NCBI RefSeq assembly: GCF_030064675.1
Contig: NZ_CP116413.1
Coordinates: 3,938,001-4,002,000, forward strand
DNA from: Crossiella sp. CA-258035
Lineage (GTDB): Bacteria; Actinomycetota; Actinomycetes; Mycobacteriales; Pseudonocardiaceae
Direction of reading: 5' to 3'
DNA length: 64,000 nt
Under the pieces are notes generated by a model. That model saw nothing but the letters and a program-made list of their open reading frames with translations. It was not told the DNA's origin and searched no databases. Below, in pieces: positions 1 through 64,000 of the stretch. How positions within the stretch are numbered: position 1 is the stretch's first letter; every line of letters begins with the position of its first letter. The position numbers and the translations under genes were made by a program.

Positions 1-554
1 CCTTCGCCCTGCTCGCCGACTACCGCTGGACCGCCGACCAGGACACCCTCCGGCTCCGCGTGGAACTGGAACCCGAGGGCGAATGGCCGTGCACCCTGCC
101 CCGCCTCGGCCTGCACCTGGCCATCCCGGCGGAGTTCGGCCAGGTCGAGTGGTTCGGCGGCGGCCCGGGCGAGGCATACCCCGACAGCCGCCAGTCCGCC
201 CGCATCGGCCGTTTCACCGCGTCGGTCGAGGACCTGCACACCCCGTACGTCTTCCCGCAGGAGAACGGCAACCGCGTCGACGTCCGCTGGGCTGAACTGT
301 CCACAGTGGACGGACGTTGCATCCGGATCGCGGGCGCGCCCACGTTCGACCTCACCGCCCGCCGCTGGACCACGGCCGACCTGGAGGCCGCCACCCACAC
401 CACCGACCTCCGCCCGACCGACCAGGTCCACCTCCACCTGGACCTGGCCCACCACGGCCTGGGCACCGCGTCCTGCGGACCGGGCGTGCTGCCGCAGTAC
501 CGCCTGCACCCGGGCAAGGCCGCGCTGGAACTGGTGTTCAGCATTCCGCGTTGA
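1..554 (+). CDS. lacZ: Beta-galactosidase, C-terminal part (5' end outside window)
   Basis: C-terminal domain of a glycoside hydrolase family 2 beta-galactosidase that hydrolyses terminal beta-galactosides in the cytoplasm. The reading frame is open from base 3 and runs off the left edge, so only about 183 residues are visible. The segment PRLGLHL, then WFGGGPGEAYPD, then TPYVFPQENGNR matches the order seen in the C-terminal beta-sandwich domain (small-chain domain) of E. coli LacZ (GLGPQENYPD, then TPYVFPSENG). The catalytic Glu residues lie in the missing part. Ends 21 bp before the ATG of the next gene on the same strand. Family assignment is secure; substrate in this organism is inferred. 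Confidence 0.85.
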   Translation, partial: FALLADYRWTADQDTLRLRVELEPEGEWPCTLPRLGLHLAIPAEFGQVEWFGGGPGEAYPDSRQSARIGRFTASVEDLHTPYVFPQENGNRVDVRWAELSTVDGRCIRIAGAPTFDLTARRWTTADLEAATHTTDLRPTDQVHLHLDLAHHGLGTASCGPGVLPQYRLHPGKAALELVFSIPR

Positions 555-575
555 CCGGTGCGCGATCATGGCGGT

Positions 576-1508
576 ATGACGCTCAAGACAGGCATGCTGG
601 AGGTCGGCGACGGTCATTCGCTGAACTGGGAGGTCTCGGGCAACCCCGGCGGCAAACCGGCCGTCGTGCTGCACGGCGGTCCGGGGTCGGGCAGCTCGCC
701 GGCCAGGCGGGGCCTGTTCGACCCGGACCGCTACCTCGTGGTCCAGTTCGACCAGCGCAACTCCGGTCGCAGCACCCCGTCGGCGACCGACCCGGTGGTC
801 GACCTGTCGGCCAACACCACCCAGCACCTCATCGCCGACATCGAGGCCCTGCGGGTGCACCTGGGCCTCGAGCGCTGGCTGGTGTGGGGCGGCTCGTGGG
901 GCGTCACCCTCGCGCTCGCCTACGCGCAGGAACATCCGGAACGGGTGACCGAACTGGTGCTCGCGGCCGTGACCAACGGCGACCGCCGCGACACCGACTG
1001 GATCACCCGCGACATGGGCCGCGTCTTCCCGCGCGAGTGGGAACGCTTCCGCGCTGGCGTGCCCGCCGCCGAACGCGACGGCGACCTGTCCGCCGCCTAC
1101 AGCAAGCTGCTCCACAACCCCGACCCGGAGGTCCGCGCCCAGGCCGCCCGCGGGTGGTGTGAGTGGGAGGACACGCACATGTCGCTGGCCCCCGACGCCG
1201 CACCCAGCCTGTCGGTCGCCGACCCGGCATTCCAGCTGGCCTTCGCCCGCATCGTCACCCACTACTGGTCCCACGGCTGCTTCCTGGCGGAGGGACAGCT
1301 ACAGCGCGACATCGAGCGGCTGCACGGGATTCCGGCCGTGCTGATCCACGGCCGCTACGACGTCAGCAGCCCCCTCGGCACAGCCTGGGCACTGCACCGG
1401 GCCTGGCCCGGCAGCGAACTGGTGGTCCTCGACGACACCGGTCACAGCGGCGGCGGCATGACCGCGGCGATCATCGCCGCCACCGACCGGTTCGCCCGCG
1501 GCCAGTAG
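576..1508 (+). CDS. Proline-iminopeptidase-like alpha/beta hydrolase (S33)
   Basis: About 310 residues. Alpha/beta-hydrolase fold of the prolyl aminopeptidase (S33) family, which removes N-terminal proline from peptides in the cytoplasm. Visible marks are the oxyanion motif HGGPGSG near residue 33, the FDQRNSGRS segment, the nucleophile elbow GGSWG with Ser near residue 107, a late acid in HGRYDVSSP and the catalytic His in DDTGHSGG. A GTG 18 bp upstream (558) is also in frame, but the ATG at 576 begins MTLKTG immediately before the conserved start of the domain, so it is preferred. Some relatives are general esterases, so true proline specificity is not proven. Confidence 0.85.
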   Translation: MTLKTGMLEVGDGHSLNWEVSGNPGGKPAVVLHGGPGSGSSPARRGLFDPDRYLVVQFDQRNSGRSTPSATDPVVDLSANTTQHLIADIEALRVHLGLERWLVWGGSWGVTLALAYAQEHPERVTELVLAAVTNGDRRDTDWITRDMGRVFPREWERFRAGVPAAERDGDLSAAYSKLLHNPDPEVRAQAARGWCEWEDTHMSLAPDAAPSLSVADPAFQLAFARIVTHYWSHGCFLAEGQLQRDIERLHGIPAVLIHGRYDVSSPLGTAWALHRAWPGSELVVLDDTGHSGGGMTAAIIAATDRFARGQ

Positions 1509-1528
1509 ATCGAGGTCGACGACTTCGG

Positions 1529-1921
1529 TCAGCGGGCCGCCACCAGCGCCGCGAACGCGCTGGCATGGCTGCGCCAGTTCCGCTCCCCACCGTCCCCCGC
1601 CCACCGCTGCCCCAACCGGTTGAGCGGATCCCACCCCCGCCCCCAGATCGCCTCCGCCTGCCGGGCCAGACAATCCCCGCCGCTCCCGGTAGCCCGGGTG
1701 GTGGCGGTGGTGGCCAGTCGGGTCGCGGCGGCGCCGTAGCGGGGTTCGCCGGGATTGCCTTGCGCCCCAACGAACCGCCGTCCGGCCAGCTTCGGCCCTC
1801 GTCCCAGGACCGGTCCAGCCACACCCCGTCACCCGCCCGGCCCCCGGTGATGTCGGCGCAGGGGAGCGGCACCGAGCAGCAGCGCCGCCGCCAGGGCCGA
1901 GGACACTCGTCGCCACCGCAT
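1529..1921 (-). pseudogene. Frameshifted remnant of a secreted hydrolase (GH76-like N-terminus)
   Basis: On the minus strand an ATG at 1921 starts a clear signal peptide (MRWRRVSSALAAALLLGAAP), but this frame stops soon after. The sequence continues in a second frame as CADITGG then GVWLDRSWDEGRSWP, and near 1750 in a third frame through RYGAAATRLATTA to a final segment WRSHASAFAALVAAR. WLDRSWD-G-W resembles the region just after the signal peptide in actinobacterial glycoside hydrolase family 76-type secreted proteins, which are usually several hundred residues long. Two frame changes plus the short length indicate a broken and internally deleted gene. The family link is tentative; two sequencing errors could mimic part of it. 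Confidence 0.45.
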
Positions 1922-1951
1922 GATCCGAGCATCGCCAGCCGGGCGGGGAAG

Positions 1952-2725
1952 TCAATCCGCCGTCGCCGCACGCCCGGCCGCGAGTCCGGAACCGGCCTGG
2001 GCCAGCACCAGTTCCCGGTACTCCCGCCGCCACGGCAGCTCCCGCTCCACGTGCACCCGGCGGCGACTGCTGGTCACCTCGGTCTCCCGCACCGGATCGA
2101 ACCCGGTCACCGGCACCTCCTGCCACCACAGCCCGATCCCGCGCCGCTGCCACGCGGGCAGCTCGGTGAAGTTGATCCCGCGCGCGAACAGCAGCTCGTG
2201 CTTGGCCGCCTCCGTCAGCCCGCGCAGCTCCCCGGTGGCCTGCCCGCCGCTGCGGCCCTCGCCGCGCAGGGTCCAGTAGCTCCAGGCGTTGAGCGCGTTG
2301 CGCGCCGCGTCCGCCTGCCGCCAGGAGAAGTAGTCGGCCACCTCGGCCGGGGAACTGCCCAGCCACACCCGGCTGTCGAAGTGCGCCGGCGCGCCTGCCG
2401 CGTGGGTGAACGCGGCCGAGGCGAGTCCGGCCGAGACCGACACCAGCTTCTCCTGCCGCCGCCCGAACAGGGAGAACTCCGGCGGCAGCAGCACCGAGAT
2501 CTCATCGCTCTGGGTGTAGGCGAACCGGCCGCCCAGCTCGGTGAGCAGCAGTCGCGCGGTCTCGGCCATGAACCCGGCGAACCGCTCGTCGTACGGCTTG
2601 CTGAAGCGCTGCTCGGTGAACCTGGTGAACGAGCGCCCGTCCAGCCGCAGCACCGCCCACGCCCCCGGCAACAGGGTCAGGCTCTGGAACCACTCCCGCG
2701 CCCGCTGCGCCGCCTCGAACTCCAC
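1952..2725 (-). CDS. Thg1-like 3'-5' RNA polymerase (tRNA-His guanylyltransferase family)
   Basis: 257 residues, the usual length for the family. Thg1 enzymes add nucleotides in the 3'-to-5' direction to tRNA 5' ends; eukaryotic forms add G-1 to tRNA-His, whereas bacterial Thg1-like proteins repair truncated tRNA 5' ends. The first metal-binding motif is visible as VLRLDGRSF (Asp29) followed by FTRF and FSKPYDERF, and the second as YTQSDEISVLL (Asp74-Glu75). The palm-domain order matches the family. It lies 5 bp downstream of a P-loop kinase of polynucleotide-kinase type, so the two are probably one transcript and may act together in RNA end repair. Family call is firm; the substrate is inferred. 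Confidence 0.88.
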   Translation of the reverse strand: MEFEAAQRAREWFQSLTLLPGAWAVLRLDGRSFTRFTEQRFSKPYDERFAGFMAETARLLLTELGGRFAYTQSDEISVLLPPEFSLFGRRQEKLVSVSAGLASAAFTHAAGAPAHFDSRVWLGSSPAEVADYFSWRQADAARNALNAWSYWTLRGEGRSGGQATGELRGLTEAAKHELLFARGINFTELPAWQRRGIGLWWQEVPVTGFDPVRETEVTSSRRRVHVERELPWRREYRELVLAQAGSGLAAGRAATAD

Positions 2726-2730
2726 GCTGT

Positions 2731-3183
2731 TTATCCGTCCCCCTCGACCCTGAACCCGCCCGCGCCGTCGAAGCGCACCGTCCGCACCTCGTCGAAGCCG
2801 TCGGCGAGCCGGGGCCTGCGCAGGCGCCCCAGCGTGGCACGCAGACCGACATCGGGCACCCGGGTTTCCAGCGGGCGCAACGCGTTCCGGGCCGCCGAGC
2901 CCACCGGGTCCGGCGGGAACCAGTAGGCCACCACCCGCGCCCCGTGCCCGCGACCGAGCTCGATCAGCGGCTGCCAGGTCCCGGCGTCCGGGTTGGTGTT
3001 GTCCACGGCCACGTCCCGGCCCGCGGTCAGGGCCTCGTCGATCAGGCGGAGCTGGCGGCGCTGCCGGTGCCGGGCGCGCGGGAAGTTGTCCTTGCTGACG
3101 TGCGCATGGGTGGCGGCCAGGCGCTGGCGGTAGAACGTGGTCTTGCCCGAGGCCTGTAGGCCGATGAGGATCGCCAGCTCCAT
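2731..3183 (-). CDS. P-loop nucleotide/polynucleotide kinase-like protein (AAA_33)
   Basis: 150 residues. Small cytoplasmic P-loop kinase. The Walker A motif is at the extreme N-terminus (LIGLQASGKTTFY), followed by SKDNFPR and by a VAVDNTNPD segment, the DNTN signature seen in the kinase module of T4 polynucleotide kinase and relatives. Such proteins phosphorylate nucleic acid 5'-OH ends or small molecules. The ATG at 3183 places Walker A at residues 7-15 as expected, so the much longer upstream frame is rejected. It precedes the Thg1-like gene by 5 bp. The 120-bp space to the divergent hydrolase holds two palindromic sites that could control both directions. Confidence 0.8.
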   Translation of the reverse strand: MELAILIGLQASGKTTFYRQRLAATHAHVSKDNFPRARHRQRRQLRLIDEALTAGRDVAVDNTNPDAGTWQPLIELGRGHGARVVAYWFPPDPVGSAARNALRPLETRVPDVGLRATLGRLRRPRLADGFDEVRTVRFDGAGGFRVEGDG

Positions 3184-3201
3184 CCGCCGCACCTTAGAGA
3201 C

Positions 3202-3289
3202 AGAACGTTCGTTCCGCAAGGTCGGGTCCGTCACCTTGTCCACGTTGCCGCACGCCCATAGTGTCTGCGACAGAAAGAACGGTCGTTCT
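3202..3289. promoter_or_regulatory. Twin palindromic operators in a divergent promoter region
   Basis: Two related imperfect palindromes lie between the divergent kinase and hydrolase genes: AGAACGTTCGTTCC at 3202-3215 and AGAACGGTCGTTCT at 3276-3289. Both fit AGAAC-N4-GTTCY. Their centres are 74 bp apart, close to seven helical turns. The second site ends 14 bp before the hydrolase ATG, just ahead of the AAGGAG ribosome binding site. The pattern fits a dimeric repressor such as a TetR-type protein; no regulator gene is adjacent. Confidence 0.6.
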
Positions 3290-3303
3290 ATCAAGGAGTC
3301 GTC

Positions 3304-4011
3304 ATGAGCAGCAAGCCCACCATCGTCCTGGTCCACGGCGCGTTCGCCGACTCGTCCAGCTGGACCGGCGTCATCACCCGGCTCCGCGAGCAGGGCTTCC
3401 CGGTCGTCGCGGCGGCCAACCCGCTGCGCGGCGTGGACTCCGACGCCGCCTACCTCGCCGAGGTGGTCGGCAACGTCCCCGGCCCCGTGGTCCTGGTCGG
3501 CCACTCCTACGGCGGTGTGCTGATCACCCGGGCCGCCGCGGACCTGCCGAACGTCCGCGCCCTGGTCTACATCGCCGCGTTCCAGCCGGAGGCGGGGGAG
3601 AGCGTGTTCGGTCTCTCCGGGCGGTTCGCCGGCGGCAAGCTCGGTCCGGAGACCACGAACGTGTTGGCGCACAACGGCGAGGCGGAACTCTCGATCAAGT
3701 TCGAGGACTTCGCCGAGGTGTTCGCCGCCGATGTGCCCGCCGAGACCGCCGCGGTGCTCGCGGTGACCCAGCGGCCGGTGGCCGAGCGGGCGCTGGCCGC
3801 GGCCTTCGACGGGGTGCCCGCCTGGTCGAAGCTGCCCTCCTGGGCGCTGATCGCCAGCCAGGACAACGCGATCCCGGCCGCGGCGCAGGAGTTCATGGCC
3901 GAGCGGGCCGCCTCGGTGGTGACCAGGGTGGACGCCTCGCACGCGGTCTCGGTGTCGCGGCCGGACGTGGTGGCCGAGGTCATCCTCGACGCCGCGGCCC
4001 GCACCGCCTGA
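3304..4011 (+). CDS. Alpha/beta hydrolase, small cytoplasmic
   Basis: 235 residues, no signal peptide. Compact alpha/beta hydrolase of the EstC/MeNP-like group often annotated as alpha/beta fold hydrolase. It shows the oxyanion segment VLVHGAFADSSSW near residue 10, the nucleophile elbow GHSYGG near residue 66, and a late His in DASHAVSVS. A good AAGGAG sits 5 bp before the ATG. Such genes in actinobacteria and proteobacteria are often induced by xenobiotics through TetR repressors, consistent with the palindromic site directly upstream. Substrate cannot be read from the sequence. Confidence 0.82.
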   Translation: MSSKPTIVLVHGAFADSSSWTGVITRLREQGFPVVAAANPLRGVDSDAAYLAEVVGNVPGPVVLVGHSYGGVLITRAAADLPNVRALVYIAAFQPEAGESVFGLSGRFAGGKLGPETTNVLAHNGEAELSIKFEDFAEVFAADVPAETAAVLAVTQRPVAERALAAAFDGVPAWSKLPSWALIASQDNAIPAAAQEFMAERAASVVTRVDASHAVSVSRPDVVAEVILDAAARTA

Positions 4012-4043
4012 GTCAGCGGCTCAGGCGGTGTGTAGCGGGGCAC

Positions 4044-4217
4044 TCAGACGTCCACGTGCCAGTGGACGGCCAGGGTGCCCCTCTTGGCCTGCCGAGGGGA
4101 GGCTTCCACGCCGACCCAGCCGTTGAGCGACTTGGTCGGGGGCGCCTGCCTGGACCCGCCGGCCGAGGTGGGCCGGATGGTGGCGTGCGGGTAGCCGGTG
4201 CCCCAGTCCCAGAACCA
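4044..4217 (-). pseudogene. C-terminal remnant of an unidentified gene
   Basis: On the minus strand one frame reads WFWDWGTGYPHAT, then about 20 residues, then GWVGVEASPRQAKRG and a final VHWHVDV before a TGA. It looks like the C-terminal 58 residues of a folded, aromatic-rich protein. It is preceded directly by an in-frame TAG (4218-4220) and has no start codon, so it cannot be expressed as it stands. The codon third positions are strongly G/C, as in real genes. I do not recognise the family. The fragment occupies most of the gap between the flanking hydrolase genes. Confidence 0.4.
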
Positions 4218-4297
4218 CTAGGTCCCCGTGCCACATGGAGATCAACCGAGCCAGTATCGGGCCACGGGGCTCCCGCCGCCCGGATAGGGTTTCCGCC

Positions 4298-5260
4298 GTG
4301 ACCGAAACCCACGGCGACCAGGACCTCGCGACCCGCCTGCGAGCCACCCTCGGCAAGCGCCACCCGGTCTTCGCCGCGGCCATCGTGACCGCCGGGTCGA
4401 CCCGGATCGCCAGCGCGGGCGCCGCCCTGTCCGCCGACTTCGAGATCGGCTCGATCAGCAAGGGCGTCACCGGCCTGCTCTACGCCGACGCCCTGGCCCG
4501 CGGCGAGATCACCCCGGCCACCACCCTCGGCGACCTCCTGCCGCTCAACGGAATCCCGGCCGCGAGCATCACCCTGGCCGCCCTCAGCACCCACCACTCC
4601 GGCCTGCCCAGGCTCCTGCCCACCGGCGACCTCCTCCGCAGGTCGATCGCCCTGTGGCGGCACGGCATCAACCCCTACGGCGAAACCCGCGCCCAGCTGC
4701 TCGCCGGCCTGCACCGCGCCCGCCCGAAGAAGCCCCGCTTCCGCTACTCCAACCTCGGCTACGAGCTCCTCGGCCACGCCCTGTCCGCCACCACCACCTA
4801 CCCCGCCCTGCTCCACCAACGCCTCAGCGACCCCCTCGGCCTGTCCTGGTACGTCCCGGCCACCCCGGCCGAGCTCCGCCCCACCGCCCTGCCCGGCCGC
4901 AGCGGCTCCGGCCGGGCACGCGAGCCGTGGACCGGCGAGGCGGTCGGTCCGGCCGGTGGCATCCGGGCCACCATCGCGGACCTGGCCGCCCTGACTTCCG
5001 CTCTGCTCAACGGTTCCGCGCCGGGAATCGCCGCCCTGGACCCGGTGGCCGACGTGGCCGGGCCCGCGGTGCGCATCGGCGCGGCCTGGCTGACCACGGC
5101 GCGGCGGGGGCGCGAGATCACCTGGCACAACGGGGGAACCGGCGGGTTCCGCAGCTGGCTGGGACTCGACCGGGCCGCGGGCCGGGGCGTGGTCCTGTTG
5201 TCGGCCACCGCCTCCTCGGTCGACCGCCCCGGCCTGGACCTGCTGCTCTCCGGCTACTGA
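4298..5260 (+). CDS. Serine hydrolase, class C beta-lactamase / PBP4* fold
   Basis: About 320 residues from the GTG at 4298. Member of the beta-lactamase/transpeptidase-like superfamily (esterases, D-aminopeptidases, class C beta-lactamases). The catalytic SxxK is seen as GSISKG, the second motif as RYSNLGYELL (YxN), and the KTG-equivalent as WHNGGTGGFRSW. No signal peptide is visible, so it is probably cytoplasmic. A longer frame starts at 4235, but the added 21 residues are Arg-rich and unlike the family; the GTG before TETHGDQD is preferred. The 3' end overlaps the convergent DUF305 gene by a few bases. Confidence 0.8.
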   Translation: MTETHGDQDLATRLRATLGKRHPVFAAAIVTAGSTRIASAGAALSADFEIGSISKGVTGLLYADALARGEITPATTLGDLLPLNGIPAASITLAALSTHHSGLPRLLPTGDLLRRSIALWRHGINPYGETRAQLLAGLHRARPKKPRFRYSNLGYELLGHALSATTTYPALLHQRLSDPLGLSWYVPATPAELRPTALPGRSGSGRAREPWTGEAVGPAGGIRATIADLAALTSALLNGSAPGIAALDPVADVAGPAVRIGAAWLTTARRGREITWHNGGTGGFRSWLGLDRAAGRGVVLLSATASSVDRPGLDLLLSGY

Positions 5261-5847
5261 CCCAGGAGGGCCAGCAGCTGCTGGATCTGGGCCGTGCGCG
5301 ACTTCACGATCCGGTCCGCCAGCTCCTTCACCTGCGGGTTGCTGCCATCCCGCAACACGTTGCGCGCCATCTCCACCGCCCCGTGCTGGTGCCCGGTCAG
5401 CACGTTCACCACGTCCCGGTCGAACTTGCCCCCGCTGGTCCTGGCCAGCGCGTCGATCACCTCCTTGGAGGTCGCGGGCATGCCGCCGTGGTGGGCGTGC
5501 AGGTCCGGGTTGGTGTCCACTGTGGTCGGTCGGCCCCAGGACCGCAGCCAGCCGGTCATGGTCTCCGCCTCGGCGAGCTGGGTGGCCTCGACGGCGGCGG
5601 CCAGGTCCTTGATCTCCTTGCGGGTGGCCTTGTCCTTGGCCAGCTTGGCGATCTGCACGGCCTGTCCGTGGTGCGGGAGCATCATCTGCAGGAACATCAC
5701 GTCCGCGTCGTTGAAGTTCGCGGCGGCCGTGGCCGTGGGAGGCGGCGCGGACGGTGAAGGCGGTGCGGCGACAGGGTTTGGCGGGGTGCTCGCGCAGCCG
5801 ACGAGCAGCGCGGCGGCGAGCACGGCGGCGAGGAGGGCTCGGTTCAC
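5254..5847 (-). CDS. DUF305 lipoprotein
   Basis: 197 residues. Begins (GTG, 5847) with VNRALLAAVLAAALLVGCAS, a lipoprotein signal with a lipobox ending at Cys, followed by a Pro/Ala/Thr-rich linker. The rest is a DUF305 domain: paired His motifs MLPHHGQAV, HAHHGG and GHQHGAVEMA in a helical ferritin-like bundle. DUF305 proteins are extracytoplasmic, frequently linked to copper handling, and the His pairs fit metal binding, but the exact role is unproven. A GAAAGG motif lies upstream of the GTG. It overlaps the 3' end of the preceding convergent gene. Confidence 0.85.
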   Translation of the reverse strand: MNRALLAAVLAAALLVGCASTPPNPVAAPPSPSAPPPTATAAANFNDADVMFLQMMLPHHGQAVQIAKLAKDKATRKEIKDLAAAVEATQLAEAETMTGWLRSWGRPTTVDTNPDLHAHHGGMPATSKEVIDALARTSGGKFDRDVVNVLTGHQHGAVEMARNVLRDGSNPQVKELADRIVKSRTAQIQQLLALLGQ

Positions 5848-5865
5848 GGTGGTTGCCTTTCGGAC

Positions 5866-5903
5866 ACCGGCCCGCGCCCCCGGCGGCTGGGGCGCGAGCC
5901 GGT
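5866..5903 (-). terminator. Rho-independent-like hairpin after the AA10 gene
   Basis: Near-perfect inverted repeat with 15-nt arms (ACCGGCCCGCGCCCC at 5866-5880 and GGGGCGCGAGCCGGT at 5889-5903, one mismatch) around an 8-nt loop. It starts 6 bp downstream of the AA10 stop codon and separates that gene from the DUF305 gene on the same strand. No U-tract, as is usual in actinobacteria. Confidence 0.7.
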
Positions 5904-5908
5904 AGTGG

Positions 5909-6640
5909 TCAGACCTGTTGCCACAGGGCGGGGGTGTTCGGGGGTTCCCAGCCGGGCAGCGCGGTGTGCGCCAGGGTGCAGCGGAACGTGCTGCCGTTGT
6001 AGGTGACCTGGCTGCCGACCTGGTAGGCGGTGCCCGAGGCCCAGGTGCCGCCGGGCGGGGGAGTGCTGGTCGTGGTCGGCGTGGTGGTCTTGGTGGTCGG
6101 GCTGGTGGTGGGGGTGCCACCGCCGCCGATCTGCAGGTCCACGCAGGCGTAGAAGGCCATCGGGGTGTCGCCGATGTTCCAGATCGCCAGCAGCTTCTGC
6201 CTGCCGGTCGCGCCGCCCAGGTTCACCGTGTGCGAGACGGTGGGCGGTGGCTGCACGTTGCCGCCGTCGATCAGCGCGACCCGCTGGCCGTTGAGGTAGT
6301 ACTCGTAGTCGCGGGTGCGGTGCCGGGCGGTGAAGGTCCAGGTGAAGTTCACCGTGCCGCCGACCGCGGTGGCCTTCCAGCCCTTGCTGTCGTCGTCGAG
6401 GTCGGCGAACGGCGCGTTGCCGCCACTGCAACTGCGCAGCCCCTTGGGCCCCTCCACGCTCTGCGGCTCGTACTTGATCGGCCCGCAGGGCACGGTGCCC
6501 TGCGCGCACTGGGCCTGCCTGCTGGGCGGGGAGGAGATGTAGCCGTGCGCGAACGCTGGGCTCGCCGGCATCACCACCAGCAGGAAGGGGGTGATGCCGA
6601 GGGCGGCCACGGCCATGGTGAACAGGCGTCTGAGAGTCAT
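5909..6640 (-). CDS. Lytic polysaccharide monooxygenase AA10 with C-terminal CBM5/12
   Basis: 243 residues, secreted. A signal peptide (1-31, ending ASPAFA) exposes His32 (HGYISSP), the N-terminal ligand of the copper histidine brace; the second ligand is His107 in FTARHRTRDY, and the axial aromatic lies in MAFYACVD. The AA10 domain ends near residue 171, followed by a Thr/Pro linker and a CBM5/12 chitin-binding module (WASGTAYQVGSQVTYNG then PGWEPP). AA10 enzymes cleave chitin or cellulose oxidatively outside the cell. The CBM type favours chitin, and this agrees with a DasR-type site upstream. Ribosome site AGGGAG precedes the ATG. Confidence 0.93.
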   Translation of the reverse strand: MTLRRLFTMAVAALGITPFLLVVMPASPAFAHGYISSPPSRQAQCAQGTVPCGPIKYEPQSVEGPKGLRSCSGGNAPFADLDDDSKGWKATAVGGTVNFTWTFTARHRTRDYEYYLNGQRVALIDGGNVQPPPTVSHTVNLGGATGRQKLLAIWNIGDTPMAFYACVDLQIGGGGTPTTSPTTKTTTPTTTSTPPPGGTWASGTAYQVGSQVTYNGSTFRCTLAHTALPGWEPPNTPALWQQV

Positions 6641-6860
6641 GGGTCAGCTCCCTGCCGGGGTCGTCCCGGCGGCTGCGCCCGACGTCGTGCCCCGTCGCAC
6701 GCGATCAACAGGTGCCTGCGCCGGGCAGGGCCGGCGCTGCGGCGCGGGAGGCGCGGACACGCCGCCACCTCGCTCCGCTCACGCGCGTCACGTCGGCGAC
6801 CGGCGGGCCGGCTCCGTGGCACACGGACGAGGCGGCGGGTCCGAATGTCACACAGGGTAA

Positions 6861-6876
6861 GGTGGTCTAGACCATA
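6861..6876 (-). promoter_or_regulatory. DasR-type operator (dre-like site)
   Basis: GGTGGTCTAGACCATA contains the perfect 12-bp palindrome TGGTCTAGACCA (6863-6874), the core of the DasR responsive element described in Streptomyces (consensus close to A-C/G-TGGTCTAGACCA-G/C-T). DasR represses chitin and N-acetylglucosamine genes. The site lies 220 bp upstream of the AA10 start codon and just beyond the stop of the MFS gene, so it most likely serves the AA10 promoter. The 220-bp GC-rich leader between site and gene holds no other recognisable feature. Confidence 0.75.
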
Positions 6877-6896
6877 AGGTACCCGGGTTGTTCATG

Positions 6897-8078
6897 TCAA
6901 TGAACAGCCGCGGCGAACGCGGCCGAGCGGCGCACCACGAGCAGCGCGATGAGTCCGCAGACCGCCGCCGTGCCCACCGCCAGCGGCAGCGCGCCCTGGG
7001 CGAGGAAGAACCCGCCGAGCCCGGCGCCCGCCGCGATGCCGACCTGGAAGGCCACGATGTACACGCTGGAAGCCAGGTCCTGCCGGGTCGCCGTGGCGCG
7101 CAGCACCGCCGCCTGCAACACCACGCCGATCGCGCCGGCCGGCGCCGCCCACAGCACGACCACCGCGCTGCTGAGCAGTCCCGAGCCCGGCCCGAGGGTC
7201 AGCAGCGCCAGCATGCAGAGCGCCAGACCGCCGGCCACGAACAGGCCGGTGGCCCGGGGATGGCTGTCCAGCGTTCGCCCGATCAGCACCAGGCCGAGCA
7301 GACCCGCTGCGCCGTAAGCGAAGAGCAGCGCCGCGGTCGCCGGTCCGGTGAGGTGGGCGTAGTCGGCGATGATCGCGGTGATGTAGGTGTAGGCGGTGAA
7401 GTGGCCCAGCACCACGAGCACCGTGGTCAGGTTCACCGCGGCCAGCGACCGGTCGGCCAGCACCTGCCGGAGCGCGGAAAGTCCTTGTCCTGGCGTGGCA
7501 TGCTCCGCGGGCATCGGCTCGACCGTGGCGCGGATGGCCACCGCGGACAGCAACGCGATGACGGCCAGCACGACCACGGTGGGCCGCCAGCCCAGGGTCG
7601 CGCCGAGCCAGGAGCTCAGGGGTAGTCCGAACAGCAGGGCCAGTGAGTTCCCGGCGAAGACCACCGCGGTGGCCCGCCCGGCCCGGTCCGGACCCAGCAG
7701 GCGGGCGGCCATCGGCGCGACCACCGACCAGAACACCCCGTGGCTCACCGCGGAGACCAGCCGGGCGGCCACCGCGACGCCGTAGCTGGGCGCGAGGGCC
7801 AGCAGCAGGTTGGACAGCGCGATCGCGACCACCGTGATCAGGGCCGTGGTCCGGCGGTCCCAGCGGGCGGTGAGCACCACCAGCGGCATCACGGTGATCG
7901 CGACCACCACCGCGTAGCCGGTCATCAGCAGGCCGATCGCCGAGTCAGACGCTTTCAGACCCGCCGCGAGCTGCGGTAACAGGGCCACCGGCAGGTTCTC
8001 CGAGGTGACCGAGATGAAGCAGGCGGTGCTCAGCGCCACCAGGGCCATACCCGTTCGAGAGCTTGTCGCCACGCGCAT
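6897..8078 (-). CDS. MFS transporter, DHA-type exporter
   Basis: 393 residues from the ATG at 8078. Major facilitator with about 12 hydrophobic segments in the cytoplasmic membrane. The loop-2 pattern (RWDRRTTALIT) and the TM4 segment APSYGVAVAARLVSA are typical of the AraJ/DHA1 group of sugar or drug exporters. An in-frame ATG at 8093 would add five residues that coincide with a palindromic operator, so the inner start is chosen. Divergent from a LacI-type regulator with the shared operator in between, which implies that the regulator controls this transporter. Substrate is unknown. Confidence 0.82.
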   Translation of the reverse strand: MRVATSSRTGMALVALSTACFISVTSENLPVALLPQLAAGLKASDSAIGLLMTGYAVVVAITVMPLVVLTARWDRRTTALITVVAIALSNLLLALAPSYGVAVAARLVSAVSHGVFWSVVAPMAARLLGPDRAGRATAVVFAGNSLALLFGLPLSSWLGATLGWRPTVVVLAVIALLSAVAIRATVEPMPAEHATPGQGLSALRQVLADRSLAAVNLTTVLVVLGHFTAYTYITAIIADYAHLTGPATAALLFAYGAAGLLGLVLIGRTLDSHPRATGLFVAGGLALCMLALLTLGPGSGLLSSAVVVLWAAPAGAIGVVLQAAVLRATATRQDLASSVYIVAFQVGIAAGAGLGGFFLAQGALPLAVGTAAVCGLIALLVVRRSAAFAAAVH

Positions 8079-8094
8079 TGTGTAACGATACACA
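8079..8094. promoter_or_regulatory. Palindromic operator between MFS and LacI-type genes
   Basis: TGTGTAACGATACACA is an almost perfect 16-bp palindrome (only the central positions deviate) directly abutting the MFS start codon and 14 bp before the LacI-type ATG. Its position overlaps the likely start points of both genes, as expected for an operator bound by the adjacent LacI-family protein. Confidence 0.65.
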
Positions 8095-8108
8095 GATAGG
8101 CTGTGGGC

Positions 8109-9149
8109 ATGTCCAGTCCCGGATCACCGCGCGTCACCATGGCGGCGGTGGCGCGCCGCGCCGGTGTCTCGCCGATGACGGTGTCCTACTGCTACAGCCA
8201 GCCGGACCGGGTCGCCCCGGACACGCTGCGCCGGGTCCGCGAGGCCGCCGCCGAACTGGGCTACCAGGGACCGGACCCGACCGCGCGGTCGTTGCGCAAG
8301 CGGCACAACGACGCGATCGGGGTGGTGCTCGGCGAGCACCTCGCCTACGCCTTCGAGGATCCGCAGGCCCGCCGGTTCCTGACCGGGGTGGCCGAGGTGT
8401 GCCGCGAGCGCGGCAGCGGCCTGAACCTGATCCCGACCACCGGTGCGGACCAGGACGTCGAGCGGGTGCGCTCGGCCGCGGTCGACGGCTACATCGTGTG
8501 GACCACGGTCGAGGACGACCCGGTGCTGGAGGTGGTGCGCGGCCTGGGCAAACCGGTCGCCATCCACGGCGGCCCGGCGGTGCCCGGCGTCCAGGTGGTC
8601 GGCATCGACAACCGCGCCTCCGCCAGGGATATCGCCGCGCGCACCTTCGCCGGAGCCCAGCGCCCGGCCGTGCTCAGCTTCCCCTTCGACCGGGAACGCA
8701 GGCCACGGCTGGAAACCGGGCCGGACGCCGACCAGGTGCCGTTCCCGGTCACCCGCGAACGCCTCCAGGGCGTCTACGACCACTGCGCGCAGGCGGGTGT
8801 CGATCCCCGTGGCCTGCCGGTGGCCGTGGTGGCCCGCAACGACCGCGAGGAAGCCGCCGCCATGGCCGCCCTGCTCTTCGACTTCCGCACGCCGGACGCG
8901 GTGGTCGCGATGAGCGACCAGCTCGCCTTCGCGGTGCTCGACACCGCCCGCGCCCGCGGCCTCCGGGTGCCGGAGGACCTCGCGGTCTCCGGCTGGGACG
9001 ACGGCCCGGATGCCGAACGCGCCGGCCTGACCACCATCGCCCAGTCGCTGCTGGACCAGGGCAGGACCTGCGCGCTCATCGCGCTCGGCGACCGGGCGCC
9101 GGGCGGCAGCGCCGCGTGGACCACCCGGGTGCGCTCGAGCACCCGGTGA
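8109..9149 (+). CDS. LacI-family transcriptional regulator
   Basis: About 346 residues. N-terminal LacI helix-turn-helix (MAAVARRAGVSPMTVSYCY) and hinge region, then a periplasmic-binding-protein-like effector domain with the sugar-binding-type segments IGVVLGEHL and SGWDDGPDAERAGLTTI near the C-terminus. Cytoplasmic repressor, dimeric in the family. The ATG at 8109 is taken over a GTG at 8103. No Shine-Dalgarno is visible, so it may be leaderless. Divergent from the MFS gene, whose start abuts a 16-bp palindrome. Effector is unknown. Confidence 0.88.
   Translation: MSSPGSPRVTMAAVARRAGVSPMTVSYCYSQPDRVAPDTLRRVREAAAELGYQGPDPTARSLRKRHNDAIGVVLGEHLAYAFEDPQARRFLTGVAEVCRERGSGLNLIPTTGADQDVERVRSAAVDGYIVWTTVEDDPVLEVVRGLGKPVAIHGGPAVPGVQVVGIDNRASARDIAARTFAGAQRPAVLSFPFDRERRPRLETGPDADQVPFPVTRERLQGVYDHCAQAGVDPRGLPVAVVARNDREEAAAMAALLFDFRTPDAVVAMSDQLAFAVLDTARARGLRVPEDLAVSGWDDGPDAERAGLTTIAQSLLDQGRTCALIALGDRAPGGSAAWTTRVRSSTR
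9125..9146 (+). terminator. Hairpin overlapping the end of the LacI-type gene
   Basis: CCGGGTGC (9125-9132) and GCACCCGG (9139-9146) form an 8-bp stem with a 6-nt loop across the last codons of the regulator gene. It is compact and GC-rich and could end transcription before the esterase-like gene, which starts 34 bp later with its own AGGAGG. Confidence 0.4.
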
Positions 9150-9183
9150 TCTTCGGTACCCTCCGGTGTCAGGAGGTCACCGA

Positions 9184-10485
9184 ATGTCACAGGATGCCCA
9201 GGCCGAGCTGATCACCGCCTGGCTGGCCGAGCACGCCATCCCGCTGCGCACCGTCGAGCCCGGCAACGGTGTGGACGACCTGAAGCCGCTGGCCGAGGTG
9301 CTGGACGGGGTGCGCGTGGTCGGGCTGGGGGAGGCCACGCACGGCAGCAGGGAGTTCTTCACGCTCAAGCACCGGCTGGTCGAGTTCCTGGTGACCGAGC
9401 TGGGTTTCACCACCTTCGCCATCGAGGCCGGCTGGTCGGCCTGCCGCGCGGTGGACGACTACGTGGTGCACGGCACCGGAACCGCCGAGCTGGCCCTGCG
9501 CCAGGTCGGCTTCTGGACCTGGTACACCGAGGAAGTGCTGGCCCTGGTCGAATGGCTGCGCGCGCACAACACGGACCTGCCACTGGAGCAGCGGGTGCGC
9601 TTCCGCGGCGTCGATCCGGTGCTGGAGAAGGCGGGCGTCGAGGCCATCGGCGGCTATCTGTCCACAGTGGACACCGAGCGGGCGGCGGCGTTCCGGGCCG
9701 CGGCCAAGGCACTGCGCCCGGACGTCACCAAGATCAGCGTCGGCGGCGTGCTGCGCGCGGCGTTCCGGCACCTGTGGCGGCGGGTGCCGGGAGTGCGGGC
9801 CGCGGCCGAGCACAACGAGGTGCTCGCGGCCAGGGAGGTGGTGCGCGAGACGGTGACCTGGCTGGCCGGGCACCCGGCGCAGGACCCCGCCTGGCACGAG
9901 GCGCACTGGCACGCCTGGGCGGTGGACCGGGCCGCGGAGCTGCGCACCCTGCCCACCCTCGGCCAGGCGGGCGGTCACCTGCGCGACCGGATGATGGGCG
10001 CGGCGGTGAACCGCATCCTGGAGGAGCAGCCCGACGGCCGGGTGATGTTGTGGGCGCACAACGGACACCTCTCCGCCGCCACCCGCTCCAGCAAGGAGGC
10101 CGCGCTCGGCGCGGAGCTGCGGGACCGGCTCGGCGACGGCTACTACGCGCTGGCGCTGGTGGCCAACGAGGGCGGCTTCCAGGCCATCCAGATGGGCGGC
10201 ACCGAGCTGGCCGAGTTCGTCCTGGACCCGGCCGAGCCCGGCACCCTGGAATGGCAGCTGGCCAAGGTCGGCGGCGACCACCTGGTGGACCTGCGGCACG
10301 CGCGGCCGGACCCGGTGGCCAGGGAATGGCTGGCGGGCAAGCACAAGATGCGCGGCTACGGCTCGGTGGTCGGGTTCTGGAAGACGATGAAGAAGGAGTC
10401 GCTGACCTTCCGGCTGGGCGCGGAGTACGACGGCGTCGCCTACCTGGACCGCACCACTCGCGCCCAGCCGCTGAAACCGGGCTGA
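9184..10485 (+). CDS. Erythromycin-esterase family protein
   Basis: 433 residues. Member of the EreA/EreB-like superfamily (also called succinoglycan-biosynthesis/Ere-like), which includes macrolide lactone esterases. Characteristic segments are VGLGEATHGSREFF near residue 45 with the active-site His, FAIEAGWSACRAVDDYV near residue 80, and WAHNGHLS near residue 290. An AGGAGG sits 7 bp before the ATG at 9184; the longer GTG start at 9166 would overlap that site and is rejected. Actinomycete members are often not true resistance enzymes, so macrolide hydrolysis is only a possibility. Confidence 0.82.
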   Translation: MSQDAQAELITAWLAEHAIPLRTVEPGNGVDDLKPLAEVLDGVRVVGLGEATHGSREFFTLKHRLVEFLVTELGFTTFAIEAGWSACRAVDDYVVHGTGTAELALRQVGFWTWYTEEVLALVEWLRAHNTDLPLEQRVRFRGVDPVLEKAGVEAIGGYLSTVDTERAAAFRAAAKALRPDVTKISVGGVLRAAFRHLWRRVPGVRAAAEHNEVLAAREVVRETVTWLAGHPAQDPAWHEAHWHAWAVDRAAELRTLPTLGQAGGHLRDRMMGAAVNRILEEQPDGRVMLWAHNGHLSAATRSSKEAALGAELRDRLGDGYYALALVANEGGFQAIQMGGTELAEFVLDPAEPGTLEWQLAKVGGDHLVDLRHARPDPVAREWLAGKHKMRGYGSVVGFWKTMKKESLTFRLGAEYDGVAYLDRTTRAQPLKPG

Positions 10486-10486
10486 C

Positions 10487-12340
10487 TCAGCCCGCGCGCT
10501 GGATCAGCGTCGGATCCTCCAGCTCGGCCAGCGTCGCCGCGTACTCCTTGACCAGCTCGTGCAGCACGTACCGGCCGGGCGCGGACTCGGTGAGCAAGTG
10601 GTTGTCGTACAACAGTTCCAGCCCGCGCCGGGCCGCCGTGGCGGTCAACCCGGCCAGCGCCGCCGAGGTCGGCGGGTCGACCTCGACACCCGAGCACAGG
10701 CCGAGGCAGCGGAACAGCCGCTGGGTCTCCACCGGCAGGCCCTGGTAGGACAGCTCGAACGCGGCGGTGAGCGTGCGGTTCTCCGCGTGCAGCTCGCTCA
10801 GCCGGGTCCGCGCGGAGCTGAGCAGGTCCACCAGGTAGCGCTCGGTCCAGCGCGGGTGGTGCCGCAACCGACCGGCCAGCAACGTGATCGCCAGCGGCAG
10901 ACCGCCGCACAGCGCCACCAGCTCGGTGACCGCCGCCGGGTCCACCGGCTGCTCGCGCGGACCGGCCAGCCGCTGGAACAGCCGGGCGGCCTGTTCCAGC
11001 GGCAGCGGGTTCAGCTCCAGCGACCGCACGCCCTCCAGCGCGCTCAGCCGCCGTCTGCTGGTGATCAGCACCCGGCACCGGCCGGGTCCCGGCAGCAGCG
11101 GCCGGACCTGCTCGTGCCCGGCGGCGTCGTCCAGGATGAGCAGCAACCGCTTGTCCCGCAAGCGTTCCCGCCACAGCGCGGCGCGGGCGTGCTCGGTCTC
11201 CGGCAGCGCGGCGGCCGGCACACCGACCGCGAGCAGCAGCGCGGCCAGCGCCTGGTACGGCGGCAGCGGCGGCTGCGCGGCGGCGAAGGCGTTGAGGCGC
11301 AGGAAGATCCGGCCGTCCGGGTAGTCGGTGGCGAGCAGGTGCGCGGCCTGCACGGCCAGGGTGGTCTTGCCGATCCCGGGCATCCCGTCCACCACGTGCA
11401 CCACCGCGGCCACCGACGGTTCGGTGAGCCGCCGCAGCTCGTCCTCCCTTCCGCTGCAGGACAACGAATCCGCGGGTAGCTGCTCCACGGTCACCGCGGG
11501 CGCGAGCACCACCGGCGGACCGGCCAGCCGCGGCGGCGCGGACAGTTCCGGATCCCTGGTCAGGATGCGCTGGTGCAGCCCGCGCATGGCCGGGCCAGGG
11601 TCGATGCCCAGCTGTTCGGCCAGCACCGCGCGGGCGTCCTGGAACACCCCGAGCGCCTCGGCCTGCCTGCCCGAGCGGTACAGCGCGAGCATCAGCAGCT
11701 CCCGCAACCGTTCCCGCAGCGGGTGCCGGGTCACCAGTGCGGTCAGCTCGGCCACCGCCGTGCGGTGCTCGCCGCGGTCCAGCGCCAGCGCCGCGGACAG
11801 CTCCTGGGCCAGCAGGTGGCACTCGCGCAACCGCAGCCGGTGCGCGTGCAGGTACGCGCTGTCCAGGCCGCTGAACGGCTCCCCGCGCCAGCGCCGCAGC
11901 GCCGAGCCCACCGACTCGGCGGCCGCCCGCCACTGCCCGGCCCGCTGGTGCTCCTGGGCCGCGGCCACCTCCTGCTCGAAGACCAGCGCGTCCAGCTGGT
12001 CGGGCTCCCCGCGCAGCAGGTAGCCGGCCTCGGTGCGCACCACCACCGCGTCCCGGTCATCGGTGGCCCCGGGCGGCCGCAGCGCGCGGCGCAGCCTGCT
12101 GATGTTGGTCTGCACCGTGTTCCGCGCGCCCTGCGGCGGGTTGTCCGCCCACACCGCCTCGATCAGCGCCTCCACCGGCACCGGCTGGTTCATTCGAGTG
12201 AGCAGAACAGCCAGCACTGCCTGTTGCCGCGCCCAGCCCAGCTCGATCCGCACCGGACCGCGGCGCGCGGCCAGCGCCCCGAGTACCTCGCAGTAAAGCC
12301 TGTCGTCGTGTTTGAGCACGTCAAACCCCCAATTAGGCAT
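10487..12340 (-). CDS. SARP/AfsR-type activator with NB-ARC domain
   Basis: About 617 residues. Order: OmpR-type winged helix (around residues 10-85, with ARQQAVLAVLL and ISRLRRAL), bacterial transcriptional activator domain (about 95-245, FSGLDSAYLHAHRLRL), then an NB-ARC ATPase with Walker A DGMPGIGKTTLA, Walker B RLLLILDDAA, and the GLPLAI motif, ending in a winged helix (HELVKEYA). The C-terminal TPR region found in AfsR is absent. SARP proteins are cluster-situated activators of secondary metabolism in actinomycetes. It is divergent from the lanthipeptide precursor gene and is the likely pathway activator. The ATG at 12340 is chosen; GTG at about 12319 is an alternative. Confidence 0.88.
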   Translation of the reverse strand: MPNWGFDVLKHDDRLYCEVLGALAARRGPVRIELGWARQQAVLAVLLTRMNQPVPVEALIEAVWADNPPQGARNTVQTNISRLRRALRPPGATDDRDAVVVRTEAGYLLRGEPDQLDALVFEQEVAAAQEHQRAGQWRAAAESVGSALRRWRGEPFSGLDSAYLHAHRLRLRECHLLAQELSAALALDRGEHRTAVAELTALVTRHPLRERLRELLMLALYRSGRQAEALGVFQDARAVLAEQLGIDPGPAMRGLHQRILTRDPELSAPPRLAGPPVVLAPAVTVEQLPADSLSCSGREDELRRLTEPSVAAVVHVVDGMPGIGKTTLAVQAAHLLATDYPDGRIFLRLNAFAAAQPPLPPYQALAALLLAVGVPAAALPETEHARAALWRERLRDKRLLLILDDAAGHEQVRPLLPGPGRCRVLITSRRRLSALEGVRSLELNPLPLEQAARLFQRLAGPREQPVDPAAVTELVALCGGLPLAITLLAGRLRHHPRWTERYLVDLLSSARTRLSELHAENRTLTAAFELSYQGLPVETQRLFRCLGLCSGVEVDPPTSAALAGLTATAARRGLELLYDNHLLTESAPGRYVLHELVKEYAATLAELEDPTLIQRAG

Positions 12341-12400
12341 CGGAGAAGGACACCTTAACCCGCGGACGGTGTGTTCGGAACTACTCACAGTAAGAGCTTG

Positions 12401-12434
12401 TTGACATGCGACTGCAATCCTGTGACAGCGCTGT
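12401..12434 (+). promoter_or_regulatory. lanA: Candidate lanA promoter with internal palindrome
   Basis: TTGACA at 12401-12406 is a good -35 hexamer; no strong -10 follows at the usual distance, which is common for promoters that need an activator. A perfect 10-bp palindrome ACAGCGCTGT lies at 12425-12434. The element is between the divergent SARP gene and the precursor gene. No clear SARP-type direct repeat was found. Confidence 0.4.
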
Positions 12435-12510
12435 GTACGCGGCCCCGCCTAGGGTCCGAAGTGAGCGCGAGAAAATCGCGCAGCACAATCACAGAAAGGT
12501 GAAATGTCAA

Positions 12511-12690
12511 ATGGACGCTTTTGATCTGGACGCCAGGGTCAGCACTCCGGCGGCGAGCAACGGCCAGGCGCAGCCGCTGTCGATTACCAGTGTGATCACC
12601 CGCCTGGCGTGCACCAGGACCCCGCTCTGCTCCGGCTTCACCTGCCGCTGCACCCAGGGCGCGTGCACCGCCGGCTGCCCCAAGCGGTAA
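12511..12690 (+). CDS. lanA: Class I lanthipeptide precursor peptide
   Basis: 59 residues. The leader starts MDAFDLDARVS, containing the FDLD version of the F-N/D-L-D box that binds LanB and LanC in nisin and epidermin leaders. The C-terminal part from ITSV onward is about 35 residues with six Cys and nine Ser/Thr (C-rich blocks LACTRTPLC, SGFTCRC, TQGAC, TAGC, ending PKR). ITSV at the likely core start recalls nisin and planosporicin. The ring-like spacings T-x3-C, T-x2-C, S-x3-C, T-x2-C, T-x3-C, T-x2-C could give up to six lanthionine rings. The AAAGGTGA motif 10 bp upstream supports the ATG at 12511. The cleavage site is not certain: no protease gene is present. Not a sequence I recognise as a described lantibiotic. 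Confidence 0.88.
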   Translation: MDAFDLDARVSTPAASNGQAQPLSITSVITRLACTRTPLCSGFTCRCTQGACTAGCPKR

Positions 12691-12714
12691 GTACCCGCAG
12701 CTAGTCGGGCTGAA

Positions 12715-12755
12715 GGCGGGTGCTGCCGTGTGTCGACGACACGGCAGCACCCGCC
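12715..12755 (+). terminator. Strong hairpin between lanA and lanC (attenuator-like)
   Basis: Perfect 17-bp stem (arms 12715-12731 and 12739-12755) with a 7-nt loop GTCGACG, 25 bp after the precursor stop and 41 bp before lanC. Lanthipeptide operons commonly carry such a partial terminator or RNA stabiliser here, giving far more precursor transcript than enzyme transcript. Confidence 0.85.
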
Positions 12756-12795
12756 GCTCAACCTACCGCATCAGTGCAGAGGAACAGGGGTTGTC

Positions 12796-14163
12796 ATGCG
12801 CGCAGAAACAGTGGCCAGGGAATCCGCGACAGCCTGGCACGGAGTAGTCCCCGCGGCGCTTGCGGCCAAAGCCCGCGAAGTGGCCTGGGAGGTCGCGCGG
12901 AGAACCGCGGATTCCGCCGAGGTCATCGATCATGTCATGCGATTCACCGAGCAGACGATGCATCCGATGGAATGGTACTTACCCAGCTTCGGGTATGGCC
13001 ACGCCGGAATCGCACTACTCCATGTGCACGCCGCGGCCGTTGCCCCCAATGAGGTAGAGAGCGCGCGTTCCCTCTCGGCGGGGTTCTCTTTCATCCGCGA
13101 GGCGGTGGCGGGCACCCAGGTCCAACCGCTATTGGCGCCGGGCGTGTTCTCCGGCACCGGCGGCCTCGGGCTGTGCGTGGCGGGCTGTGTCGAAGCCGAA
13201 CCCCGGTTCGCGCCCAGCCTTCGCCGCCTGCACGAGCAGTTCGCCGCCCAGGTCGCCGAACTGGACCTGCCCATGGCCGAACGCGAGGTCAGCGACTCCG
13301 ACTACGACCTGATCACCGGCGCCGCGGGCACCCTGGCCTACCTCTGCTCGATCCCGGACCCCGACGAGTCGCTGCGCGCCGCCGCCCAGCGCCTGCTGGA
13401 CTACCTCATCTGGCTCAGCGAGCCACCCCGCGACCTCACCATCACCCGCCGCTGGCTGATCTCCCCGGAGCTGTGCGCGCCACTGGGCCGCGACCCCAGG
13501 GAGTTCCCCGGCGGCTACCTCAACCTCGGCCTCTCCCACGGCATCCCCGGCGCGGTCGCCGCACTGGCCGTGGCCCGGCTGCGCGGGCACCGGCGGCCCG
13601 GACAGGTGGCGGCCATCCGGCGAATGGTGGACTGGCTCCTCGATGTCCGGCGCGCGGACGAGCACGGTCCGGTGTGGGCCACCGAGATCCCGGTGGCCGG
13701 CTCCGGCGAGGAGGTCCGGCCGAACCAGCCCAACGACCAGATCGGCTGGTGCTACGGCACCGCCGGGGTCGCGGTGTCCCTGCTCGCCGCGAGCGAGGCG
13801 CTGGGCGACGCCGAGCTGCGGGCCGCGGCCTTCGAGGCGTTCGAGGGCGTGCTGCGGCGCAGCGAGGAGCGGCCCGCGCTCTCGCCCACCTTCTGCCACG
13901 GCGTGGCCGGGGTGCTGGCCATCTGCCTGGAGTTCGCCGCCGCGGGCAGCGAAGCGGCCCGCGAGCACACCCCGCGGCTGCTCGCCGAGCTGCTCGCGCA
14001 CGCCGATCCCGCGCACCCGCTGGTCTTCCGCGACCAGGAGGAGCCGGGGCTGTTCGTGGACTGCCCAGGACTGCTCACCGGCTCGACCGGGGTGGCGCTG
14101 ACCCTGCTCGCCGCGATCAGCCCGGCCCGCCCCACCTGGCTGACCGCGTTCCTGGCACGGTGA
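12796..14163 (+). CDS. lanC: Lanthipeptide cyclase LanC
   Basis: 455 residues, slightly longer than nisin NisC. Zinc-dependent cyclase that adds Cys thiols to dehydrated residues to form (methyl)lanthionine rings. The alpha-barrel signature motifs are seen: GYGHAGIALL and GTGGLGL in the first half, SHGIPGAVAAL, and the zinc ligands Cys319 (GWCYGTAG) and Cys367-His368 (TFCHGVAG), with a C-terminal GLLTGSTGVALTLL. The ATG at 12796 follows a GAGGAACAGGGG purine-rich stretch. It lies between lanA and lanB and ends 2 bp before the lanB ATG, so translation is probably coupled. Confidence 0.95.
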   Translation: MRAETVARESATAWHGVVPAALAAKAREVAWEVARRTADSAEVIDHVMRFTEQTMHPMEWYLPSFGYGHAGIALLHVHAAAVAPNEVESARSLSAGFSFIREAVAGTQVQPLLAPGVFSGTGGLGLCVAGCVEAEPRFAPSLRRLHEQFAAQVAELDLPMAEREVSDSDYDLITGAAGTLAYLCSIPDPDESLRAAAQRLLDYLIWLSEPPRDLTITRRWLISPELCAPLGRDPREFPGGYLNLGLSHGIPGAVAALAVARLRGHRRPGQVAAIRRMVDWLLDVRRADEHGPVWATEIPVAGSGEEVRPNQPNDQIGWCYGTAGVAVSLLAASEALGDAELRAAAFEAFEGVLRRSEERPALSPTFCHGVAGVLAICLEFAAAGSEAAREHTPRLLAELLAHADPAHPLVFRDQEEPGLFVDCPGLLTGSTGVALTLLAAISPARPTWLTAFLAR

Positions 14164-14165
14164 GC

Positions 14166-17100
14166 ATGACCCGCTACGAACCCGCCGACTTCTTCCTGCT
14201 GCGCGCCCCAGCGTTGCCGGCCAGGGTCTTCCAGGACCTGCTCGCCATCGACGATCCGGACCAGGCCCGCGCCGAAGTGCACGGCCGCCTGCGCGCACTG
14301 GCCACGCGACCGGAGGTGCGCCGGGCGCTCGCGGTGGCCAGCGGCGACCTGGTCGACGCCCTGGACCGCCCGGCCCCCAACGGAAAGCGGGCCCGGCGGC
14401 TGCACTCCCGGCTGCTGCGCTACCTCACCAGGATGACCACCCGGCCCACCCCCTTCGGCGCGTTCTCCGGTGTCGCGGTCGGCGAGTTCGGCGCGCAGAC
14501 CACCGCGCGGCTGGGCGTACCGGCCTTGCGGGACAACCGGATCCGCGCGGACATGGCCTGGCTGCTGACCGTGGTCAAGCAGCTGGAGGAGGACGAGGCG
14601 CTGCGCCCGCACCTGCGGGTGGTGCTCAATTCCAGCGTGCACCACAGCGGCGACCGCCTGGTGCTGCCCTACGCCGACATCTACGGCCACAACGACAACC
14701 GCGCGGTCCGGGTGCGGGCCACCACCGCCGCGCTCGCGGTGACCAGGCTGACCGCCACCCCGATCCCGTACGGGCAGCTGCTCACCGCGCTGGCCGAGGA
14801 GTTCCCCGGCGTCGACCCGGCCAGGGTCGCCGGGCTGGTGGACGAGCTGCGCACGCTGAACTTCCTGACCAGCGACCTGCGCCCGCCGCTGACCGTGGCC
14901 CACCCGGAGGCCCACCTGGCCAAGGCACTGGCCGGGATCGAGGCCGCGGCCGGCACCGCCGAGGCGCTGCGCGAGGTCATCGACCTGGCCCACCACGCGG
15001 CCACCAGCGCGGACCCCGCCACGCTGGCCGCGCTGACCGCCGCCCAGCGCGCGCTCGCGCCCGAGCACACCGGCCCGACCTACCAGCTGGACGCCACCCT
15101 CGACCTGCGCGAACCGGGACTCTCCGCCGAGGTCGGCACCGCGGTGGCCGAGGCGGTGGACTGCCTGATGCGCCTGTCCGCCGCGCTGCCAGGGCACAAC
15201 CACCACCTCGCCCAGTACCGGGACGCCTTCACCGAACGCTACGGGCTGCTCGCACTGGTGCCGGTGCTGGAGCTGCTCAGCCCGGAGCACGGCCTGGACG
15301 CGCCACCCACCTACACCGAGCCGCCGCGCACATATCCGTTGCCGCACAACGTCGGCGAGCCCTGGCAGCAGGACTTCGACCGGGTGCTCACCGAGTTCGC
15401 GGTGCAGGCCTGGTGCTCCGGCGAACCCGAGGTCGAGCTGACCGACGAGTGGCTGAACCGCTTCGCCCCACCGGAGGACGCGCCGTCGCTGGCGCTGTAC
15501 CCGGCGCTGGACGTCTACGCCCAGCTCGCCGCCGACCACTCGGCGGGGGAGTGGCGGGCGGTGCTGCGCGAGGAGGGCCTGGCCTTCGGCGGGCGCACCT
15601 CGGGCCGGTTCTTCGACCTGCTCGGCGAGGCGGCGGTGGACCGGCTGCGCGGCTACGCCCGCCGCGAGGAGGAGCTCAGCCCCGAGGTGGTCTACGCCGA
15701 GCTGTGCTACCTGCCCAACCACGGCCGGGCGGCCAACGTGGCGCTGCGGCCGCTGCTGCGCGGCTACGAGGTCCCGGTCAACACCGCGCCCTCGGTGCCG
15801 CCGGAGCGGGTGATCGACCTGGCCGACCTGTGCGTCGGCGCCACCGAGGACCGCCTGTTCCTGTGGTCCAAGCGGCTGGGCAAGCAGGTGGTGGTCTCGC
15901 AGAACCACATGCTCAGCCCGCACGTGGCTCCCAACGTGGCCCGGTTCGTGCTGGAGGTCTCCAACGACGGCTACGTCATGCCCTGCGGGTTCCGCTGGGG
16001 ACCACTGGACACGATGCCCTTCCTGCCCAGGGTCACCCGAGGCAAGGTCGTGCTGCGCCCGGCCCAGTGGCGGCTGAACTCATTGCCCGGCAAGGACTTC
16101 GCCGCCGAGGTCCGCGCCTGGCGGGAGCAGTGGCGGGTGCCCAGGCACGTCTACCTGGTGGAGGCGGACAACCGGCTGCTGCTCGACCTGGACCACCCGG
16201 TCTGCCTGGACGAGCTGGCCACCGGGCTCAACCGCGGCCCGGTGACCGTGCACGAGATGCTGCCCGCCTTCGACCAGCAGTGGCTGCGCGACAACGACGG
16301 CGCGGCCTACCTGGAGGAGATCGTGGTCCCGCTGCTGGCCCGCAGCGGCGCGGACACCGCGCGCAGCGAGGTCACGCTGTCCGCGCCGGTGGACACCGAG
16401 GACGCTCCGGCGCGGCTGCACCTGCCCGGCGGTCAGTGGAGCTTCCTCAAGCTGTACACCGGAATGACCCAGCAGGACGAGATCATCAGCACCGGCCTGC
16501 GCGAGCTAGTCGCGGTGCTGGGTGAGCAGGGGCTGATCGACCGCTGGTTCTACATCCGTTACATGGACCCGCGCCCGCACCTGCGACTGCGCTTCCGGGC
16601 CGCGCACCCCGAGGCCGAACCCGCCCTGCTGTGGCAGCTCACCGTGTGGGGCAAGCAGATGGTCGAGCAGGGTCTTGCCTTCGACACCGCGCTCGCGGGC
16701 TATGCCCCGGAGATCGAGCGCTACGGCGGCCCGCTGGTCTACGACACGGTGGAACAGGTCTTCGCCGCCAACAGCGCGGTCACCGCCGACCTGGTTGCCT
16801 TGTTGCACAACGACAGCGACCTGCGCCCCGACTTCGCCGCGATCGCCGCGGTGGACACCCTGTACCGGCAGTGGGGCCTCGAACCGAAGGAACGCATGGA
16901 ACTGCTGCCCGGCAGCGGCGGCGCGGACGCCGACCTCGTGCGCGCCGAGTTCCAGCAGCACCGCGCCTACCTCACCGAACTGCTCGTCCCGTGGGACTTC
17001 CGCCCGCACGAACAGGGCAGACAGCACCACCAGCTGATCGCTGAAGTCCTTGCTGCGCAACGTGAAGCGGTTGCCGCGGCGCAGGCGGCGGTGACCGGCG

Positions 17101-17264
17101 GGCAGCTGTGGGGCACCGAGGCCGGGGTGCTGGGCAGCCTGGCGCACATGCAGATCAACCGGTTGCTGCCGATCGACCTGCGCCGCGAATCGCACCTCTA
17201 CGCGCTGTGGCGGCAGGCTCTGCGCGCCATCGGCGGCCGACCCGCACCGGAGGCCACGGCATGA
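14166..17264 (+). CDS. lanB: Lanthipeptide dehydratase LanB, full length
   Basis: 1032 residues, the size of a complete class I dehydratase. The N-terminal glutamylation domain uses glutamyl-tRNA to activate Ser/Thr (segments RMTTRPTPFGAFSGV near residue 95 and LPNHGRAANVALRP near 515), and the C-terminal elimination (SpaB_C) domain starts near residue 755 with WSFLKLYTGMTQQDEI and contains WFYIRYMDPRPHLRLRF. Both halves are fused, as in NisB and MibB, rather than split as in thiopeptides. An in-frame GTG at 14160 is an alternative start. It overlaps lanT by ATGA. The much longer upstream frame running through lanC is a shadow. Confidence 0.95.
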   Translation: MTRYEPADFFLLRAPALPARVFQDLLAIDDPDQARAEVHGRLRALATRPEVRRALAVASGDLVDALDRPAPNGKRARRLHSRLLRYLTRMTTRPTPFGAFSGVAVGEFGAQTTARLGVPALRDNRIRADMAWLLTVVKQLEEDEALRPHLRVVLNSSVHHSGDRLVLPYADIYGHNDNRAVRVRATTAALAVTRLTATPIPYGQLLTALAEEFPGVDPARVAGLVDELRTLNFLTSDLRPPLTVAHPEAHLAKALAGIEAAAGTAEALREVIDLAHHAATSADPATLAALTAAQRALAPEHTGPTYQLDATLDLREPGLSAEVGTAVAEAVDCLMRLSAALPGHNHHLAQYRDAFTERYGLLALVPVLELLSPEHGLDAPPTYTEPPRTYPLPHNVGEPWQQDFDRVLTEFAVQAWCSGEPEVELTDEWLNRFAPPEDAPSLALYPALDVYAQLAADHSAGEWRAVLREEGLAFGGRTSGRFFDLLGEAAVDRLRGYARREEELSPEVVYAELCYLPNHGRAANVALRPLLRGYEVPVNTAPSVPPERVIDLADLCVGATEDRLFLWSKRLGKQVVVSQNHMLSPHVAPNVARFVLEVSNDGYVMPCGFRWGPLDTMPFLPRVTRGKVVLRPAQWRLNSLPGKDFAAEVRAWREQWRVPRHVYLVEADNRLLLDLDHPVCLDELATGLNRGPVTVHEMLPAFDQQWLRDNDGAAYLEEIVVPLLARSGADTARSEVTLSAPVDTEDAPARLHLPGGQWSFLKLYTGMTQQDEIISTGLRELVAVLGEQGLIDRWFYIRYMDPRPHLRLRFRAAHPEAEPALLWQLTVWGKQMVEQGLAFDTALAGYAPEIERYGGPLVYDTVEQVFAANSAVTADLVALLHNDSDLRPDFAAIAAVDTLYRQWGLEPKERMELLPGSGGADADLVRAEFQQHRAYLTELLVPWDFRPHEQGRQHHQLIAEVLAAQREAVAAAQAAVTGGQLWGTEAGVLGSLAHMQINRLLPIDLRRESHLYALWRQALRAIGGRPAPEATA

Positions 17265-19057
17265 AACCGAACAACCACTGGCTGCGGATCGCCAAGATGC
17301 TCTGGGACCTCAGCCCATTGCGTGTGCTGGCGTTGATCCTGGTCACCGTCGCGGTCTCGGTGGTGCCCGCGATCCAGTTGCAGCTCACCGCCACCGCGGT
17401 GCAGACCGTGGCCGAGGCGATCGCCGCGCGGGGCCAGGGCGACTTCGGTCCCGCGGTGCTCGCGGTCGGCCTGCTCATCCTGGCCGTCTCGGTGGCCGCG
17501 CACCTGCTCGGCGTGTGGCACGGCTACCTGGACTCGGTGCTGCGCCTGCACTTGTCCACCGCGGTCGGCGAGGAGGTGATGCGCAAGGGCACCAGGATGG
17601 AGCTCCAGGACTACGAGGACGCCGACTCCTACGACAAGCTGCAACGCGCCTTCCAGGAGAGCAGCGGCACCCGGATCCACCAGCTGTTCACCGACACCCT
17701 GGCCTTCGCCCGCGAGCTGATCACCATCCTGTCCGTCTCCGCGGTGCTGTTCTCCTGGAACTTCTGGGTCGCGGTGCTCATCCTGATCTCGCCGATCCCG
17801 TCCGCGATCGCGCAGATGTGGTACGGCAAGAAGATGTACGAGATCGAGTACGGCCGGGCCGCCGATCGTCGTCGCCTGTTCTACCTCCAGTACCTGACCA
17901 CCACCGACCACTCCTTCAAGGAGGTCCGCCTCTTCCAGCTGGATGGCCACCTGATCAAGGCCTACCGCGACCAGGTGCAGCGGTTCCTGCGGGTGGACCG
18001 GGACATCACCCGCCGCCAGTCCGTCTCGCTCGGCGTCTTCGGCCTGGTGAGCGTGCTGATCTCGGCCGGAGCGCTGGTGTTCGCGATGCTGGCCACCAAG
18101 GACACCGGGCAGATCGGCGAGCTGGCCGGGTACCTGCAGGCGATCGGCATCGTGCAGGCATCGGGGCACACCCTGCTGGTCGGCGTGGCCAACCTGTTCG
18201 AGAACAAGCTGTTCGTGAGCAACTTGTTCGAGCTGCTCGACCTGCCCGAGCGGCAGATCCGGGGCGGGCAACGGAAGTTCCCGGAGCGGCTGCGCCAGGG
18301 CATCGAGTTCCGCGAGGTCAGCTTCACCTACCCCGGCACCAGCGAACAGGTCCTGGACCGGGTCAGCTTCACCATGCCCGCCGGCAACTGCGTGGCCCTG
18401 GTCGGCCAGAACGGCGCGGGCAAGACCACCCTGGTCAAGCTGCTCACCCGGCTCTACGAGCCCACCAGCGGGGAGATCCTGCTCGACGGCGTGCCGATCC
18501 AGGAGTTCGACCTGGAAGACCTGCGCCGCAACCTCGGCGTCATCTTCCAGGACTACATCCGCTACGAGCTGCCGGTGCGGGACAACATCGGCTTCGGCCA
18601 GATCGAGCACCGCGCCGACACCGACCGGATCCGCCGCGCCGCACAGGCCAGTGGCGCTGACTCCATTGTGGACACTCTCCCAGCAGGCTACGACGCCATG
18701 CTGGGCCGCCACTTCGAGAACGGCCACCAGCTCTCCGGCGGCCAGTGGCAGAAGGTCGCACTGGCCAGGGCGTTCATGCGGGCCGCGCCGATCGTGGTGC
18801 TGGACGAGCCCACCGCCTCCATCGACGCCGAGGCCGAAACCGAGATCTTCCAACGCTTCCGCAGCATCGCCGACACCTCCACCAGCCTGCTGGTGGCTCA
18901 CCGCTTCTCCACCGTCCGGATCGCCGACAAGATCATCGTCATCGAGGGCGGCAAACTCGTCGAACAGGGCACGCACACCGAACTGATGCGCCAGGGCGGC
19001 CACTACGCCTACCTGTTCAACCTCCAGGCCGCCGGATACCAGCCGGAGCACACGTGA
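17261..19057 (+). CDS. lanT: ABC transporter, LanT-like exporter
   Basis: 598 residues: an N-terminal membrane domain with about five to six hydrophobic segments (17-330) and a C-terminal nucleotide-binding domain with Walker A GQNGAGKTTL, signature LSGGQWQKVALARA, Walker B IVVLDEPTAS and the H-loop VAHRFST. Half-transporter that works as a homodimer to export the modified peptide. It lacks the N-terminal C39 peptidase found in class II LanT proteins, so it does not remove the leader itself. Starts inside the lanB stop (ATGA overlap) and its own stop overlaps the GTG of the next gene. Confidence 0.92.
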   Translation: MKPNNHWLRIAKMLWDLSPLRVLALILVTVAVSVVPAIQLQLTATAVQTVAEAIAARGQGDFGPAVLAVGLLILAVSVAAHLLGVWHGYLDSVLRLHLSTAVGEEVMRKGTRMELQDYEDADSYDKLQRAFQESSGTRIHQLFTDTLAFARELITILSVSAVLFSWNFWVAVLILISPIPSAIAQMWYGKKMYEIEYGRAADRRRLFYLQYLTTTDHSFKEVRLFQLDGHLIKAYRDQVQRFLRVDRDITRRQSVSLGVFGLVSVLISAGALVFAMLATKDTGQIGELAGYLQAIGIVQASGHTLLVGVANLFENKLFVSNLFELLDLPERQIRGGQRKFPERLRQGIEFREVSFTYPGTSEQVLDRVSFTMPAGNCVALVGQNGAGKTTLVKLLTRLYEPTSGEILLDGVPIQEFDLEDLRRNLGVIFQDYIRYELPVRDNIGFGQIEHRADTDRIRRAAQASGADSIVDTLPAGYDAMLGRHFENGHQLSGGQWQKVALARAFMRAAPIVVLDEPTASIDAEAETEIFQRFRSIADTSTSLLVAHRFSTVRIADKIIVIEGGKLVEQGTHTELMRQGGHYAYLFNLQAAGYQPEHT

Positions 19058-20049
19058 GAACCTCCATCATCCTGCCGGTGATGCCGGAACAGCCCGACGA
19101 CCTCACCCCCTTCGCCGAGCTCGTCCGCGACACCCCCGCACACCGCCTGTGGCAGGGCCAGTCCCTGGGACTGGAAACCCACCAGGCCTTCGCCTACCTG
19201 GCGGGCCAAGGGTTCCAGCTGCCGGTCGGCACCAGCGTCACCCTCACCGCCCTGCGCCACCCCTACGAAGCCGCCCTGCAAGCCCGCTCCCTGGCCCGCC
19301 TCACCGGCCATCCCATGGTGCTCGGCATCGGCGCGGGCACCCCGGAACTCGTGGAGTCCTTGCACGGCAAGGCATACCCGAGCCCGCTGACCGCGCTGGC
19401 CGACTACCTCACCATCCTGCGCGGCCTGCTGGCCGGCGATCCCGTGCTCCACCAAGGCCGCCAGTACCAGATGCACGGCGGCCTGCCCCCCTTCGAGCAC
19501 CCGCCGGTGGAGCTCGGCCTCGGCGTCCTGCGCCCCGCCGCCGCCCGCCTGGCAGGTGAGCTGGCCGACTCCGCGATCACCTGGATGACCCCGCCGGACT
19601 ACCTGCGCACCGTGCTCCGCCCGGAAATCGAGGCCGCCGCGGCACAAGCCGGTCGCCCCGCGCCCAGGATCGTCACGGTGGTGCACGTCGCGGTCCGCCG
19701 ACCGGGCCGCAACCCGCACCAGGTGGCGCTCACCGCCGCCCGGGAACACCTGGCCGCCCCGCACTACACCGACATGCTCCGCCGCGCGGGCCTGCGCGTG
19801 CACCCCATGCAGCCGGGCCTGAGCGCGCGGGCGCTGGTCGACGGCGGCGTGGTGCTCACCGGCACCCTGTCCGAGATCGCGGCCGGGGTGCGGCGCTACC
19901 ACGAGGCCGGGGCAGACGAGGTGGTACTGAACACCGCGGGCGTGCGCATGCTGGAAGGCCGGGAGGCCGCACTCAGGGACCTGCGGGCGATTCTGGCGGA
20001 GGTGACCACGTCGGATTCTCGCCAGCCAACCGACGCCGGGCTTGCCTAG
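19054..20049 (+). CDS. Luciferase-like F420-type oxidoreductase, candidate LanJ reductase
   Basis: 331 residues. Luciferase-like monooxygenase fold (LLM), the TIM-barrel family that uses F420 or FMN. Visible family segments are TSVTLTALRHPYEAALQARSL near the N-terminus, MVLGIGAGTPEL, LADYLTILRGLLAG with VLHQGRQYQM, and LGVLRPAAARLAGELADSAITW. Its GTG overlaps the lanT stop (GTGA), so it belongs to the lanthipeptide operon. In other lanthipeptide clusters LLM-type F420H2-dependent enzymes (LanJC group, for example in lexapeptide biosynthesis) reduce dehydroalanine to D-Ala. That role is inferred here from context; another tailoring oxidation is possible. Confidence 0.75.
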   Translation: MRTSIILPVMPEQPDDLTPFAELVRDTPAHRLWQGQSLGLETHQAFAYLAGQGFQLPVGTSVTLTALRHPYEAALQARSLARLTGHPMVLGIGAGTPELVESLHGKAYPSPLTALADYLTILRGLLAGDPVLHQGRQYQMHGGLPPFEHPPVELGLGVLRPAAARLAGELADSAITWMTPPDYLRTVLRPEIEAAAAQAGRPAPRIVTVVHVAVRRPGRNPHQVALTAAREHLAAPHYTDMLRRAGLRVHPMQPGLSARALVDGGVVLTGTLSEIAAGVRRYHEAGADEVVLNTAGVRMLEGREAALRDLRAILAEVTTSDSRQPTDAGLA

Positions 20050-20059
20050 CCTCACCGAC

Positions 20060-20476
20060 ATGAGTGCCGAGATCGTCCAACAGGCCTGGCAGACCTTCCG
20101 GACCCGCGACCCCGAACGCATCGCCGCGGTCTTCACCCCGGACGCGGAATGGCTTGCCCCACCAGGAAACGCGACCGCGACCACCCTGGGCATCAGTCAC
20201 CACATGATCGGCGGGGAGGAGATCGCGCGCTTCCTCGCCATCGACTTCCCCCGGCTGTTCGCCAAGGATGTCGAGGTGGCCTTCCGCGGCTTCCACGTCG
20301 CGGGTGACGTGGTGGTCGTGGAGGAGACGATGACCGCCACCCTGGCCGACGGCAGGCCCTACCGCAACGACTACTGCCTGGTCTTCGAGGTCCACAATGG
20401 ACTCATCCACCGGGTGCGCGAGTACCTGGACACCGCCAGCGGCGCCCGCCAGCTCGGCGTCCCGGCTACGACGTAA
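20060..20476 (+). CDS. SnoaL-like / NTF2-fold protein
   Basis: 138 residues. Small alpha+beta barrel of the SnoaL/NTF2 superfamily (pattern WQTFRTRDPERIAAVFTPDAEW, later YRNDYCLVFEVHNGLIHRVREYLD, which is typical of ketosteroid-isomerase-like proteins). Members are cyclases, isomerases or hydratases, many uncharacterised. Starts 10 bp after the reductase stop on the same strand, so it may be co-transcribed with the lanthipeptide operon, but it is also a common stand-alone gene. No signal peptide. Confidence 0.75.
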   Translation: MSAEIVQQAWQTFRTRDPERIAAVFTPDAEWLAPPGNATATTLGISHHMIGGEEIARFLAIDFPRLFAKDVEVAFRGFHVAGDVVVVEETMTATLADGRPYRNDYCLVFEVHNGLIHRVREYLDTASGARQLGVPATT

Positions 20477-20590
20477 ATCACTGCCTGACCTGCACCGGCA
20501 GCGGCTAGGGTGCCTCTGTCCGGGGCGGTCGGCGCGCGATTGCACCGGGGGGAATGCTCCCGCGCGCATCGACGCAGAACTGAGAGAACC

Positions 20591-21046
20591 ATGTCCTCCA
20601 CTCGCTTCGCCCTCATCGCGCTCACCCTGGGCGCTGCCCTGCTCACCGCCGGTTGTGGTGGCGCCGCGCCTGCCAACTGCGACCAGCAGCAGAACGCGGT
20701 CACCGCCGCGGAGAAGACCTTCACCGAGGCCGACAACACGGCCAAGACCGCCGAGGGCAAGCTCGCCGAGATCAACAAGGCCAAGGACGCGGCCAACGCC
20801 GAGGCGGACAAGGCCGTCGAGGCGGCCAAGGCGGCCAGGGAGAAGTCCGCGAAGGGTGGCGCCGCGCAGCACGCGGAGGCGGCTTCGGCCAGCGCGCACT
20901 CGACCCGCCTGCTGGCCACGGCCACCGGCCTGATCGCGGACGCGGCCCAGGCCCGTGAGGACGCCGAGAAGGTCAGGGGCAAGGCGACCGAGGCGAACCA
21001 GGCCGTCAGCGACGCCAAGCAGAAGCTCGCCGACTGCCGCAAGTGA
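20591..21046 (+). CDS. Ala/Lys-rich coiled-coil lipoprotein
   Basis: 151 residues. Signal peptide with a clear lipobox (LLTAGCGG), so it is predicted to be lipid-anchored on the outer face of the membrane. The mature part is an almost uninterrupted Ala/Lys/Glu-rich helix with heptad character (AEKTFTEADNTAKTAEGKLAEI onward). Two Cys bracket the helix: CDQQQ near the anchor and a final DCRK, so the ends of a helical hairpin could be joined by a disulfide. I do not recognise a named family. A terminator-like hairpin follows directly. Confidence 0.75.
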   Translation: MSSTRFALIALTLGAALLTAGCGGAAPANCDQQQNAVTAAEKTFTEADNTAKTAEGKLAEINKAKDAANAEADKAVEAAKAAREKSAKGGAAQHAEAASASAHSTRLLATATGLIADAAQAREDAEKVRGKATEANQAVSDAKQKLADCRK

Positions 21047-21052
21047 GCGCAC

Positions 21053-21094
21053 CGCCCGCTCCGTCACCCCGGTCACGCGGTGGCGGAGCGGGCG
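21053..21094 (+). terminator. Hairpin after the lipoprotein gene
   Basis: Arms of 16 nt (21053-21068 and 21079-21094, one mismatch) around a 10-nt loop, beginning 7 bp after the lipoprotein stop codon. GC-rich without a U-tract. It separates the lipoprotein from the peroxidase gene. Confidence 0.65.
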
Positions 21095-21100
21095 ACTAGC

Positions 21101-21601
21101 GTGACCGGGGTGACCCTGTACGACATCCCGCTGCGGACCCTCACCGGCGAGCCCACCACCCTGGGCGAGCTGCGCGGCAAGGCCGTGCTGATCGTCAACG
21201 TCGCCTCCAAGTGCGGGCTGACGAACCAGTACACCGGCCTGGAGGCCCTGCAGGAGCGCTACGCCGCCCGCGGCTTCTCCGTGGTCGGCTTCCCGTGCAA
21301 CCAGTTCGGCGGCCAGGAGCCGGGCAGCGCGGAGGAGATCCAGACCTTCTGCTCGACCAGCTACGGCGTCACCTTCCCGATGATGGCCAAGATCGAGGTC
21401 AACGGCCAGGGCCGGCACCCGCTCTACACCGAGCTGGTCGCCACCGCGGACGCCGAGGGCGAGGCCGGCGACATCCAGTGGAACTTCGAGAAGTTCCTGC
21501 TCGACCCCTCGGGCAAGCCGGTGGCCCGGTTCCGCCCGGCCACCACGCCGGAGGACGACGCGGTGGTCGGCGCGATCGAAGCGGTCCTGCCCGCCAGTTG
21601 A
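21101..21601 (+). CDS. Glutathione-peroxidase family thiol peroxidase
   Basis: About 166 residues. Thioredoxin-fold peroxidase (GPx/BtuE family) that reduces peroxides; in actinobacteria electrons come from thioredoxin or mycothiol systems rather than glutathione. The peroxidatic residue is Cys38 (VASKCGLTNQY), followed by VVGFPCNQFGGQEPGS with the conserved Gln and a resolving-type Cys, and the WNFEKFLLD block with the active-site Trp-Asn. GTG at 21101 is taken as start; GTG at 21110 is possible. It is followed by an acetyltransferase gene 11 bp downstream. Confidence 0.9.
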   Translation: MTGVTLYDIPLRTLTGEPTTLGELRGKAVLIVNVASKCGLTNQYTGLEALQERYAARGFSVVGFPCNQFGGQEPGSAEEIQTFCSTSYGVTFPMMAKIEVNGQGRHPLYTELVATADAEGEAGDIQWNFEKFLLDPSGKPVARFRPATTPEDDAVVGAIEAVLPAS

Positions 21602-21612
21602 CACCGGCCACC

Positions 21613-22074
21613 GTGGACACCACTACCAGCAAGCCCGCGGCCTGGACGCTGCGCGCGGCCGAACCAGCCGACGTCGAGGCGATCGCCGAGCTCCGCGCGC
21701 GGGTGCTGCGCCCGGACCTGGAACGGTTGGGGCGCTTCGACGAGCACCGGGTCCGCCAGCGCCTGCGGGACTCCTTCTCCACCCAGCACACCTCGATCAT
21801 CGAGGTCGACAACGCCTTCGCCGGCTGCGTCACCCTGCGCCCGGCCGAGCAGAGCTGGTGGCTGGAGCACTTCTACCTCGACCCGGACCTGCAGGGCCGC
21901 GGCCTCGGGTCCGCCGTGCTGCGCACCCTACTGGCCCGTGCCGACGCCGAAGCCGCGCCCGTCCGCCTGAACGTGTTGCAGGGCAGCGCCGCCCAGCGGC
22001 TGTACGAACGGCACGGCTTCACCGTCGAGTCCCAGGACCCGATCGACGTCTACCTGGTGCGCCAGCCCGCTTGA
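21613..22074 (+). CDS. GNAT-family N-acetyltransferase
   Basis: 153 residues. GCN5-related acetyltransferase fold: AAEPADVEAIAEL at the start, the core strand and acetyl-CoA-binding loop HFYLDPDLQGRGLGSAVLRTLL (R/Q-x-x-G-x-G/A), and the C-terminal NVLQGSAAQRLYERHGF. GTG start at 21613, 11 bp after the peroxidase gene, so likely co-transcribed. Acceptor substrate is not predictable. Confidence 0.85.
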   Translation: MDTTTSKPAAWTLRAAEPADVEAIAELRARVLRPDLERLGRFDEHRVRQRLRDSFSTQHTSIIEVDNAFAGCVTLRPAEQSWWLEHFYLDPDLQGRGLGSAVLRTLLARADAEAAPVRLNVLQGSAAQRLYERHGFTVESQDPIDVYLVRQPA

Positions 22075-22079
22075 GTCTG

Positions 22080-22095
22080 TACCTACTAGTATGTA
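22080..22095 (+). promoter_or_regulatory. Palindromic operator at the TetR gene start
   Basis: TACCTACTAGTATGTA is a 16-bp palindrome with one mismatched pair, centred on ACTAGT. It overlaps the first possible start codon of the downstream TetR-type gene, consistent with autorepression by that protein. Confidence 0.6.
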
Positions 22096-22675
22096 TGGTC
22101 CGGTGGTGGACACCAGGGAGAAGCTGATCGAGAGCACTCGCGCGCTGTTGTGGGAGCGCGGGTATGTGGGCACCAGCCCGAAGGCCATCCAGGAGCGCTC
22201 CGGCGCGGGCCAGGGCAGCATGTACCACCACTTCTCCGGCAAGCCCGAGCTCGCCCTGGCCGCGATCAACCGCACCGCAGAGGACCTGCGCGCCAGGGCC
22301 GAAGCCGCCTTCACCGCCCCCGGCCCGGCGCTCGACCGGGTGGCCGCCTACCTGCGCCGCGAACGCGAGGCGCTCAAGGGCTGCCCGGTCGGCCGCCTCA
22401 CCCAGGACCCCGAGGTGATGGCCGACCCCACCCTGCGCGACCCGGTCGAGCAGACCTTCGCCTGGCTCACCACCCGCCTGGCCGACCTGCTGGCCGAAGC
22501 CCAGTCCCACGGCGAGCTCGCCCCCACCCTCGCCCCCGGACCCACCGCCACCGCACTGGTCGCGGTCCTCCAGGGCGGCTACGTGCTAGCCCGCGCCGCA
22601 GGCGCCACCGAGCCCTACACCAACGCCATCGAAGGCGCCCTCGGCCTGCTCGCCAGCCACCGGGAAGGCCCCTGA
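22091..22675 (+). CDS. TetR-family repressor
   Basis: Up to 194 residues. N-terminal TetR helix-turn-helix (REKLIESTRALLWERGY, then SPKAIQERSGAGQGSMYHHF) followed by an all-helical ligand domain with a Cys-Pro-x-G-x-L motif (GCPVGRLTQDP) typical of the YezE/LmrA-like subgroup. The ATG at 22091 lies inside the palindromic operator; GTG codons at 22103 and 22106 are alternatives and may be the true start. Followed after one base by a tautomerase gene, so the pair is probably one autorepressed operon. Confidence 0.88.
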   Translation: MYGPVVDTREKLIESTRALLWERGYVGTSPKAIQERSGAGQGSMYHHFSGKPELALAAINRTAEDLRARAEAAFTAPGPALDRVAAYLRREREALKGCPVGRLTQDPEVMADPTLRDPVEQTFAWLTTRLADLLAEAQSHGELAPTLAPGPTATALVAVLQGGYVLARAAGATEPYTNAIEGALGLLASHREGP

Positions 22676-22676
22676 C

Positions 22677-23060
22677 ATGCCCTTCGTCCGCATCGACGCC
22701 CTGCACGCCGACCCCGCCCGCCTCGCCGCCCTCGGCCGCGCCGTCCACCAGGCCCTGATCGATACCATCGGCATCCCACCCGACGACCTGTTCCAGGTGC
22801 TGACCGCACACGACGGCGTCACCAGCACCCTGCGCTACGACAACTTCCTTGGCGTGCAACGAGATGCGGGCGTCGTGTTCGTGGCGATCATCTTGCGCTC
22901 GGGGCGGCCGGTGGAGCGGAAGCAGGCGCTGTACCGGCGGATCGCGGAGCTGGCCGAGGAGTACGCGGGGACCGAGCCGCGCAACGTGGTGGTCACGCTG
23001 ACCGAGAACGAGCCGGCCGACTGGTCGTTCGGGCACGGGGTGGCGCAGTACGTGGAGTGA
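22677..23060 (+). CDS. Tautomerase-superfamily protein
   Basis: 127 residues. The protein starts Met-Pro, and Pro becomes the N-terminal catalytic base after Met removal in the tautomerase (4-oxalocrotonate tautomerase/MIF-like) superfamily. The double-length form with two beta-alpha-beta units (MPFVRIDAL at the start, then GVVFVAIILRSGRPVERKQAL and VVVTLTENEPADWSFG) matches the cis-CaaD/MSAD-like or uncharacterised trimeric group. The gene follows the TetR stop by one base, so expression is likely coupled. Substrate unknown. Confidence 0.85.
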   Translation: MPFVRIDALHADPARLAALGRAVHQALIDTIGIPPDDLFQVLTAHDGVTSTLRYDNFLGVQRDAGVVFVAIILRSGRPVERKQALYRRIAELAEEYAGTEPRNVVVTLTENEPADWSFGHGVAQYVE

Positions 23061-23204
23061 CCGGGGTGATCAGTCCAATCATGCCGATTGGCAGGTGGCT
23101 CAGTCGTCTCCCCTCAAGGGAACCACCCGCCTCGTCGATACTGAGGTTCGCCCGCGGGCAGGCCGGGCACGGAGACATATCGTCGCCATGCCCGGCCGCG
23201 TTAT

Positions 23205-23243
23205 CGCCTACTGGCCAAGGTTTCCTAGGCCGGCCAGTAGGCG
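23205..23243. terminator. Bidirectional hairpin terminator
   Basis: Perfect 12-bp inverted repeat CGCCTACTGGCC (23205-23216) and GGCCAGTAGGCG (23232-23243) around a 15-nt loop. It overlaps the last codons and stop of the small minus-strand membrane gene and lies 145 bp beyond the tautomerase stop, so it can terminate from both sides. Confidence 0.6.
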
Positions 23244-23371
23244 ACGATCAGGATGAGGACCAGGGCCGTCCCTGCTACCAGCAAGGCGCAGATGATGGCT
23301 CTGGTCCGCTTCCGTGCCTCCTCGTCGTGGCGGTCAGGTCCTGGTGACCTCGACCCGCGGTGTTTTTGCAC
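23225..23371 (-). CDS. Small single-pass membrane protein
   Basis: About 48 residues from a GTG at 23371: a short charged N-terminal part (DRHDEEARKRTR) and a C-terminal membrane helix (AIICALLVAGTALVLILIV) ending AYWPA. A GAAAGAGA stretch lies upstream of the GTG; a longer version starting at 23488 has an atypical N-terminus. No family recognised. Support comes from the well-formed helix, the positive-inside residues and the hairpin at its end. Confidence 0.5.
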   Translation of the reverse strand: MQKHRGSRSPGPDRHDEEARKRTRAIICALLVAGTALVLILIVAYWPA

Positions 23372-23579
23372 CTCTGTTCTCTTTCTTTTCTCGACCGGGA
23401 TGTGCTCCCGCCGTTGCGCGGGCCCGGGGGTCTGTTGCCACCTCCATGGGGTGCCGACGGCCGCATCGCCGTGCTGGGCAATGATCACATGCTGGCTACT
23501 GACTGTGACCGACCGTGTGCGCCATGTGCGGCGATCACGATAGCGAGCAGGTCAAGCAGGACGACTCGACCGCGCGGCG

Positions 23580-23614
23580 GGCGGCCCGCGCGGATGGTGT
23601 CCGCGCGGGCCGCC
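23580..23614 (-). terminator. Perfect hairpin after a small membrane-protein gene
   Basis: 15-bp perfect stem (23580-23594 with 23600-23614) and a 5-nt loop TGGTG, starting 6 bp after the stop of the minus-strand gene at 23621. Its position makes it the terminator of that gene and supports the gene being real. Confidence 0.75.
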
Positions 23615-23620
23615 CCGTGC

Positions 23621-23824
23621 TCAGCGCCGGGTGCGGCGGCGGGGTTGTGCCGCTAGCGCCCGTTTTGGTGCGAGCAGGTGCAGGAGCTGGGTGAGCACGG
23701 CACGCGCTGCCGCCCGCCGGGCCGCGCTTGGTGCGCAGATCGCGATGGCCGCGCTAAGGATGACGACCAGCGCCAGTCCCAGCCCTGTAGCCGCGGCCAA
23801 CGACAGCAGTGTGGCCTCGAGCAT
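23621..23824 (-). CDS. Small hydrophobic protein, possibly membrane-anchored
   Basis: 67 residues. N-terminal hydrophobic helix (LSLAAATGLGLALVVILSAA, about residues 8-30) followed by an Arg/Ala-rich cytoplasmic tail (ARRAAARAVLTQLLHLLAPKR). An AGAGAAGAGGA ribosome site precedes the ATG, and a perfect hairpin follows the stop. No family recognised. Flanking non-coding stretches of 250 bp on the 3' side and 200 bp on the 5' side hold no other supported gene. Confidence 0.6.
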   Translation of the reverse strand: MLEATLLSLAAATGLGLALVVILSAAIAICAPSAARRAAARAVLTQLLHLLAPKRALAAQPRRRTRR

Positions 23825-24026
23825 GGTGAATCCTCTTCTCTTGAAGGTTCAAACAACGCCCTGTGCATGGCATTGCGCCAATCGAGCGGGCGCTGACACC
23901 AATTAGGCGGAACCTGGAGAAAATCGGTCCAGTGCCGACTGTCCTCAAGAGACACTCCACCGACAACGCCGGGGCGGCCCCGAACCTCCCCGACTTTCCG
24001 ACAACCGTTCACTGAACGGACAAGGT

Positions 24027-26153
24027 GTGGAATCCGATACCCCCCACATGCACGACCACACCGGCCACCCCGCGCCCCCGACGCATCGCGGTGGCCGACC
24101 GGTGCGCACCGAGCAGGCGATGCTGAAGAACGGCTGCACCCCGGAGGCCGTCGCCCTGATCCGCATGCTTCAGGACCTGCTGACCGAGCGGTTCGGCGAG
24201 GGCCGCCCGTACCGGAACTTCATCGAGCACATGGCCGACACCCGCCCTGAGATCCTGGGGATCACCGTGCCGAAGGGTCCCCCCGACAAACGCAAGAACG
24301 CGATCGACAACGTCCTCAAGAAGTTGTCGGACGGACTTGGTAGCGGACGAATGCGACATGGTCCGGACTGGGCTACGGCGCGGCTGATCGTGGGCTACTG
24401 CGTCGCCCCCGACGAACGCGAGCAGGTGAAGCGCGAGGTCAGGACCTTGTGGGAGGCGGCGAACCGGCAGGCCACGTCCGGGCAGACCCGGTCGAATCGC
24501 GCTGCCCAGCCCCCGGAGGCGCCCGTTCTCGGGCCGCGCGCCGAGAACACCGCGGAGCTGCTCTCGGCGCTGCGGCAGGAGCTCACCTCTGAACGGGACC
24601 GCCGGATCACCGCCGAGAAACTTCTCACCATGCAGCGGGCAACCTGCGTGGAAGTCCGGGCTGAGCGGGACCGCCTCGCCGAGGAGGTCCGGCAGCACAA
24701 GGAGAACCGCGGCCGTCTAGAGGCCGAGATTGCCCTGCAGCGGGCCAAGCGCGGCGGAATCACGCAGGAACTGGAGCGGGCCAACGCGCACAAGGCAGGC
24801 CTGATCGAGGTGTTCGCCCGCCAGGCCGCGGTCCTGCAGAAACTTCGGCCGCGCGAGCCGGGTGACCGGTTCCTGGCGCCGACCCTGGACTTCCCGAGCG
24901 AGCCGGAACACGGCGTCGGCGGCGGACTGACCGGATTGGAGGAGCTGGTCCCCAAGGTGGTGGCCGACATCATCGAGGACTTGGACTGCGAGGCGCCGGT
25001 CGGCAACCAGGTCATCGCGGTCTACCTGGGCGTCTGCGCCCGCCTCCGGGGCCAGCACCCGCACGAGCAACCCGCGCTGCTCGGCGTGGACCCGGCCACC
25101 GTGGACGCCGTGCTCAGCGGCCGCCATTGCCCCGACCGGCGGGTCGCCGCCGCACTGGCCTGGGCATACGGCGCGGATCCCGACCATGCGGGCGCGCTGG
25201 CCGCCGCGGCGGGAGTGCCCGCGACCGGGGCTGCCGACCGGCGGACCGCCCCACCGGCTGCAGCCCCGGCACCTCCGGCCGGGGCGGGGCAGCCGGATCC
25301 GGAACCGGCAGGTGGACCGGCCGGGCCGATCATCAGCTTGGCTGAGCACCGGTGGAGCCGACAACGCAGAACAAGCTCGCGGACAAGCCCCGACAACCCA
25401 GGTCAGCCCAGCTCCGACAGCGCCGCTCCAGGCGACAACGGCGAAGGCCCGCCGCACCGGCCGGGCCCCCGGTTGGTTGTCGGACCGCCGAACCCGAACC
25501 GGTCCGCCGCCGGTACGTTCAAGCGCGGGCTGCGCCGGTTCTACCACCTGCTGGGCATCGCCCTCCTGCTCTGCTTGCCCGCCCAGTTCCTGCTCAACGA
25601 GCCGCTCCGTCTCCTCTGCGCGGCCATCACCGGGGCGTGGGTGGTGCTGCTGGCCATCAGCGCGGTGCGGGTGTACCTGACCGCGCCCCGGGCGTTGCCG
25701 ATCCATCCGAGCGAGGGCACCCCGCCCGCCAGGACCGGCGCGGACCTGGAGTGGCCGCTGTCCGCGGGAGACTCGGCCGAGACGACCTTCCAGGTGCGGC
25801 CCGGCCGGCGCGGCGGCTACTTGTCGGGACAACTTCACCTTGTCGGTAGCGGCACCGCCACCGTGATCTGGTCGCTTACCGCCGCCGACGGACGGGTCCT
25901 GGCCGACGGCGAGATCAACAGCGGGGGCCCGTGCCGGATCATCAGCTACGCACCGGACGGGGAGAACCGGGTGATCCCGGGCAACGCCCTTGAACTGCAG
26001 CACCTGGGCATCCCAGCGGACCTGACCACGCTGACCCTGACCCTGCGCCGGGTGGACCGCGGCCGGGAGCCGTCCGCCGTGTGCTGGGCCGACGCGTACC
26101 TGTTCGAAGCGGCCCCGACAACCTCCGACAACCCGGCGGAGGAAGCCGGCTGA
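24027..26153 (+). CDS. Coiled-coil membrane protein with N-terminal helical domain, unknown function
   Basis: Up to 708 residues. About residues 25-150 form a helical globular domain (FGEGRPYRNFIEHMADTRP, KNAIDNVLKKLSDGL) like the DNA-binding or regulator N-termini seen in actinomycete proteins; 165-275 is a long charged coiled coil (ELLSALRQELTSERDRRITA); 310-395 is a second helical unit (VSGRH-like block with ALAWAYGADPDHAGAL resembling a lambda-repressor-type helix set); 400-490 is Pro/Ser-rich; 500-545 contains two membrane helices (LLGIALLLCLPAQFLL and ITGAWVVLLAISAVRVYL); and the C-terminal 150 residues look like an extracytoplasmic beta-sandwich. GTG at 24027 or ATG at 24048 may be the start. 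No named family recognised. Confidence 0.7.
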   Translation: MESDTPHMHDHTGHPAPPTHRGGRPVRTEQAMLKNGCTPEAVALIRMLQDLLTERFGEGRPYRNFIEHMADTRPEILGITVPKGPPDKRKNAIDNVLKKLSDGLGSGRMRHGPDWATARLIVGYCVAPDEREQVKREVRTLWEAANRQATSGQTRSNRAAQPPEAPVLGPRAENTAELLSALRQELTSERDRRITAEKLLTMQRATCVEVRAERDRLAEEVRQHKENRGRLEAEIALQRAKRGGITQELERANAHKAGLIEVFARQAAVLQKLRPREPGDRFLAPTLDFPSEPEHGVGGGLTGLEELVPKVVADIIEDLDCEAPVGNQVIAVYLGVCARLRGQHPHEQPALLGVDPATVDAVLSGRHCPDRRVAAALAWAYGADPDHAGALAAAAGVPATGAADRRTAPPAAAPAPPAGAGQPDPEPAGGPAGPIISLAEHRWSRQRRTSSRTSPDNPGQPSSDSAAPGDNGEGPPHRPGPRLVVGPPNPNRSAAGTFKRGLRRFYHLLGIALLLCLPAQFLLNEPLRLLCAAITGAWVVLLAISAVRVYLTAPRALPIHPSEGTPPARTGADLEWPLSAGDSAETTFQVRPGRRGGYLSGQLHLVGSGTATVIWSLTAADGRVLADGEINSGGPCRIISYAPDGENRVIPGNALELQHLGIPADLTTLTLTLRRVDRGREPSAVCWADAYLFEAAPTTSDNPAEEAG

Positions 26154-26167
26154 CAGTGCACCAGCTC

Positions 26168-26186
26168 GTTCCCGCGTAGTGGGAAC
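26168..26186 (+). terminator. Short hairpin after the 708-residue protein
   Basis: GTTCCC and GGGAAC (26168-26173, 26181-26186) form a 6-bp stem with a 7-nt loop, 15 bp after the stop codon. Weak but well placed as a terminator. Confidence 0.4.
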
Positions 26187-26224
26187 CCTTGCCCGGAGTG
26201 TGGCCGAGGCCGGACCATCAGGGC

Positions 26225-26320
26225 ATGGCTTCGGAGTTGTGCGCCGGTTCGCGGTGGCGCGGTGCGGGCGTGGCCGCCCTGCTCGTGCGCCGCGGCCGCC
26301 TGGGATCGCCGCCCGCGTGA
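26225..26320 (+). CDS. Possible leader peptide upstream of the TauD-like gene
   Basis: ATG to TGA encodes 31 residues (starts MASELCAGSRW, ends LLVRRGRLGSPPA). It lies 45 bp upstream of the dioxygenase ATG, and its stop codon falls inside the left arm of a perfect hairpin. Actinobacteria often place short leader peptides before sulfur-metabolism genes, some containing Cys that sense amino-acid supply; this one has a single Cys. No strong ribosome site is seen. Real only if translated; low confidence. Confidence 0.3.
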   Translation: MASELCAGSRWRGAGVAALLVRRGRLGSPPA

Positions 26321-26336
26321 CCCGCCCCGTCACGCG
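26314..26336 (+). promoter_or_regulatory. Hairpin overlapping the leader ORF stop (attenuator candidate)
   Basis: CGCGTGAC (26314-26321) and GTCACGCG (26329-26336) form a perfect 8-bp stem with a CCGCCCC loop, 29 bp ahead of the dioxygenase start. Ribosomes ending the small ORF would cover its left arm, which is the geometry of a translation-coupled attenuator. Confidence 0.4.
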
Positions 26337-26365
26337 CCCGCATCCCAACCCCGAGGACTCTCGCC

Positions 26366-27289
26366 ATGACACTGCACCTGTCCGCGTTGCGCCCGGCCGC
26401 CACCCCTGACGACGGCATCCTGGAAGGCCCGCGCCTGCTGCGCCGCCTGCCCGAGACGATCGAGGAACGCCCCTACGAGCTGTTCACCCTGCGGCCGCTG
26501 GGCCGGGTGATCGGCGCCGAGATCACCGGCGTCGACCTGGCCGATCCGCTGAGTCCGCGCATGCGCGCCGAGTTGAACCGGGCGTTGCTGGAGTGGAAGG
26601 TGTTGTTCTTCCGGGATCAGGCGATCACCTCGGCGCAGCAGCGGGCCTTCGCCGCGCACTGGGGGGAGCTGGAGGTCAACCCGTTCATCCCGCAGGGCGA
26701 GGCGGCTGAGGTGACCCGGTTCGAGCGGGGGGCCGGTATGCCGGGGATGGAGAACATCTGGCACACCGACGTCACCTTCCGGCCGGAACCGGCGCTGGGG
26801 TCGGTGCTGCGGCTGATCACGGTGCCGCCGTTGGGTGGCGACACGATGTGGGCGGACATGGCCGCGGCCTACGACAACCTGCCCGCCGAGGTGCGGCGGC
26901 GCATCGAGGGCCTGCGCGCGGTGCACGACTACATCCCCGGTTTCGCCCGCTTCACCGACCCGGAACTCCTGCTGCGCCATCAGGAACAGTTCCCGCCGGT
27001 GGAGCACCCGGTGGTGCGCCGCCACCCGGAGACCGGCCGCCGCACCCTGTTCGTCAACCAGGCCTTCACCACCCACATCACCGGCCTGGACCGCGCCGAG
27101 AGCGACCGCCTGCTGCGTTACCTGTTCACCCAGGCGCACACCCCGGAGTACCAGGTCCGCTTCCAGTGGCGGCCGAACTCGGTGGCGTTCTGGGACAACC
27201 GGGCGACCCAGCACTACGCGGTCAACGACTACCACCCGCACGCCAGGATCGCCGAGCGGGTGGCCATCGCGGGGGACCGGCCGTACTGA
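26366..27289 (+). CDS. TauD/TfdA-family Fe(II)/2-oxoglutarate dioxygenase
   Basis: 307 residues. Cytoplasmic non-haem iron dioxygenase; TauD releases sulfite from taurine, and relatives act on alkyl sulfates, sulfonates or phenoxyacetates. Metal ligands are His133 and Asp135 (IWHTDVTF) and a distal His near 284 (RATQHYAVNDY); the 2-oxoglutarate-binding Arg is in the C-terminal HARIAERVAIAGDRP. The stretch LGRVIGAEITGVDL is the TauD N-terminal signature. Upstream region contains a small ORF and hairpin. Substrate is inferred to be an organosulfur compound. Confidence 0.88.
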   Translation: MTLHLSALRPAATPDDGILEGPRLLRRLPETIEERPYELFTLRPLGRVIGAEITGVDLADPLSPRMRAELNRALLEWKVLFFRDQAITSAQQRAFAAHWGELEVNPFIPQGEAAEVTRFERGAGMPGMENIWHTDVTFRPEPALGSVLRLITVPPLGGDTMWADMAAAYDNLPAEVRRRIEGLRAVHDYIPGFARFTDPELLLRHQEQFPPVEHPVVRRHPETGRRTLFVNQAFTTHITGLDRAESDRLLRYLFTQAHTPEYQVRFQWRPNSVAFWDNRATQHYAVNDYHPHARIAERVAIAGDRPY

Positions 27290-27376
27290 CCGGGGGGCCG
27301 CCCGTTGGGCCGGTAGATGGTGCGGACCAGCGGGCAGCCACGGCCGGAAGTCGTTGCGGTGTCCCATGATTGGCCG

Positions 27377-28162
27377 ATGAACATTCGACTGCTGAGACGC
27401 GTCGTGGTGCTTGCGGCGGCGGGTGTGCTCACCTTGACTGGGATCGCGGTGGGTGCGGAACCGCTTGCCGCGCAACGCTCCGCCGCTGCTCGACCGGCCA
27501 CTGTGGACACTCAGTCGGCGCTGGTCGGCCCCAACCGGACCGTCGGGGTGCTCTACATCCTGCGCCCCGACGGATCGGCCCAGTCCTCCTGCACGGCGGC
27601 CACCGTGCCGAGCGCGACCCGGAGCCTGATCGTCACGGCGGCGCACTGCCTGGCGCCGGGCGGCACCGGCGGCTACTACCACAGCTTCGAGTTCCTGCCC
27701 GGGTTCTCCCCGGACCAGCCCCGTCCGTTCGGCACCTTCAAAAGCATCCGGCCCTCGGTGGCGCCCGCGTGGCTGCACAACCGGGACTATGCCTTCGACG
27801 TCGGCTTCCTTTCGGTGCAGCGCAACGAGTTCGGGCAGCGGCTCGGTGACGTGGTCGGTGAGAACGGGTTCCAGGCCAACCAGCCGGTCAGCGCGCCCCG
27901 CACCGTGTGGGGCTACCAGGACGGTTTCGTCCAGCAGTCCTGCTTCGGCCAGACCTACTCCTACGACGCCACCCGGATCGCGGTCGGCTGCCGCTACGAC
28001 CGCGGCGCCAGCGGCGGCCCGTGGCTGCGCGACTACAACGCGACCAGCCAGCTGGGTCATGTCAACGGCGTGAACAGCCAGTCAGGCAACGGCTTCGCCA
28101 CCTCGTCCTACTTCGGCGGCGCGATCTGGAACCTGTACCAGGAAAGGGCCAACGGGTCCTGA
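27377..28162 (+). CDS. Secreted trypsin-like serine protease
   Basis: 261 residues. Signal peptide (LLRRVVVLAAAGVLTLTGIA) and short propeptide-like region, then a chymotrypsin-fold domain of the V8/glutamyl-endopeptidase-like group. The triad is seen as His90 (LIVTAAHCLAP), Asp141 (DYAFDVGFLSV) and Ser212 (RGASGGPWLRDY), with Cys pairs near residues 72/91 and 189/205. Start at ATG 27377; an in-frame GTG/ATG at 27317 would put a polar extension before the signal peptide. Acts outside the cell. Confidence 0.9.
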   Translation: MNIRLLRRVVVLAAAGVLTLTGIAVGAEPLAAQRSAAARPATVDTQSALVGPNRTVGVLYILRPDGSAQSSCTAATVPSATRSLIVTAAHCLAPGGTGGYYHSFEFLPGFSPDQPRPFGTFKSIRPSVAPAWLHNRDYAFDVGFLSVQRNEFGQRLGDVVGENGFQANQPVSAPRTVWGYQDGFVQQSCFGQTYSYDATRIAVGCRYDRGASGGPWLRDYNATSQLGHVNGVNSQSGNGFATSSYFGGAIWNLYQERANGS

Positions 28163-28200
28163 GGGTCACCGGTCGCGCTCCAGCGGCGTCTGAGCCATTG

Positions 28201-28221
28201 ACCTTGACCCGAGGGCAAGGT
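28201..28221 (+). promoter_or_regulatory. MerR-type operator within a promoter
   Basis: Inverted repeat with arms ACCTTG and CAAGGT flanking CCC-GA-GGG (28201-28221). A TTGACC -35-like hexamer (28198-28203) overlaps its left arm and the translation start is 16 bp after its right arm, so the operator lies in the spacer, as is typical for MerR-family activators. The downstream operon ends with a MerR-family gene. Confidence 0.65.
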
Positions 28222-28236
28222 TGACGCTGGTGCGGT

Positions 28237-29043
28237 ATGAGCGGTTGGCGGCGGATGCTGGTCATCTTCCCGGTGGTGTCGCTCGGTTGCGCGGCCATGG
28301 CGCTGGCCTCCGGGCTGGTGCCGTGGCCGCAGGCGTGGGCGCTGCTGCTGGCGGCGGAGGGGCCACATCTTGGGCTGGTCGTGGGCACCGTGGTGTACGC
28401 GACGGTGGTCTCAGTTCGCCGGTGGCGGGCCGGGCAGCGGTGGTGGCCTGCGTTCCGGTGTTCCTGCTACCAGGTCCTGCCTGCGCCGGTTGCCTGGGCG
28501 ATCACCCGGGAACTGGCGAGCCTGGTTGCGGTGGGCGCGCTGCTGCGGTGGCGTCGGTCGGCGGGTGACCACGGTGGCGGGCGGGGCCGGGTGTTCGCGG
28601 TTGTCCTGGCGGCCATCGTGGTCGAGCTGGTGGTGCTGCACCAGGTGATCCCCTGGCCGGTGGTGCGGCTGGTCCACGACGTGGTGGGCGGCTACTCGCT
28701 GATCATCGTGCTCGGCTACTGGGCGGTGCCGCTGACCCGCCCGCACCAGGTGTTGCCGGACCGGCTGGTGCTGTGGTCCGGACCGGAACTCGTCGCGGAG
28801 CTGCCCCGGCGTGGAATCACGGTGGCACGACGCGTACCGCGGAAGCGCCGGGCGGCGCTGAACGAGGACGGGTGGCTGGTGCTGCCCAACGGCCGGGGCT
28901 TGACCAACCTGGTCATCCAGCCGGAGCAGCCGGTGCGTGCCAGGCTGGACGGACGGACCGGTTGGGTGCACTGCGTCGAGCTGGGACTCGACGATCCGGC
29001 CGCGTTCCGCGCCGCGCTGGAGGGGGAGAATGCTGATCGGTGA
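28237..29043 (+). CDS. Multi-pass membrane protein of unknown function
   Basis: 268 residues. Four to five hydrophobic segments in the first 165 residues (LVIFPVVSLGCAAMALASG, LGLVVGTVVYATVVSV, VFAVVLAAIVVELVVLHQV, YSLIIVLGYWAVPL), followed by a roughly 100-residue soluble C-terminal domain (DGWLVLPNGRGLTNLVI). It recalls uncharacterised actinobacterial proteins linked to MerR regulators. Start codon is only a few bases from the expected transcription start, so leaderless translation is likely. It overlaps the MerR gene by 14 bp. Confidence 0.75.
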   Translation: MSGWRRMLVIFPVVSLGCAAMALASGLVPWPQAWALLLAAEGPHLGLVVGTVVYATVVSVRRWRAGQRWWPAFRCSCYQVLPAPVAWAITRELASLVAVGALLRWRRSAGDHGGGRGRVFAVVLAAIVVELVVLHQVIPWPVVRLVHDVVGGYSLIIVLGYWAVPLTRPHQVLPDRLVLWSGPELVAELPRRGITVARRVPRKRRAALNEDGWLVLPNGRGLTNLVIQPEQPVRARLDGRTGWVHCVELGLDDPAAFRAALEGENADR

Positions 29044-29722
29044 GCTCGCCGAGGTGGTTGGGGTGTCGACCAAGACGATCCGGCACTACCACAAGGTCGG
29101 GCTGCTGTCCGAGCCCGCGCGGCTGGCCAACCGCTACCGCCGCTACACGGTGCGGGACGCGGTGCGGCTGGCCCGGATCCGGCGGCTGACCGAGCTGGGT
29201 CTCAGCCTGGCGGAGACGCGGGAGGCGCTGGCCGCCGACGAGGGCCGTGGCCTGACCGAGCTGCTCGGGCGGTTGGCGGCCGATCTGGAACGACAGGAGC
29301 GGGAGCTGCGGGAGCGACGGCTTCGGCTGCTTGCCCTGGTGCGAGGTGACGCGGATGAGCCGGTCGCCGAGCTGGCGCGGGTCCTCACCGACGCCTTCCC
29401 GGGCAGCGCGACGGCGGGCCGGGACCGGGACTACCTCACCGTGCTGGCCAGGCGGATCAGTCCCGAGCTGGTGGCGTGGTGCCGGAACCTGCTCCGCGAT
29501 CCGGACCTGGTCGCCCGCTTGCGGCCGCTGTACCGCCGGTTCGACGAGCTCGCCGGCGCGCCGGAGGACGACCCGCGGATTCCGCTGCTGGCCAAGGACA
29601 TCACCGAGCTCATCCCAGCGGGGAGCCAGCGGCATCCCCTTGCGGCGGCGGCCGTGGTGGACTTGCCGCCCGCGCATGCCCGGTTGCTGGACTGCCTGCT
29701 GGCGCGGTGGTTGCCCGGGTAA
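29030..29722 (+). CDS. MerR-family transcriptional regulator
   Basis: 230 residues. N-terminal MerR winged helix (MLIGELAEVVGVSTKTIRHY, then HKVGLLSEPARLANRYRRYT and VRLARIRRLTELGLSLAETREAL), a dimerisation coiled coil (about 75-115) and an all-helical C-terminal domain of about 110 residues with no metal-binding Cys, so it senses an organic ligand or a partner rather than a metal. AGGGGGAG precedes the ATG, which lies inside the preceding gene. Probably autoregulates through the operator at 28201. Confidence 0.9.
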   Translation: MLIGELAEVVGVSTKTIRHYHKVGLLSEPARLANRYRRYTVRDAVRLARIRRLTELGLSLAETREALAADEGRGLTELLGRLAADLERQERELRERRLRLLALVRGDADEPVAELARVLTDAFPGSATAGRDRDYLTVLARRISPELVAWCRNLLRDPDLVARLRPLYRRFDELAGAPEDDPRIPLLAKDITELIPAGSQRHPLAAAAVVDLPPAHARLLDCLLARWLPG

Positions 29723-29731
29723 CGTGCACCC

Positions 29732-32700
29732 GTGGACGCTGATCTCGCGCGGACCTGGCAGCCGGGGCAGGTTGTCCTTGACCTGTATGAGGTTCTGGAT
29801 GTCGTCCGGACCGGTGGGATGGGGCTGGTCCACCGGGTGCGGCATCTCGGGTGGGATGTCGAGCTGGCGGTGAAGGCGCCGCGGCGGGAGCTGGTGGGCA
29901 CGGCCGAGGGGGAGCGGCGGTTCGCGGCGGAGGCGGAGTCCTGGGTGGGGCTTGGGGCGCATCCGAACACCGTGAGCTGCGTGTACGTGCGGCGGCTTGG
30001 CGGGTTGCCGAGGGTGTTCGCGGAGTGGGTGGACGGCGGGGACCTGGCCATGGCGGTGCGGCAGCGGCGGATCTACCGCGAGGGCAACGGGTTGGCGCGG
30101 GTGCTGGATGTCGCCATCCAGTCGGCCTGGGGACTCGGGCACGCGCACGAGAGCGGGCTGGTGCACCAGGACGTCAAGCCCGCCAACGTGTTGCTGGGGT
30201 CAGACGGGGCGGTCAAGGTCACCGACTTCGGGTTGGCCGGGGCCCGGGCGGCGGCGGGGGAGCGGCCGGTGGGCGCTGGTGGGAGTGTGCTGGTCAGTTG
30301 TGGCGGGCTGACGCCTGCCTACTGTTCGCCGGAGCAGGCGCGGGCGGCGGCTGGGGCGGAGGTGCGGCTGACCAGGGCGACGGATGTGTGGTCCTGGGCG
30401 GTGAGCGTGCTGGAGTTGTTCGCCGGTGGGCCGCCGACTCGGTTCGGGCAGGCCGCGGCGGAGGCGTTTGCGGGGTATCTGGCGGACGGGCCACCAGAGC
30501 CGGGGTTGCCGGTGATGCCCGCTGGTGTGGTGGCGTTGCTGGAGCGGTGTTTCCGGGTCGAGCCGGGGGAGCGGCCGTCGGGGATGGCCGAGGTGGCCGC
30601 GGAACTTCTTGCGGTGTATGGGGAAGTGGTCGGCCCCTATCCTCGGGTGCGGCCGACGGCGGCGACGCTGCTGGCCGACGGGTTGTCCAACCAGGCACTG
30701 TCCATGATGGACCTCGGGCATCAGGATCGGGCGGAAGCGTTGTGGGAGCGGGCTTTGCTGGCCGATCCGCGGCATCCGCACGCCGTGTACAACCGCGGTT
30801 TGCGGCGCTGGCGGGCTGGCGAGCTGACCGATACCGAACTGCTCGCGGAGGTCGCCGACAGCGCTGACGACCACCTGTTGGGCCTGATCCACCTGGAGCG
30901 GGGTGATGCCGGGCAGGCGCGGGAACTGCTGCGCGCGGCGGCTCGGCGGCAGCCCTCGGCCGAGGTGCGGGCGGCGCTGACCAGGGCGGAGCAGCTGCCG
31001 CCACTGCGGGAGCCGGTGTGCCTGGCAGGGCGGGCGGGTGCGGTGGCGCTCAGCGCGGACGGGCGGGTGGTGGCGGCAGGGGAACGGTCGGGGGACGGCG
31101 AGGATGGGGCGGTCCTGGTGTGGGACCTGCGCACCGGGGCGCTCCGGCATCGGCTGGACGGGGCGGTCGCGGTGGCGTTGAGCGCAGACGGCGGGGTGCT
31201 GGCCGCGGGCGGTCACGATGGCGCGGTGCGGGTGTGGGACCTGCGCGAACCGGTGTTGCTGGGCCGGTGGGCCGGGCACACCGGGCCGGTGGCGGCGGTG
31301 GCGGTGAGCCCGGATGGCGGGCGGGTGGTGACCGCGGGGCGGGACGGCGCGGTGCGCGTGTGGTCGGCCGTTGGGGAACTGGTGCACACCCTGGAACAGC
31401 CGGGGTCGGGTTCGGACGCGGCGGTGCGGGTGGACGGGCGGGTGGTGGTGCGCTGGGACCGGCACACGCGGCGGTTGCGGGCGTGGGAACTGGACAGCGG
31501 GCGGCTGCTGCGGTCGTTCGGGGTGCGTGGCGGGCAGGCGGTGCTGAGCGCGGACGGGCGGGTGGCGCTGGTGGCTGATCGGCACGAGTTGGCGGTGTGG
31601 CGGCCGGAGTCCGGTGAGCTGCTGCGCACCGTCGGCCGACCGGTCGGTTGGGCGGAGCCGGTGGCGGTCAGCGGGGACGGATCGCGGGCGGTGACGGCGG
31701 GACTGGACGGGTTTCGGGTGTGGGAGCTGCCTTCCGGGCGGTGTCTGCGCTCGCTGCCGACCGGTCGGTCGGAGGCGCTGGCGCTGAGTGCCGATGGCGG
31801 GCTGGCGGTGTCGGCTGGCGAGGGGATGGTGCGGGTTTGGGAGGTGCCGCCGGGTGGGCCGAGGGCGGCGTGGAGCTATCCGCGGCCGCGGCCGGCGGTG
31901 GAGCTGTCCGACACCGCCGAGGCGGTCGCCGCGGCGCAGGATCGGGCGGATCAGTTGGCGGAGCGGGGGAAGTGGTCCGGCGCGGCGGCGGAGTTGCGGT
32001 CGGCGATGGCGTTGCCGGGGTATGAGCGCAGTCCCGGGTTGCTGGCGCAGTGGGCGCGGCTGGGACGGCAGGGGCGGCCGAGCGGGGTGCTGGGGGCTCG
32101 GCAGGTGCAGCAGATCGAGGGGCGGGATCAGTGTGCGCTGACTGCCGATGGGCGGCTGGTGGTGTCGGCTGGGGCTGGGCGGAGCGTTGACGTGTGGGAG
32201 GTCGCCACGGGGGTGCGGGTGCGGCGGTTGAGCGGGCATGGCGATTCGGTGCGTGCGGTGGCGCTGGATTCGGCCGGGGAGTTCGCGGTGACCGGGTGCG
32301 CGGACGGAAAGGTCCGGGTGTGGGACCTGGCGGACGGGGAGTGCGCGCGGGTGTGGGACGGGCATCGCGGGGAGGTGGTCGCGGTGGCGGTGCGGGGGCG
32401 CGCGGTGGTGTCGGCGGGGGAGGACCGGACGGTGCGGGTGTGGCAGCTGGACCGGCGGCAGGGGCGGGTGTTGCGGGGGCACGGGAAGCGGATCCGGTGG
32501 GTGGAGTTCAGCCCGGATGGCGCGCGGGTGTTCTCGCGGGATGTGGCGGGGATGTTGTGGATCTGGGACGTGGGCGGTGCGCGGACGGGATGGTTGCGGA
32601 AGGTGAGGGGTGCGTCCTCGCCGAAGGTGCTGGGTGGCGCGGTGAGCGGGGCCAGTCAGCTCGCGGTCAGCGCCGACGGGCGGACCGGCCTGCTCAGCGG

Positions 32701-33127
32701 TCCCACCGCCACCGTCCTGCTCTGGCACCCGCCCACCGGCGACTACCTCGGCGTGCTCGCCGGCGCGGGCTCCCGGGTCACCGCCCTCGCGATCAGCGAC
32801 CGCATCGGCTACTCCGGCGACGAGGACGGCACGATCTGGGTGTGGGACCTGGTCGAACAGCGCGCGATGCACCCGCTGACCGGGCACCAGGGCGCGGTCA
32901 GACAGCTGGTGGCGCATGATCGCTTCCTGTTCTCCGCCGGCGCGGACGGGACCGTGCGGGTGTGGGATCCGGTGGGCGGGCGCTGTCTGCGGGTGCTCGC
33001 CGGGCACGCCGGGGCGGTGGGATCGGTGCGGGTCAGCGGGGATGGGCGGACCGTGGTGTCCTCGGGTGCGGACAAAACGCTGCGGGTGTGGGAGGTCGAC
33101 TGGGACTATGTGTTCCCCGATGAGTGA
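29732..33127 (+). CDS. Ser/Thr protein kinase with TPR-like linker and WD40 propellers
   Basis: 1131 residues, no membrane segment. Residues 18-290 are a Hanks-type kinase: Gly-rich loop TGGMGLVH, ATP-binding Lys48 (LAVKAP), catalytic loop HQDVKPANVLL near 145 (HQD instead of the usual HRD) and DFG near 164. Residues 300-420 are TPR-like helices (SNQALSMMDLGHQDRAEALW). Two WD40 propellers follow (about 430-710 and 790-1131) separated by a helical linker, with repeats such as VRVWDLREP and VRVWDPVGG. Its stop lies in GAGTGAGG just before the next gene. Kinase-WD40 proteins are signalling scaffolds that phosphorylate partners bound to the propeller; targets are probably the two neighbours. Confidence 0.9.
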   Translation: MDADLARTWQPGQVVLDLYEVLDVVRTGGMGLVHRVRHLGWDVELAVKAPRRELVGTAEGERRFAAEAESWVGLGAHPNTVSCVYVRRLGGLPRVFAEWVDGGDLAMAVRQRRIYREGNGLARVLDVAIQSAWGLGHAHESGLVHQDVKPANVLLGSDGAVKVTDFGLAGARAAAGERPVGAGGSVLVSCGGLTPAYCSPEQARAAAGAEVRLTRATDVWSWAVSVLELFAGGPPTRFGQAAAEAFAGYLADGPPEPGLPVMPAGVVALLERCFRVEPGERPSGMAEVAAELLAVYGEVVGPYPRVRPTAATLLADGLSNQALSMMDLGHQDRAEALWERALLADPRHPHAVYNRGLRRWRAGELTDTELLAEVADSADDHLLGLIHLERGDAGQARELLRAAARRQPSAEVRAALTRAEQLPPLREPVCLAGRAGAVALSADGRVVAAGERSGDGEDGAVLVWDLRTGALRHRLDGAVAVALSADGGVLAAGGHDGAVRVWDLREPVLLGRWAGHTGPVAAVAVSPDGGRVVTAGRDGAVRVWSAVGELVHTLEQPGSGSDAAVRVDGRVVVRWDRHTRRLRAWELDSGRLLRSFGVRGGQAVLSADGRVALVADRHELAVWRPESGELLRTVGRPVGWAEPVAVSGDGSRAVTAGLDGFRVWELPSGRCLRSLPTGRSEALALSADGGLAVSAGEGMVRVWEVPPGGPRAAWSYPRPRPAVELSDTAEAVAAAQDRADQLAERGKWSGAAAELRSAMALPGYERSPGLLAQWARLGRQGRPSGVLGARQVQQIEGRDQCALTADGRLVVSAGAGRSVDVWEVATGVRVRRLSGHGDSVRAVALDSAGEFAVTGCADGKVRVWDLADGECARVWDGHRGEVVAVAVRGRAVVSAGEDRTVRVWQLDRRQGRVLRGHGKRIRWVEFSPDGARVFSRDVAGMLWIWDVGGARTGWLRKVRGASSPKVLGGAVSGASQLAVSADGRTGLLSGPTATVLLWHPPTGDYLGVLAGAGSRVTALAISDRIGYSGDEDGTIWVWDLVEQRAMHPLTGHQGAVRQLVAHDRFLFSAGADGTVRVWDPVGGRCLRVLAGHAGAVGSVRVSGDGRTVVSSGADKTLRVWEVDWDYVFPDE

Positions 33128-33138
33128 GGGGAAGTGCG

Positions 33139-34044
33139 GTGCTGCTCAGGTGTTTTGGCTGGTCCTGTCCGCGGATGATCTCGGTGTCCAAGGCGCCTGG
33201 CGGGAATCCGGTGGCGCTGGCCGATCCGGCGCACTTCGCGGTCAGCTTCCGGATCTGCCTGGACTGCCAGCGCACCTACTGCGACCGCTGCCTGCCCGAG
33301 CGCAGCGGCCTGTTCCGGGGGCCGCGCTGTCCGAGCTGTGGCGGCAAGTTCGCCGACGGCGCGCGGCGGCAGGAGGTGCTGAGCCGGCCACGGGAACCGG
33401 CCGCCGACCTGCACGACGAGGGGGTTGAGCTGGCGGAGCGGGGGTTGCTCGCGGAGTCGCTGGCGGTGTTCGACCAGGTTGTGCGACAGCGGCCCGGGTA
33501 TGTCAGTGCGCACTTCCACCGCGGGCTGGTGTTGCGTGAACTGGCCCGGTACCCGGAGGCGGTGGACGCGCTGGAGCGGGCGGCCGGGCTCGATCCGCGC
33601 AACGTGTCGGCGCTGTACGAGCTGGCCGAGGTGCACCGCAGGGCCGAGCAGCCGGAACGGGCGCTGGACTGTTATGACCGGGCGTTGCGGGTGCAGCCCC
33701 GCTACCTGGCCGCGCTGGTGGACAAGGCGATCACGCTCAACGAGCTGGACCGGCCCTCGGCGGCACTGGACTGCGCCGAGCAAGCCATTCGACAGGACGC
33801 GGCTGGTGAGGACGCCGGTCGCACCGAGCACCTGCGCGCCCACGCGCACGCCGCCCTCGGCGCGGCGCTGCTGCGGCTCGGCAGACCCGCGGAAGCGTTG
33901 GCGGCACTGGACATCGCGATCAGCGACGGGCCGGACCGCCCGGAGACCTACCACGACCGGGCGGAGGCACTGGCCCAGCTGGGGCGCACCGAGGAGGCCC
34001 AGCACGCCCACCGGGTGGCCGAGGACCTCGGGGGCCGGTGGTAG
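33139..34044 (+). CDS. Zinc-ribbon/TPR protein, partner of the kinase genes
   Basis: About 301 residues from GTG 33139 (GAGGGGA 6 bp upstream; a GTG at 33124 overlapping the preceding stop is an alternative). The first 80 residues are Cys-rich: a pair near the start (RCFGWSC), then CLDCQRTYCDRC and CPSCGGKF, which fit one or two zinc ribbons. The rest is TPR repeats (ERGLLAESLAVFDQVVRQRP, YPEAVDALERAAGLDP, ERALDCYDRALRVQP, AEALAALDIAISDGP). Predicted cytoplasmic adaptor. It lies between two kinase genes with no gap to the second, so all three form one operon. Confidence 0.82.
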   Translation: MLLRCFGWSCPRMISVSKAPGGNPVALADPAHFAVSFRICLDCQRTYCDRCLPERSGLFRGPRCPSCGGKFADGARRQEVLSRPREPAADLHDEGVELAERGLLAESLAVFDQVVRQRPGYVSAHFHRGLVLRELARYPEAVDALERAAGLDPRNVSALYELAEVHRRAEQPERALDCYDRALRVQPRYLAALVDKAITLNELDRPSAALDCAEQAIRQDAAGEDAGRTEHLRAHAHAALGAALLRLGRPAEALAALDIAISDGPDRPETYHDRAEALAQLGRTEEAQHAHRVAEDLGGRW

Positions 34045-35187
34045 ATGCGCACCACGGTGACCCTCGCCGTCAGCGACTCGGTGCGGGAGAAGCTGTTCAC
34101 CGGCACGGCCAGCTGCGTGGTCGGCCGGTCGCTGGACTGCGACCTGCGCATCGGCGACGGGGACAAGCGGATCTCCCGCAGGCACTGCCTGATCGAGGTC
34201 GACCCGCCCGAGGCGCGGGTGCGGGATCTGGGCAGCCGCAACGGAACCCGGGTCAACGGGGTGGCCATCGACGGGGAACAGCGGCTGCTGCACGGCGATG
34301 AGATCGGCATCGGCGACACCGTGCTGCGGGTGAGCGTGGGGTTCACCGGGTACGAGATCGTGCGCAGGCTCGGCCAGGGCAGCCAGGGGGTGGTGCACCT
34401 GGCCAAGGACCTCGTCTCCGGCTCGCTGGTCGCGGTGAAGACGTTGTGGGGTGAGCACGCGGTGGACCAGCAGGCGCGCACCGCCTTCCTGCGCGAGATC
34501 GAGAACAGCCGGGCGCTGCGCCACCCCAACGTGCTGGAGTTCCACGGAGCCGGCGCGGGCGGCTCGGCGTTCCTGCTGGCCAGTGAGTACTGCGCGGGCG
34601 GCAGTCTGGCCGACCTGGTGACCGGGCAGGGCGGTCGGCTGCCCGTCGAGCGCGCGGTGCCGATCCTGCTGCAGGTGCTCGACGGCCTGGCCTACGCGCA
34701 CCAGGCCCCGGTGCCGTGGGGGAATGGGTTGGTGCACCGGGATGTCAAGCCGCACAACATCTTCCTGGCCGGAACCACCGAGCAGCCGGTGGCCAAGATC
34801 GGCGATTTCGGGCTGGCCAAGGCGTTCGACCGCGCGGGTCTGTCCGGGCACACCCGCACCGGCGCGCTGGGCGGCAGCGTGGCCTTCATGCCGCGCGCCC
34901 AGGTGGTGAACTACAAGTACGCCAAGCCCGAGGTCGACGTGTGGGCCGCCGCGGCCACCCTGTACTGGACGCTCACCGGCGACACCCCGCGCACCTTTCC
35001 CCGCGGCGAGGACCCGGTCACGGTGGTGCTCACCGACCCCGTGGTGCCGATCCGCGAGCGCGATCCGGCGATCCCGGCTTGGCTGGCGGAGGTAGTCGAC
35101 GCGGCTCTGGTCGACGTGCCGAGGATCAGGACCGCGGCGGAGCTGGCCGGGGCGTTGCGGGAGGCCCAGGGACAGGGCGATCGGTAG
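34045..35187 (+). CDS. FHA-domain Ser/Thr protein kinase
   Basis: 380 residues. N-terminal forkhead-associated domain (about 20-95) with the phosphothreonine-binding marks GRSLDCDLRI, ISRRHC and SRNGTRVNG. A Hanks-type kinase follows: LGQGSQGVVHLA, ATP-binding Lys in VAVKTLW, HRDVKPHNIFL near 232 and DFGLAKAF near 253. The usual APE motif is replaced by FMPRAQV, so the activation segment is divergent. No membrane helix. The ATG follows the stop of the zinc-ribbon/TPR gene directly. FHA domains read phosphothreonine, so this kinase could dock on the phosphorylated kinase-WD40 or TPR partner. Confidence 0.92.
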   Translation: MRTTVTLAVSDSVREKLFTGTASCVVGRSLDCDLRIGDGDKRISRRHCLIEVDPPEARVRDLGSRNGTRVNGVAIDGEQRLLHGDEIGIGDTVLRVSVGFTGYEIVRRLGQGSQGVVHLAKDLVSGSLVAVKTLWGEHAVDQQARTAFLREIENSRALRHPNVLEFHGAGAGGSAFLLASEYCAGGSLADLVTGQGGRLPVERAVPILLQVLDGLAYAHQAPVPWGNGLVHRDVKPHNIFLAGTTEQPVAKIGDFGLAKAFDRAGLSGHTRTGALGGSVAFMPRAQVVNYKYAKPEVDVWAAAATLYWTLTGDTPRTFPRGEDPVTVVLTDPVVPIRERDPAIPAWLAEVVDAALVDVPRIRTAAELAGALREAQGQGDR

Positions 35188-35362
35188 TCCAGGCAGGGGA
35201 AGTGCCGGTCCCACTCCGCGGCGCTGATCGGTGGCGCGCCGAGGCCGCAGATCCGCTCGGCCGGCCACGGCCTGCGCGCTGCGGTTGCCGGGTCCCGGTG
35301 GCGGGGCGACGATGGCCTTTCCGCAACCGAACGCGCGCACGCGCGCGAACGAGGTGAGCACG

Positions 35363-35626
35363 ATGGAAAACCGTTGGATGATCGAGCTGCGGTTCGAGGA
35401 GGACGGCACCCGGACGATGGCCACCGCCACGGTCACCGGCTCCGGCGCGCCCGAGGTGCGCGGCCACGGCTACGCCCGGCGCAACCCGGCCGACGCTCCG
35501 GACTCCTGTGTCGGGGAGGAGATCGCGGCGGCCAGGGCACTGTCCAACCTCTCGCACGAGCTGGTGGACGCGGCGGCCCAGCGGATCGAGGAGCAGACCC
35601 ACCGCCCGGCGCGGCTGCACGTCTGA
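35363..35626 (+). CDS. DUF1876 domain protein
   Basis: 87 residues. Small dsRBD-like-fold protein of the DUF1876 family common in actinobacteria (WMIELRFEEDGTRTMATATV, RGHGYARRNPADAP, then GEEIAAARALSNLSHELVDAAA). Function is unknown. The ATG at 35363 follows GAGGTG; a longer upstream frame is unsupported. The 175 bp between this gene and the FHA kinase hold only a short alternating CG-rich stretch. Confidence 0.82.
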   Translation: MENRWMIELRFEEDGTRTMATATVTGSGAPEVRGHGYARRNPADAPDSCVGEEIAAARALSNLSHELVDAAAQRIEEQTHRPARLHV

Positions 35627-35670
35627 GGTGAGCGGCTGAGGGTTTACATCGGGCCAGGTACGGGCTAACG

Positions 35671-35688
35671 TACAACCAAATGGTTGTA
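35671..35688 (+). promoter_or_regulatory. ArsR-type operator at the start of the ArsR/SRPBCC operon
   Basis: TACAACCAAATGGTTGTA is a perfect 18-bp palindrome apart from the central pair. It includes the ATG of the ArsR-type gene. Palindromes of the ACAACC-N4-GGTTGT kind are typical for ArsR regulators paired with SRPBCC genes, so autorepression is very likely. Confidence 0.75.
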
Positions 35689-36042
35689 GATGAGTTGGCC
35701 GACGAGCCGGTGGACCGGCTGTTCCACGCGCTGGCCGACACCACCCGCCGGGACATCGTGCGTCGGTGCGCCCGGGAGGCGGTGTCGGTCTCGCGGCTGG
35801 CGCAGGCGTATCCGATGAGCTTCGCCGCGGTGCAGAAGCACGTGGCGGTGCTGGAGCGCGCCGGGCTGGTGGTCAAGCAGCGGCAGGGCCGGGAGCAGCT
35901 GGTGCGCACCGACCCCGCCGCGCTGGACCGGGCGCGGCTGGCCCTGGACCAACTGGAGACGACCTGGCGAGCACGGGTGGACCGGATGTCCGCGCTGCTC
36001 GGGCAGGCCGAGGAGACCCTCGAACGGGAGCAGGAACGATGA
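35680..36042 (+). CDS. ArsR-family winged-helix repressor
   Basis: 120 residues. Winged helix with RLFHALADTTRRDIVRRC, SVSRLAQAYPMSFAAVQKHVAVLERAGLV and a basic wing KQRQGREQLVR. No metal-binding Cys cluster, so it belongs to the non-metal ArsR group that is usually encoded beside an SRPBCC protein. It overlaps the next gene by ATGA. The ATG lies inside the operator; a TTG at 35695 is an alternative start. Confidence 0.9.
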   Translation: MVVDELADEPVDRLFHALADTTRRDIVRRCAREAVSVSRLAQAYPMSFAAVQKHVAVLERAGLVVKQRQGREQLVRTDPAALDRARLALDQLETTWRARVDRMSALLGQAEETLEREQER

Positions 36043-36524
36043 GCGTGACCAGTGTGGACAAGGACTTCGACAAGCTCACCCTCAGTCTGACGGCTGATTT
36101 CGGTGCGCCAATCCAGCAGGTCTGGCAGCTGTGGGCCGACCCCCGGCAGCTGGAGCGCTGGTGGGGCCCGCCGAGCCACCCGGCGACCATGGAGGAGCAC
36201 GACCTGACCCCCGGCGGGGCGGTCACCTACTACATGACCGGTCCCGAGGGCGAGAAGTACCGGGGCTGGTGGCGGATCGACTCGGTCACCCCGGAGCGCG
36301 CGCTGGAGTTCACCGACGGCTTCGCCGAGGCCGACGGCACGCCCAGCACGACCATGCCGGTCTCCACCGTGCGGATGACGCTCACCGAGCACGACGGCGG
36401 CACCCGGATGCGGCTGGACACGGCCTTCGGCAGCAAGGACCAGATGGAACAGCTGATCAAGATGGGCCACGAGGAAGGGCTGACGCTGGCGGTCGGCCAG
36501 ATGGACGCTCTGCTCGCGGGCTGA
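36039..36524 (+). CDS. SRPBCC (AHSA1-like) protein
   Basis: 161 residues. START/AHSA1-like fold that binds hydrophobic small molecules: FGAPIQQVWQLWADPRQLERWWGPP at the N-terminus, then TPGGAVTYYM, a glycine-rich strand and a long C-terminal helix (MGHEEGLTLAVGQMDALL). Almost always co-encoded with an ArsR regulator, as here (ATGA overlap). The ligand is unknown. Confidence 0.88.
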   Translation: MSVTSVDKDFDKLTLSLTADFGAPIQQVWQLWADPRQLERWWGPPSHPATMEEHDLTPGGAVTYYMTGPEGEKYRGWWRIDSVTPERALEFTDGFAEADGTPSTTMPVSTVRMTLTEHDGGTRMRLDTAFGSKDQMEQLIKMGHEEGLTLAVGQMDALLAG

Positions 36525-36535
36525 GCCCCGGGCGC

Positions 36536-36581
36536 GGCACTGGGGCCTGCCACCACAAGAGCGGTGGTCGTCCCCAGTGCC
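36536..36581. terminator. Bidirectional hairpin between convergent genes
   Basis: GGCACTGGGG (36536-36545) pairs with CCCCAGTGCC (36572-36581), and inside it CCACC (36550) pairs with GGTGG (36563). The nested stem lies between the SRPBCC stop and the stop of the convergent hydrolase gene and can serve both. Confidence 0.7.
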
Positions 36582-36591
36582 CGGTGCCCGG

Positions 36592-37551
36592 TCAGCCGAA
36601 GAAGGCGTTCAGCTCGGCCAGCACCGCCGCCGGCTGCTCCTCGGCGAGGTAGTGCCCGGAGTCCTTGATCTCCCGCACCCGCACGTCGGTTGCCTTGTGC
36701 GGCAAGTGTTCGGCCAGGTAGTAGTAGTTTGGACCGGCGCCCAGCCCGAGCACCGGCATGGTCAGCTGGCCGTGGTTCTTCTCGTCCACGATGTCCTGCA
36801 CGAAGCCCTGGTACCAGCCGTTGCCCGCCCGGACCGCGTCCTGGGTGGCGTAGGCGTGCGCGTAGATCGCCCGGTCGCGGCCGTCGATCGCGGCGCGGTT
36901 GACCAGCAGCATGTCGCAGAAGTGGTCGATGAGCAGCCGGGACCGGCCGGCGATCAGCTGTTCCGGCAGGCCCTGGGCCTGGTTGAAGGCGAACCACCAC
37001 GGGAAGAACGGCTGACCGGGGCGGGGGATCAGGGTCAGCTGGTACAGGCTCTCGTCCACGTGCGCGACATCGAGCAGGGCCAGTTTCCGCACTGTGCCGG
37101 GGTGGTGCGCGGCCAGGCTCTGCGCGACCATCGCGCCGATGTCGTGCCCGGCCACATCGGCCCGCTGGTGGCCGAGCTTGCCGATCAGCTCGTGGATGTC
37201 GCGGGCCATGGTCTTCTTGTCGTAGCCACCGGCCGGTTTGCCGGAGCCGCCCATGCCGCGCAGGTCCACCGCGATCACGGTGTGCCGCTTGGCCAGCGCG
37301 GGCATGATCTTGTGGAACTCCCACCAGGTCTGCGGCCAGCCCGGTAAGAGCACCAGCGGCGAGCCCGATCCGCCGATCACGTAGTGCAGGCGGGTGCCGT
37401 TGACCTCGGCGTGCGCGCTGCGGAAACCCAGCGAGCGGGCCAGTGCGGCATCGGAGGGGACTCGCGGCGCCGGCGAGGCCGAGGCGGCCCCGCCGGTCAC
37501 CGCGAGCGTGGCGGCGGTAGCGCCGAGGGCGAGCATGCTTCTACGGTCCAT
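36592..37551 (-). CDS. Exported epoxide-hydrolase-like alpha/beta hydrolase
   Basis: 319 residues from the ATG at 37551. N-terminal MDRRSMLALGATAATLAV is a twin-arginine-like signal, so a folded protein is probably exported. The domain has VLLPGWPQTWWEF (HGxP-type oxyanion region with Pro-Gly-Trp-Pro), the nucleophile segment VAGHDIGAMVAQ with Asp as nucleophile as in epoxide hydrolases and haloalkane dehalogenases, and the late His in DSGHYLAEEQP. The Asp nucleophile distinguishes it from Ser esterases. Cap domain residues resemble epoxide hydrolases; substrate not known. Confidence 0.85.
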   Translation of the reverse strand: MDRRSMLALGATAATLAVTGGAASASPAPRVPSDAALARSLGFRSAHAEVNGTRLHYVIGGSGSPLVLLPGWPQTWWEFHKIMPALAKRHTVIAVDLRGMGGSGKPAGGYDKKTMARDIHELIGKLGHQRADVAGHDIGAMVAQSLAAHHPGTVRKLALLDVAHVDESLYQLTLIPRPGQPFFPWWFAFNQAQGLPEQLIAGRSRLLIDHFCDMLLVNRAAIDGRDRAIYAHAYATQDAVRAGNGWYQGFVQDIVDEKNHGQLTMPVLGLGAGPNYYYLAEHLPHKATDVRVREIKDSGHYLAEEQPAAVLAELNAFFG

Positions 37552-37610
37552 GGGCGGACCGTAGGTCACGCCGCCCGGTTTGCCAGGGGGTTTCGGCTAC
37601 CGCTGAAATC

Positions 37611-40600
37611 TCATCCGATCTCGTAGGCTTTGAGCACGGTCTGCTCCACGGTGTTCACATCATCGGATGCCTTGCCGCGCAGGGACACGAACCCCTTGGC
37701 CGGGTTGCGCACGGTAGCGGTCCAGCCCGCCTCCGTCTTGTCCACCTTGGACTGCTGCCAGGTCTTGCCCTCATCGACGGAGTAGTCCACGGTGAGGCTG
37801 GTGACCGTGGCCGGGCCGTCCTGGCGGGGCACGGTCACCGGGATGGTGAACTCCCGGTCACCCGGCGCCCGGTTGCCGATGTCGACCGGCGGGGCGTAGC
37901 GGATGTTCAGCAGTGGCAACGCGCTGGTGCCCCAGGAGGGCGCGGCGAAGGTCCACGCCGAGGTGATCCGGGTGGAGGTCGGCCACCAGTCGACGTCCCT
38001 GGTCACCTCGGACTCCAGCCGGTACTCCCTGGCCCGGCCCAGGGTGAACACGCCGCGGCCGGGGGTGTTGTGCCTGCCGAGCTCGACCCCGTCGCCGTAG
38101 AGGGTGGTGCTGCCCTTGTCGATGCCCCAGGCGGGTTCCGTCCGCCTGGGATGTCCGGCGGCGTCGCTCCACCAGGGCACGGTCACGTCGAGCAGCCGGT
38201 CCTTGACCCACACCCACGGGTGGCTCTCGCCCAGCTCGTTGCTGGTGGTGCCGGTGAAGCCTGGACCGTGGACCGCCTTGTTCCACTCCTCCCGGTAGGA
38301 CTTCCCGGCCTCCAGCTTCATCGTCTTCACCAACGTGCCCGCGGCGTGGTACCAGTTGCCGACGTTGATCTCCCAGGTGCCAGGGCTGAAGTACTCGACC
38401 CGTTCACCGGAGACCGCCTCGGCGTGCACGTTGACGCTGAACTGCCCGGACGGTGTCTCCGCGTAGGCCCCGACGACGGGAGGCTGACCCGGGGGAGCAC
38501 CGTGGTAGACCATGGTCATCTTGGCCAGGTCGGCCGTCCTGACGTGGTGGTCCAGCTTGGCCGGGATCTTGCCCATCGAGGGGAAGGCCAGCTCGTAGCG
38601 GTGCTTGCTGCTGGTGCGCGCGATCAGGGACAGCTCCCCGCCCGCCTTGGCGTGCGCGGCCAGTTTCGCCGCGTAGCCACCGTAGACCCGCACCGAGGGC
38701 AGCACCGCCGGGTGCTCCTCGTCGGTGTTCTTCGCGGCCGCGCGGAAGGGCTGGTCCTGGCTGACGTGGAGCGCGGTGGCCACGCCCCCGGCCGCCTTGA
38801 CGTCGCGGATGCGTTGGTACACCTCGTCATAGCTCAGCCCGTCGGGCAGGCCGAGCACCACGATCTTGCCCTTGGCGTCGACCTTGGCCAGCTCCTCCGG
38901 CGTGCCCGTGCCACCGTGCACCGAAGGCAGCTTGTGCCGCAACGCATCCTGAGGTGAACCGCGCAGCCAGCCGGTGTACAGCTCCGTTCGTTGCGGCCCC
39001 TCGGCCCACAGTTCGAGATCCGGTTCCTCCCGCCGCTGGTTGGTGGCGAAGCTGAAGGCGGGGGAACTGACGCCGGGGGCGGAATAGGTGGAGTAGTCGT
39101 AGAAGCCGATGCTCAGCCCGTGGCCCCAGGTGCCGGCGCGTCCGGTGTCGGTGATGCGGTGGCGCATCTGCGCGGTCCACCAGCCGCCCCGGGCCTCCGG
39201 CTGGTCGGTGCTGATCTTGACCTGCTTGGCCAGCCGCGCGTCGAAGGTGACGGTGGTGTTCTTGCTGATCTTCAGCGCCGGGTTGACGAAGGTGCTGATG
39301 GCCGGAATGCCCTCCGGGTTCGGCGTCTCCACCGCGCCGTAGACCAGGTACTCACCCGGCGCCACCCTGGCGGTGCCGTTGGCCGGAATCTGGAAGCTCT
39401 CGCCGTCCTGGGTGCGGGTCAGTGACAGGTCGCCGAAGTCCTGGGCGGTGGGCGGCTTGCCGTCGCGGCGCAGCACCTTCGCGGTGACCTCGTAGTGCTC
39501 GCCCTCCTCGTGCGCGCCGACCAGGGTGCGCAGCGAGGTGGTGCCGTCGGTGGCGGTGAGCGTGCCGCCGTAGCTGCCCGCCTTGGCCGCGCGCGGGATC
39601 AGCGAGACCGTCACGCTGGCCTGACCGCCCGGCGGCACGGTCACCGTGTTCGCGGACAGCTTCGCCAGCCCGGCCGGGGCAGGCGCGCCCGCGGTGTCGG
39701 CCAGGTCCAGCTTGAGGTTGAGCGTCACCGGGGCCGTGCCGGGGTTGGTGTAGGTGACGGTTCGGGTCTCCGCCTTGGTGCTGGGCCACTTCAGGAACGC
39801 GTTGACCGCGCTCGGCGAGGACTGCACCTTGGCGCTGACCGCCTTGCCCAGGTCCATTCGCCCGCTGCCCACGGCGAACACGCCGCTGTGGTCCACCGGG
39901 GCCGAGGTGGCGACGAGCGCCGACTTGAGCTGTTCGGCGGTCCAGTCCGGGTGCTGCTGGACCAGGACCGCAGCGCCGCCGGAGACGTGCGGGGCGGCCA
40001 TGGAGGTGCCGGATGCCTTGGTGTAGCGGTCGTTCACCGGCGCGCCCATGGCAGTGCCGGTGGCGCGGGCGGCCACGATGTCGCTGCCCGGCGCGGAGAT
40101 CTCCGGCTTCACCGCGCCGTCACCGCGGCGCGGTCCCTGGCTGGAGAAGTCGGAGAGCCCGCCGGACTTGGTGACGCTGCCGACGGCCAGCGCGAGGTCG
40201 GCGCTGGCCGGGCTCGTCACCGTGCGGGGCGAGCCGTAGTTGCCCGCGGCCACCACGAACAGCGTGTTGTGCTTGCGGGTCAACGCGTTCACCGCCTGTG
40301 ACAGCGGATCGTCGCTATCGGTGAGGCTGCCCAGGCTCATGTTCACCACCTTGGCCTTGACCTCGGCCGCGGCCCAGGTCATGCCCGCGATGATGTCGTC
40401 GAACCGGCCCCGGCCGTTGTCGTCGAGCACCTTGCCCACGGCCAGCTCCGCCTCCGGGGCGACCCCCTTGAGCTTGCCGCCCTCGGCCGCACCGGAGCCG
40501 ACCGCGGCAGCGGCCACGTGGGTGCCGTGCCCATTGCCGTCGGTGACGTTGCCCTTGCCGCTGAAGTCCTTGCTGTGCTTGACCTTCCCGGCCACATCCG

Positions 40601-41297
40601 GGTGCTTGTCGTCGATCCCGCTGTCCAGCACCGCGACCGTGACGCCCTTGCCGGTCAGCCCGGACTGCCACGCGGCGGGCGCGCCGACCTGCGGCACACT
40701 CCGGTCCAGCGAGGCTTCGACCTTGCCGTTGAGCCAGACCTTGCGCACACCCCCAGCGCGCGCGGTGCCCAGCTCCCGCCAGAACTCGGGCGCGGCGGCC
40801 TTCTGCCCGTCCACCGCGGTCAGGTTGAGCCCGGCCAGCTCCCGCCGCACGGTGACGCCAGGCAACGCCTTCGCCCGGTGGGCGGCCGTGTCGTGGCGCT
40901 CCACCAGCAACGGCATGACCTTGCTGTGCGCGTCGTCATAACCCTGCCGGATCAGCCCGGTGATGTTGAACAGCTCCCGGTCCAGCTGCCCCTCGGCCAG
41001 CGCCCGCTCAGCGTGCTGCGGCACCAGGTACCAGTCGGTCCGCTCGCCCCTGGTGACCGGGAACTGCCGGAAGCCGACCGACCGCCCCTGCTCGGCCGCG
41101 TTGATCGACATGTTCCAGCTGCCGTCGCCGCGCTGACTCGCGTGCACCTGGTCACCGGTGATCAGGGTGACCTGGTGCCGTGCGCCCCCGGGCGGCGGCA
41201 CCGATGGTGCGGCGGCGGCCGAGGGCAGGACCGTGAGCGTGGCGCCGACGGTGGCCAGCGCCACCAGTCCCGCCAACGTCCGCGATCTTCGGTTCAT
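37611..41297 (-). CDS. Large secreted subtilisin-like (S8) protease
   Basis: 1228 residues. Signal peptide (1-29), a propeptide-like region to about 200, and an S8 catalytic domain with Asp225 (VAVLDSGIDDKHPD), His257 (GNGHGTHVAA), the oxyanion Asn (VVAAGNYG) and Ser432 (ASGTSMAAPHVSGGA). The remaining 700 residues are beta-rich: an Ig-like segment after 510, a PA-type insertion region near 830-900, and C-terminal sandwich domains. This is the architecture of Streptomyces-type large extracellular subtilases. Made as a zymogen; acts outside the cell. It is monocistronic, with a short spacer to both neighbours. Confidence 0.93.
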   Translation of the reverse strand: MNRRSRTLAGLVALATVGATLTVLPSAAAAPSVPPPGGARHQVTLITGDQVHASQRGDGSWNMSINAAEQGRSVGFRQFPVTRGERTDWYLVPQHAERALAEGQLDRELFNITGLIRQGYDDAHSKVMPLLVERHDTAAHRAKALPGVTVRRELAGLNLTAVDGQKAAAPEFWRELGTARAGGVRKVWLNGKVEASLDRSVPQVGAPAAWQSGLTGKGVTVAVLDSGIDDKHPDVAGKVKHSKDFSGKGNVTDGNGHGTHVAAAAVGSGAAEGGKLKGVAPEAELAVGKVLDDNGRGRFDDIIAGMTWAAAEVKAKVVNMSLGSLTDSDDPLSQAVNALTRKHNTLFVVAAGNYGSPRTVTSPASADLALAVGSVTKSGGLSDFSSQGPRRGDGAVKPEISAPGSDIVAARATGTAMGAPVNDRYTKASGTSMAAPHVSGGAAVLVQQHPDWTAEQLKSALVATSAPVDHSGVFAVGSGRMDLGKAVSAKVQSSPSAVNAFLKWPSTKAETRTVTYTNPGTAPVTLNLKLDLADTAGAPAPAGLAKLSANTVTVPPGGQASVTVSLIPRAAKAGSYGGTLTATDGTTSLRTLVGAHEEGEHYEVTAKVLRRDGKPPTAQDFGDLSLTRTQDGESFQIPANGTARVAPGEYLVYGAVETPNPEGIPAISTFVNPALKISKNTTVTFDARLAKQVKISTDQPEARGGWWTAQMRHRITDTGRAGTWGHGLSIGFYDYSTYSAPGVSSPAFSFATNQRREEPDLELWAEGPQRTELYTGWLRGSPQDALRHKLPSVHGGTGTPEELAKVDAKGKIVVLGLPDGLSYDEVYQRIRDVKAAGGVATALHVSQDQPFRAAAKNTDEEHPAVLPSVRVYGGYAAKLAAHAKAGGELSLIARTSSKHRYELAFPSMGKIPAKLDHHVRTADLAKMTMVYHGAPPGQPPVVGAYAETPSGQFSVNVHAEAVSGERVEYFSPGTWEINVGNWYHAAGTLVKTMKLEAGKSYREEWNKAVHGPGFTGTTSNELGESHPWVWVKDRLLDVTVPWWSDAAGHPRRTEPAWGIDKGSTTLYGDGVELGRHNTPGRGVFTLGRAREYRLESEVTRDVDWWPTSTRITSAWTFAAPSWGTSALPLLNIRYAPPVDIGNRAPGDREFTIPVTVPRQDGPATVTSLTVDYSVDEGKTWQQSKVDKTEAGWTATVRNPAKGFVSLRGKASDDVNTVEQTVLKAYEIG

Positions 41298-41398
41298 GGT
41301 GGGTCCCCCTCAGTGTGCAGACAGGGAACGTCGGACGCGCCCCCTGCCCTTCACACTGTCCGCACCCGCCGCGAGGTTCCACGGCTCACTCGATCGGC

Positions 41399-41926
41399 CT
41401 AGCGGTCGCGCACCCGGTACCCGCCGGTGAGCACCGCCAGCTCCGGCGCGGGCGCCACGCACTTCGGCAGCTTGTCCGCATCCACCGGCCCGGTCGTGCC
41501 GACCCTGGCGGCCTCGCCAGGCCCGCCGCTGTGCAGGCTGAAGCCCATGCGCTTGCCGCGCCAGTCCGCGATCTCCGGGGCGGTGTCGGTCACGATGATC
41601 GACACGGTGGCCGAGCGGCCGCCCGCGGTGACGCAGTCCACCGGGCCGGTGGCCCACAGCTGGACCTTGTTCGCGGCGAAGTAGTGCGTGATCCGGGCCG
41701 TGCCCCAGGAACGCACCGGGTCCCGCATGCCGGGCTTGCGCAGGGCGTGGGCGTCCACGATGAAGCGGACGTCGTCTTCGCGGGTGATGTAGTCGAGGCG
41801 GGCGGCGCCGGTCACGCTCGCGTGGGTGAGGCCGGGGTCCGCCGGTGTGGCCTGGGCCGGGCCGGCGGTCAGCGCGACAGCCGTTGCCGCAACGGAAAGG
41901 ACCAGCGCGCCGGTTCTTCTGCTCAT
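41399..41926 (-). CDS. Secreted protein of unknown function
   Basis: 175 residues from the ATG at 41926 (AGGGAGAAC just upstream). Signal peptide ending GPAQA, then a compact beta-rich domain (YITREDDVRFIVDAHALRK, VQLWATGPVDCVTAGGR with one Cys and a final PKCVAPAPELAVL Cys that could form a disulfide). Similar repetitive secreted proteins occur in actinomycetes, but no named family is recognised. A longer frame starting at 42022 lacks a plausible start. Divergent from the PepSY gene. Confidence 0.65.
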   Translation of the reverse strand: MSRRTGALVLSVAATAVALTAGPAQATPADPGLTHASVTGAARLDYITREDDVRFIVDAHALRKPGMRDPVRSWGTARITHYFAANKVQLWATGPVDCVTAGGRSATVSIIVTDTAPEIADWRGKRMGFSLHSGGPGEAARVGTTGPVDADKLPKCVAPAPELAVLTGGYRVRDR

Positions 41927-42104
41927 GTTCTCTCCCTGCAACGGTGGGCCGGGTCGCCCACGCCGCAACGATCTCCGGTGCGGGCGACCCGGTGCCTCCC
42001 GCGTGTGGGGGAGCCGGGCCATCGCGCGGGGGAGCGCTGGAACTGTTCGACTGTTCGATCCGACTACCTGGGGAGATCCTCCCTTCCACGATTAAGGAAG
42101 CCGG

Positions 42105-43493
42105 ATGACCAACCTGCTCAGCGCCCGGCGCGAGACCCGGCCCGTCGGCCAGTCCCGCTCGGCGCGTCCCCTGCTGCTGCGCCTGCACTTCTACGCCGGA
42201 ATCCTCATCGGCCCGTTCCTGCTCGTGGCCGCCCTGACCGGACTGCTCTACGTGTTCACCCCGCAGCTGGAACGCGCGGTCTACGAGCACGAACTCTTCG
42301 TCACCCCAACCGGTTCGCCCCAGTCACTCGAGGAGCAGATCGCCGCCGCGAAACTGGCCCTGCCCGAGGCGACCCTGGTGCGGGTCCGGCCGGGCGCCAC
42401 CGAGACCGACAGCACCCAGATGATCTTCAGCCGGGCCGATCTCGCGCCCAGCCACTGGCTCACCGCCTACGTCGACCCCTACACCGCCCAGGTGCGCGGC
42501 ACCCTGGAGACCTACGGCTCCAGCCAGGCCACCCCGGTGCGCACCTGGATCGACGAGCTGCACCGCGGCCTGCACCTGGGCGATGTCGGCCGGTTGTACA
42601 GCGAGCTGGCGGCCAGCTGGCTGTGGCTGGTGGTGCTCGGCGGCCTGGTGCTGTGGTGGCAACGACAACGCGGCCGCCGCAGGCGGATGGTGCTGGTGGA
42701 CCGGCGGATCCGGGGCAGGCGCGGGCTGTTGTCCTGGCACGCGGTGCTGGGCACCTGGATCGCGCTGGTGCTGCTGTTCCTGTCGGTGACCGGGCTGACC
42801 TGGTCGCAGTACGGCGGGGAGAGCATCACCGAGCTGCGCAAGGCGTTGTCCTGGCAGACGCCCACGCTGTCCACCAGCCTGTCCGAGCACTCCGCGCACG
42901 GGGCGCACCAGCAGCACAGCGGGCACACCGGACCGGACGCGGGACCGGACCGGGTGCTGGCCGCGGCCCGTCAGTCCGGTTTGGACGGTCCGGTGGAGAT
43001 CACCCTGCCTTCCGGCGCGGGCAAGGCCTACCTGGTCAAGCAGATCAAGGGCAGCTGGCCGCAGAAGCAGGACGCCGCGGCCGTCGACCCGGCCAGCGCG
43101 CGGGTGGTGGAGACCCTGCGGTTCCAGGACTTCCCGTTGGGCGCCAAGCTGGCCAGGTGGGGCATCGACGGGCACATGGGCGTGCTCTTCGGCCTGCCCA
43201 ACCAGATCCTGCTGGCCGTGGTGTGCCTGGTGCTGATCGCGATGATCCTGTGGGGCTACCGGATGTGGTGGCACCGCAGGCCGACCAGGGACCGCTTCGC
43301 GCTGGGCCGCCCGTTCCCGCGCGGCGGCTGGCGGGCCCTGCACCCAGTGGCGCTGGCCGCGATGGTGCTCGGCGGCGGGGTGCTGGCCTGGCAGTTGCCG
43401 GTGTTCGGGGTGTCCCTGCTGGGCTTCCTCGCGGTGGACCTGCTGCTGGCCTTCAGGCGCTCTCGGCGATCTCCGGCACCGGGCGGACGGTGA
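42105..43493 (+). CDS. PepSY-associated membrane protein
   Basis: 462 residues with four main membrane helices (LHFYAGILIGPFLLVAALTG near 30, WLWLVVLGGLVLWW near 170, LGTWIALVLLFLSVTGLTW near 225, LAVVCLVLIAMILWGY near 370 and a further pair at the end) and two extracytoplasmic PepSY-like parts. PepSY_TM proteins in actinobacteria are often ferric-siderophore or haem reductase-like or protease-modulating. A His-rich stretch (SEHSAHGAHQQHSGH) near residue 265 could bind metal. A GAAG-rich ribosome site precedes the ATG. Its end overlaps a convergent small gene by 41 bp. Confidence 0.85.
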   Translation: MTNLLSARRETRPVGQSRSARPLLLRLHFYAGILIGPFLLVAALTGLLYVFTPQLERAVYEHELFVTPTGSPQSLEEQIAAAKLALPEATLVRVRPGATETDSTQMIFSRADLAPSHWLTAYVDPYTAQVRGTLETYGSSQATPVRTWIDELHRGLHLGDVGRLYSELAASWLWLVVLGGLVLWWQRQRGRRRRMVLVDRRIRGRRGLLSWHAVLGTWIALVLLFLSVTGLTWSQYGGESITELRKALSWQTPTLSTSLSEHSAHGAHQQHSGHTGPDAGPDRVLAAARQSGLDGPVEITLPSGAGKAYLVKQIKGSWPQKQDAAAVDPASARVVETLRFQDFPLGAKLARWGIDGHMGVLFGLPNQILLAVVCLVLIAMILWGYRMWWHRRPTRDRFALGRPFPRGGWRALHPVALAAMVLGGGVLAWQLPVFGVSLLGFLAVDLLLAFRRSRRSPAPGGR

Positions 43494-43773
43494 CCACCTC
43501 GCCGGAGGAGTTGACGTAGAGGGTGCCGTACCCGTGCCGCCACCCGGCGAGGCGTTCCACCACCGCGGCCGCGCAGGCGCGGGCCTGTTCCTGGTCGGCG
43601 CAGCGGTACAGCTCGTGGAAGTCACCACTGATCGGCACCCCGGTCAGCCGGATCCGCACGCTGTAGCGGCCGCCGACGTGGAAGACCTCCTCGATGCCGA
43701 CCGCGGCGACCTGGTCGGCCCGCACCAGCCACTCGCCGGTGCGGATCCACAGTGTCGTCAGGTTGTCGTTCAT
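43453..43773 (-). CDS. Small uncharacterised protein
   Basis: 106 residues. Starts MNDNLTTLWIRTGEWLVRADQ after an AAAGG ribosome site. Soluble, alpha+beta, with no signal peptide (RLTGVPISGDFHELYRCADQ, CAAAVVERLAGW). No family recognised. It overlaps the 3' end of the PepSY gene on the other strand. Good codon bias and Shine-Dalgarno support a real gene. Confidence 0.6.
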   Translation of the reverse strand: MNDNLTTLWIRTGEWLVRADQVAAVGIEEVFHVGGRYSVRIRLTGVPISGDFHELYRCADQEQARACAAAVVERLAGWRHGYGTLYVNSSGEVVTVRPVPEIAESA

Positions 43774-44007
43774 ACCTTTGTGGTGGGTCGCCGGGGACGA
43801 GGTGAAACCGGCCGCGCGTCGCACAACTCGACCGTGGCCGGGCTTCACCCGGACCACCGCGACCGGCCGCGCCCTGCCTAGGTAACGGCGCTTTTGTGTC
43901 CGATCACAACCCGATCCGGGGAACTCTGGAAAATTCGCCACCCCGGCTCCAGCGTGCTGCCTCCACCATATGAGGAGTTCATTTGGCGTGTTGACCCGGA
44001 GGTTCGA

Positions 44008-44844
44008 ATGCGGATGCGTGGACGGTTCGCGGCTGGTCTGGCGATGACGGCGGCCGCGATGCTGATGGGGCCGGCCGCGCAGGCGGATTCGCTGGAGTAC
44101 GTGGCCATGGGGGACTCGGCGGCGGCCGGACCGCTGATCCCGCACCAGAACATCAACCTGCTGTGCCTGCGCTCGGACCGCAACTACCCGGCGGTGGCGG
44201 CCAGGGAACTGGGCGCGAGCCTGCGCGATGTGTCCTGTTCCGGCGCGGTCACCGCGGATTTCGCCGGTAAGCGGTTCGGGTTCATTCCGGCGCAGTTCGA
44301 CGCGCTGCGGCCGAGCACCGATTTGGTCTCGGTCACCATCGGCGCCAACGACTCCGGCTTGTTCCAGCAGGCGCTGAGTTGCCTCAACCTGTTGCCGGAG
44401 CCCGCCGGACTCTCCTGCGCCGACCGGCTCACCGCCGGTGGCAAGGACCAGCTCGCCGCCGCGGTGGACGCCTGGGCGCCGAAGTTCGGCGCGGCCCTCG
44501 ACGAGATCCGCAAGCGGGCACCCAAGGCCAAGATCCTGGTCACCGGCTACGGCACCTACATCCGGCCCGAGGGCTGCCACCCGGTGCAGCCGGTGTGGGC
44601 CAAGGACGGGCGCTACCTGCAGAGCGTGATGAACCGGATCAGCGCGGCCGCCCGCACCCAGGCCCAGCAGCGCGGCGCCACCTACGTCGACTTCGCCGCG
44701 ATCACCGTGGGCCACGACATCTGCGCCGCCCCGGCCCAGCGCTACCTGGAGGGCCTGATCCCGACCAGCCCGGCCGCGCCGCTGCACCCCAACGCCCGCG
44801 GCATGGCCGCCTTCGGCAAGGCCGTCGCGGCAGCGGCCCGCTGA
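44008..44844 (+). CDS. Secreted SGNH/GDSL esterase
   Basis: 278 residues. Signal peptide MRMRGRFAAGLAMTAAAM through QADS, then SGNH-hydrolase blocks: block I MGDSAAAG (Ser), block III IGANDSGLF, and the late block V with His in PLHPNARGMAAFG. Six Cys in the mature protein (LLCLRSDRNY, DVSCSG, SCLNLL, GLSCAD, EGCHP, HDICAA) could make three disulfides as in Streptomyces scabies esterase-type lipases. A GGAGG 5 bp upstream fixes the ATG at 44008; the longer frame to 43894 is rejected. It overlaps the following lipase gene by 1 bp. Confidence 0.9.
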   Translation: MRMRGRFAAGLAMTAAAMLMGPAAQADSLEYVAMGDSAAAGPLIPHQNINLLCLRSDRNYPAVAARELGASLRDVSCSGAVTADFAGKRFGFIPAQFDALRPSTDLVSVTIGANDSGLFQQALSCLNLLPEPAGLSCADRLTAGGKDQLAAAVDAWAPKFGAALDEIRKRAPKAKILVTGYGTYIRPEGCHPVQPVWAKDGRYLQSVMNRISAAARTQAQQRGATYVDFAAITVGHDICAAPAQRYLEGLIPTSPAAPLHPNARGMAAFGKAVAAAAR

Positions 44845-45767
44845 TGGGCCGCCGGAGCTGGACGCTGACCGCGCTGGTCGGCGCGCTGCTGGCCGCCCTG
44901 GCCGGACCAGCGGCGGCCGCACGGGAGCTGCCGGTGGCCTACCACTCCCCGCTCGCGGTCGCCGCCTCGTTGGCGCACCCGGGTTCCGCGCCGCCCGGGG
45001 CGAACGACTGGTCCTGCCGCAGTGCCACCCGGCCGCGTCCGGTGGTGCTGCTGCACGGCACGCACGTGAACATGCGGATCAACTGGCACACCCTGTCCCC
45101 GCTGCTGAAGAACAACGGGTACTGCGTGTTCGCGCTCAACTACGGCGGCCTGCACGCCGGGCAGATCGGTGGCACCGGGGACATCCCGGCCTCGGCGGGC
45201 GAGCTGGAGTCCTTTGTGGACCGGGTGCTGGCCGCCACCGGCGCGGCCGAGGTGGACTTCGTCGGGCACTCCCTCGGCGGCACCCTGGCCCAGTACTACG
45301 TGAAGTTCCACGGCGGCGCGGCCAAGACACACAACGTGATCGGCCTCGCGCCGACCAGCCACGGCTCCTCCGCGCTGGGCCTGGACGAGTGGATCAGGAC
45401 CGTGCTGCGGGTGCTGCCCGGACTGGCGAGGTTCGTCAACAAGGCCGATCCCGCCGCACTGCAACAACTTCGCGGCTCGGAGTTCATCAAGCGGCTGAAC
45501 TCCTCGCCGGACACCGTGCCCGGGGTTCGCTACACCACCATCGCCAGCCGCCACGACGCGGTGGTGACCCCGTACGAGTCCCAGTTCCTGCACGGCCCCG
45601 GCTCGACCAACATCCTGGTGCAAGAGCTGTGCCGCAACGACTTCGGCGAGCACCTGGCGCTGGCCTTCGACCACGTGGCGCTGCGCGAGGTGCTCAACGC
45701 GCTCGACCCGGCCACCGCGCGGCGGCCGGACTGCTCGCGGCCGGTGTGGCCGATCATCGGCGGGTAG
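44844..45767 (+). CDS. Secreted triacylglycerol lipase (class 2, alpha/beta hydrolase)
   Basis: 307 residues. Signal peptide (residues 1-26, ending AAAA) then an alpha/beta hydrolase with VVLLHGTHVNM, nucleophile elbow VGHSLGGTL, and late Asp/His (SRHDAVVTPYES; EHLALAFDHV). Four to five Cys suggest disulfides in the extracellular enzyme. Its ATG overlaps the esterase stop (TGATG), so the two secreted lipid esterases are co-translated. Resembles Streptomyces family I lipases. It ends 14 bp inside the convergent regulator gene. Confidence 0.88.
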   Translation: MGRRSWTLTALVGALLAALAGPAAAARELPVAYHSPLAVAASLAHPGSAPPGANDWSCRSATRPRPVVLLHGTHVNMRINWHTLSPLLKNNGYCVFALNYGGLHAGQIGGTGDIPASAGELESFVDRVLAATGAAEVDFVGHSLGGTLAQYYVKFHGGAAKTHNVIGLAPTSHGSSALGLDEWIRTVLRVLPGLARFVNKADPAALQQLRGSEFIKRLNSSPDTVPGVRYTTIASRHDAVVTPYESQFLHGPGSTNILVQELCRNDFGEHLALAFDHVALREVLNALDPATARRPDCSRPVWPIIGG

Positions 45768-47058
45768 CCGCCCGCGCGGCCAGCGCGGCCCGGATCAGGC
45801 CGATGTCCCTGGTGCTGGTGGCGTCCAGGCCGGTCAGCTCGTAGATCTTGCGCAGCCGGTAGTCCACCGTGTTGGGGTGCACGTGCAGCTCGCCTGCCGC
45901 CGCCCGCCTGCCACCGGCGCGCAGGAACACCTCCAGGGTCTGCACCAGCTCCTCGTTGGCGGACAACGGTTTCAGCACCGCGGCGAGCTGGTCCAGGGCG
46001 GGACTGGGCCGGGAGAGCTGGTACTCCAGCAGCAGGTCTTCCAGGCGGTAGACCCCTGGCGGGCGGCCGAAGCGGACAGCCACCTCCAGCACCTCCCTGG
46101 CCACCGCGGCGGCCTCGGCGACCCCGGCCGGTTCGGCGGCCACCACCCCCGCGGTGATCTCCGCGCCCGCGGCCTGGCTCAGCTCGGCCACCACCCGGTG
46201 CAGCCAGGTCCAGTCGCGGGCGGTCAGCTCCTCGCGGGAGGCAGGGCTGGGCAGCAGCACGGTGCCGCCCTCGGGGGTCAGCGCGGAGAGCACCGGGCCG
46301 CGCAGCTGCCGGTCCAGCTCGGCCCGCAGCCGCCGCAGCTTGCGCCGGGCGGCGATGGTCGGGTCGACGCCGGGGCCGCTCTCGTCGGGGTGCGCGGCCA
46401 CCGCGATGGTGAGCACCAGGTAGCAGGGCGGCAGCCGCACCCCGGCCTGGTCCGCGGCCGCCTCGGCGGCGGTGCCGGTGAGCAGCGCGGAGAGCAGGGT
46501 GTGCCGGGCGGTGTGGTCGTCGTCGAAGGCGGTCTGCCGGGCGTCCAGGTAGCCCGCGCCGACCGCGGGGGTGACCAGCTCCAGGTAGCGCAGGGCGAGG
46601 TCGTTGACGGTCATCACGTCCGCGATCTCCGCCGGCCGGGCGTCCGGGCGCAGCGAGTCCCACATGACCTGCACGCCGATGTGGTACGCGGTGAGCACCA
46701 CGTCCACCGGGATGCCCTCCTCGGCGCGGCGAGCCGCGGACTCGCGCAGGAAGCCCAGCTCGGCGCGGGTGGGCAGCTTCCGGGTGCGCAGGAGGGCGAT
46801 GAAGGAGCGCAGGGTCTGCTCGATGACCTGGTGGATGTCCCCGGCCAGCTCCTCCTCGGGCAGCAGGCCGTAGGCGGGCACCCTGGCGGTGACCTCGGCC
46901 AGCACCCGTCCGACCAGCTCGGGCAGGGACTCGGTGAAGCGCTCGTGCAGTGGCCGACCGCCCACCACCAGGTCAGGCGCTTTGTTATCCGTCACAACGA
47001 GCCGCGCCAATCTCTGGGACAACACCCATGTCGCCTCCGACCGTTCGTGATTCATCAT
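45754..47058 (-). CDS. PucR/CdaR-type transcriptional regulator
   Basis: 434 residues. N-terminal RsbRD-like helical region (RFTESLPELVGRVLAEV), a central GGDEF-like domain (about 160-320) and the C-terminal PucR helix-turn-helix (LVQTLEVFLRAGGRRAAAGELHVHPNTVDYRLRKIYELTGLD). These actinobacterial proteins are usually activators placed beside the gene they control. It is divergent from an acyl-CoA synthetase gene with only 35 bp between the starts, so it most likely controls that gene. Ends within the lipase gene on the other strand. Confidence 0.88.
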   Translation of the reverse strand: MMNHERSEATWVLSQRLARLVVTDNKAPDLVVGGRPLHERFTESLPELVGRVLAEVTARVPAYGLLPEEELAGDIHQVIEQTLRSFIALLRTRKLPTRAELGFLRESAARRAEEGIPVDVVLTAYHIGVQVMWDSLRPDARPAEIADVMTVNDLALRYLELVTPAVGAGYLDARQTAFDDDHTARHTLLSALLTGTAAEAAADQAGVRLPPCYLVLTIAVAAHPDESGPGVDPTIAARRKLRRLRAELDRQLRGPVLSALTPEGGTVLLPSPASREELTARDWTWLHRVVAELSQAAGAEITAGVVAAEPAGVAEAAAVAREVLEVAVRFGRPPGVYRLEDLLLEYQLSRPSPALDQLAAVLKPLSANEELVQTLEVFLRAGGRRAAAGELHVHPNTVDYRLRKIYELTGLDATSTRDIGLIRAALAARAATRR

Positions 47059-47093
47059 GACATTGCCGTCACTCAGAGTCGAGGGAGCACGGA

Positions 47094-48902
47094 ATGCGCG
47101 AGTTCACCGCCGCCCCGCGGTATCCGGTTCCAGCCCACGGCGGAGTGGTGGAGCTGGTCTACGGCAACGCCGCCGCCGAACCCGGCCGGGAGGCATTTCG
47201 CCGCAAGGTCGACGGGCGCTGGGTCCCGGTCACCGCGGGGGAGTTCGCCGAGCAGGTGACCGCGGTGGCCAGGGGTTTGCTGGCCAGCGGCATCGCCGCC
47301 GGGGACCGGGTCGGCCTGCTGTCGGCCACCCGGTACGAGTGGACGCTGCTGGACTTCGCGCTGTGGGCGGTGGGCGCGGTGCCGGTGCCCGTCTACGTCA
47401 CCTCCTCCGCCGAGCAGATCCAGTGGATCCTGGCCGACTCCGGCGCGGCGGCGGTGCTGGTGGAGACCGCCGAGCACGAGGCCGTGGTCAACGGCCTGCG
47501 CCCGGAGCTGCCGGAGCTGGGCTGCCTGTGGCGGATCGAGCCCGATGCCACCACGCCGGGCGCGGTGGCCGAGCTGGTCGCCGCGGGGGAGCGGGTGGCG
47601 GCAACCGAGGTGGTCCGGCGGCGGCGCCTGGTCGACCCGGCGGACGTCGCGACGATCATCTACACCTCCGGCACCACCGGCCGCCCCAAGGGCTGCGTGC
47701 TCACCCACGCCAACTGCTTCGCCGAGGCCGGCGGCGCCTTCGAGCTGCTGCGCCCGATGTTCGAGGGCGTAGCGGGGGAGGGCGCCTCGACCCTGTTGTT
47801 CCTGCCGCTGGCGCACGTCTTCGGCCGGATGGTGCAGCTGGGCGCGGTGCTCTCCGGCGCGGTCCTGGGCCACAGTGGCGACATCAAGACCCTGCTGCCC
47901 GACCTGGCCGCGTTCCGGCCGACCTTCGTGCTGTCCGTGCCGTATGTGCTGGAGAAGGTCTACAACACCGCCGCGCACAAGGCGCACGCCGCGGGCCGGG
48001 GCCGCCTGTTCGACACCGCGGTGGCCACCGCCATCGCCTACTCCGAAGCGGAGAAACCCGGTCTGGGCCTGAGAATCCGGCACGCGCTGTTCGACCGGCT
48101 GGTCTACCGCAAGCTGCGTGCCGCGTTCGGCGGCCGCTGCCGGTACGCGATCTCCGGCGGCGCCCCGCTCGGCGCGCGGCTGACCCACTTCTACCGCGGC
48201 ATCGGCCTGACCGTGTTCGAGGGCTACGGCCTCACCGAGACCACCGCGGCCGCCACCCTCAACTCCCTGGACGCCTACCGGCCCGGCACGGTCGGCCGCC
48301 CGGTGCCCGGCACCTCCATCCGGATCAGCGAGGACGGCGAGGTGCTCATCAAGGGCGGCGTGGTCTTCCCCGGCTACTGGCACGACGAAACCGCCACCGC
48401 ACAGGCGTTCCCGGCCCAGGACTGGTTCGCCACCGGCGACCTCGGCGAGCTGGACGAGGACGGTTTCCTGCGGATCACCGGGCGCAAGAAGGAGATCCTG
48501 GTGACCAGCGGCGGCAAGAACGTCGCGCCCGCGGTGATCGAGGACCGGATCACCGCGCACCCGCTGATCGCGCACGCCGTGGTCGTCGGCGACGCGCAGA
48601 AGTACATCGCCGCCCTGATCACCATCGACCAGGAGCACTTCCCGCAGTGGAAGACCCGTGCGGGCAAACCGGAAACCGCCACCGTGGCCGAGCTCGCGGA
48701 TGACCCCGACCTGCGCGCGGAGGTCCAGCAGGCCATCGACTCCGGCAACCAGGCCGTCTCCACCGCGGAGTCGGTGCGCCGGTTCCGGGTGCTGCCCGCG
48801 GAGTTCACCCCGGAGACCGGCCACCTCACCCCGTCGCTGAAGCTGCGCCGCGCGGTGATCATGCAGGACTTCGCCGAGGACGTGGCGGGCCTGTACGCCT
48901 AG
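47094..48902 (+). CDS. Long-chain fatty-acid-CoA ligase (FadD15-like)
   Basis: 602 residues. Adenylate-forming enzyme that joins fatty acids to CoA using ATP. The P-loop is IIYTSGTTGRPKGC near residue 185, then VFEGYGLTETTAAATLN near 380 and the core motif TGDLGELDEDGFLRITGRKKEI near 448, followed by the C-terminal Lys region PAVIEDRITAHPLI. Length and motif pattern match actinobacterial FadD15. GAGGGA precedes the ATG. Divergent from a PucR-type regulator and followed by a methyltransferase gene 9 bp downstream. Next to secreted lipase genes, so use of released fatty acids is plausible. Confidence 0.93.
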   Translation: MREFTAAPRYPVPAHGGVVELVYGNAAAEPGREAFRRKVDGRWVPVTAGEFAEQVTAVARGLLASGIAAGDRVGLLSATRYEWTLLDFALWAVGAVPVPVYVTSSAEQIQWILADSGAAAVLVETAEHEAVVNGLRPELPELGCLWRIEPDATTPGAVAELVAAGERVAATEVVRRRRLVDPADVATIIYTSGTTGRPKGCVLTHANCFAEAGGAFELLRPMFEGVAGEGASTLLFLPLAHVFGRMVQLGAVLSGAVLGHSGDIKTLLPDLAAFRPTFVLSVPYVLEKVYNTAAHKAHAAGRGRLFDTAVATAIAYSEAEKPGLGLRIRHALFDRLVYRKLRAAFGGRCRYAISGGAPLGARLTHFYRGIGLTVFEGYGLTETTAAATLNSLDAYRPGTVGRPVPGTSIRISEDGEVLIKGGVVFPGYWHDETATAQAFPAQDWFATGDLGELDEDGFLRITGRKKEILVTSGGKNVAPAVIEDRITAHPLIAHAVVVGDAQKYIAALITIDQEHFPQWKTRAGKPETATVAELADDPDLRAEVQQAIDSGNQAVSTAESVRRFRVLPAEFTPETGHLTPSLKLRRAVIMQDFAEDVAGLYA

Positions 48903-48911
48903 GCTGGCCGG

Positions 48912-49532
48912 GTGTCGCCCTACTGGAACACCAATGTCGCCCGGCATCCGGACATCCTGCGCGCGGTCCCCGAGGGTTGCCGCCAGGCCCTGGACGTCGG
49001 CTGTGGCGACGGGCTGCTCGCCCGGAAACTGACCGGCAGGGCCGAGCGGGTCACCGGAGTGGACAGCTCACCGAGGATGATCGCGCTGGCCCGCGAGCTC
49101 TCCGGCGGCCACCCGGATCTCGACTTCATCGAGGGCGACTTCCTTGCGGCGGAACTTCCGTTGGCGGGCTACGACTTCATCTGCTCGGTGGCCACCGTCC
49201 ACCACGTGGATCTGACGCAGGCCCTCATCCGGCTGCGCGACCTGCTGTGCCCCGGCGGCACCCTGGTCGTGGTCGCACTCGCCCGCTCGGTGACCCCGGC
49301 CGAGCGGGCGTTCGCGGTCGCGGCCACCCCGGTGGTGTGGACGGTGAAGCGACTTCGCCGCGCGCACGGCCCGGACGGCATGCCGGGCGCACAGCCAACC
49401 TTGAGCTACGGGCAGGTGCGGGCCACCGCGCAACGGCTGCTGCCCGGCGTGCGCTACCGCAGGCACCTGCTCCGCCGGTACTCCCTGGTGTGGACCAAAC
49501 CCGCGGTCACTCCCGCACCGCCGACCGGATGA
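48912..49532 (+). CDS. Class I SAM-dependent methyltransferase
   Basis: 206 residues. Rossmann-type methyltransferase: motif I ALDVGCGDGLLARKL, motif II TGVDSSPRMI, then FICSVATVHHVDL and PGGTLVVVALARS. Substrate is not predictable. GTG start at 48912, 9 bp after the acyl-CoA ligase stop, so probably in one transcript. The stop overlaps the convergent decarboxylase gene by 26 bp. Confidence 0.88.
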   Translation: MSPYWNTNVARHPDILRAVPEGCRQALDVGCGDGLLARKLTGRAERVTGVDSSPRMIALARELSGGHPDLDFIEGDFLAAELPLAGYDFICSVATVHHVDLTQALIRLRDLLCPGGTLVVVALARSVTPAERAFAVAATPVVWTVKRLRRAHGPDGMPGAQPTLSYGQVRATAQRLLPGVRYRRHLLRRYSLVWTKPAVTPAPPTG

Positions 49533-50871
49533 TCTCGACCGCCTCGGCCACCCGGTCGGCGTCCGTGCGGTGGCTGAGCACGCACAGCCGCAGCAGGAAC
49601 CGGCCGTCCAACCGGGTGCTGGACAGGAAGACCCGTTGGGTGGCGTTGATCCGGGCGAGCAACCGCTGGTTGTCCGCATCCGATCCGTGCCGCAGCGCGA
49701 AAACGTTCACCGTCAGGTCCGGGCGCACCGGAACGTCCACTTCGGACAGTGCGGACAGCTCGCGGTGCACCAGCTCGGCCAGGTCCAGCTTCTCCGTCAG
49801 CGCGCGGCGGAACGCGCCAGCTCCGTGCAGGTGCAGCGGCAGCCACAGCCGCAGGCCGCGGAACTCCCTGGTCAGCTCGGGGCCGAGGTCGCAGAAGTCC
49901 GGCGGCCACGGGTCACGCTGGAGGTCCTGGAGGTAGCTGGCCTCGACCGTGTGCGCGGCGCGCAGCGCGGCCGGGTCGCGGACCAGCAGGACGCCGGTGC
50001 CGTAGGGCAGGAACATCGCCTTGTGCGGGTCGAAGGTGATGGAGTCGGCCAGCTCGATGCCGCGCAGGCGTTCCCGGCCGCGTGCGGTGAGCTGGAAGCC
50101 GCCGCCGTAGGCCGCGTCGACGTGGAACCACAGGCCGTGCCGCCCGGCCAGCGCGGCCAGCTCCGGCAGCGGGTCGATGGTGCCGGTGCTGGTGCTGCCC
50201 GCGGTGCCTGCCAGCAGGAACGGCCGGTGGCCCGCGGCGAGGTCGGCGCGGACCATCTCCTCGGCGGCGGCCGGGTCCATCCGGTGCTCGGCGGTCACCG
50301 GCACCACCCGCACCTGCTCGGCGCGCAGCCCGGCGATCAGCGCGGCCTTGGCCACGCTGAGGTGGGTGTGCTCGGTGACGTAGAGCGTGCCCCGCTCGTG
50401 CCCGGGACCGAGCCGGTCGTGCCGGGCCGCGACCAGCGCGGACAGGGTGGCCGGCGACCCGCCGGTGGTGATCAGTCCGCCCGCGGCGGCGGGCAGGCCG
50501 AACTCCCGGCACAGCCACTGGAGCACGCTGTCCTCCAGCGCGACCAGGTCCGGCGCCATCGAGCTGACCCCGGTGAACCGGTTGACCACGGTGGCCAGGA
50601 ACTCGCCGATCGCCGCGGAAACCAGTCCGCCAGCGGGGAAGTAGGCCAGGTAGCCCGGTCCGGCGGTCTCCACCGCGTTGGCCGCCGCGGTGCGGAAGAC
50701 CGACAGCAGCTCGGCGAACTCACCCGGTTCCTCGGCCGGTGGGTCGAACGGTTTTGGCTCCGTCGTGGCCGAGGCGGGCGCCGAGGGCAGTCCGGCGAGG
50801 AACTCGGTGGTCAGATCGCCGGTGGCGGTCAGCATCGCGGCCAGCTCCGCGGGGCAGGGGTCCCAAGACAT
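49507..50871 (-). CDS. PLP-dependent decarboxylase (group II, aromatic-amino-acid type)
   Basis: 454 residues. Pyridoxal-phosphate enzyme of the DDC/glutamate decarboxylase group. The N-terminal gate HPGYLAYFP-like segment (PGYLAYFPAGGLV), the cofactor region TTGGSPATL, the aspartate pocket HVDAAYGGGF and the Schiff-base Lys in FDPHKAMFLPYG (about residue 284) are all present. It probably makes an aromatic or other amine in the cytoplasm. A 26-bp overlap with the convergent methyltransferase. Separated by 41 bp from an AraC-type gene encoded on the same strand upstream. Confidence 0.92.
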   Translation of the reverse strand: MSWDPCPAELAAMLTATGDLTTEFLAGLPSAPASATTEPKPFDPPAEEPGEFAELLSVFRTAAANAVETAGPGYLAYFPAGGLVSAAIGEFLATVVNRFTGVSSMAPDLVALEDSVLQWLCREFGLPAAAGGLITTGGSPATLSALVAARHDRLGPGHERGTLYVTEHTHLSVAKAALIAGLRAEQVRVVPVTAEHRMDPAAAEEMVRADLAAGHRPFLLAGTAGSTSTGTIDPLPELAALAGRHGLWFHVDAAYGGGFQLTARGRERLRGIELADSITFDPHKAMFLPYGTGVLLVRDPAALRAAHTVEASYLQDLQRDPWPPDFCDLGPELTREFRGLRLWLPLHLHGAGAFRRALTEKLDLAELVHRELSALSEVDVPVRPDLTVNVFALRHGSDADNQRLLARINATQRVFLSSTRLDGRFLLRLCVLSHRTDADRVAEAVEIIRSAVRE

Positions 50872-50912
50872 GGGCGCACCCTAGGAACCGCGTGGCGGCC
50901 CGGTCTTGTACG

Positions 50913-51734
50913 TTATTGCGCCCGGCCGCGCAGGTAGCCGCCCGGCGCGACCCCGACGATCCGCCGGAAGTGCCGGGACAGGTGCGCCTGGTCGACAAAC
51001 CCGACCTCGGCGGCGGTCTCGGCCGGTCGGCTGCCCGCCTCCAGCAACGCCCGGCTGCGCCGCACCCGTTCCTGGTTGAGGTAGGCGTGCGGCGGCAGGC
51101 CGAACCGCTCGCGGAACCCGCGCAGCAGCGCGAACCGCCCCAGGCCGACCTCGGCGGCCAGCTCGTCCAGGCTCGGCGGCCGGGCCATCCGCGCCAGCAG
51201 CACCTGCCGCGCCCGCTCCAGCCCGCGCAGGTCCGCCCGGACCGGCGACTGCTCCCGCGGCTGAGTGCCCCGCCGCTGCCAGAACAGCTGGATCGCCTGG
51301 TACAGCAGGGTTTCCGAGCTGAGGTGGGCCTCGTGCTCGGCGGCCCGGTGCGCGGCCAGCAGCGCCCCGGCGATGTCCCGGTCGTAGCTGGGATCGCGCT
51401 GGAAGGCCGGGGTGCCGGTGGGGCCGCCGAGCTCCCGCACGACCGCCGACACCAGCTCGACCGAGGGGTAGAGCACGCGGTAGGCCCAGCCCTGCTCGTC
51501 GGCGGCCTGTCCGCTGTGCACCTCGCCGGGGTGCACGCACACGCTGCCGCCCGCGCCGATCACCAGCGCGCCGGCGCCCGCGTGCAGCACCTCGGCGCCG
51601 CGCCGCACCACGCCGATGGCGTAGGTGTCGTGGCTGTGCCGGGTGAAGGCGTGCCTGCGGTACCGGGCGGCCAGCAGGTCCAGCCCGGGCACGCTCGGAT
51701 GCCGCCAGTACCGCGCGGGCTCGGCCGTCGCCAC
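50913..51734 (-). CDS. AraC-family transcriptional regulator
   Basis: 273 residues. N-terminal cupin sensing domain (AFTRHSHDTYAIGVV, VHPGEVHSG) and C-terminal AraC double helix-turn-helix (SLDELAAEVGLGRFALLRGF and AETAAEVGFVDQAHLSRHFRR). Encoded on the same strand 41 bp ahead of the decarboxylase, so the two may be co-transcribed and the regulator may control the amine pathway or a transporter not in this window. Effector unknown. Confidence 0.88.
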   Translation of the reverse strand: MATAEPARYWRHPSVPGLDLLAARYRRHAFTRHSHDTYAIGVVRRGAEVLHAGAGALVIGAGGSVCVHPGEVHSGQAADEQGWAYRVLYPSVELVSAVVRELGGPTGTPAFQRDPSYDRDIAGALLAAHRAAEHEAHLSSETLLYQAIQLFWQRRGTQPREQSPVRADLRGLERARQVLLARMARPPSLDELAAEVGLGRFALLRGFRERFGLPPHAYLNQERVRRSRALLEAGSRPAETAAEVGFVDQAHLSRHFRRIVGVAPGGYLRGRAQ

Positions 51735-51766
51735 CCCGCCACCGTACGTCGCCCGGCAGGGCTTTG

Positions 51767-52732
51767 TTAGGTGTCGTTGAGCTGGGGGCGTCCACCCCGT
51801 GAGCGGCCCAGCGGGTGATCAGCCGGTGCCGCGCGGCAAGGTGGCGGCCTCAGGCCGCCGGCGTCGATGTCCTCGACGAGGGTGGGGCCGGTCGGCATCC
51901 AGCCGAGCAGGCGTTGCGTCGCCGTGCTGGTCGCGGCCAGGTCCATGCCGAAGAACCCGCCGATCCAGCCGAAGTGGCCCGCGACGTCGTCGGGCGCGAT
52001 CGAGGCGACAGGCAGGTCCAGCGCCCGGCCGAGCGCCTCGGCGATCTCGCGGGTCGGCACGCCCTCCTCGGCGACCGCGTGGACCCGCGCACCGGCCGGG
52101 GCCTTGGCCAGTGCGCGGGCGACGAGCCGCGCGGCGTCGGAGCGGTGGACGGCGGCCCAGCGGTTGGTGCCGTCACCCGGGTAGCCGGAGACGCCGCGCT
52201 CCCGCGCGACCGCGGCGATGGTGGAGATGAACCCGCGGTCGAAGGCGCCGTGGACGGTCGGTGAGAACCGCAGGCTGACCGTGTGGACCCCGCGCTCGAC
52301 GAACCCGAGCGCGAGGTTCTCGGAGCCACCCCGCATCGTGTCGGGGCCGTGGTGCGGAGACGGGTCGTCCTCGGTGGCCGGGCGGCCGCTGACCAGTCCG
52401 GCGACCCCCGACGCGAGCAGGAATGGGCGGTTGCTTCCGGCGAGCGCCTCCCCGATGGTCTGCACGGCGGCCCGTTCGGCCGCGTCCGGCGCGGCCGGGG
52501 TTGACCGATCGTTGTTCGCGAAGTGCAGCACTGCATCGGCGGCCTCCGCGCCACGACGGAGACCGGGGAGGTCCTCCAGATCGCCGCGCTGCACGCGAAT
52601 GCCCTTGGCCTCCAGCGCCGACGCCGCCGCGTCGGACCGGGCGAGGGCGGTGACGGCGTGGCCGTCGGCGAGCAGCTCGTCGACGGCGGCGGAGCCGATC
52701 CAGCCGGATGCCCCGGTGACGAATACCTGCAT
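51767..52732 (-). CDS. NAD(P)-dependent epimerase/dehydratase (extended SDR)
   Basis: 321 residues. Rossmann N-terminus VFVTGASGWIGSAAVDELLA (G-x-x-G-x-x-G), RFSPTVHG in place of the usual Tyr-x-x-x-Lys area, and a YPGDGTNRWAAVHRSDAARL segment seen in atypical NAD-dependent epimerases (NmrA/YwnB-like group of 3-beta-HSD relatives). The last 30 residues (CRAAPADHPLGRSRGG) look like an unstructured tail. It is divergent from a TetR-type gene, with a strong inverted repeat between, so it is the likely target of that repressor. Confidence 0.85.
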   Translation of the reverse strand: MQVFVTGASGWIGSAAVDELLADGHAVTALARSDAAASALEAKGIRVQRGDLEDLPGLRRGAEAADAVLHFANNDRSTPAAPDAAERAAVQTIGEALAGSNRPFLLASGVAGLVSGRPATEDDPSPHHGPDTMRGGSENLALGFVERGVHTVSLRFSPTVHGAFDRGFISTIAAVARERGVSGYPGDGTNRWAAVHRSDAARLVARALAKAPAGARVHAVAEEGVPTREIAEALGRALDLPVASIAPDDVAGHFGWIGGFFGMDLAATSTATQRLLGWMPTGPTLVEDIDAGGLRPPPCRAAPADHPLGRSRGGRPQLNDT

Positions 52733-52750
52733 GATGGGTTCCTTCCCCGT

Positions 52751-52782
52751 GATGTCAGTGACTGATGTCGGTCACTGACATC
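52751..52782. promoter_or_regulatory. Inverted-repeat operator between epimerase and TetR genes
   Basis: GATGTCAGTGAC (52751-52762) and GTCACTGACATC (52771-52782) are perfect 12-nt inverted arms separated by 8 bp. A partial third copy (AGTCAGTCGCTGCCATC) follows from 52797, ahead of the TetR start at 52829. The block is well placed to repress both divergent genes through the TetR protein. Confidence 0.75.
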
Positions 52783-52828
52783 ACTGTACACGCGAAGTCA
52801 GTCGCTGCCATCACATACACTTGGCGTC

Positions 52829-53419
52829 ATGGCCCGATGGCAGCCCGGCACGAGCGCGCGACTGCAGTCCGCGGCCTTCGAGCTGTTCGCCAGTCGCGGC
52901 TACGAGCAGACGACGGCCGCCGAGATCGCCCGATCCGTCGGTCTCACCGAGAGAACCTTCTTCCGCCACTTCAGCGACAAGCGCGAGGTGATCTTCAGCG
53001 GGCAGGAGCAGCTGACCGAGGCGATCCTCGGTGGCATCGCGGCTGCGCCGGAAGGCGCGACGCCGATGGAGCTGATCGCCACCGCCCTGGAATCGGCGGC
53101 CGGGTTCTTCCCCGGCGACCGTCGCGAAGACTCCCGGCTGCGGCAGTCGGTGATCGACCAGAACCCGGCCCTGCAGGAGCGGGAGCGGCACAAGATGTCG
53201 GTGCTGGCGTCGACGATCGCCGAGGCGCTGCGCGCACGGGGCGTCGCGGAACCGGCGGCGACTCTGGCCGGGCAGTCGGCAGGCATGGTGTTCGGCATCG
53301 CGTTCGCCCAGTGGATCCGCGAGGGCGAGGAGCGCTCGCTCGCGGAGATCGAGCTGGAACTGTTGGCCGAGCTGCGCGGGCTGACCGGGGTGCCGCCCGC
53401 TCGCCCGGTCGCCCGGTGA
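52829..53419 (+). CDS. TetR-family regulator
   Basis: 196 residues. TetR helix-turn-helix (LQSAAFELFASRGYEQTT, then AEIARSVGLTERTFFRHFSDK) and an all-helical ligand-binding half with a C-terminal dimerisation helix (GMVFGIAFAQWIREGEERSLAEIE). Close to the MftR-like TetR group of mycobacteria and streptomycetes. Divergent from the epimerase gene; the operator at 52751 is its likely binding site. Confidence 0.9.
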   Translation: MARWQPGTSARLQSAAFELFASRGYEQTTAAEIARSVGLTERTFFRHFSDKREVIFSGQEQLTEAILGGIAAAPEGATPMELIATALESAAGFFPGDRREDSRLRQSVIDQNPALQERERHKMSVLASTIAEALRARGVAEPAATLAGQSAGMVFGIAFAQWIREGEERSLAEIELELLAELRGLTGVPPARPVAR

Positions 53420-53513
53420 TCGACTGGCCACTGCCACACCTGCCGGCAACCCGTTCCGGCCGGCACGCACCAGGGCAACGACACCTGACAAAGCCCTACT
53501 AGGGTCCTGCGGC

Positions 53514-54131
53514 ATGACGGTGATGACGTTGGCGATCCAGGAGCGCGCCGAGTTCGCCGACTTCCTGGACACCCTGACCCCCGAGCAGTGGGCCGCGCAG
53601 ACCCTGTGCTCCGGCTGGACCACCCGCGAGCTGGTCGCGCACGTGATCAGCTACGACGACGCCGGCTTCGCGGGCTCCTTCCGGCGGCTGGCCCGCGGCC
53701 GGTTCTCCCTGGCCCGGACCAACCAGCTCGGCGTGACCGAGTACTCGGTCAACAGCCCGGCGGAACTGGTCGGCCTGCTGCGCACCCATCGGCGGCCGCG
53801 CGGGCTGACCGCGGCCTTCGGCGGCATGATCGCGCTGGTGGACGGGCTGATCCACCAGCAGGACATCCGCCGCCCGCTCGGCCTGCCCCGCGAGATCCCG
53901 GCCGAGCGGCTGCGCACCGCGCTGCGGCTGGCGCTGCTGGCACCGCCGCTCGGCGCCTTCAGCCGGGTCCGCGGTCTTCGCCTGGTGGCTGCTGACCTGG
54001 ACTTCACCCGGGGGTCCGGGCCTGAGGTGCGCGGACCGGGTGAGGCGCTGCTGATGGCCGTGTCCGGGCGGGGGCACGCGCTCGACGAGCTGTCCGGTCC
54101 CGGGGTGCCGCTGCTGGCCCAGCGGGTCTGA
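53514..54131 (+). CDS. Maleylpyruvate-isomerase-like (DinB-fold) protein
   Basis: 205 residues. Four-helix DinB/MDMPI_N-type bundle: WTTRELVAHVISYDD near residue 45 and VDGLIHQQDIRRPLGLPREIP near 105 include His and Asp residues that bind a metal in mycothiol-dependent isomerases of this superfamily. Actinobacterial members of this TIGR03083-like family mostly have unknown substrates. The ATG starts shortly after a PucR-independent spacer. Function is inferred from fold only. Confidence 0.8.
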   Translation: MTVMTLAIQERAEFADFLDTLTPEQWAAQTLCSGWTTRELVAHVISYDDAGFAGSFRRLARGRFSLARTNQLGVTEYSVNSPAELVGLLRTHRRPRGLTAAFGGMIALVDGLIHQQDIRRPLGLPREIPAERLRTALRLALLAPPLGAFSRVRGLRLVAADLDFTRGSGPEVRGPGEALLMAVSGRGHALDELSGPGVPLLAQRV

Positions 54132-54139
54132 CCGCGCGG

Positions 54140-54622
54140 CTACTGCTGAGCGGGCTGCTTGCGGACGTCCGCCGGGGTGCCGCCGGTCAGCTGCACCAGC
54201 TCGGTGAAGGTAGTGGCGAACAGGGTGTGCCTGGCCCCGCCACCGGCCCACAGCTCCGGGTAGCCGGCCAGTGCGGCGTCGATCAGCGTGGGCAGCGGGG
54301 CGGGGTGGCCGATCGGGGCGACCCCGCCCACCGGCTGGCCGGTGGCCGCCAGCACCACCTCGGGGTCGGCCCGCCTGAGCTTGGCCACGCCGAGCTCCGC
54401 GGCGGCCTTGCGCAGGTCGACCCGGTTCGCGCCGCTGCTGACGATCAGCACCGGTCCCCGGTCGCCGGTGAAGATGAGGCTGTTGGCCACCGCGCCCACC
54501 GGGCAGCCGACCAGTGCCGCGGCGGCCGCGGCGGTGGGCACGTCCTCGGGCAGGGTGACGATCTTGATCTCCCGCGCCAGCACGCTCAACGCGGTCTCCA
54601 CCCTGCGCACGGCCTCCTGCAT
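54140..54622 (-). CDS. YbaK/EbsC-type aminoacyl-tRNA deacylase
   Basis: 160 residues. YbaK/ProX-like editing domain that hydrolyses mischarged aminoacyl-tRNA (for example Cys-tRNA-Pro or Ala-tRNA-Pro). Visible conserved parts are PVGAVANSLIFTGDRGPVLIVSSGANRVDLRKAAA, and the C-terminal GGVAPIGH with PTLIDAALAGYPELWAGGGA. The conserved Lys near the start of strand 3 that is typical of the family is replaced by the N-S-L-I-F pattern, which is the usual stand-alone variant. Convergent with the preceding isomerase-like gene. Confidence 0.85.
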   Translation of the reverse strand: MQEAVRRVETALSVLAREIKIVTLPEDVPTAAAAAALVGCPVGAVANSLIFTGDRGPVLIVSSGANRVDLRKAAAELGVAKLRRADPEVVLAATGQPVGGVAPIGHPAPLPTLIDAALAGYPELWAGGGARHTLFATTFTELVQLTGGTPADVRKQPAQQ

Positions 54623-54747
54623 GACAACCCCTTCCGTTCGCCGCGGAGGTTAGTGTCGCCGGACCGGTCGGTGGAACCGAGTTTCGCCGGATCCACTGTG
54701 GAGCGCGCGTTAGCCGAGTGTCAGGCGGTGTTCTTAGGGTCTGGGCG

Positions 54748-55908
54748 ATGAGCAGCACGGAGGATCGGCCGCCGCGGCCGATCGCGCGCGGGGACGTGGT
54801 GGCGGCCTACTCGGAGCACCTTGGCGAGTGGACCGCCGCCCAGATCACCCGGGTGGAGCGGGCCACCCGGACCGTCGCGGTCCTGGAGCTGGACTGGTCC
54901 GGCCCGGAGCCCTGCTCAGTGGCCGACCTGGGGCCGGAGCTCAAGCCGGCCACCATGACGCCGTCGCCACCGCTGGGGGCGAGGCAGCTGGTGCACAGCC
55001 GGTTGCCGTGGGTGCTGCCGCGCAGTCACAAGGTGATCGGCTCGACCGCGGTGCTGCCGGCCGGGCCGGTGGTCAACGAGTGTCCGATGTGGACACTCGG
55101 GCTGGACCTGGGGCGGCGCAGGCACGGCGCGCACTGGCCCTACCAGGACAGCTGGGTCAACTGCCTGGCCGAGGACCTGGCGCCGATGCTCGACGGCGAA
55201 CCCGACCCGGTGGTGCGGGAGCTGACCGTCGGGGAGATCGAGGAGCTGGACTGCGCCCGGCTGGTCACCCGGTTTCCGTTGCTCACCAGCCTGATCCTGG
55301 TCGGCGACCTGGGCAGGCTGGTCCACCCGGCCAGCCTGAACCGGCTGCGTTCACTGCGCCACCTGACCATCACCGACCTGTCCGGGCCGACCGCGGCCGA
55401 CCGCCTGCTGCCCGGCGAGCTGTCCGCGCTGGAATGGCTGTCCCTGGACCGGGTGCCGATCGACTACGCCGAGGCCGTGGCCGCGGCCTGGCAGGGCGAG
55501 GTGCGGCACGGGGTCGACCTGCGCATCGGCCGGGCCATGGCGCCGGAGTGGTTCGCGGCCAACCGGGACAACCCGTTGCGGGACTGGGAAGGCCGCGCCG
55601 AGCTCGACCAGTACACCTACCAGCGCTGCCTGGTCCAGTACCGGTCCACCAGGGAGGCGGTGCTGGCCGCGCTGGCCGACCAGGCCGGGACGGACCGGCT
55701 GACCGAGCTCGGGCAGGCCTACGGCGCGGCCTTCCGCAGGCTGGACAACGGGATCGGGTTCATCGGCTACGAGGAGACCGGCGTGCTGTGGGAGTCGCTC
55801 AACCGGGTGGTCGAGGAGGCCGCGGCGGGGGCGGACCTGAGCGAGGTCAAGCGGGTGCTGTGGGACGGACTGCGGTCCGGACTGCGGGGTGAACCATCAG
55901 AGTCTTGA
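54748..55908 (+). CDS. Uncharacterised protein with leucine-rich segment
   Basis: 386 residues, cytoplasmic. The N-terminal part is a small beta domain (ARGDVVAAYSEHLGEWTAAQITRVE) similar to those found in actinomycete hypothetical proteins, the middle (about 140-240) has a leucine-rich, repeat-like pattern (TSLILVGDLGRLVHPASLN, LRSLRHLTITDLSG) and the C-terminus is helical (RELGQAYG-type segment, NRVVEEAAAGADLSEV). No named function. The ATG at 54748 is the first start inside a well-coded region; the 10-residue extension from 54718 is unsupported. Confidence 0.7.
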   Translation: MSSTEDRPPRPIARGDVVAAYSEHLGEWTAAQITRVERATRTVAVLELDWSGPEPCSVADLGPELKPATMTPSPPLGARQLVHSRLPWVLPRSHKVIGSTAVLPAGPVVNECPMWTLGLDLGRRRHGAHWPYQDSWVNCLAEDLAPMLDGEPDPVVRELTVGEIEELDCARLVTRFPLLTSLILVGDLGRLVHPASLNRLRSLRHLTITDLSGPTAADRLLPGELSALEWLSLDRVPIDYAEAVAAAWQGEVRHGVDLRIGRAMAPEWFAANRDNPLRDWEGRAELDQYTYQRCLVQYRSTREAVLAALADQAGTDRLTELGQAYGAAFRRLDNGIGFIGYEETGVLWESLNRVVEEAAAGADLSEVKRVLWDGLRSGLRGEPSES

Positions 55909-56076
55909 CCGGCCCCGCGGTGAGGAAATCGTGGTGAGCAGGGCGGATCCGCCGCCGCGTTCAGAGCTTTGACCGTCGCCTCCAGGGAACTGACCGGTGT
56001 CGTTGACGGGGCGCGCCGCCGCTGGTGAGCCTGGGCTTGGACCATTCCCTGCTTGTGGTTCGAGAGGACGACAACG

Positions 56077-56991
56077 ATGGCAAGACTGCGCAGGACGGCG
56101 GCCGCCTTGGCGGCACTGCTCGCGGTGGGCCTGACCCCGCCCGCGGCCGCCGAACCCGCCGCCGCGGCAGAACCCGCGGTGGCACAGGCGATGCTGACCG
56201 AACGGGCCACCACCGCGACCGGACTGGCCGCCCAGGGCCGGAGCGTCGAGGTCGACGTGCGGCGGCGTGACGGCGACTGGGTGTTCGGCTCCGGCGTGCT
56301 CACCGCGCCCCCGGTGCACGGGGCCGCGCCGGATGCCTGGCTGTTCCTGGGCCGGCGCACCGGGAACGGCTGGCAGATCGCACTCGACACCGGAGCCGGG
56401 TTCGCCGCACTGGCCGCCCGCGCCCCGGAGTCCGTGCTGTCATTGGGAGAAAAGGAGACCTTCGCGGCCAACGCGCACAACGCCGCCGCGCCCACCGGCC
56501 TCGCCCTGCCCTATCCGACCGGGGTCTCCTGGACGATGATCGGCGGCCCGCACGGCTGGAGCGGCCAGCCGCGGCCGTGGAGCTCGGTGGACCTCAACGG
56601 CGGCGACCGGCGCGTGCTGGCCGGGCAGAGCGGGCGGGCGTACTGGATGTGCCGCAACGGCGGGCACATCCGGATCATCCACGACAACGGCTGGACCACC
56701 GAGTACTACCACCTGCTCGATGAGATCAAGCCCGACGGCGCGCCGATCAAGCTCGGCGACTACCTGGGCCTGACCAGCACCCGCATCCCCTGCGGCGGCT
56801 CGGCGGGCAGCAACCACGTGCACTACGCGGTGAAGAAGGGCACCGCGTGGACCGCGCTCAACGGCCTGACCATCGGCGGCTGGACCTTCCGCGAGGGCAG
56901 CCGCGCCTACAGCGGCTACGCCACCCATCAGACGGTGCGGCGCAACGTCGGGCAGCAGCTGACCAACTACGGCCCCGACGACCCCGGCTGA
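56077..56991 (+). CDS. Secreted M23-like peptidoglycan-hydrolase family protein
   Basis: 304 residues. Signal peptide (1-25) and a long helical/low-complexity N-terminus, then a C-terminal M23-like domain of about 180 residues. Zinc-site marks are visible as WSSVDLNGGDRR (the His-x3-Asp equivalent carries Asp in place of the first His), and SNHVHYAVKKG, the canonical His-x-His. The HxH motif is intact but the first His of the family (HxxxD) is not obvious, so catalytic status is uncertain. GAGAGGACG precedes the ATG. Acts in the cell wall. Confidence 0.75.
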   Translation: MARLRRTAAALAALLAVGLTPPAAAEPAAAAEPAVAQAMLTERATTATGLAAQGRSVEVDVRRRDGDWVFGSGVLTAPPVHGAAPDAWLFLGRRTGNGWQIALDTGAGFAALAARAPESVLSLGEKETFAANAHNAAAPTGLALPYPTGVSWTMIGGPHGWSGQPRPWSSVDLNGGDRRVLAGQSGRAYWMCRNGGHIRIIHDNGWTTEYYHLLDEIKPDGAPIKLGDYLGLTSTRIPCGGSAGSNHVHYAVKKGTAWTALNGLTIGGWTFREGSRAYSGYATHQTVRRNVGQQLTNYGPDDPG

Positions 56992-56996
56992 GCCGT

Positions 56997-57881
56997 TCAC
57001 TCCCATTCCCAGCGGATGCCGTGACAGCCCGGTGGCGCGTCGGCCTGCACCAGGTGCGTGGCGCCCCACCGGGTCAGCGGCAGCTCGGCCAGGTCGGTCC
57101 ACGGGGTGCCGATGTCGGGCTGCCAGATCCGGAAGCAGCGGGCGGGCAGCGCGGCCGGGTCGAACTGGATCTGCAACAGGTAGCTGCGGATCGGGAAGCG
57201 CACACCCCGGTGGTAGTCGGTGGGTTTCGGCCCGCCCGCGCTGTAGGCCAGCTCGTACTCCAGCACGTAGGTCTCCCCGGCGGCCAGCCTGCGCTCGAAG
57301 ATCAGCTCGACCGCGGTGAGCCCGTTCGCCCGGTCCTCGCGCACCCGCCCGATCCGGCACTGCCGGGCCAGCCGGATGTCCGGCAGCACCGGCGCCTCGC
57401 TGTGGTAGACCGCGATGTGCCGGTCCACCCCGTCCCGCCGCGCCACCAGCACCACCTGCCCCTGGATGGCCAGCTCCTCCCGGTCAGGGCCGAGCACGAT
57501 CCGGTCGTGGTGGCTCAGCAGCCCCAGCCCGCCGTCGGTGCGGTCCTGGATCCGCGCCAGCAGCCTGCGCACCCCCGCGTGCACCGGGCAGACCCGTTCC
57601 AGCGGCAGTGACCCCGGCACGTGGTCCAGCCACCGCCCGCGCGGCCGGCGCGGCCCCAGCAGGGTGATCAGCTGACCACGCGGCAGGCCGAGGATGTCCT
57701 CCAGCACGAGCACCGCACGCAGCGAGCCTGGTCGTTCCGGCCGGCAGGCGCCACGCTGCCAGTAGCTCAGCGTGGCCACGCTGACCCGCACGTCCTGTAG
57801 CCGGAGGTGGTGGCGGAGGCGTTCCAGGGTCAGGCCACGGGCGGTGATCGCGGCGCGCAGGGCGTCACTGAAGACAGACAT
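56997..57881 (-). CDS. HTH (XRE/Cro-like) DNA-binding protein with large C-terminal domain
   Basis: 294 residues. N-terminal Xre-type helix-turn-helix (ITARGLTLERLRHHL, VSVATLSYWQRG) with an Arg-rich wing, then a beta-rich domain of about 200 residues (VERVCPVHAG, HHDRIVLGPDREELAIQGQ, TYVLEYELAYSAGGPKPTD) of the kind seen in actinomycete regulators that detect secreted signals. It is convergent with the M23-like gene. The ligand or target is not known. Confidence 0.78.
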   Translation of the reverse strand: MSVFSDALRAAITARGLTLERLRHHLRLQDVRVSVATLSYWQRGACRPERPGSLRAVLVLEDILGLPRGQLITLLGPRRPRGRWLDHVPGSLPLERVCPVHAGVRRLLARIQDRTDGGLGLLSHHDRIVLGPDREELAIQGQVVLVARRDGVDRHIAVYHSEAPVLPDIRLARQCRIGRVREDRANGLTAVELIFERRLAAGETYVLEYELAYSAGGPKPTDYHRGVRFPIRSYLLQIQFDPAALPARCFRIWQPDIGTPWTDLAELPLTRWGATHLVQADAPPGCHGIRWEWE

Positions 57882-58018
57882 GCCGCATTCCTCAGGTTCG
57901 GGTGGCCCCCGGCCAGTGTGCGACAGGATCAGGGGGTGACCGGACTGGTTGGCGGTTTTGCGTCGATCCGGCTAACGGTCGTTCGTGTAAGGGGCGAAGC
58001 CAGGACGAGGGAGGTCCC

Positions 58019-58879
58019 ATGACGACGGTGTTGCTGGACGGGCTCGCGGTGGGGGAGTCACCGCGCTGGCACCAGGGCAGGCTGTGGTTCTGCCACTGGG
58101 GCGCGGACGAGATCGTCGCGGTGGACCCGGCCGGCCGGGCCGAGGTGATCATGCACGACCCGGAGATCGTGCCGCACTCCATCGACTGGCTACCGGACGG
58201 CCGGCTGCTGATCGTGCCCCGCGGCGAGGGCTACCAGGGCCTGTTGCAGCGCCGGGAACCCGACGGCTCACTGGTCACCCACGCTGACCTGCGCCCACTG
58301 GCCGCGGGCTGGAACGAGCTGGTGGTGGACGGCCGGGGCAACACCTACGTCAACGGCAGCGACTTCGACTTCCTCGGTTTCCTGGAGGGGAGAGCGGAGT
58401 TCATCCCCGGCGTCATCGCCCTGGTCACCCCGGACGGCGCGGTGCGGCAGGTGGCCGAGGGCATCGAGTTCGGCAACGGCATGGTGGTCAGCCAGGACAA
58501 CTCCACCCTGGTCGTCGCCGAGTCCTTCGCCGGCCGGCTCACCGCCTTCGACATCACCGAAGACGGCACCCTGACCAACCGCAGGATCTGGGCCGAAGGC
58601 GTCGGCCCGGACGGCATCACCATGGACGCCGACGGCGCGATCTGGACCTCGCTCACCGACCACGACTGCGCGCTGGTCCGCGAGGGCGGCGAGGTGGTGC
58701 GCACCATCGAACTGGACCGCAACCCGTTCGCGTGCGCGCTCGGCGGGGCGGATGGGCGGACGCTGTTCGTGATGGCGGCGCGGTGGAACCCGGAGGATCC
58801 GTTCGGCGGGCCTCGGACCGGGCAGGTGCTGACCACCTCGGTGGCGGTGCCGGGGGCGGGGTGGCCGGGCCGCGGTTGA
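58019..58879 (+). CDS. SMP-30/gluconolactonase/LRE family protein
   Basis: 286 residues. Six-bladed beta-propeller lactonase of the SMP-30 family. Typical segments are LAVGESPRWHQGRLWFCHWGADEI (Glu metal ligand near the N-terminus), WNELVVDGRGNTYVNGSDFDF (Asn ligand) and GPDGITMDADGAIWTSL with the conserved Asp. It hydrolyses sugar lactones or related lactones using Ca2+ or another divalent metal. GAGGGAGG precedes the ATG at 58019. Upstream 57902 start is unsupported. Confidence 0.9.
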   Translation: MTTVLLDGLAVGESPRWHQGRLWFCHWGADEIVAVDPAGRAEVIMHDPEIVPHSIDWLPDGRLLIVPRGEGYQGLLQRREPDGSLVTHADLRPLAAGWNELVVDGRGNTYVNGSDFDFLGFLEGRAEFIPGVIALVTPDGAVRQVAEGIEFGNGMVVSQDNSTLVVAESFAGRLTAFDITEDGTLTNRRIWAEGVGPDGITMDADGAIWTSLTDHDCALVREGGEVVRTIELDRNPFACALGGADGRTLFVMAARWNPEDPFGGPRTGQVLTTSVAVPGAGWPGRG

Positions 58880-58932
58880 ACCCGGCTGCGGTGGCTCACT
58901 TGCGGACCAGATGGCGTTCCGGCCGCGCGCCG

Positions 58933-60369
58933 CTAGCCGCGGCTCTCCGGCAGCACGCCCGACCCGCTGGCCGCGCGGAACCGCCCGGCCCACACCGTGT
59001 TCATCGGGTACAGCCCAGCCAGCCCGGCTCCGTCGCCGACCTGTTCGCGCACGAACTCCTCCCGCGCCTCCCGCTCCACCGCCTCCCGCGCCACCTCCGC
59101 CGCCAGCTCCGCGGGCACCACCACCAACCCCTCCGCGTCCCCGACCAGCACGTCCCCCGGCCGCACCAGCACCCCGCCACAGGCCACCGCCACCTGCGAC
59201 TCCCACGGCAGGTGCCGGGTCTCCAGCCCGGCCGGGTGACCGCCGCGGTGGTACACCGGCAGCGGCAGCCCGGTGAAGGAGTCCGGGTCGACCAGCGGGC
59301 CGTCGGTGACGATGCCCGCGGCCCCGCGGTGGTGGGCGCGCAGGGCCAGGATGTCCTCCAGGGTGCCCGCGCCGGGGTCCTGGCGGGCGTCGACGACCAG
59401 GACCTCGCCGGGGGCGAGCTGTTCGACGGTGCGGGAGCGGTGGTCCAGGCCGGTGGCGTCCAGGCGCCAGATGTCCTCGCGCAGGGGCAGGCAGCGCAGG
59501 GTGCGGGCCACGCCGACCAGGCGGAGGTCGGCCCGGGTGGGTTGGACGCCGGTGATGAGGTGGTTGGTGATGCCGTGCTGGCGCAGCTGCGCGGCGACCG
59601 TGGCGGTGCGGACCTCGCGGAAGCGGGCGGCGGTCTCCGGGGTGAGCGGCGGGCCGCCGGGGCCGTGTGCGGCCAGGCGTTCCCGGTCGCCGGAGGCGGG
59701 CTGCGCGCCTGGCACGCCAAGGGGTTCGGGGTCCTGGTCGATCCGGGTGCGCAGTGGTGGGCAGCCGGTGAGGGTGACCTCGATCCGGTCGCCGGGGTCG
59801 ACCAGCGGGGCGCCTGCCGGGGTGCCGGTGAGGATGAGGTCACCGGGTTCCAGGGTGAGGGTGCGGGAGAGATCTGCTACCAGGTAAGCGAAATCGAAGA
59901 TCAGCTCGGCGGCGGTGGCGCGCTGCACCAGCTCACCGTTGACGTGGCAGGTGAGTTCCAGGTCGGACACGTCGGTCGTTCGTGCGTCCACAAAGGACTG
60001 TCCTAGTGGGGTGGAGCGGTCGGAACCGTTGCTGCGCAGGGCTGATCCCTCGTCGGCGGCTTGCAGGTCGAACACGGTGAGGTCCAGGGCCGGGGTGAGC
60101 CAGCCGATGTGGTCGAGGGCCTCGGCCTCGGTGACCCGGCGGGCGGGTCTGCCGATCACCAGCGCGATCTGCGCCGCCGCGCCCAAGGCCGCGCAACCCT
60201 GCGGCCGCAGCACCACCGCATCCTGCCCGGTCAGCGAGGTGGCCGGTTTGAGGTAGTAGGCGGGGTGCGCGGGCGCGCCGCCGAGCTCCGCCGCGCGGCC
60301 GTGGTGGTTGAGCCGGACCGCGATGACCTTGCCGGGGCGCGGGGGTAGCGGAGGGTCGGCAGCGGACAT
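58933..60369 (-). CDS. Fumarylacetoacetase-family / RraA-family fusion protein
   Basis: 478 residues. N-terminal half (about 20-240) is an FAH-fold hydrolase/decarboxylase with the metal-site pattern seen in FAH and HpcE-like proteins (HPAYYLKPATSLTGQDAV, GSDRSTPLGQSF, LILTGTPAGAP). C-terminal half (about 265-470) is an RraA/4-hydroxy-4-methyl-2-oxoglutarate aldolase-like domain (GVARTLRCLPL, VLVVDARQDPGAGTLEDI, GGVLVRPGDVLVGDAEGLVVVP). The fusion suggests consecutive steps in aromatic or sugar-acid degradation, with hydrolysis or decarboxylation of a C-C bond and then aldol cleavage. Divergent from a PucR-type regulator. Confidence 0.9.
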   Translation of the reverse strand: MSAADPPLPPRPGKVIAVRLNHHGRAAELGGAPAHPAYYLKPATSLTGQDAVVLRPQGCAALGAAAQIALVIGRPARRVTEAEALDHIGWLTPALDLTVFDLQAADEGSALRSNGSDRSTPLGQSFVDARTTDVSDLELTCHVNGELVQRATAAELIFDFAYLVADLSRTLTLEPGDLILTGTPAGAPLVDPGDRIEVTLTGCPPLRTRIDQDPEPLGVPGAQPASGDRERLAAHGPGGPPLTPETAARFREVRTATVAAQLRQHGITNHLITGVQPTRADLRLVGVARTLRCLPLREDIWRLDATGLDHRSRTVEQLAPGEVLVVDARQDPGAGTLEDILALRAHHRGAAGIVTDGPLVDPDSFTGLPLPVYHRGGHPAGLETRHLPWESQVAVACGGVLVRPGDVLVGDAEGLVVVPAELAAEVAREAVEREAREEFVREQVGDGAGLAGLYPMNTVWAGRFRAASGSGVLPESRG

Positions 60370-60438
60370 GGGCGGTCCCTTCCTCATGGCGGTGAGTGCA
60401 GGGGTCCCCGCAGCTTCCTACTCCGGCAGGACGCCGGG

Positions 60439-60481
60439 CAATGGCGGACTCGCCATACTTCACCAAGCAACCAATGGCGGA
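60439..60481. promoter_or_regulatory. Repeats in the divergent FAH-RraA/PucR promoter region
   Basis: CAATGGCGGA occurs twice in the same orientation, at 60439-60448 and 60472-60481 (33 bp apart, about three helical turns). ATGGCG (60441-60446) also pairs with CGCCAT (60451-60456) as a short inverted repeat. The block lies 70 to 112 bp upstream of the FAH-RraA start and ahead of the PucR start, so a PucR dimer-binding array is likely. Confidence 0.5.
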
Positions 60482-60506
60482 TCCGACATCCGCGCCGGGA
60501 GACGGC

Positions 60507-62093
60507 ATGACTGCCCGCGTCACACTCGCCGAGTTGGTCGAGGTGCTGGGCCCGGCCGTGCTCAGCGTGGTGTGCGCGCCGCGGGGCCTGGACCACCCGG
60601 TCAGCGCGCCCGAGTTGCTGGACATCGCCGACCCGGCCCCGGTCGAACACGCCGCGCTGCTGCTGGGTATCGGACTGTCGCCGGGCCAGGACGGGCTGAG
60701 CGTGGCGATCCGGCGGGCCGCGGCCGGGCAGGCGGCGGCGTTGGTGATCAAGAGCAGGGGCCTGCCGCTGGCGGAGGTGCGCGCGGTGGCCGAGCAGGCC
60801 GGGCTCGCGGTGCTGGACGCGGCCGCGGAGATGCCCTGGCCGCGGTTGCAGGTGCTCTGCGGCGCGGTGCTGCGCTTCGGACCGGCCAGCGCGGCCGGCC
60901 TCGGCCCGCCACTGGCCACGGTGCCCACCGGCGACCTGTTCGCGCTGGCCAACGCCACCGCGGCCCTGGCGGGCGGCGCGGTGGCGATCATGGACACCGA
61001 CCACGTGATCCTGGCCTACTCCAGCCTGGACGGCCAGCGCATCGACGAGACCCGGCGGCGCGGCATCCTGCTCCGCCGGGTGCCCGAGGACGCCCTGCCC
61101 TACCACCTGCTGGCCGAGGTGTGGAACAGCCGGGAACCGGTCCGGCTGGCCAGGCCCGGCGACATGGTGCGCTTCGGCCTGGTCATCCGGGCGGGTCCGG
61201 AGGTGCTGGGCTCGATCTGGGTCGCGGTGGAGGACGACGCCGACCTGTCCCGGTGCGCGCCCGCGTTGCACGAGGCCGCGAAACTGGCCGCGCTGCACCT
61301 GGTGCGGCTGCGCCGCCAGGCCGACGCCGACCAGGACCGCCGCAACGCGGTCCTGGGCTCGGCCCTGGAGGGCGCGGGCCAGACCGCTGGGCTCGAGCTG
61401 CCCGCGCACCTGCTCGCGCTGGCCCCGCCGGTGGCCGCCGACCCGATCCAGCGCAGGCTCACCGGCAGCCAGCTGGTCGACCTGGCTGTGCTGGCCGGGC
61501 GCGCTCTCGGTATCGAGATCGCCGCGACCGTGGCCCGGGACCGGCTGTACCTGCTGCTGCCCGGCAGCCACGCCCAGGCCACCATCTTCGCCAGGCAGCT
61601 GCTCGACCGCGCCGGGGTCGGCCTGCGCACCCCGGCGCGCGCGGTGCTGGGCCCCGCGGTGACCACTCCGGCCCAGCTGCCCGCCCAGCGCGCCGACGCC
61701 GACGCCGCGCTGGACCACTTGCGGGACAACGAGATCACCGGCCTGGTCGAGCTGGACTCGGTGCGCACCCAGCTCGTGCTGCACCGCCTGACCACCTTGG
61801 TCCGCACCCGCCCCGACCTGCGCACCGGCCTGGCCGAGCGCATCCGCGCCCACGATGAGCGCGGCGGCGCCGACTACGCCCGCACCCTGCTCACCTACCT
61901 GCGCGCCGCAGGCGACATCAGCGCGGTCGCGGAAACCCTGCACCTGCACCAGAACACCGTCCGCCAGCGCCTGCGCCGCGCCGAGGAGCTCTTCGAGCTG
62001 GACCTGGCCGACCCGGAACTGCGCCTGACCCTGTGGCTGGAACTGACCGCCGATGATCCACCCGGACGCGGCCGCGAGACCCACACGGAGTGA
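60507..62093 (+). CDS. PucR-family transcriptional regulator
   Basis: 528 residues from the ATG at 60507 (GGGA-GAC upstream). N-terminal PucR-type sensor region (VTLAELVEVLGPAVLSVV), a GAF-like/hydrophobic middle part and a C-terminal PucR helix-turn-helix (ARTLLTYLRAAGDISAVAETLHLHQNTVRQRLRRAEELF). Such proteins activate or repress nearby catabolic genes; the FAH-RraA gene is divergent with repeated motifs in between. Two upstream in-frame starts (60396, 60441) overlap the repeats and are less likely. Confidence 0.88.
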   Translation: MTARVTLAELVEVLGPAVLSVVCAPRGLDHPVSAPELLDIADPAPVEHAALLLGIGLSPGQDGLSVAIRRAAAGQAAALVIKSRGLPLAEVRAVAEQAGLAVLDAAAEMPWPRLQVLCGAVLRFGPASAAGLGPPLATVPTGDLFALANATAALAGGAVAIMDTDHVILAYSSLDGQRIDETRRRGILLRRVPEDALPYHLLAEVWNSREPVRLARPGDMVRFGLVIRAGPEVLGSIWVAVEDDADLSRCAPALHEAAKLAALHLVRLRRQADADQDRRNAVLGSALEGAGQTAGLELPAHLLALAPPVAADPIQRRLTGSQLVDLAVLAGRALGIEIAATVARDRLYLLLPGSHAQATIFARQLLDRAGVGLRTPARAVLGPAVTTPAQLPAQRADADAALDHLRDNEITGLVELDSVRTQLVLHRLTTLVRTRPDLRTGLAERIRAHDERGGADYARTLLTYLRAAGDISAVAETLHLHQNTVRQRLRRAEELFELDLADPELRLTLWLELTADDPPGRGRETHTE

Positions 62094-62246
62094 AATCACC
62101 GTCAAATTGGCAATTGTAAGTCAGTTAATAACTGCATGCGATCGGCGATTACTGCTTTCGGTCCACAGACTCCCCCCAATGAGTGCAGCGATTCCGTGCG
62201 ACAATTTGCGTGTTGTCGTGAATTTTTTCCAAGAGGGGGATGTGGC
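62094..62246 (+). other. AT-rich intergenic promoter region before the DUF6879 cassette
   Basis: The only clearly AT-rich stretch in the window, with runs such as AATTGGCAATTGTAAG, TCAGTTAATAACTGCATG and GTGAATTTTTTCC. It holds no ORF with coding bias. It is the expected place for a promoter of the following three-gene cassette and may mark a transferred segment boundary. Confidence 0.5.
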
Positions 62247-62519
62247 ATGCCACAACGCAGGTGGGAAGCTGATCCGGCGGCCGTGTTGAACCGGAGATGG
62301 GGAAGGTCACCGGGAGACCTCGGCACGACCAGTGGGGAGAACAGTTGTCCGGACATCTGGGAACTGGACAACGGTGATGTCGCGGTGATCGGCCGGGACC
62401 TCACCGAAGCGCACCGGTCACGGTTGCCGGCCGGAGTGTCCATTGCGGAGGATGAGCGGCTCGTGGTCATTCCGCGGATTACCATGCTGGCCGCGAAGGG
62501 GGATATCCCCGATGCGTGA
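62247..62519 (+). CDS. Small conserved protein of the DUF6879 cassette
   Basis: 90 residues starting MPQRRWEADPAAV at ATG 62247 behind AAGAGGGGGA. Contains the characteristic block CPDIWELDNGDVAVIGRDLT and ERLVVIPRITMLAAKGDIP, a pattern I know from short actinomycete proteins encoded just before DUF6879 genes. Fold and role are not known. Its stop overlaps the next ATG by eight bases. Confidence 0.7.
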   Translation: MPQRRWEADPAAVLNRRWGRSPGDLGTTSGENSCPDIWELDNGDVAVIGRDLTEAHRSRLPAGVSIAEDERLVVIPRITMLAAKGDIPDA

Positions 62520-63120
62520 CCTGCTCGCCGGCGCACGCTGCGCCGAGCTGACGCCGGCGGAGTTCAACCGGTTCTCCGAACGGGACATGGTTCGGATCGG
62601 GCCGCCGGGTTTCTGGAAGCTGGAACGGCAGCAGAGCTTCGCCGAACCGGACAACGACAGCTGGGTCGCCTTCGACCGCGGCGACTGGGCCGAGGCGCTG
62701 CGGCTGGTGGCGCGGCAACGGGACGGGTTCCTGGACTACTACCGGCGGGCCGCGGCCCGTGGGTCGCGGTACTGGCGGGTCCGGGTGGTGGAGCTGCCGC
62801 TGACGCCCTACCTGCGCTGGGAGCTGCACGTGCTGCGGCTGCGGGCCGCTTGCGGGGCCGCGATCCGGGTGGTCGGGCCGGAGCAGGTCGAGCACCTCGA
62901 GCAGGCCGGGCCGTTGCCGGAGGTCTTCACCGTGGGCGCGGAGGTGATGTACGAGGCGGTCTACGACCAGGGCAGGCTGGCCGGTGGCAGGCGGTTCACC
63001 GACCGCGACCTGATCCGGCGCTGCCAGCGGCTGATCCAGGAGCTGTACGACACCGGGGAGGAGCTGGCGGCCTTCTTCGACCGGGAGGTCGCCCGGCACC
63101 GGGCGCCGTGCGGAGGATGA
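62512..63120 (+). CDS. DUF6879 family protein
   Basis: 202 residues. Cytoplasmic protein of the DUF6879 type common in actinomycetes (AELTPAEFNRFSERDMVRIGPPGFWKLE, QSFAEPDNDSWVAF, then ELPLTPYLRWELHVLR). No catalytic motif recognised. Usually next to short partner proteins and XRE or NB-ARC type regulators, which suggests a signalling or defence-like module. The NB-ARC gene begins 4 bp after its stop. Confidence 0.78.
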   Translation: MRDLLAGARCAELTPAEFNRFSERDMVRIGPPGFWKLERQQSFAEPDNDSWVAFDRGDWAEALRLVARQRDGFLDYYRRAAARGSRYWRVRVVELPLTPYLRWELHVLRLRAACGAAIRVVGPEQVEHLEQAGPLPEVFTVGAEVMYEAVYDQGRLAGGRRFTDRDLIRRCQRLIQELYDTGEELAAFFDREVARHRAPCGG

Positions 63121-63124
63121 CCCG

Positions 63125-64000
63125 GTGAGCCACGGCGGGCCGGAGGAGCAGGACCGGGCACGGCCGGCGAACCGGGCCGAGCTGTCCGGTCCGGCCGCGG
63201 AGGTGGTGCAGGCCGGCGCGGTGCACGGCGGTGTGCACTTCCACGGCCCGCTCCGGCCCGCCGGGCCCATGCCCCGTCAGCTGCCGGGCGAGGTGCGCGG
63301 CTTCGTCAACCGGCAGCCGGAGCTGGACCGGCTCACCCAGATCCTCACCGGTGACCCGGATGAGCCCGCCGCGGCCGGGCTGCTGGTGCTCACCGGCACC
63401 GCGGGCGTGGGCAAGACCTCGCTGGCGCTGCACTGGGCGCACCGGGTGCGCGAGCGGTTCCCGGACGGCCAGCTGTACGTGAACCTGTGCGGCTACGACC
63501 CCGGTCCGCCGGTGACCGCGGGACAGGCGCTGGACCGGTTCCTGCGCGCGCTGGGCGTTCCGGTCACCGGCATCCCGGCCGGGGTGGAGGACCGCGCCGC
63601 GCTGTACCGGTCGCTGCTGTCCGACCAGCGGGTGCTGGTGCTGCTGGACAACGCGGCCACCCCGGCCCAGGTCCGGCCGCTGCTGCCGGGCACCGCGGCC
63701 AGCCTGGTGGTGGTCACCAGCCGGAGCAGGCTGTCCGGGCTGGTGGCCAGGGACGGGGCCTGGCGGGTGCCGGTGGACGTGCTGCGCGAGGCCGACGCGG
63801 TCTCGTTGCTGCGCAAGGTCACCGCGGGCTACCGGGCCGAGGACGAGGCCGCCGAGCTGGCTGAGCTGGCCCGGCTGTGCGCCCGGTTGCCGCTGGCGCT
63901 GCGCATCGCCGCCGAACGCGCGGCCAGCCGTCCGCACCGGCGGCTGGCCGAGCTGATCGACGACCTCAGGGACGAGTCCGGGCTGTGGGACGCGCTGACC
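63125..64000 (+). CDS. NB-ARC protein with amyloid-motif-like N-terminus (3' end outside window)
   Basis: First 292 residues of a longer protein. The N-terminus contains VVQAGAVHGGVHFHG near residue 30, a motif repeated in front of many actinomycete NB-ARC proteins and similar to bacterial amyloid signalling sequences. The NB-ARC ATPase follows, with a phosphate-binding GTAGVGKTSLAL loop, Walker B QRVLVLLDNA, the sensor TSRSRLSGL and a GLPLAL-like LCARLPLALRIA. GTG start at 63125, 4 bp after the DUF6879 stop. STAND ATPases of this type act as ligand-triggered switches; effector parts lie beyond the window. Confidence 0.85.
   Translation, partial: MSHGGPEEQDRARPANRAELSGPAAEVVQAGAVHGGVHFHGPLRPAGPMPRQLPGEVRGFVNRQPELDRLTQILTGDPDEPAAAGLLVLTGTAGVGKTSLALHWAHRVRERFPDGQLYVNLCGYDPGPPVTAGQALDRFLRALGVPVTGIPAGVEDRAALYRSLLSDQRVLVLLDNAATPAQVRPLLPGTAASLVVVTSRSRLSGLVARDGAWRVPVDVLREADAVSLLRKVTAGYRAEDEAAELAELARLCARLPLALRIAAERAASRPHRRLAELIDDLRDESGLWDALT

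What the first reader, a model, noticed from the sequence alone, without database searches (positions are those of the whole stretch)
12340..20049. Uncharacterised class I lanthipeptide cluster: SARP-lanA-lanC-lanB-lanT-LLM
A complete minimal class I system is read directly: a 59-residue precursor with a FDLD leader box, LanC zinc ligands, fused LanB and an exporter, all on one strand with start/stop overlaps. The precursor core (about 35 residues, six Cys, nine Ser/Thr, beginning ITSV and ending CPKR) does not match any lantibiotic I can recall, and the predicted ring pattern (T/S-x3-C or T-x2-C repeated six times, with an interleaved S17/T20-C21/C23 pair) is dense, like nisin rings D/E. No LanP protease and no LanFEG immunity genes are in the operon.
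Basis: partly seen in the sequence, partly recalled or inferred. Interest (0 to 1): 0.88.

Follow-up and report, generated by a model that had tools for sequence, protein, structure and literature searches.

The report
Class I lanthipeptide cluster with LanJC
An actinobacterium of the genus Crossiella carries an intact set of genes for a nisin-type ring-forming peptide, with an extra F420-dependent reductase that probably turns one or more serine- or threonine-derived residues into D-amino acids, a step reported so far (in the papers we could read) only for other classes of these peptides.

Summary
Window 12511-20049 encodes lanA-lanC-lanB-lanT-LLM, with a SARP regulator on the opposite strand just upstream. 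The precursor hits NCBIfam NF038155 (FDLD class I lanthipeptide). LanB is full length and LanC keeps its Cys-Cys-His zinc ligands. The core peptide is uncharacterised as far as could be searched, but it has relatives: ten clusters in five Crossiella genomes (two in this genome) and five in Streptomyces.

It belongs to the F420-dependent TIGR03564 family of LxmJ/Cao12. Its closest relatives sit almost wholly in RiPP clusters, mostly class V lanthipeptides. All class I copies form one branch (98/98) beside class V copies. I read it as a LanJC that reduces Dha/Dhb to D-Ala/D-Abu; in 2024 LanJ-made D-residues were reported only in classes II and V.

New anatomy: a 19-bp operator found exactly twice in the 9.2-Mb genome, before its two lanA genes; a lanA-lanC hairpin, also exactly twice, conserved to Streptomyces with compensatory changes; an erythromycin-esterase-like gene beside the cluster here and in Streptomyces. 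Missing LanP is normal for actinobacteria. New variant of a known kind; chemistry, cleavage site, rings and activity are untested.

The parts
9184..10485 (+). Ere-like hydrolase (PF05139), possible accessory gene of the cluster
   Evidence: PF05139 209.6 bits. Next to the cluster in four Crossiella genomes, immediately after the LLM in five Streptomyces class I clusters, after lanT in L086. Background: 4 of 29 other Pseudonocardiaceae genomes at E<=1e-30, at most 43% identity. GEATHG and WAHNGH motifs present; no obvious signal peptide.
10487..12340 (-). SARP-type regulator: Trans_reg_C, BTAD, NB-ARC (start ATG 12340 or GTG 12319); lacks the TPR part of the longer copies in other clusters
   Evidence: Pfam BTAD 141.7 bits, NB-ARC 55 bits; divergent from lanA in the Crossiella clusters with enough flanking sequence.
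12423..12441 (+). Probable SARP operator TGACAGCGCTGTGTACGCG (11-bp-spaced direct repeat TGTGACA-gcgc-TGTGTAC)
   Evidence: Aligned upstream of all ten Crossiella lanA genes; with up to 2 mismatches exactly 2 sites in the 9.17-Mb genome, one before each lanA; control pattern 0.
12511..12690 (+). lanA: 59-aa precursor, FDLD leader plus six-Cys core
   Evidence: (NF038155, 31.2 bits, cut-off 20).
12715..12755 (+). Intergenic hairpin lanA/lanC (17-bp stem, 7-nt loop), probable attenuator or processing/stabilising element
   Evidence: Fold z -4.0; two copies in the genome, both lanA-lanC; 5 pairs with changes on both sides, covariation score reached by 0/500 shuffles, across Crossiella and Streptomyces; no Rfam family.
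12796..14163 (+). lanC cyclase; zinc ligands Cys in WCYG (residues 318-321) and Cys-His in FCHG (366-369); His in GLSHG
   Evidence: PF05147 139.6 bits; aligned with MadC 8byk and NisC 2g02/2g0d.
14160..17264 (+). lanB, full-length dehydratase (glutamylation plus elimination domains)
   Evidence: phmmer to MibB 5ehk 1.8e-85, MadB 9g04 8.8e-84, NisB 4wd9 2.8e-39 with RPTPFG, IRYMD..HLRLR and SLAHM..NR motifs aligned.
17261..19057 (+). lanT, ABC exporter, 598 aa, no peptidase domain
   Evidence: ABC_tran 118.5 bits.
19054..20049 (+). LLM = predicted LanJC-type F420H2-dependent dehydroamino-acid reductase
   Evidence: Best NCBIfam TIGR03564 139.8 bits, below that model's 234-bit cut-off; same family as LxmJ and Cao12 (PMC8068269); present in all ten Crossiella clusters; single branch 98/98 with the Streptomyces class I copies, next to class V copies; genome has F420 cofD.

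Best explanation
The locus makes one class I lanthipeptide. A cluster-specific SARP binds the direct-repeat operator upstream of lanA and turns the operon on. The hairpin after lanA lets more precursor be made than enzymes. LanB, holding the FDLD leader, dehydrates Ser/Thr in the core with Glu-tRNA; LanC joins six Cys into (methyl)lanthionine rings. The LLM acts as a LanJC: with F420H2 it reduces one or more dehydro-residues not used for rings to D-Ala or D-Abu. LanT exports the peptide; a protease encoded elsewhere removes the leader near P-L-S-I. Shown by sequence: genes, catalytic motifs, conservation, operator, hairpin, LLM phylogeny. Inferred: the D-residue and its position, ring topology, cleavage site, regulation and antibacterial use.
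For: Class I set and motifs. LLM: TIGR03564/MSMEG_4879 family like Cao12 and LxmJ, the latter shown to reduce Dha28 to D-Ala28 (PMC8068269); LanJC also inferred in class II birimositide (PMC7268733). LLM relatives outside class I lie mostly in class V clusters with APH- and HopA1-type genes (10 of 15 loci; 17 of 40 Streptomyces loci by automatic label) and one beside LanM genes. All 17 class I LLMs (two from remnants) form one branch, 98/98. LLM kept in 10 of 10 Crossiella clusters and 5 Streptomyces clusters, translationally coupled to lanT here. F420 pathway gene present. Operator and hairpin unique to the two lan operons genome-wide; hairpin covaries.
Against: No chemistry is known. LLM scores below the TIGR03564 cut-off and is about 44-57% identical to class V copies, so its substrate or reaction could differ; I had no LxmJ sequence to compare directly. 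Related LLMs also occur in a YcaO/split-LanB cluster and next to a radical SAM gene, so family membership does not fix the reaction. No single unpaired Ser/Thr is obviously the target; LxmJ did not reduce Dhb at one tested position.
Confidence: 0.72

Rival explanations
1. The LLM modifies the peptide in another way: an oxidation, or reduction of an N-terminal keto group formed after leader removal (like the lactyl cap of epilancins), not Dha/Dhb reduction inside the chain.
For: LLM enzymes catalyse varied reactions; the conserved P-x-S-I Ser could become the N-terminal residue and, once dehydrated, lose ammonia to a 2-oxopropionyl group. Related LLMs occur in non-lanthipeptide RiPP contexts.
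Against: Closest relatives are class V LanJC-type enzymes and TIGR03564 is an F420 family; in the usual order of events the leader is removed last, outside the cell.
Confidence: 0.15
2. An ordinary class I lanthipeptide whose LLM is a passenger with a housekeeping redox function.
For: Close LanB relatives in genera g34, g16 and g21 (44-48%) have no LLM nearby.
Against: LLM is translationally coupled, kept in 10 of 10 Crossiella and 5 Streptomyces clusters, and groups phylogenetically by lanthipeptide class.
Confidence: 0.08
3. Add-on to the main reading: the Ere-like gene is a functional part, a cytosolic hydrolase that removes the leader (the missing LanP) or gives self-protection.
For: Adjacent in four Crossiella genomes and directly after the LLM in Streptomyces; catalytic motifs kept; from memory, Ere proteins belong to the TraB/TIKI superfamily, which contains proteases. 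Graspetide loci also carry an Ere homologue of unclear role (PMC8939145).
Against: Not next to the type A3 clusters or the G016 cluster; no signal peptide seen, while class I leaders are usually cut outside; the L196 and L197 copies have no lan genes nearby.
Confidence: 0.2

Closest known systems
FDLD family class I lanthipeptides (NCBIfam NF038155), e.g. maddinglicin MadA/MadB/MadC
   Same: FDLD leader box, full-length LanB, stand-alone zinc LanC; MadB and MadC are among the nearest solved structures; the MadA leader reads LDDFDLDVKVKA (PMC12241602)
   Different: Different core; added LLM, SARP and operator; actinobacterial
Lexapeptide/cacaoidin, class V lanthipeptides (LxmJ, Cao12)
   Same: F420-dependent TIGR03564-type reductase next to the peptide genes
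   Different: Rings here are made by LanB and LanC, not by APH/HopA1-type class V enzymes; no CypD-like decarboxylase
Birimositide (class II, LanJC)
   Same: Luciferase-like reductase in the cluster, Ser to D-Ala inferred by MS (PMC7268733)
   Different: LanM enzyme and two-component peptides
Nisin/gallidermin family (TIGR03731)
   Same: LanB/LanC logic, ITS start, T-P-x-C ring motif, interleaved C-terminal pair
   Different: Precursor does not hit TIGR03731; no LanFEG, LanP or LanRK in the operon
Unnamed Streptomyces clusters found here (L143, L144, L145, L149, L150)
   Same: lanA-hairpin-lanC-lanB-lanT-LLM-ere; LanB 52-53%, LanT 60%, LLM 56-60% identical
   Different: Cores differ; no SARP seen next to lanA in the fetched stretch

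Membership tests
Class I lanthipeptide system | LanB with glutamylation and elimination domains | tested here: met
   PF04738 530 bits and PF14028 171 bits in one ORF; motifs aligned with MibB/MadB
Class I lanthipeptide system | Stand-alone LanC with Cys-Cys-His zinc site | tested here: met
Class I lanthipeptide system | Precursor with F-N/D-L-D leader box and Ser/Thr/Cys-rich core | tested here: met
   NF038155 above cut-off
Class I lanthipeptide system | Dehydrated, thioether-bridged product | not testable with these tools
   Needs expression and MS
LanJC reductases | Luciferase-like, F420-type family (PF00296/TIGR03564) | tested here: met
   104 bits PF00296 (over cut-off); TIGR03564 best NCBIfam hit at 139.8 bits but under its 234-bit cut-off
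LanJC reductases | Encoded in a lanthipeptide cluster and related to class V/II LanJC-type enzymes | tested here: met
LanJC reductases | Reduces Dha/Dhb to D-Ala/D-Abu | not testable with these tools
   Biochemical test needed
Nisin/gallidermin family (TIGR03731) | Precursor matches the family model | tested here: not met
   No TIGR03731 hit for this lanA, whereas the nisin-like L182 peptide does hit
Class V lanthipeptide system | APH-type kinase plus HopA1-type lyase in the cluster | tested here: not met
   Neither family beside this cluster

The most novel reading that the evidence does not exclude
A class I lanthipeptide family (Crossiella and Streptomyces) that carries D-amino acids put in by an F420H2-dependent LanJC taken over once from class V-type pathways: the first class I case of this modification, with an Ere-like hydrolase as a new accessory (perhaps leader-removing) enzyme in part of the family.
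Probability: 0.5. Interest if true: 0.62.

Novelty: new variant of a known kind. Interest (0 to 1): 0.5.

Why it matters
D-residues stabilise lanthipeptides and alter activity, and the papers read here place LanJ-made D-residues in classes II and V only (PMC11519912, 2024). A natural class I pathway with a LanJC would show that this step can be joined to LanB/LanC, which is useful for engineering nisin-type antibiotics. The two operons of this genome share a very specific operator, so one regulator could switch on two silent peptides.

Tried and rejected
NF038155 family search over a class sample found only this genome; the tool scored 25 candidates per genome, so this is weak evidence of rarity, and Streptomyces members were found later by another route. 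First idea that class I plus LLM is limited to Crossiella: rejected. G224 weak precursor hit (39%, in-frame TGA): its fetched neighbourhood had no lan genes, dropped. SnoaL, GSHPx and GNAT genes downstream: SnoaL is kept beside A1 clusters of four genomes but not A2, A3 or G016, so not counted as core. Sigma-70 promoter and intrinsic terminator scans gave nothing. Rfam gave nothing. Whether the class I cluster named in the Crossiella antiSMASH paper (PMC9415966) is this one: probably not, since that one is exclusive to strains Cross-1/2 and 91-94% like Amycolatopsis marina. The LLM of L143 was missed by my gene caller and recovered by reading the frame. Structure prediction was not run: sequence families already gave the folds.

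Full report
Observation. lanA is 12511-12690; lanC 12796-14163; lanB 14160-17264; lanT 17261-19057; LLM 19054-20049. The last three junctions overlap by 4 nt. The SARP gene lies outside the span, on the minus strand (10487-12340). The precursor is MDAFDLDARVSTPAASNGQAQPLSITSVITRLACTRTPLCSGFTCRCTQGACTAGCPKR; six Cys and nine Ser/Thr follow from ITSV.

Enzymes. LanB has both Pfam dehydratase parts in one chain and aligns along its length with MadB and largely with MibB. LanC aligns with MadC and NisC, with WCYG, FCHG and GLSHG kept. LanT has no peptidase domain. The precursor hits NF038155, FDLD family class I lanthipeptide, at 31 bits against a cut-off of 20. It does not hit the nisin/gallidermin model.

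Relatives. In 297 Pseudonocardiaceae genomes the precursor is found only in Crossiella, apart from one unsupported weak hit (genus from records L018, L019). There are three core types: A1 (this one, five genomes), A2 (one) and A3 (four, including a second cluster in this genome at 5306892). All ten clusters have an LLM, and the order SARP / lanA / lanC-lanB-lanT-LLM is kept wherever enough sequence is held. Invariant precursor positions include the leader MDAFDLD, T-P-A, P-L-S-I, and in the core Cys34, T37-P38-x-C40-S41, T44-C45-x-C47 and C52-T53. Between A1 orthologues dN/dS is about 0.1-0.3.

Regulation. All ten lanA promoters share TGACAGNGCTGTGTACGCG or a near copy. With two mismatches allowed it occurs exactly twice in the genome, before the two lanA genes, and never as the reversed control. 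The layout TGTGACA-4-TGTGTAC, an 11-bp repeat, is typical of SARP sites (own knowledge); in A3 the unit recurs 22 bp on. The lanA-lanC gap holds a 17-bp-stem hairpin, also at exactly two places in the genome (the third row is one of these sites read on the other strand), folding better than all 200 shuffles. The same hairpin stands in the lanA-lanC gap of Streptomyces clusters; across ten distinct sequences five pairs change on both sides and no shuffle reaches the covariation score (shuffles do not remove relatedness). It is not in Rfam. I take it as the element that sets lanA expression above lanCB, as between structural and enzyme genes of other lantibiotics (inference).

The LLM. Its best NCBIfam model is TIGR03564 (MSMEG_4879 F420 family; 139.8 bits, below the 234-bit cut-off). 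PMC8068269 places Cao12 and LxmJ in that same family, and reports that LxmJ reduces Dha28 to D-Ala28 with F420H2. PMC7268733 named such enzymes LanJC from birimositide. PMC11519912 (2024) states that LanJ-made D-residues are seen mainly in class II and a class V peptide. Outside class I, the nearest LLM homologues sit in class V clusters with APH- and HopA1-type genes, one next to LanM genes and one in a YcaO/split-LanB cluster. In 373 Streptomyces genomes 71 hold a homologue at E<=1e-75. Of 40 loci inspected, 17 were labelled class V, and L143, L144, L145, L149 and L150 carry lanA-lanC-lanB-lanT-LLM-ere; L198 and L199 look like remnants. L182 has a nisin-like precursor beside lanC-lanB-LLM. 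In the tree, the 17 class I copies (remnants included) form one branch, 98/98, and the nisin-like one lies apart, suggesting one main take-over from class V-type pathways and a second one. The root is not fixed, so the direction is an inference. The genome can make F420 (cofD).

Mechanism. Best reading: LanB/LanC ring formation with LanJC reduction of unpaired dehydro-residues. With six rings assigned as T6-C10, T13-C16, S17-C21, T20-C23, T24-C28, T29-C32 (core numbering from ITSV), the spare residues are T2, S3 and T11, plus the conserved Ser just before ITSV if the cut lies upstream. None is proved.

Missing genes and the Ere-like neighbour. Actinobacterial class I clusters typically lack LanP (PMC11672506), and hidden proteases are known (PMC8960859), so its absence is ordinary. 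The Ere-like gene at 9184-10485 is beside the cluster in four Crossiella genomes, elsewhere in G016, and just after the LLM in Streptomyces; only 4 of 29 other family members have a homologue, at most 43% identical. It may be an accessory hydrolase, perhaps leader-removing or protective; this is a lead only.

Verdict. Real, intact, uncharacterised and conserved: a class I lanthipeptide with a predicted LanJC. New variant of a known kind. The chemistry is inference until masses are measured. Limits: supplements and most subscription journals could not be read, and no LxmJ sequence or MIBiG/antiSMASH search was available.

Noticed in passing
G000:C1:5306892-5314467 (L023): Second, paralogous class I cluster in the same genome with its own SARP (1024 aa), operator (duplicated), hairpin and LLM; core region IISRLTCSRTPVCSKTTCKCSQTCTPICTAGCMR.
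   Followed up: yes
L182 (G966:C2), 3583-10211: Streptomyces nisin-like precursor MSDFDLDAKVLADDAPQATPFITSVSLCTPGCVTAAGCTTSVCTQGCHVSK (TIGR03731 44 bits) divergent from lanC-lanB-LLM: a nisin-family cluster with a predicted reductase.
   Followed up: partly
window 37611-41264 (-): Large subtilase (PF00082, 1217 aa) 17 kb from the cluster; S8 is the LanP family, but there is no evidence that it belongs here.
   Followed up: no
L089, L092 (Crossiella): Class V lanthipeptide clusters in two Crossiella genomes with an LLM 52% identical to this one; absent from this genome at E<=1e-40.
   Followed up: partly
L105 (Streptomyces), 3373-4393: Four small ORFs of 50-52 aa in a row near a methyltransferase and an LLM of this family; may be precursor peptides of another RiPP.
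   Followed up: no
window 1952-2725 (-): Thg1-type tRNA-His guanylyltransferase (PF04446, PF14413) in an actinobacterium.
   Followed up: no
L195 (G016), 7763-12512: The G016 Ere-like gene sits beside another SARP gene, far from its lan cluster.
   Followed up: partly

Follow-up and report, generated by a model that had tools for sequence, protein, structure and literature searches.

The LLM-fold, luciferase-like protein encoded directly behind the exporter gene of a Crossiella sp. CA-258035 lanthipeptide cluster probably serves this class I peptide as a dedicated LanJC-type reductase that acts on Dha/Dhb with F420H2. The cluster lies in a 64,000-nucleotide stretch of DNA (the window), which covers positions 3938001-4002000 of a single-contig genome of 9.17 Mb. 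The linkage of the protein's relatives to RiPP clusters, the overlap of its gene with lanT and its co-inheritance with LanB support a peptide-tailoring role and, together with tree placement, the LanJ-type reading proposed in the initial annotation. We infer the cofactor, reaction, timing and site as follows. LanB would glutamylate Ser and Thr residues of LanA, and elimination would then yield Dha and Dhb; LanC would close the thioether rings. The F420H2-bound LLM protein would transfer hydride stereospecifically to a dehydro residue outside the rings, so that each site gains 2 Da and becomes D-Ala or D-Abu, and LanT would export the peptide.

The operon runs in the order lanA, lanC, lanB, lanT and LLM gene, all on the forward strand. 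The precursor gene lanA (12511..12690) matches the NF038155 model of FDLD family class I lanthipeptides with 31.2 bits against a cut-off of 20. As a genome survey, the same model matched only the window's own genome among 394, and it is too short for surveying. The cyclase gene lanC (12796..14163; PF05147, 139 bits) was given a start picked by eye at about 12796, within an open frame that extends back to 12730. It is followed by lanB (14166..17264), encoding a full-length class I dehydratase of 1032 residues (PF04738, 530 bits; PF14028, 171 bits). The separate LanB, with glutamylation and elimination domains, and LanC define the cluster as class I. Four-base overlaps join lanB to lanT (17261..19057), which encodes an ABC exporter of 598 residues, and lanT to the LLM gene (19054..20049), whose 331-residue product is assigned as a candidate LanJC-type reductase from PF00296, clade placement and predicted fold. 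Divergent from lanA is the gene of a SARP/AfsR-type protein (10487..12388, reverse strand), the probable cluster regulator; an erythromycin-esterase family protein (PF05139) is encoded next to it at 9184-10485. A SnoaL-like protein, identified by Pfam, is encoded 10 bases downstream of the LLM gene (20060..20476, forward strand). Since tblastn finds such a gene in only three (L001, L002 and L127) of nine further distinct class I loci of Crossiella, we regard it as accessory and outside the operon core; tblastn found none at the Streptomyces coeruleorubidus locus L037. Farther downstream, three predicted genes (24048-26153, 27503-28162 and 28255-29043; 701, 219 and 262 residues) have no Pfam match at 1e-4; interspersed with or close to them are genes for a GSHPx homolog, a TetR regulator and a TauD-family protein. 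The closest named locus belongs to Crossiella sp. SN42 (L001), with 96% identity between the LLM proteins. SN42 carries three class I LanB-LanC-LanT-LLM clusters (L001, L003 and L004).

With the cut placed provisionally after QPLS, the predicted LanA core is ITSVITRLACTRTPLCSGFTCRCTQGACTAGCPKR. It contains nine Ser/Thr and six Cys residues, leaving three residues spare if every Cys is in a ring; a lanB in the operon and this surplus of three in the predicted core form the context of a LanJC-type enzyme. Across nine distinct precursors, Ser/Thr in the core outnumber Cys by 3 to 7. For cores of the window type (window, L002, L130 and L003), ring A is best drawn as Thr6-Cys10; Thr2 (Ser2 in L003), Ser3 and position 11 then stay free, and ring spacing thus suggests that Ser3 of the window core is available. 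The initial annotation had named this leftover Ser3 as the substrate, and the proposal holds for the window-type cores only in the sense that Ser3 is spare there. L004, L005, L126 and L128 have three residues fewer ahead of ring A, and their Ser3 stands four positions before Cys7. Ring A of nisin is built from a Ser four positions ahead of a Cys, and by analogy the Ser at position 3 probably closes ring A in these four precursors. On this reading of the rings, Ser3 cannot be the site common to all precursors. A spare Ser equivalent to it is missing from half of the Crossiella precursors compared, which weakens Ser3 as a conserved site, and no reduced site is obviously conserved across the precursors compared. 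The L037 core has spare Thr2, Ser4 and Thr7 within a hydrophobic stretch.

Passages of PMC13348032 report that the fitness of MaeJC and WmnJC is driven by hydrophobic residues at positions -2 to +2 of Dha, and that MaeJC prefers Ala, Phe, Ile or Val at -1. Ser3 in ITSVI and Ser4 in TVSIV (L037) fit this preference, so we prefer the spare N-terminal residues over position 11. By this comparison, spare Thr2/Ser3 of the hydrophobic N-terminal ITSVI would be the likeliest reduced sites in the window peptide, with Thr11 as the alternative. A LanJC enzyme acting at a site other than Ser3, for example on Thr11 between rings A and B with conversion of its Dhb to D-Abu, is a tentative second choice. 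A C-[TS]-[RK]-T-P-[LVI]-C motif places a Ser/Thr between these rings in all eight Crossiella precursors, window Thr11 being equivalent to Ser8 in subgroup B, and D-Abu is the product of MatR1, a role established by knockout. The hydrophobic preference of MaeJC and WmnJC, however, suits ITSVI better than ACTRT.

The LLM gene is an intact open frame with a GTG start and a TAG stop, and the TGA stop of lanT sits within its GTGA start. The coupling to lanT recorded in the initial annotation is thus borne out. All 10 other class I loci examined, among them L037, show coupled lanT/LLM frames (nine as 4-base ATGA/GTGA overlaps, L128 as TGATG), which makes a chance overlap unlikely. NG86 dN/dS values of ~0.2-0.4 against L002, L003, L126 and L130 indicate that the gene is under constraint. 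The protein scores 103.6 bits against PF00296 (cut-off 27.9) and so has the LLM fold. Its top NCBIfam model is TIGR03564, the MSMEG_4879 F420-dependent LLM family, yet the score of 139.8 bits lies under the 234.25-bit cut-off and leaves it outside that family; identity to TIGR03564-model proteins reaches at most ~35% by blastp. Twenty-eight window residues are kept in at least 90% of RiPP-linked rows and in at most 15% of TIGR03564-model rows. Because the list was built from window residues, the window protein necessarily has all 28; that of S. coeruleorubidus has 27.

The phylogenetic check against LanJC-type and general LLM enzymes had been set beforehand, and it places the window protein inside a RiPP-linked, LanJC-type clade rather than with catabolic LLMs. 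In a first quick tree, built from 90 relatives, the window protein and 25 further LLM proteins encoded in the same genome, the RiPP-linked proteins make up one side of a branch with support 99. The second quick tree combines the window protein with 48 of 91 relatives (hand-thinned, giving 49 RiPP-linked rows), 28 TIGR03564-model proteins (26 over the model cut-off and two below) and the 25 own-genome proteins. Here the RiPP-linked clade, window included, has support 100 (branch length 0.96) and stands apart from 27 TIGR03564-model rows and the 25 own-genome rows; 27 of the 28 TIGR03564-model rows form a separate clade, also with support 100. On these trees we reject a catabolic origin. The RiPP clade takes in LLMs of class V, class II, daptide and class I clusters. 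A more careful tree was computed from the window protein, 43 of 91 relatives and four TIGR03564 rows, again thinned by hand. The Crossiella class I LLMs form one group within the RiPP clade (support 100 in the quick trees and 78/100 in the careful tree), and positions inside the clade are weakly resolved. L064, a 12-residue fragment, was omitted from the trees. The TIGR03564 set excludes L270 (misread, 12 residues) and L273 (split), and the own-genome outgroup excludes L191 and L192, which are the genome's two class I LLM genes. The trees were built without LxmJ, for which the nearest stand-in is the S. kebangsaanensis gene L047; from the species name only, we take its cluster to be keb.

The AlphaFold model of the LLM protein (pLDDT 94.1) ranks F420 enzymes first among PDB structures, and they fill all of the first ten Foldseek rows. 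In VIA-align, F420-dependent enzymes (Mer, alcohol dehydrogenase and FGD) take the first 15 places with Z-scores of 32.7-28.0, and the first flavin monooxygenase appears at 27.6, a narrow gap from the lowest of these F420 entries (28.0). The VIA-align list holds no RiPP enzyme and is uninformative on RiPP likeness. The closest sequence matches of the protein are also F420 enzymes, and the genome encodes a cofE-family protein (277 bits), which accounts for one step of F420 synthesis. GarO of actagardine, likewise an LLM-fold protein of a lanthipeptide cluster, is a luciferase-like monooxygenase that makes a sulfoxide. We consider it improbable that the window protein, although it has the same Pfam fold, is a GarO-like lanthionine sulfur oxidase using FMN and oxygen, as its nearest structures and sequence matches are F420 enzymes and it lies inside a clade whose studied members reduce Dha/Dhb. 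GarO itself is absent from the tree, none of the four genomes searched having yielded its sequence. A passage of PMC7268733 does mention oxidation of lanthionine sulfur by an enzyme of a flavoprotein family.

The gene neighborhoods of LLM relatives point in the same direction as the LanJC-type reading. Scanning genome contigs with the window LLM protein alone gave 69 relatives, 58 of which lie in recognized RiPP neighborhoods next to LanB/C, LanM, HopA1 (class V), daptide or CypD-type genes. Neighborhoods were typed by tblastn with reference genes, and the tally covers those 69 of 91 distinct sequences that come from loci found by LLM similarity only: six class I, one class II, 29 class V, 17 daptide, five with CypD only and 11 unrecognized. 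Among the 29 class V neighborhoods, 24 have CypD, two lack it and three carry daptide genes. The 11 unrecognized cases include the fragment L064 and L062, which has full flanks without a recognized RiPP gene; most of the others have flanks cut by a contig end. The daptide label denotes a PF00202 aminotransferase plus Fe-ADH; most of these loci also encode small precursors with a C-terminal Thr. Regions L146-L165 were retrieved via HopA1 and are class V by construction; 11 of these 20 contain an LLM relative.

Several individual loci extend the range of contexts. At L144 (genome G119, same family as the window), a LanJC-clade LLM gene (9498-10439) adjoins genes (10448-17765) for a nitroreductase, a YcaO protein and a LanB split into PF04738 and PF14028 parts; this is a thiopeptide-like cluster, and LanJC may serve that class too. 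At L145 (genome G074), the LLM gene (9501-10397) adjoins a RamC/LanC-like, class III-type synthetase gene (5655-8213). L017, L043, L054 and L137 combine an LLM gene with HopA1 and daptide aminotransferase/Fe-ADH genes and are apparent class V-daptide hybrids. Crossiella class V (HopA1) clusters L129 and L135 (genomes G215 and G218) carry a different LLM with 52% identity, so the reductase clade is paired with two lanthipeptide classes within this genus.

The cluster resembles FDLD class I (nisin-like LanBC) clusters in its NF038155 precursor, LanB, LanC and LanT, but differs from them in its LLM gene. We searched the window LanB against 384 class-level genomes, 28 of which had a match at 1e-60 or better, and compared 20 LanB regions, excluding the two of the window's genome. 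None of these 20 other actinobacterial loci has an LLM relative within ~7 kb or to the contig end (tblastn, E 1e-4), and 19 have a LanC match. In the LanB tree, the seven LLM-bearing LanBs (six from Crossiella, window included, and that of S. coeruleorubidus) form one clade with support 100, with the 20 others outside. Co-inheritance of LLM and LanB thus spans two families, and this single clade and the recurrent lanT overlap show the LLM gene behaving as part of its LanB lineage. Two separate class I recruitments were considered because both quick and careful trees place the L037 LLM near a class II relative. The AU test does not reject a single class I clade (p-AU 0.348). Given also that the LanBs group together, a single old association is no less likely. 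The window's genome contains another class I LanB-LanC-LanT-LLM cluster, a divergent one (L126, G000:C1:5303526-5323467), its LLM being 71% identical. That an ordinary housekeeping or catabolic enzyme adjoins lanT by chance is conceivable in a genome with 27 PF00296 matches, but tree placement, the overlap in 10 of 10 loci and LanB co-inheritance in two families make this a very remote prospect.

The reported LanJC members are LxmJ of lexapeptide (Xu 2020), Cao12 and KinJ (proposed), MatR1/MatR2, the birimositide LLM and the daptide sca LanJC. A section of PMC8068269 assigns LxmJ and Cao12 to the TIGR03564 family, and excerpts of PMC10036551 describe a daptide cluster with a LanKC/LanJC pair that makes D-Ala, five Ser being turned into Ala. 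The window system is like these in its LLM fold, its F420-type relatives, its RiPP cluster with dehydrated Ser/Thr and its membership in one clade with class V, class II and daptide LLMs. It differs in that the known systems are class V, class II or daptide, whereas the window has a full-length glutamyl-type LanB plus LanC and a candidate reductase. In part of its text, Walker 2020 (PMC7268733) states that D-amino acids had been seen only in class II and suggests their presence in class I as possible; according to a 2024 statement (PMC11519912), the lanthipeptides with LanJ-made D-amino acids are primarily those of class II and one of class V. Searches of open-licence PMC papers turned up no class I lanthipeptide reported to carry a LanJC product. 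PMC7794033 counts 124 of 462 sprOR orthologs as neighbors of canonical lanthipeptide clusters; some of those 124 may be class I, and genomic co-occurrence alone may already stand in its supplementary table. PMC9415966 describes class I and V clusters of cave Crossiella without products, and its text contains no mention of LLM, F420 or luciferase.

On balance we favor the view that, in a class I lineage common to Crossiella and a Streptomyces, the LanB-LanC-LanT unit has inherited an F420H2-dependent reductase as one of its core components. This would be the first class I system with enzymatic D-amino acids, with LanJC working behind glutamyl-tRNA-type dehydration. If true, LanJC-type D-amino acid chemistry would extend to nisin-type peptides, and the suggestion of Walker 2020 could be tested directly on a class I family that has its own LanJC. 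The family is also a possible source of a reductase adapted to nisin-type peptides, and it shows a single reductase clade paired with several different dehydration chemistries.
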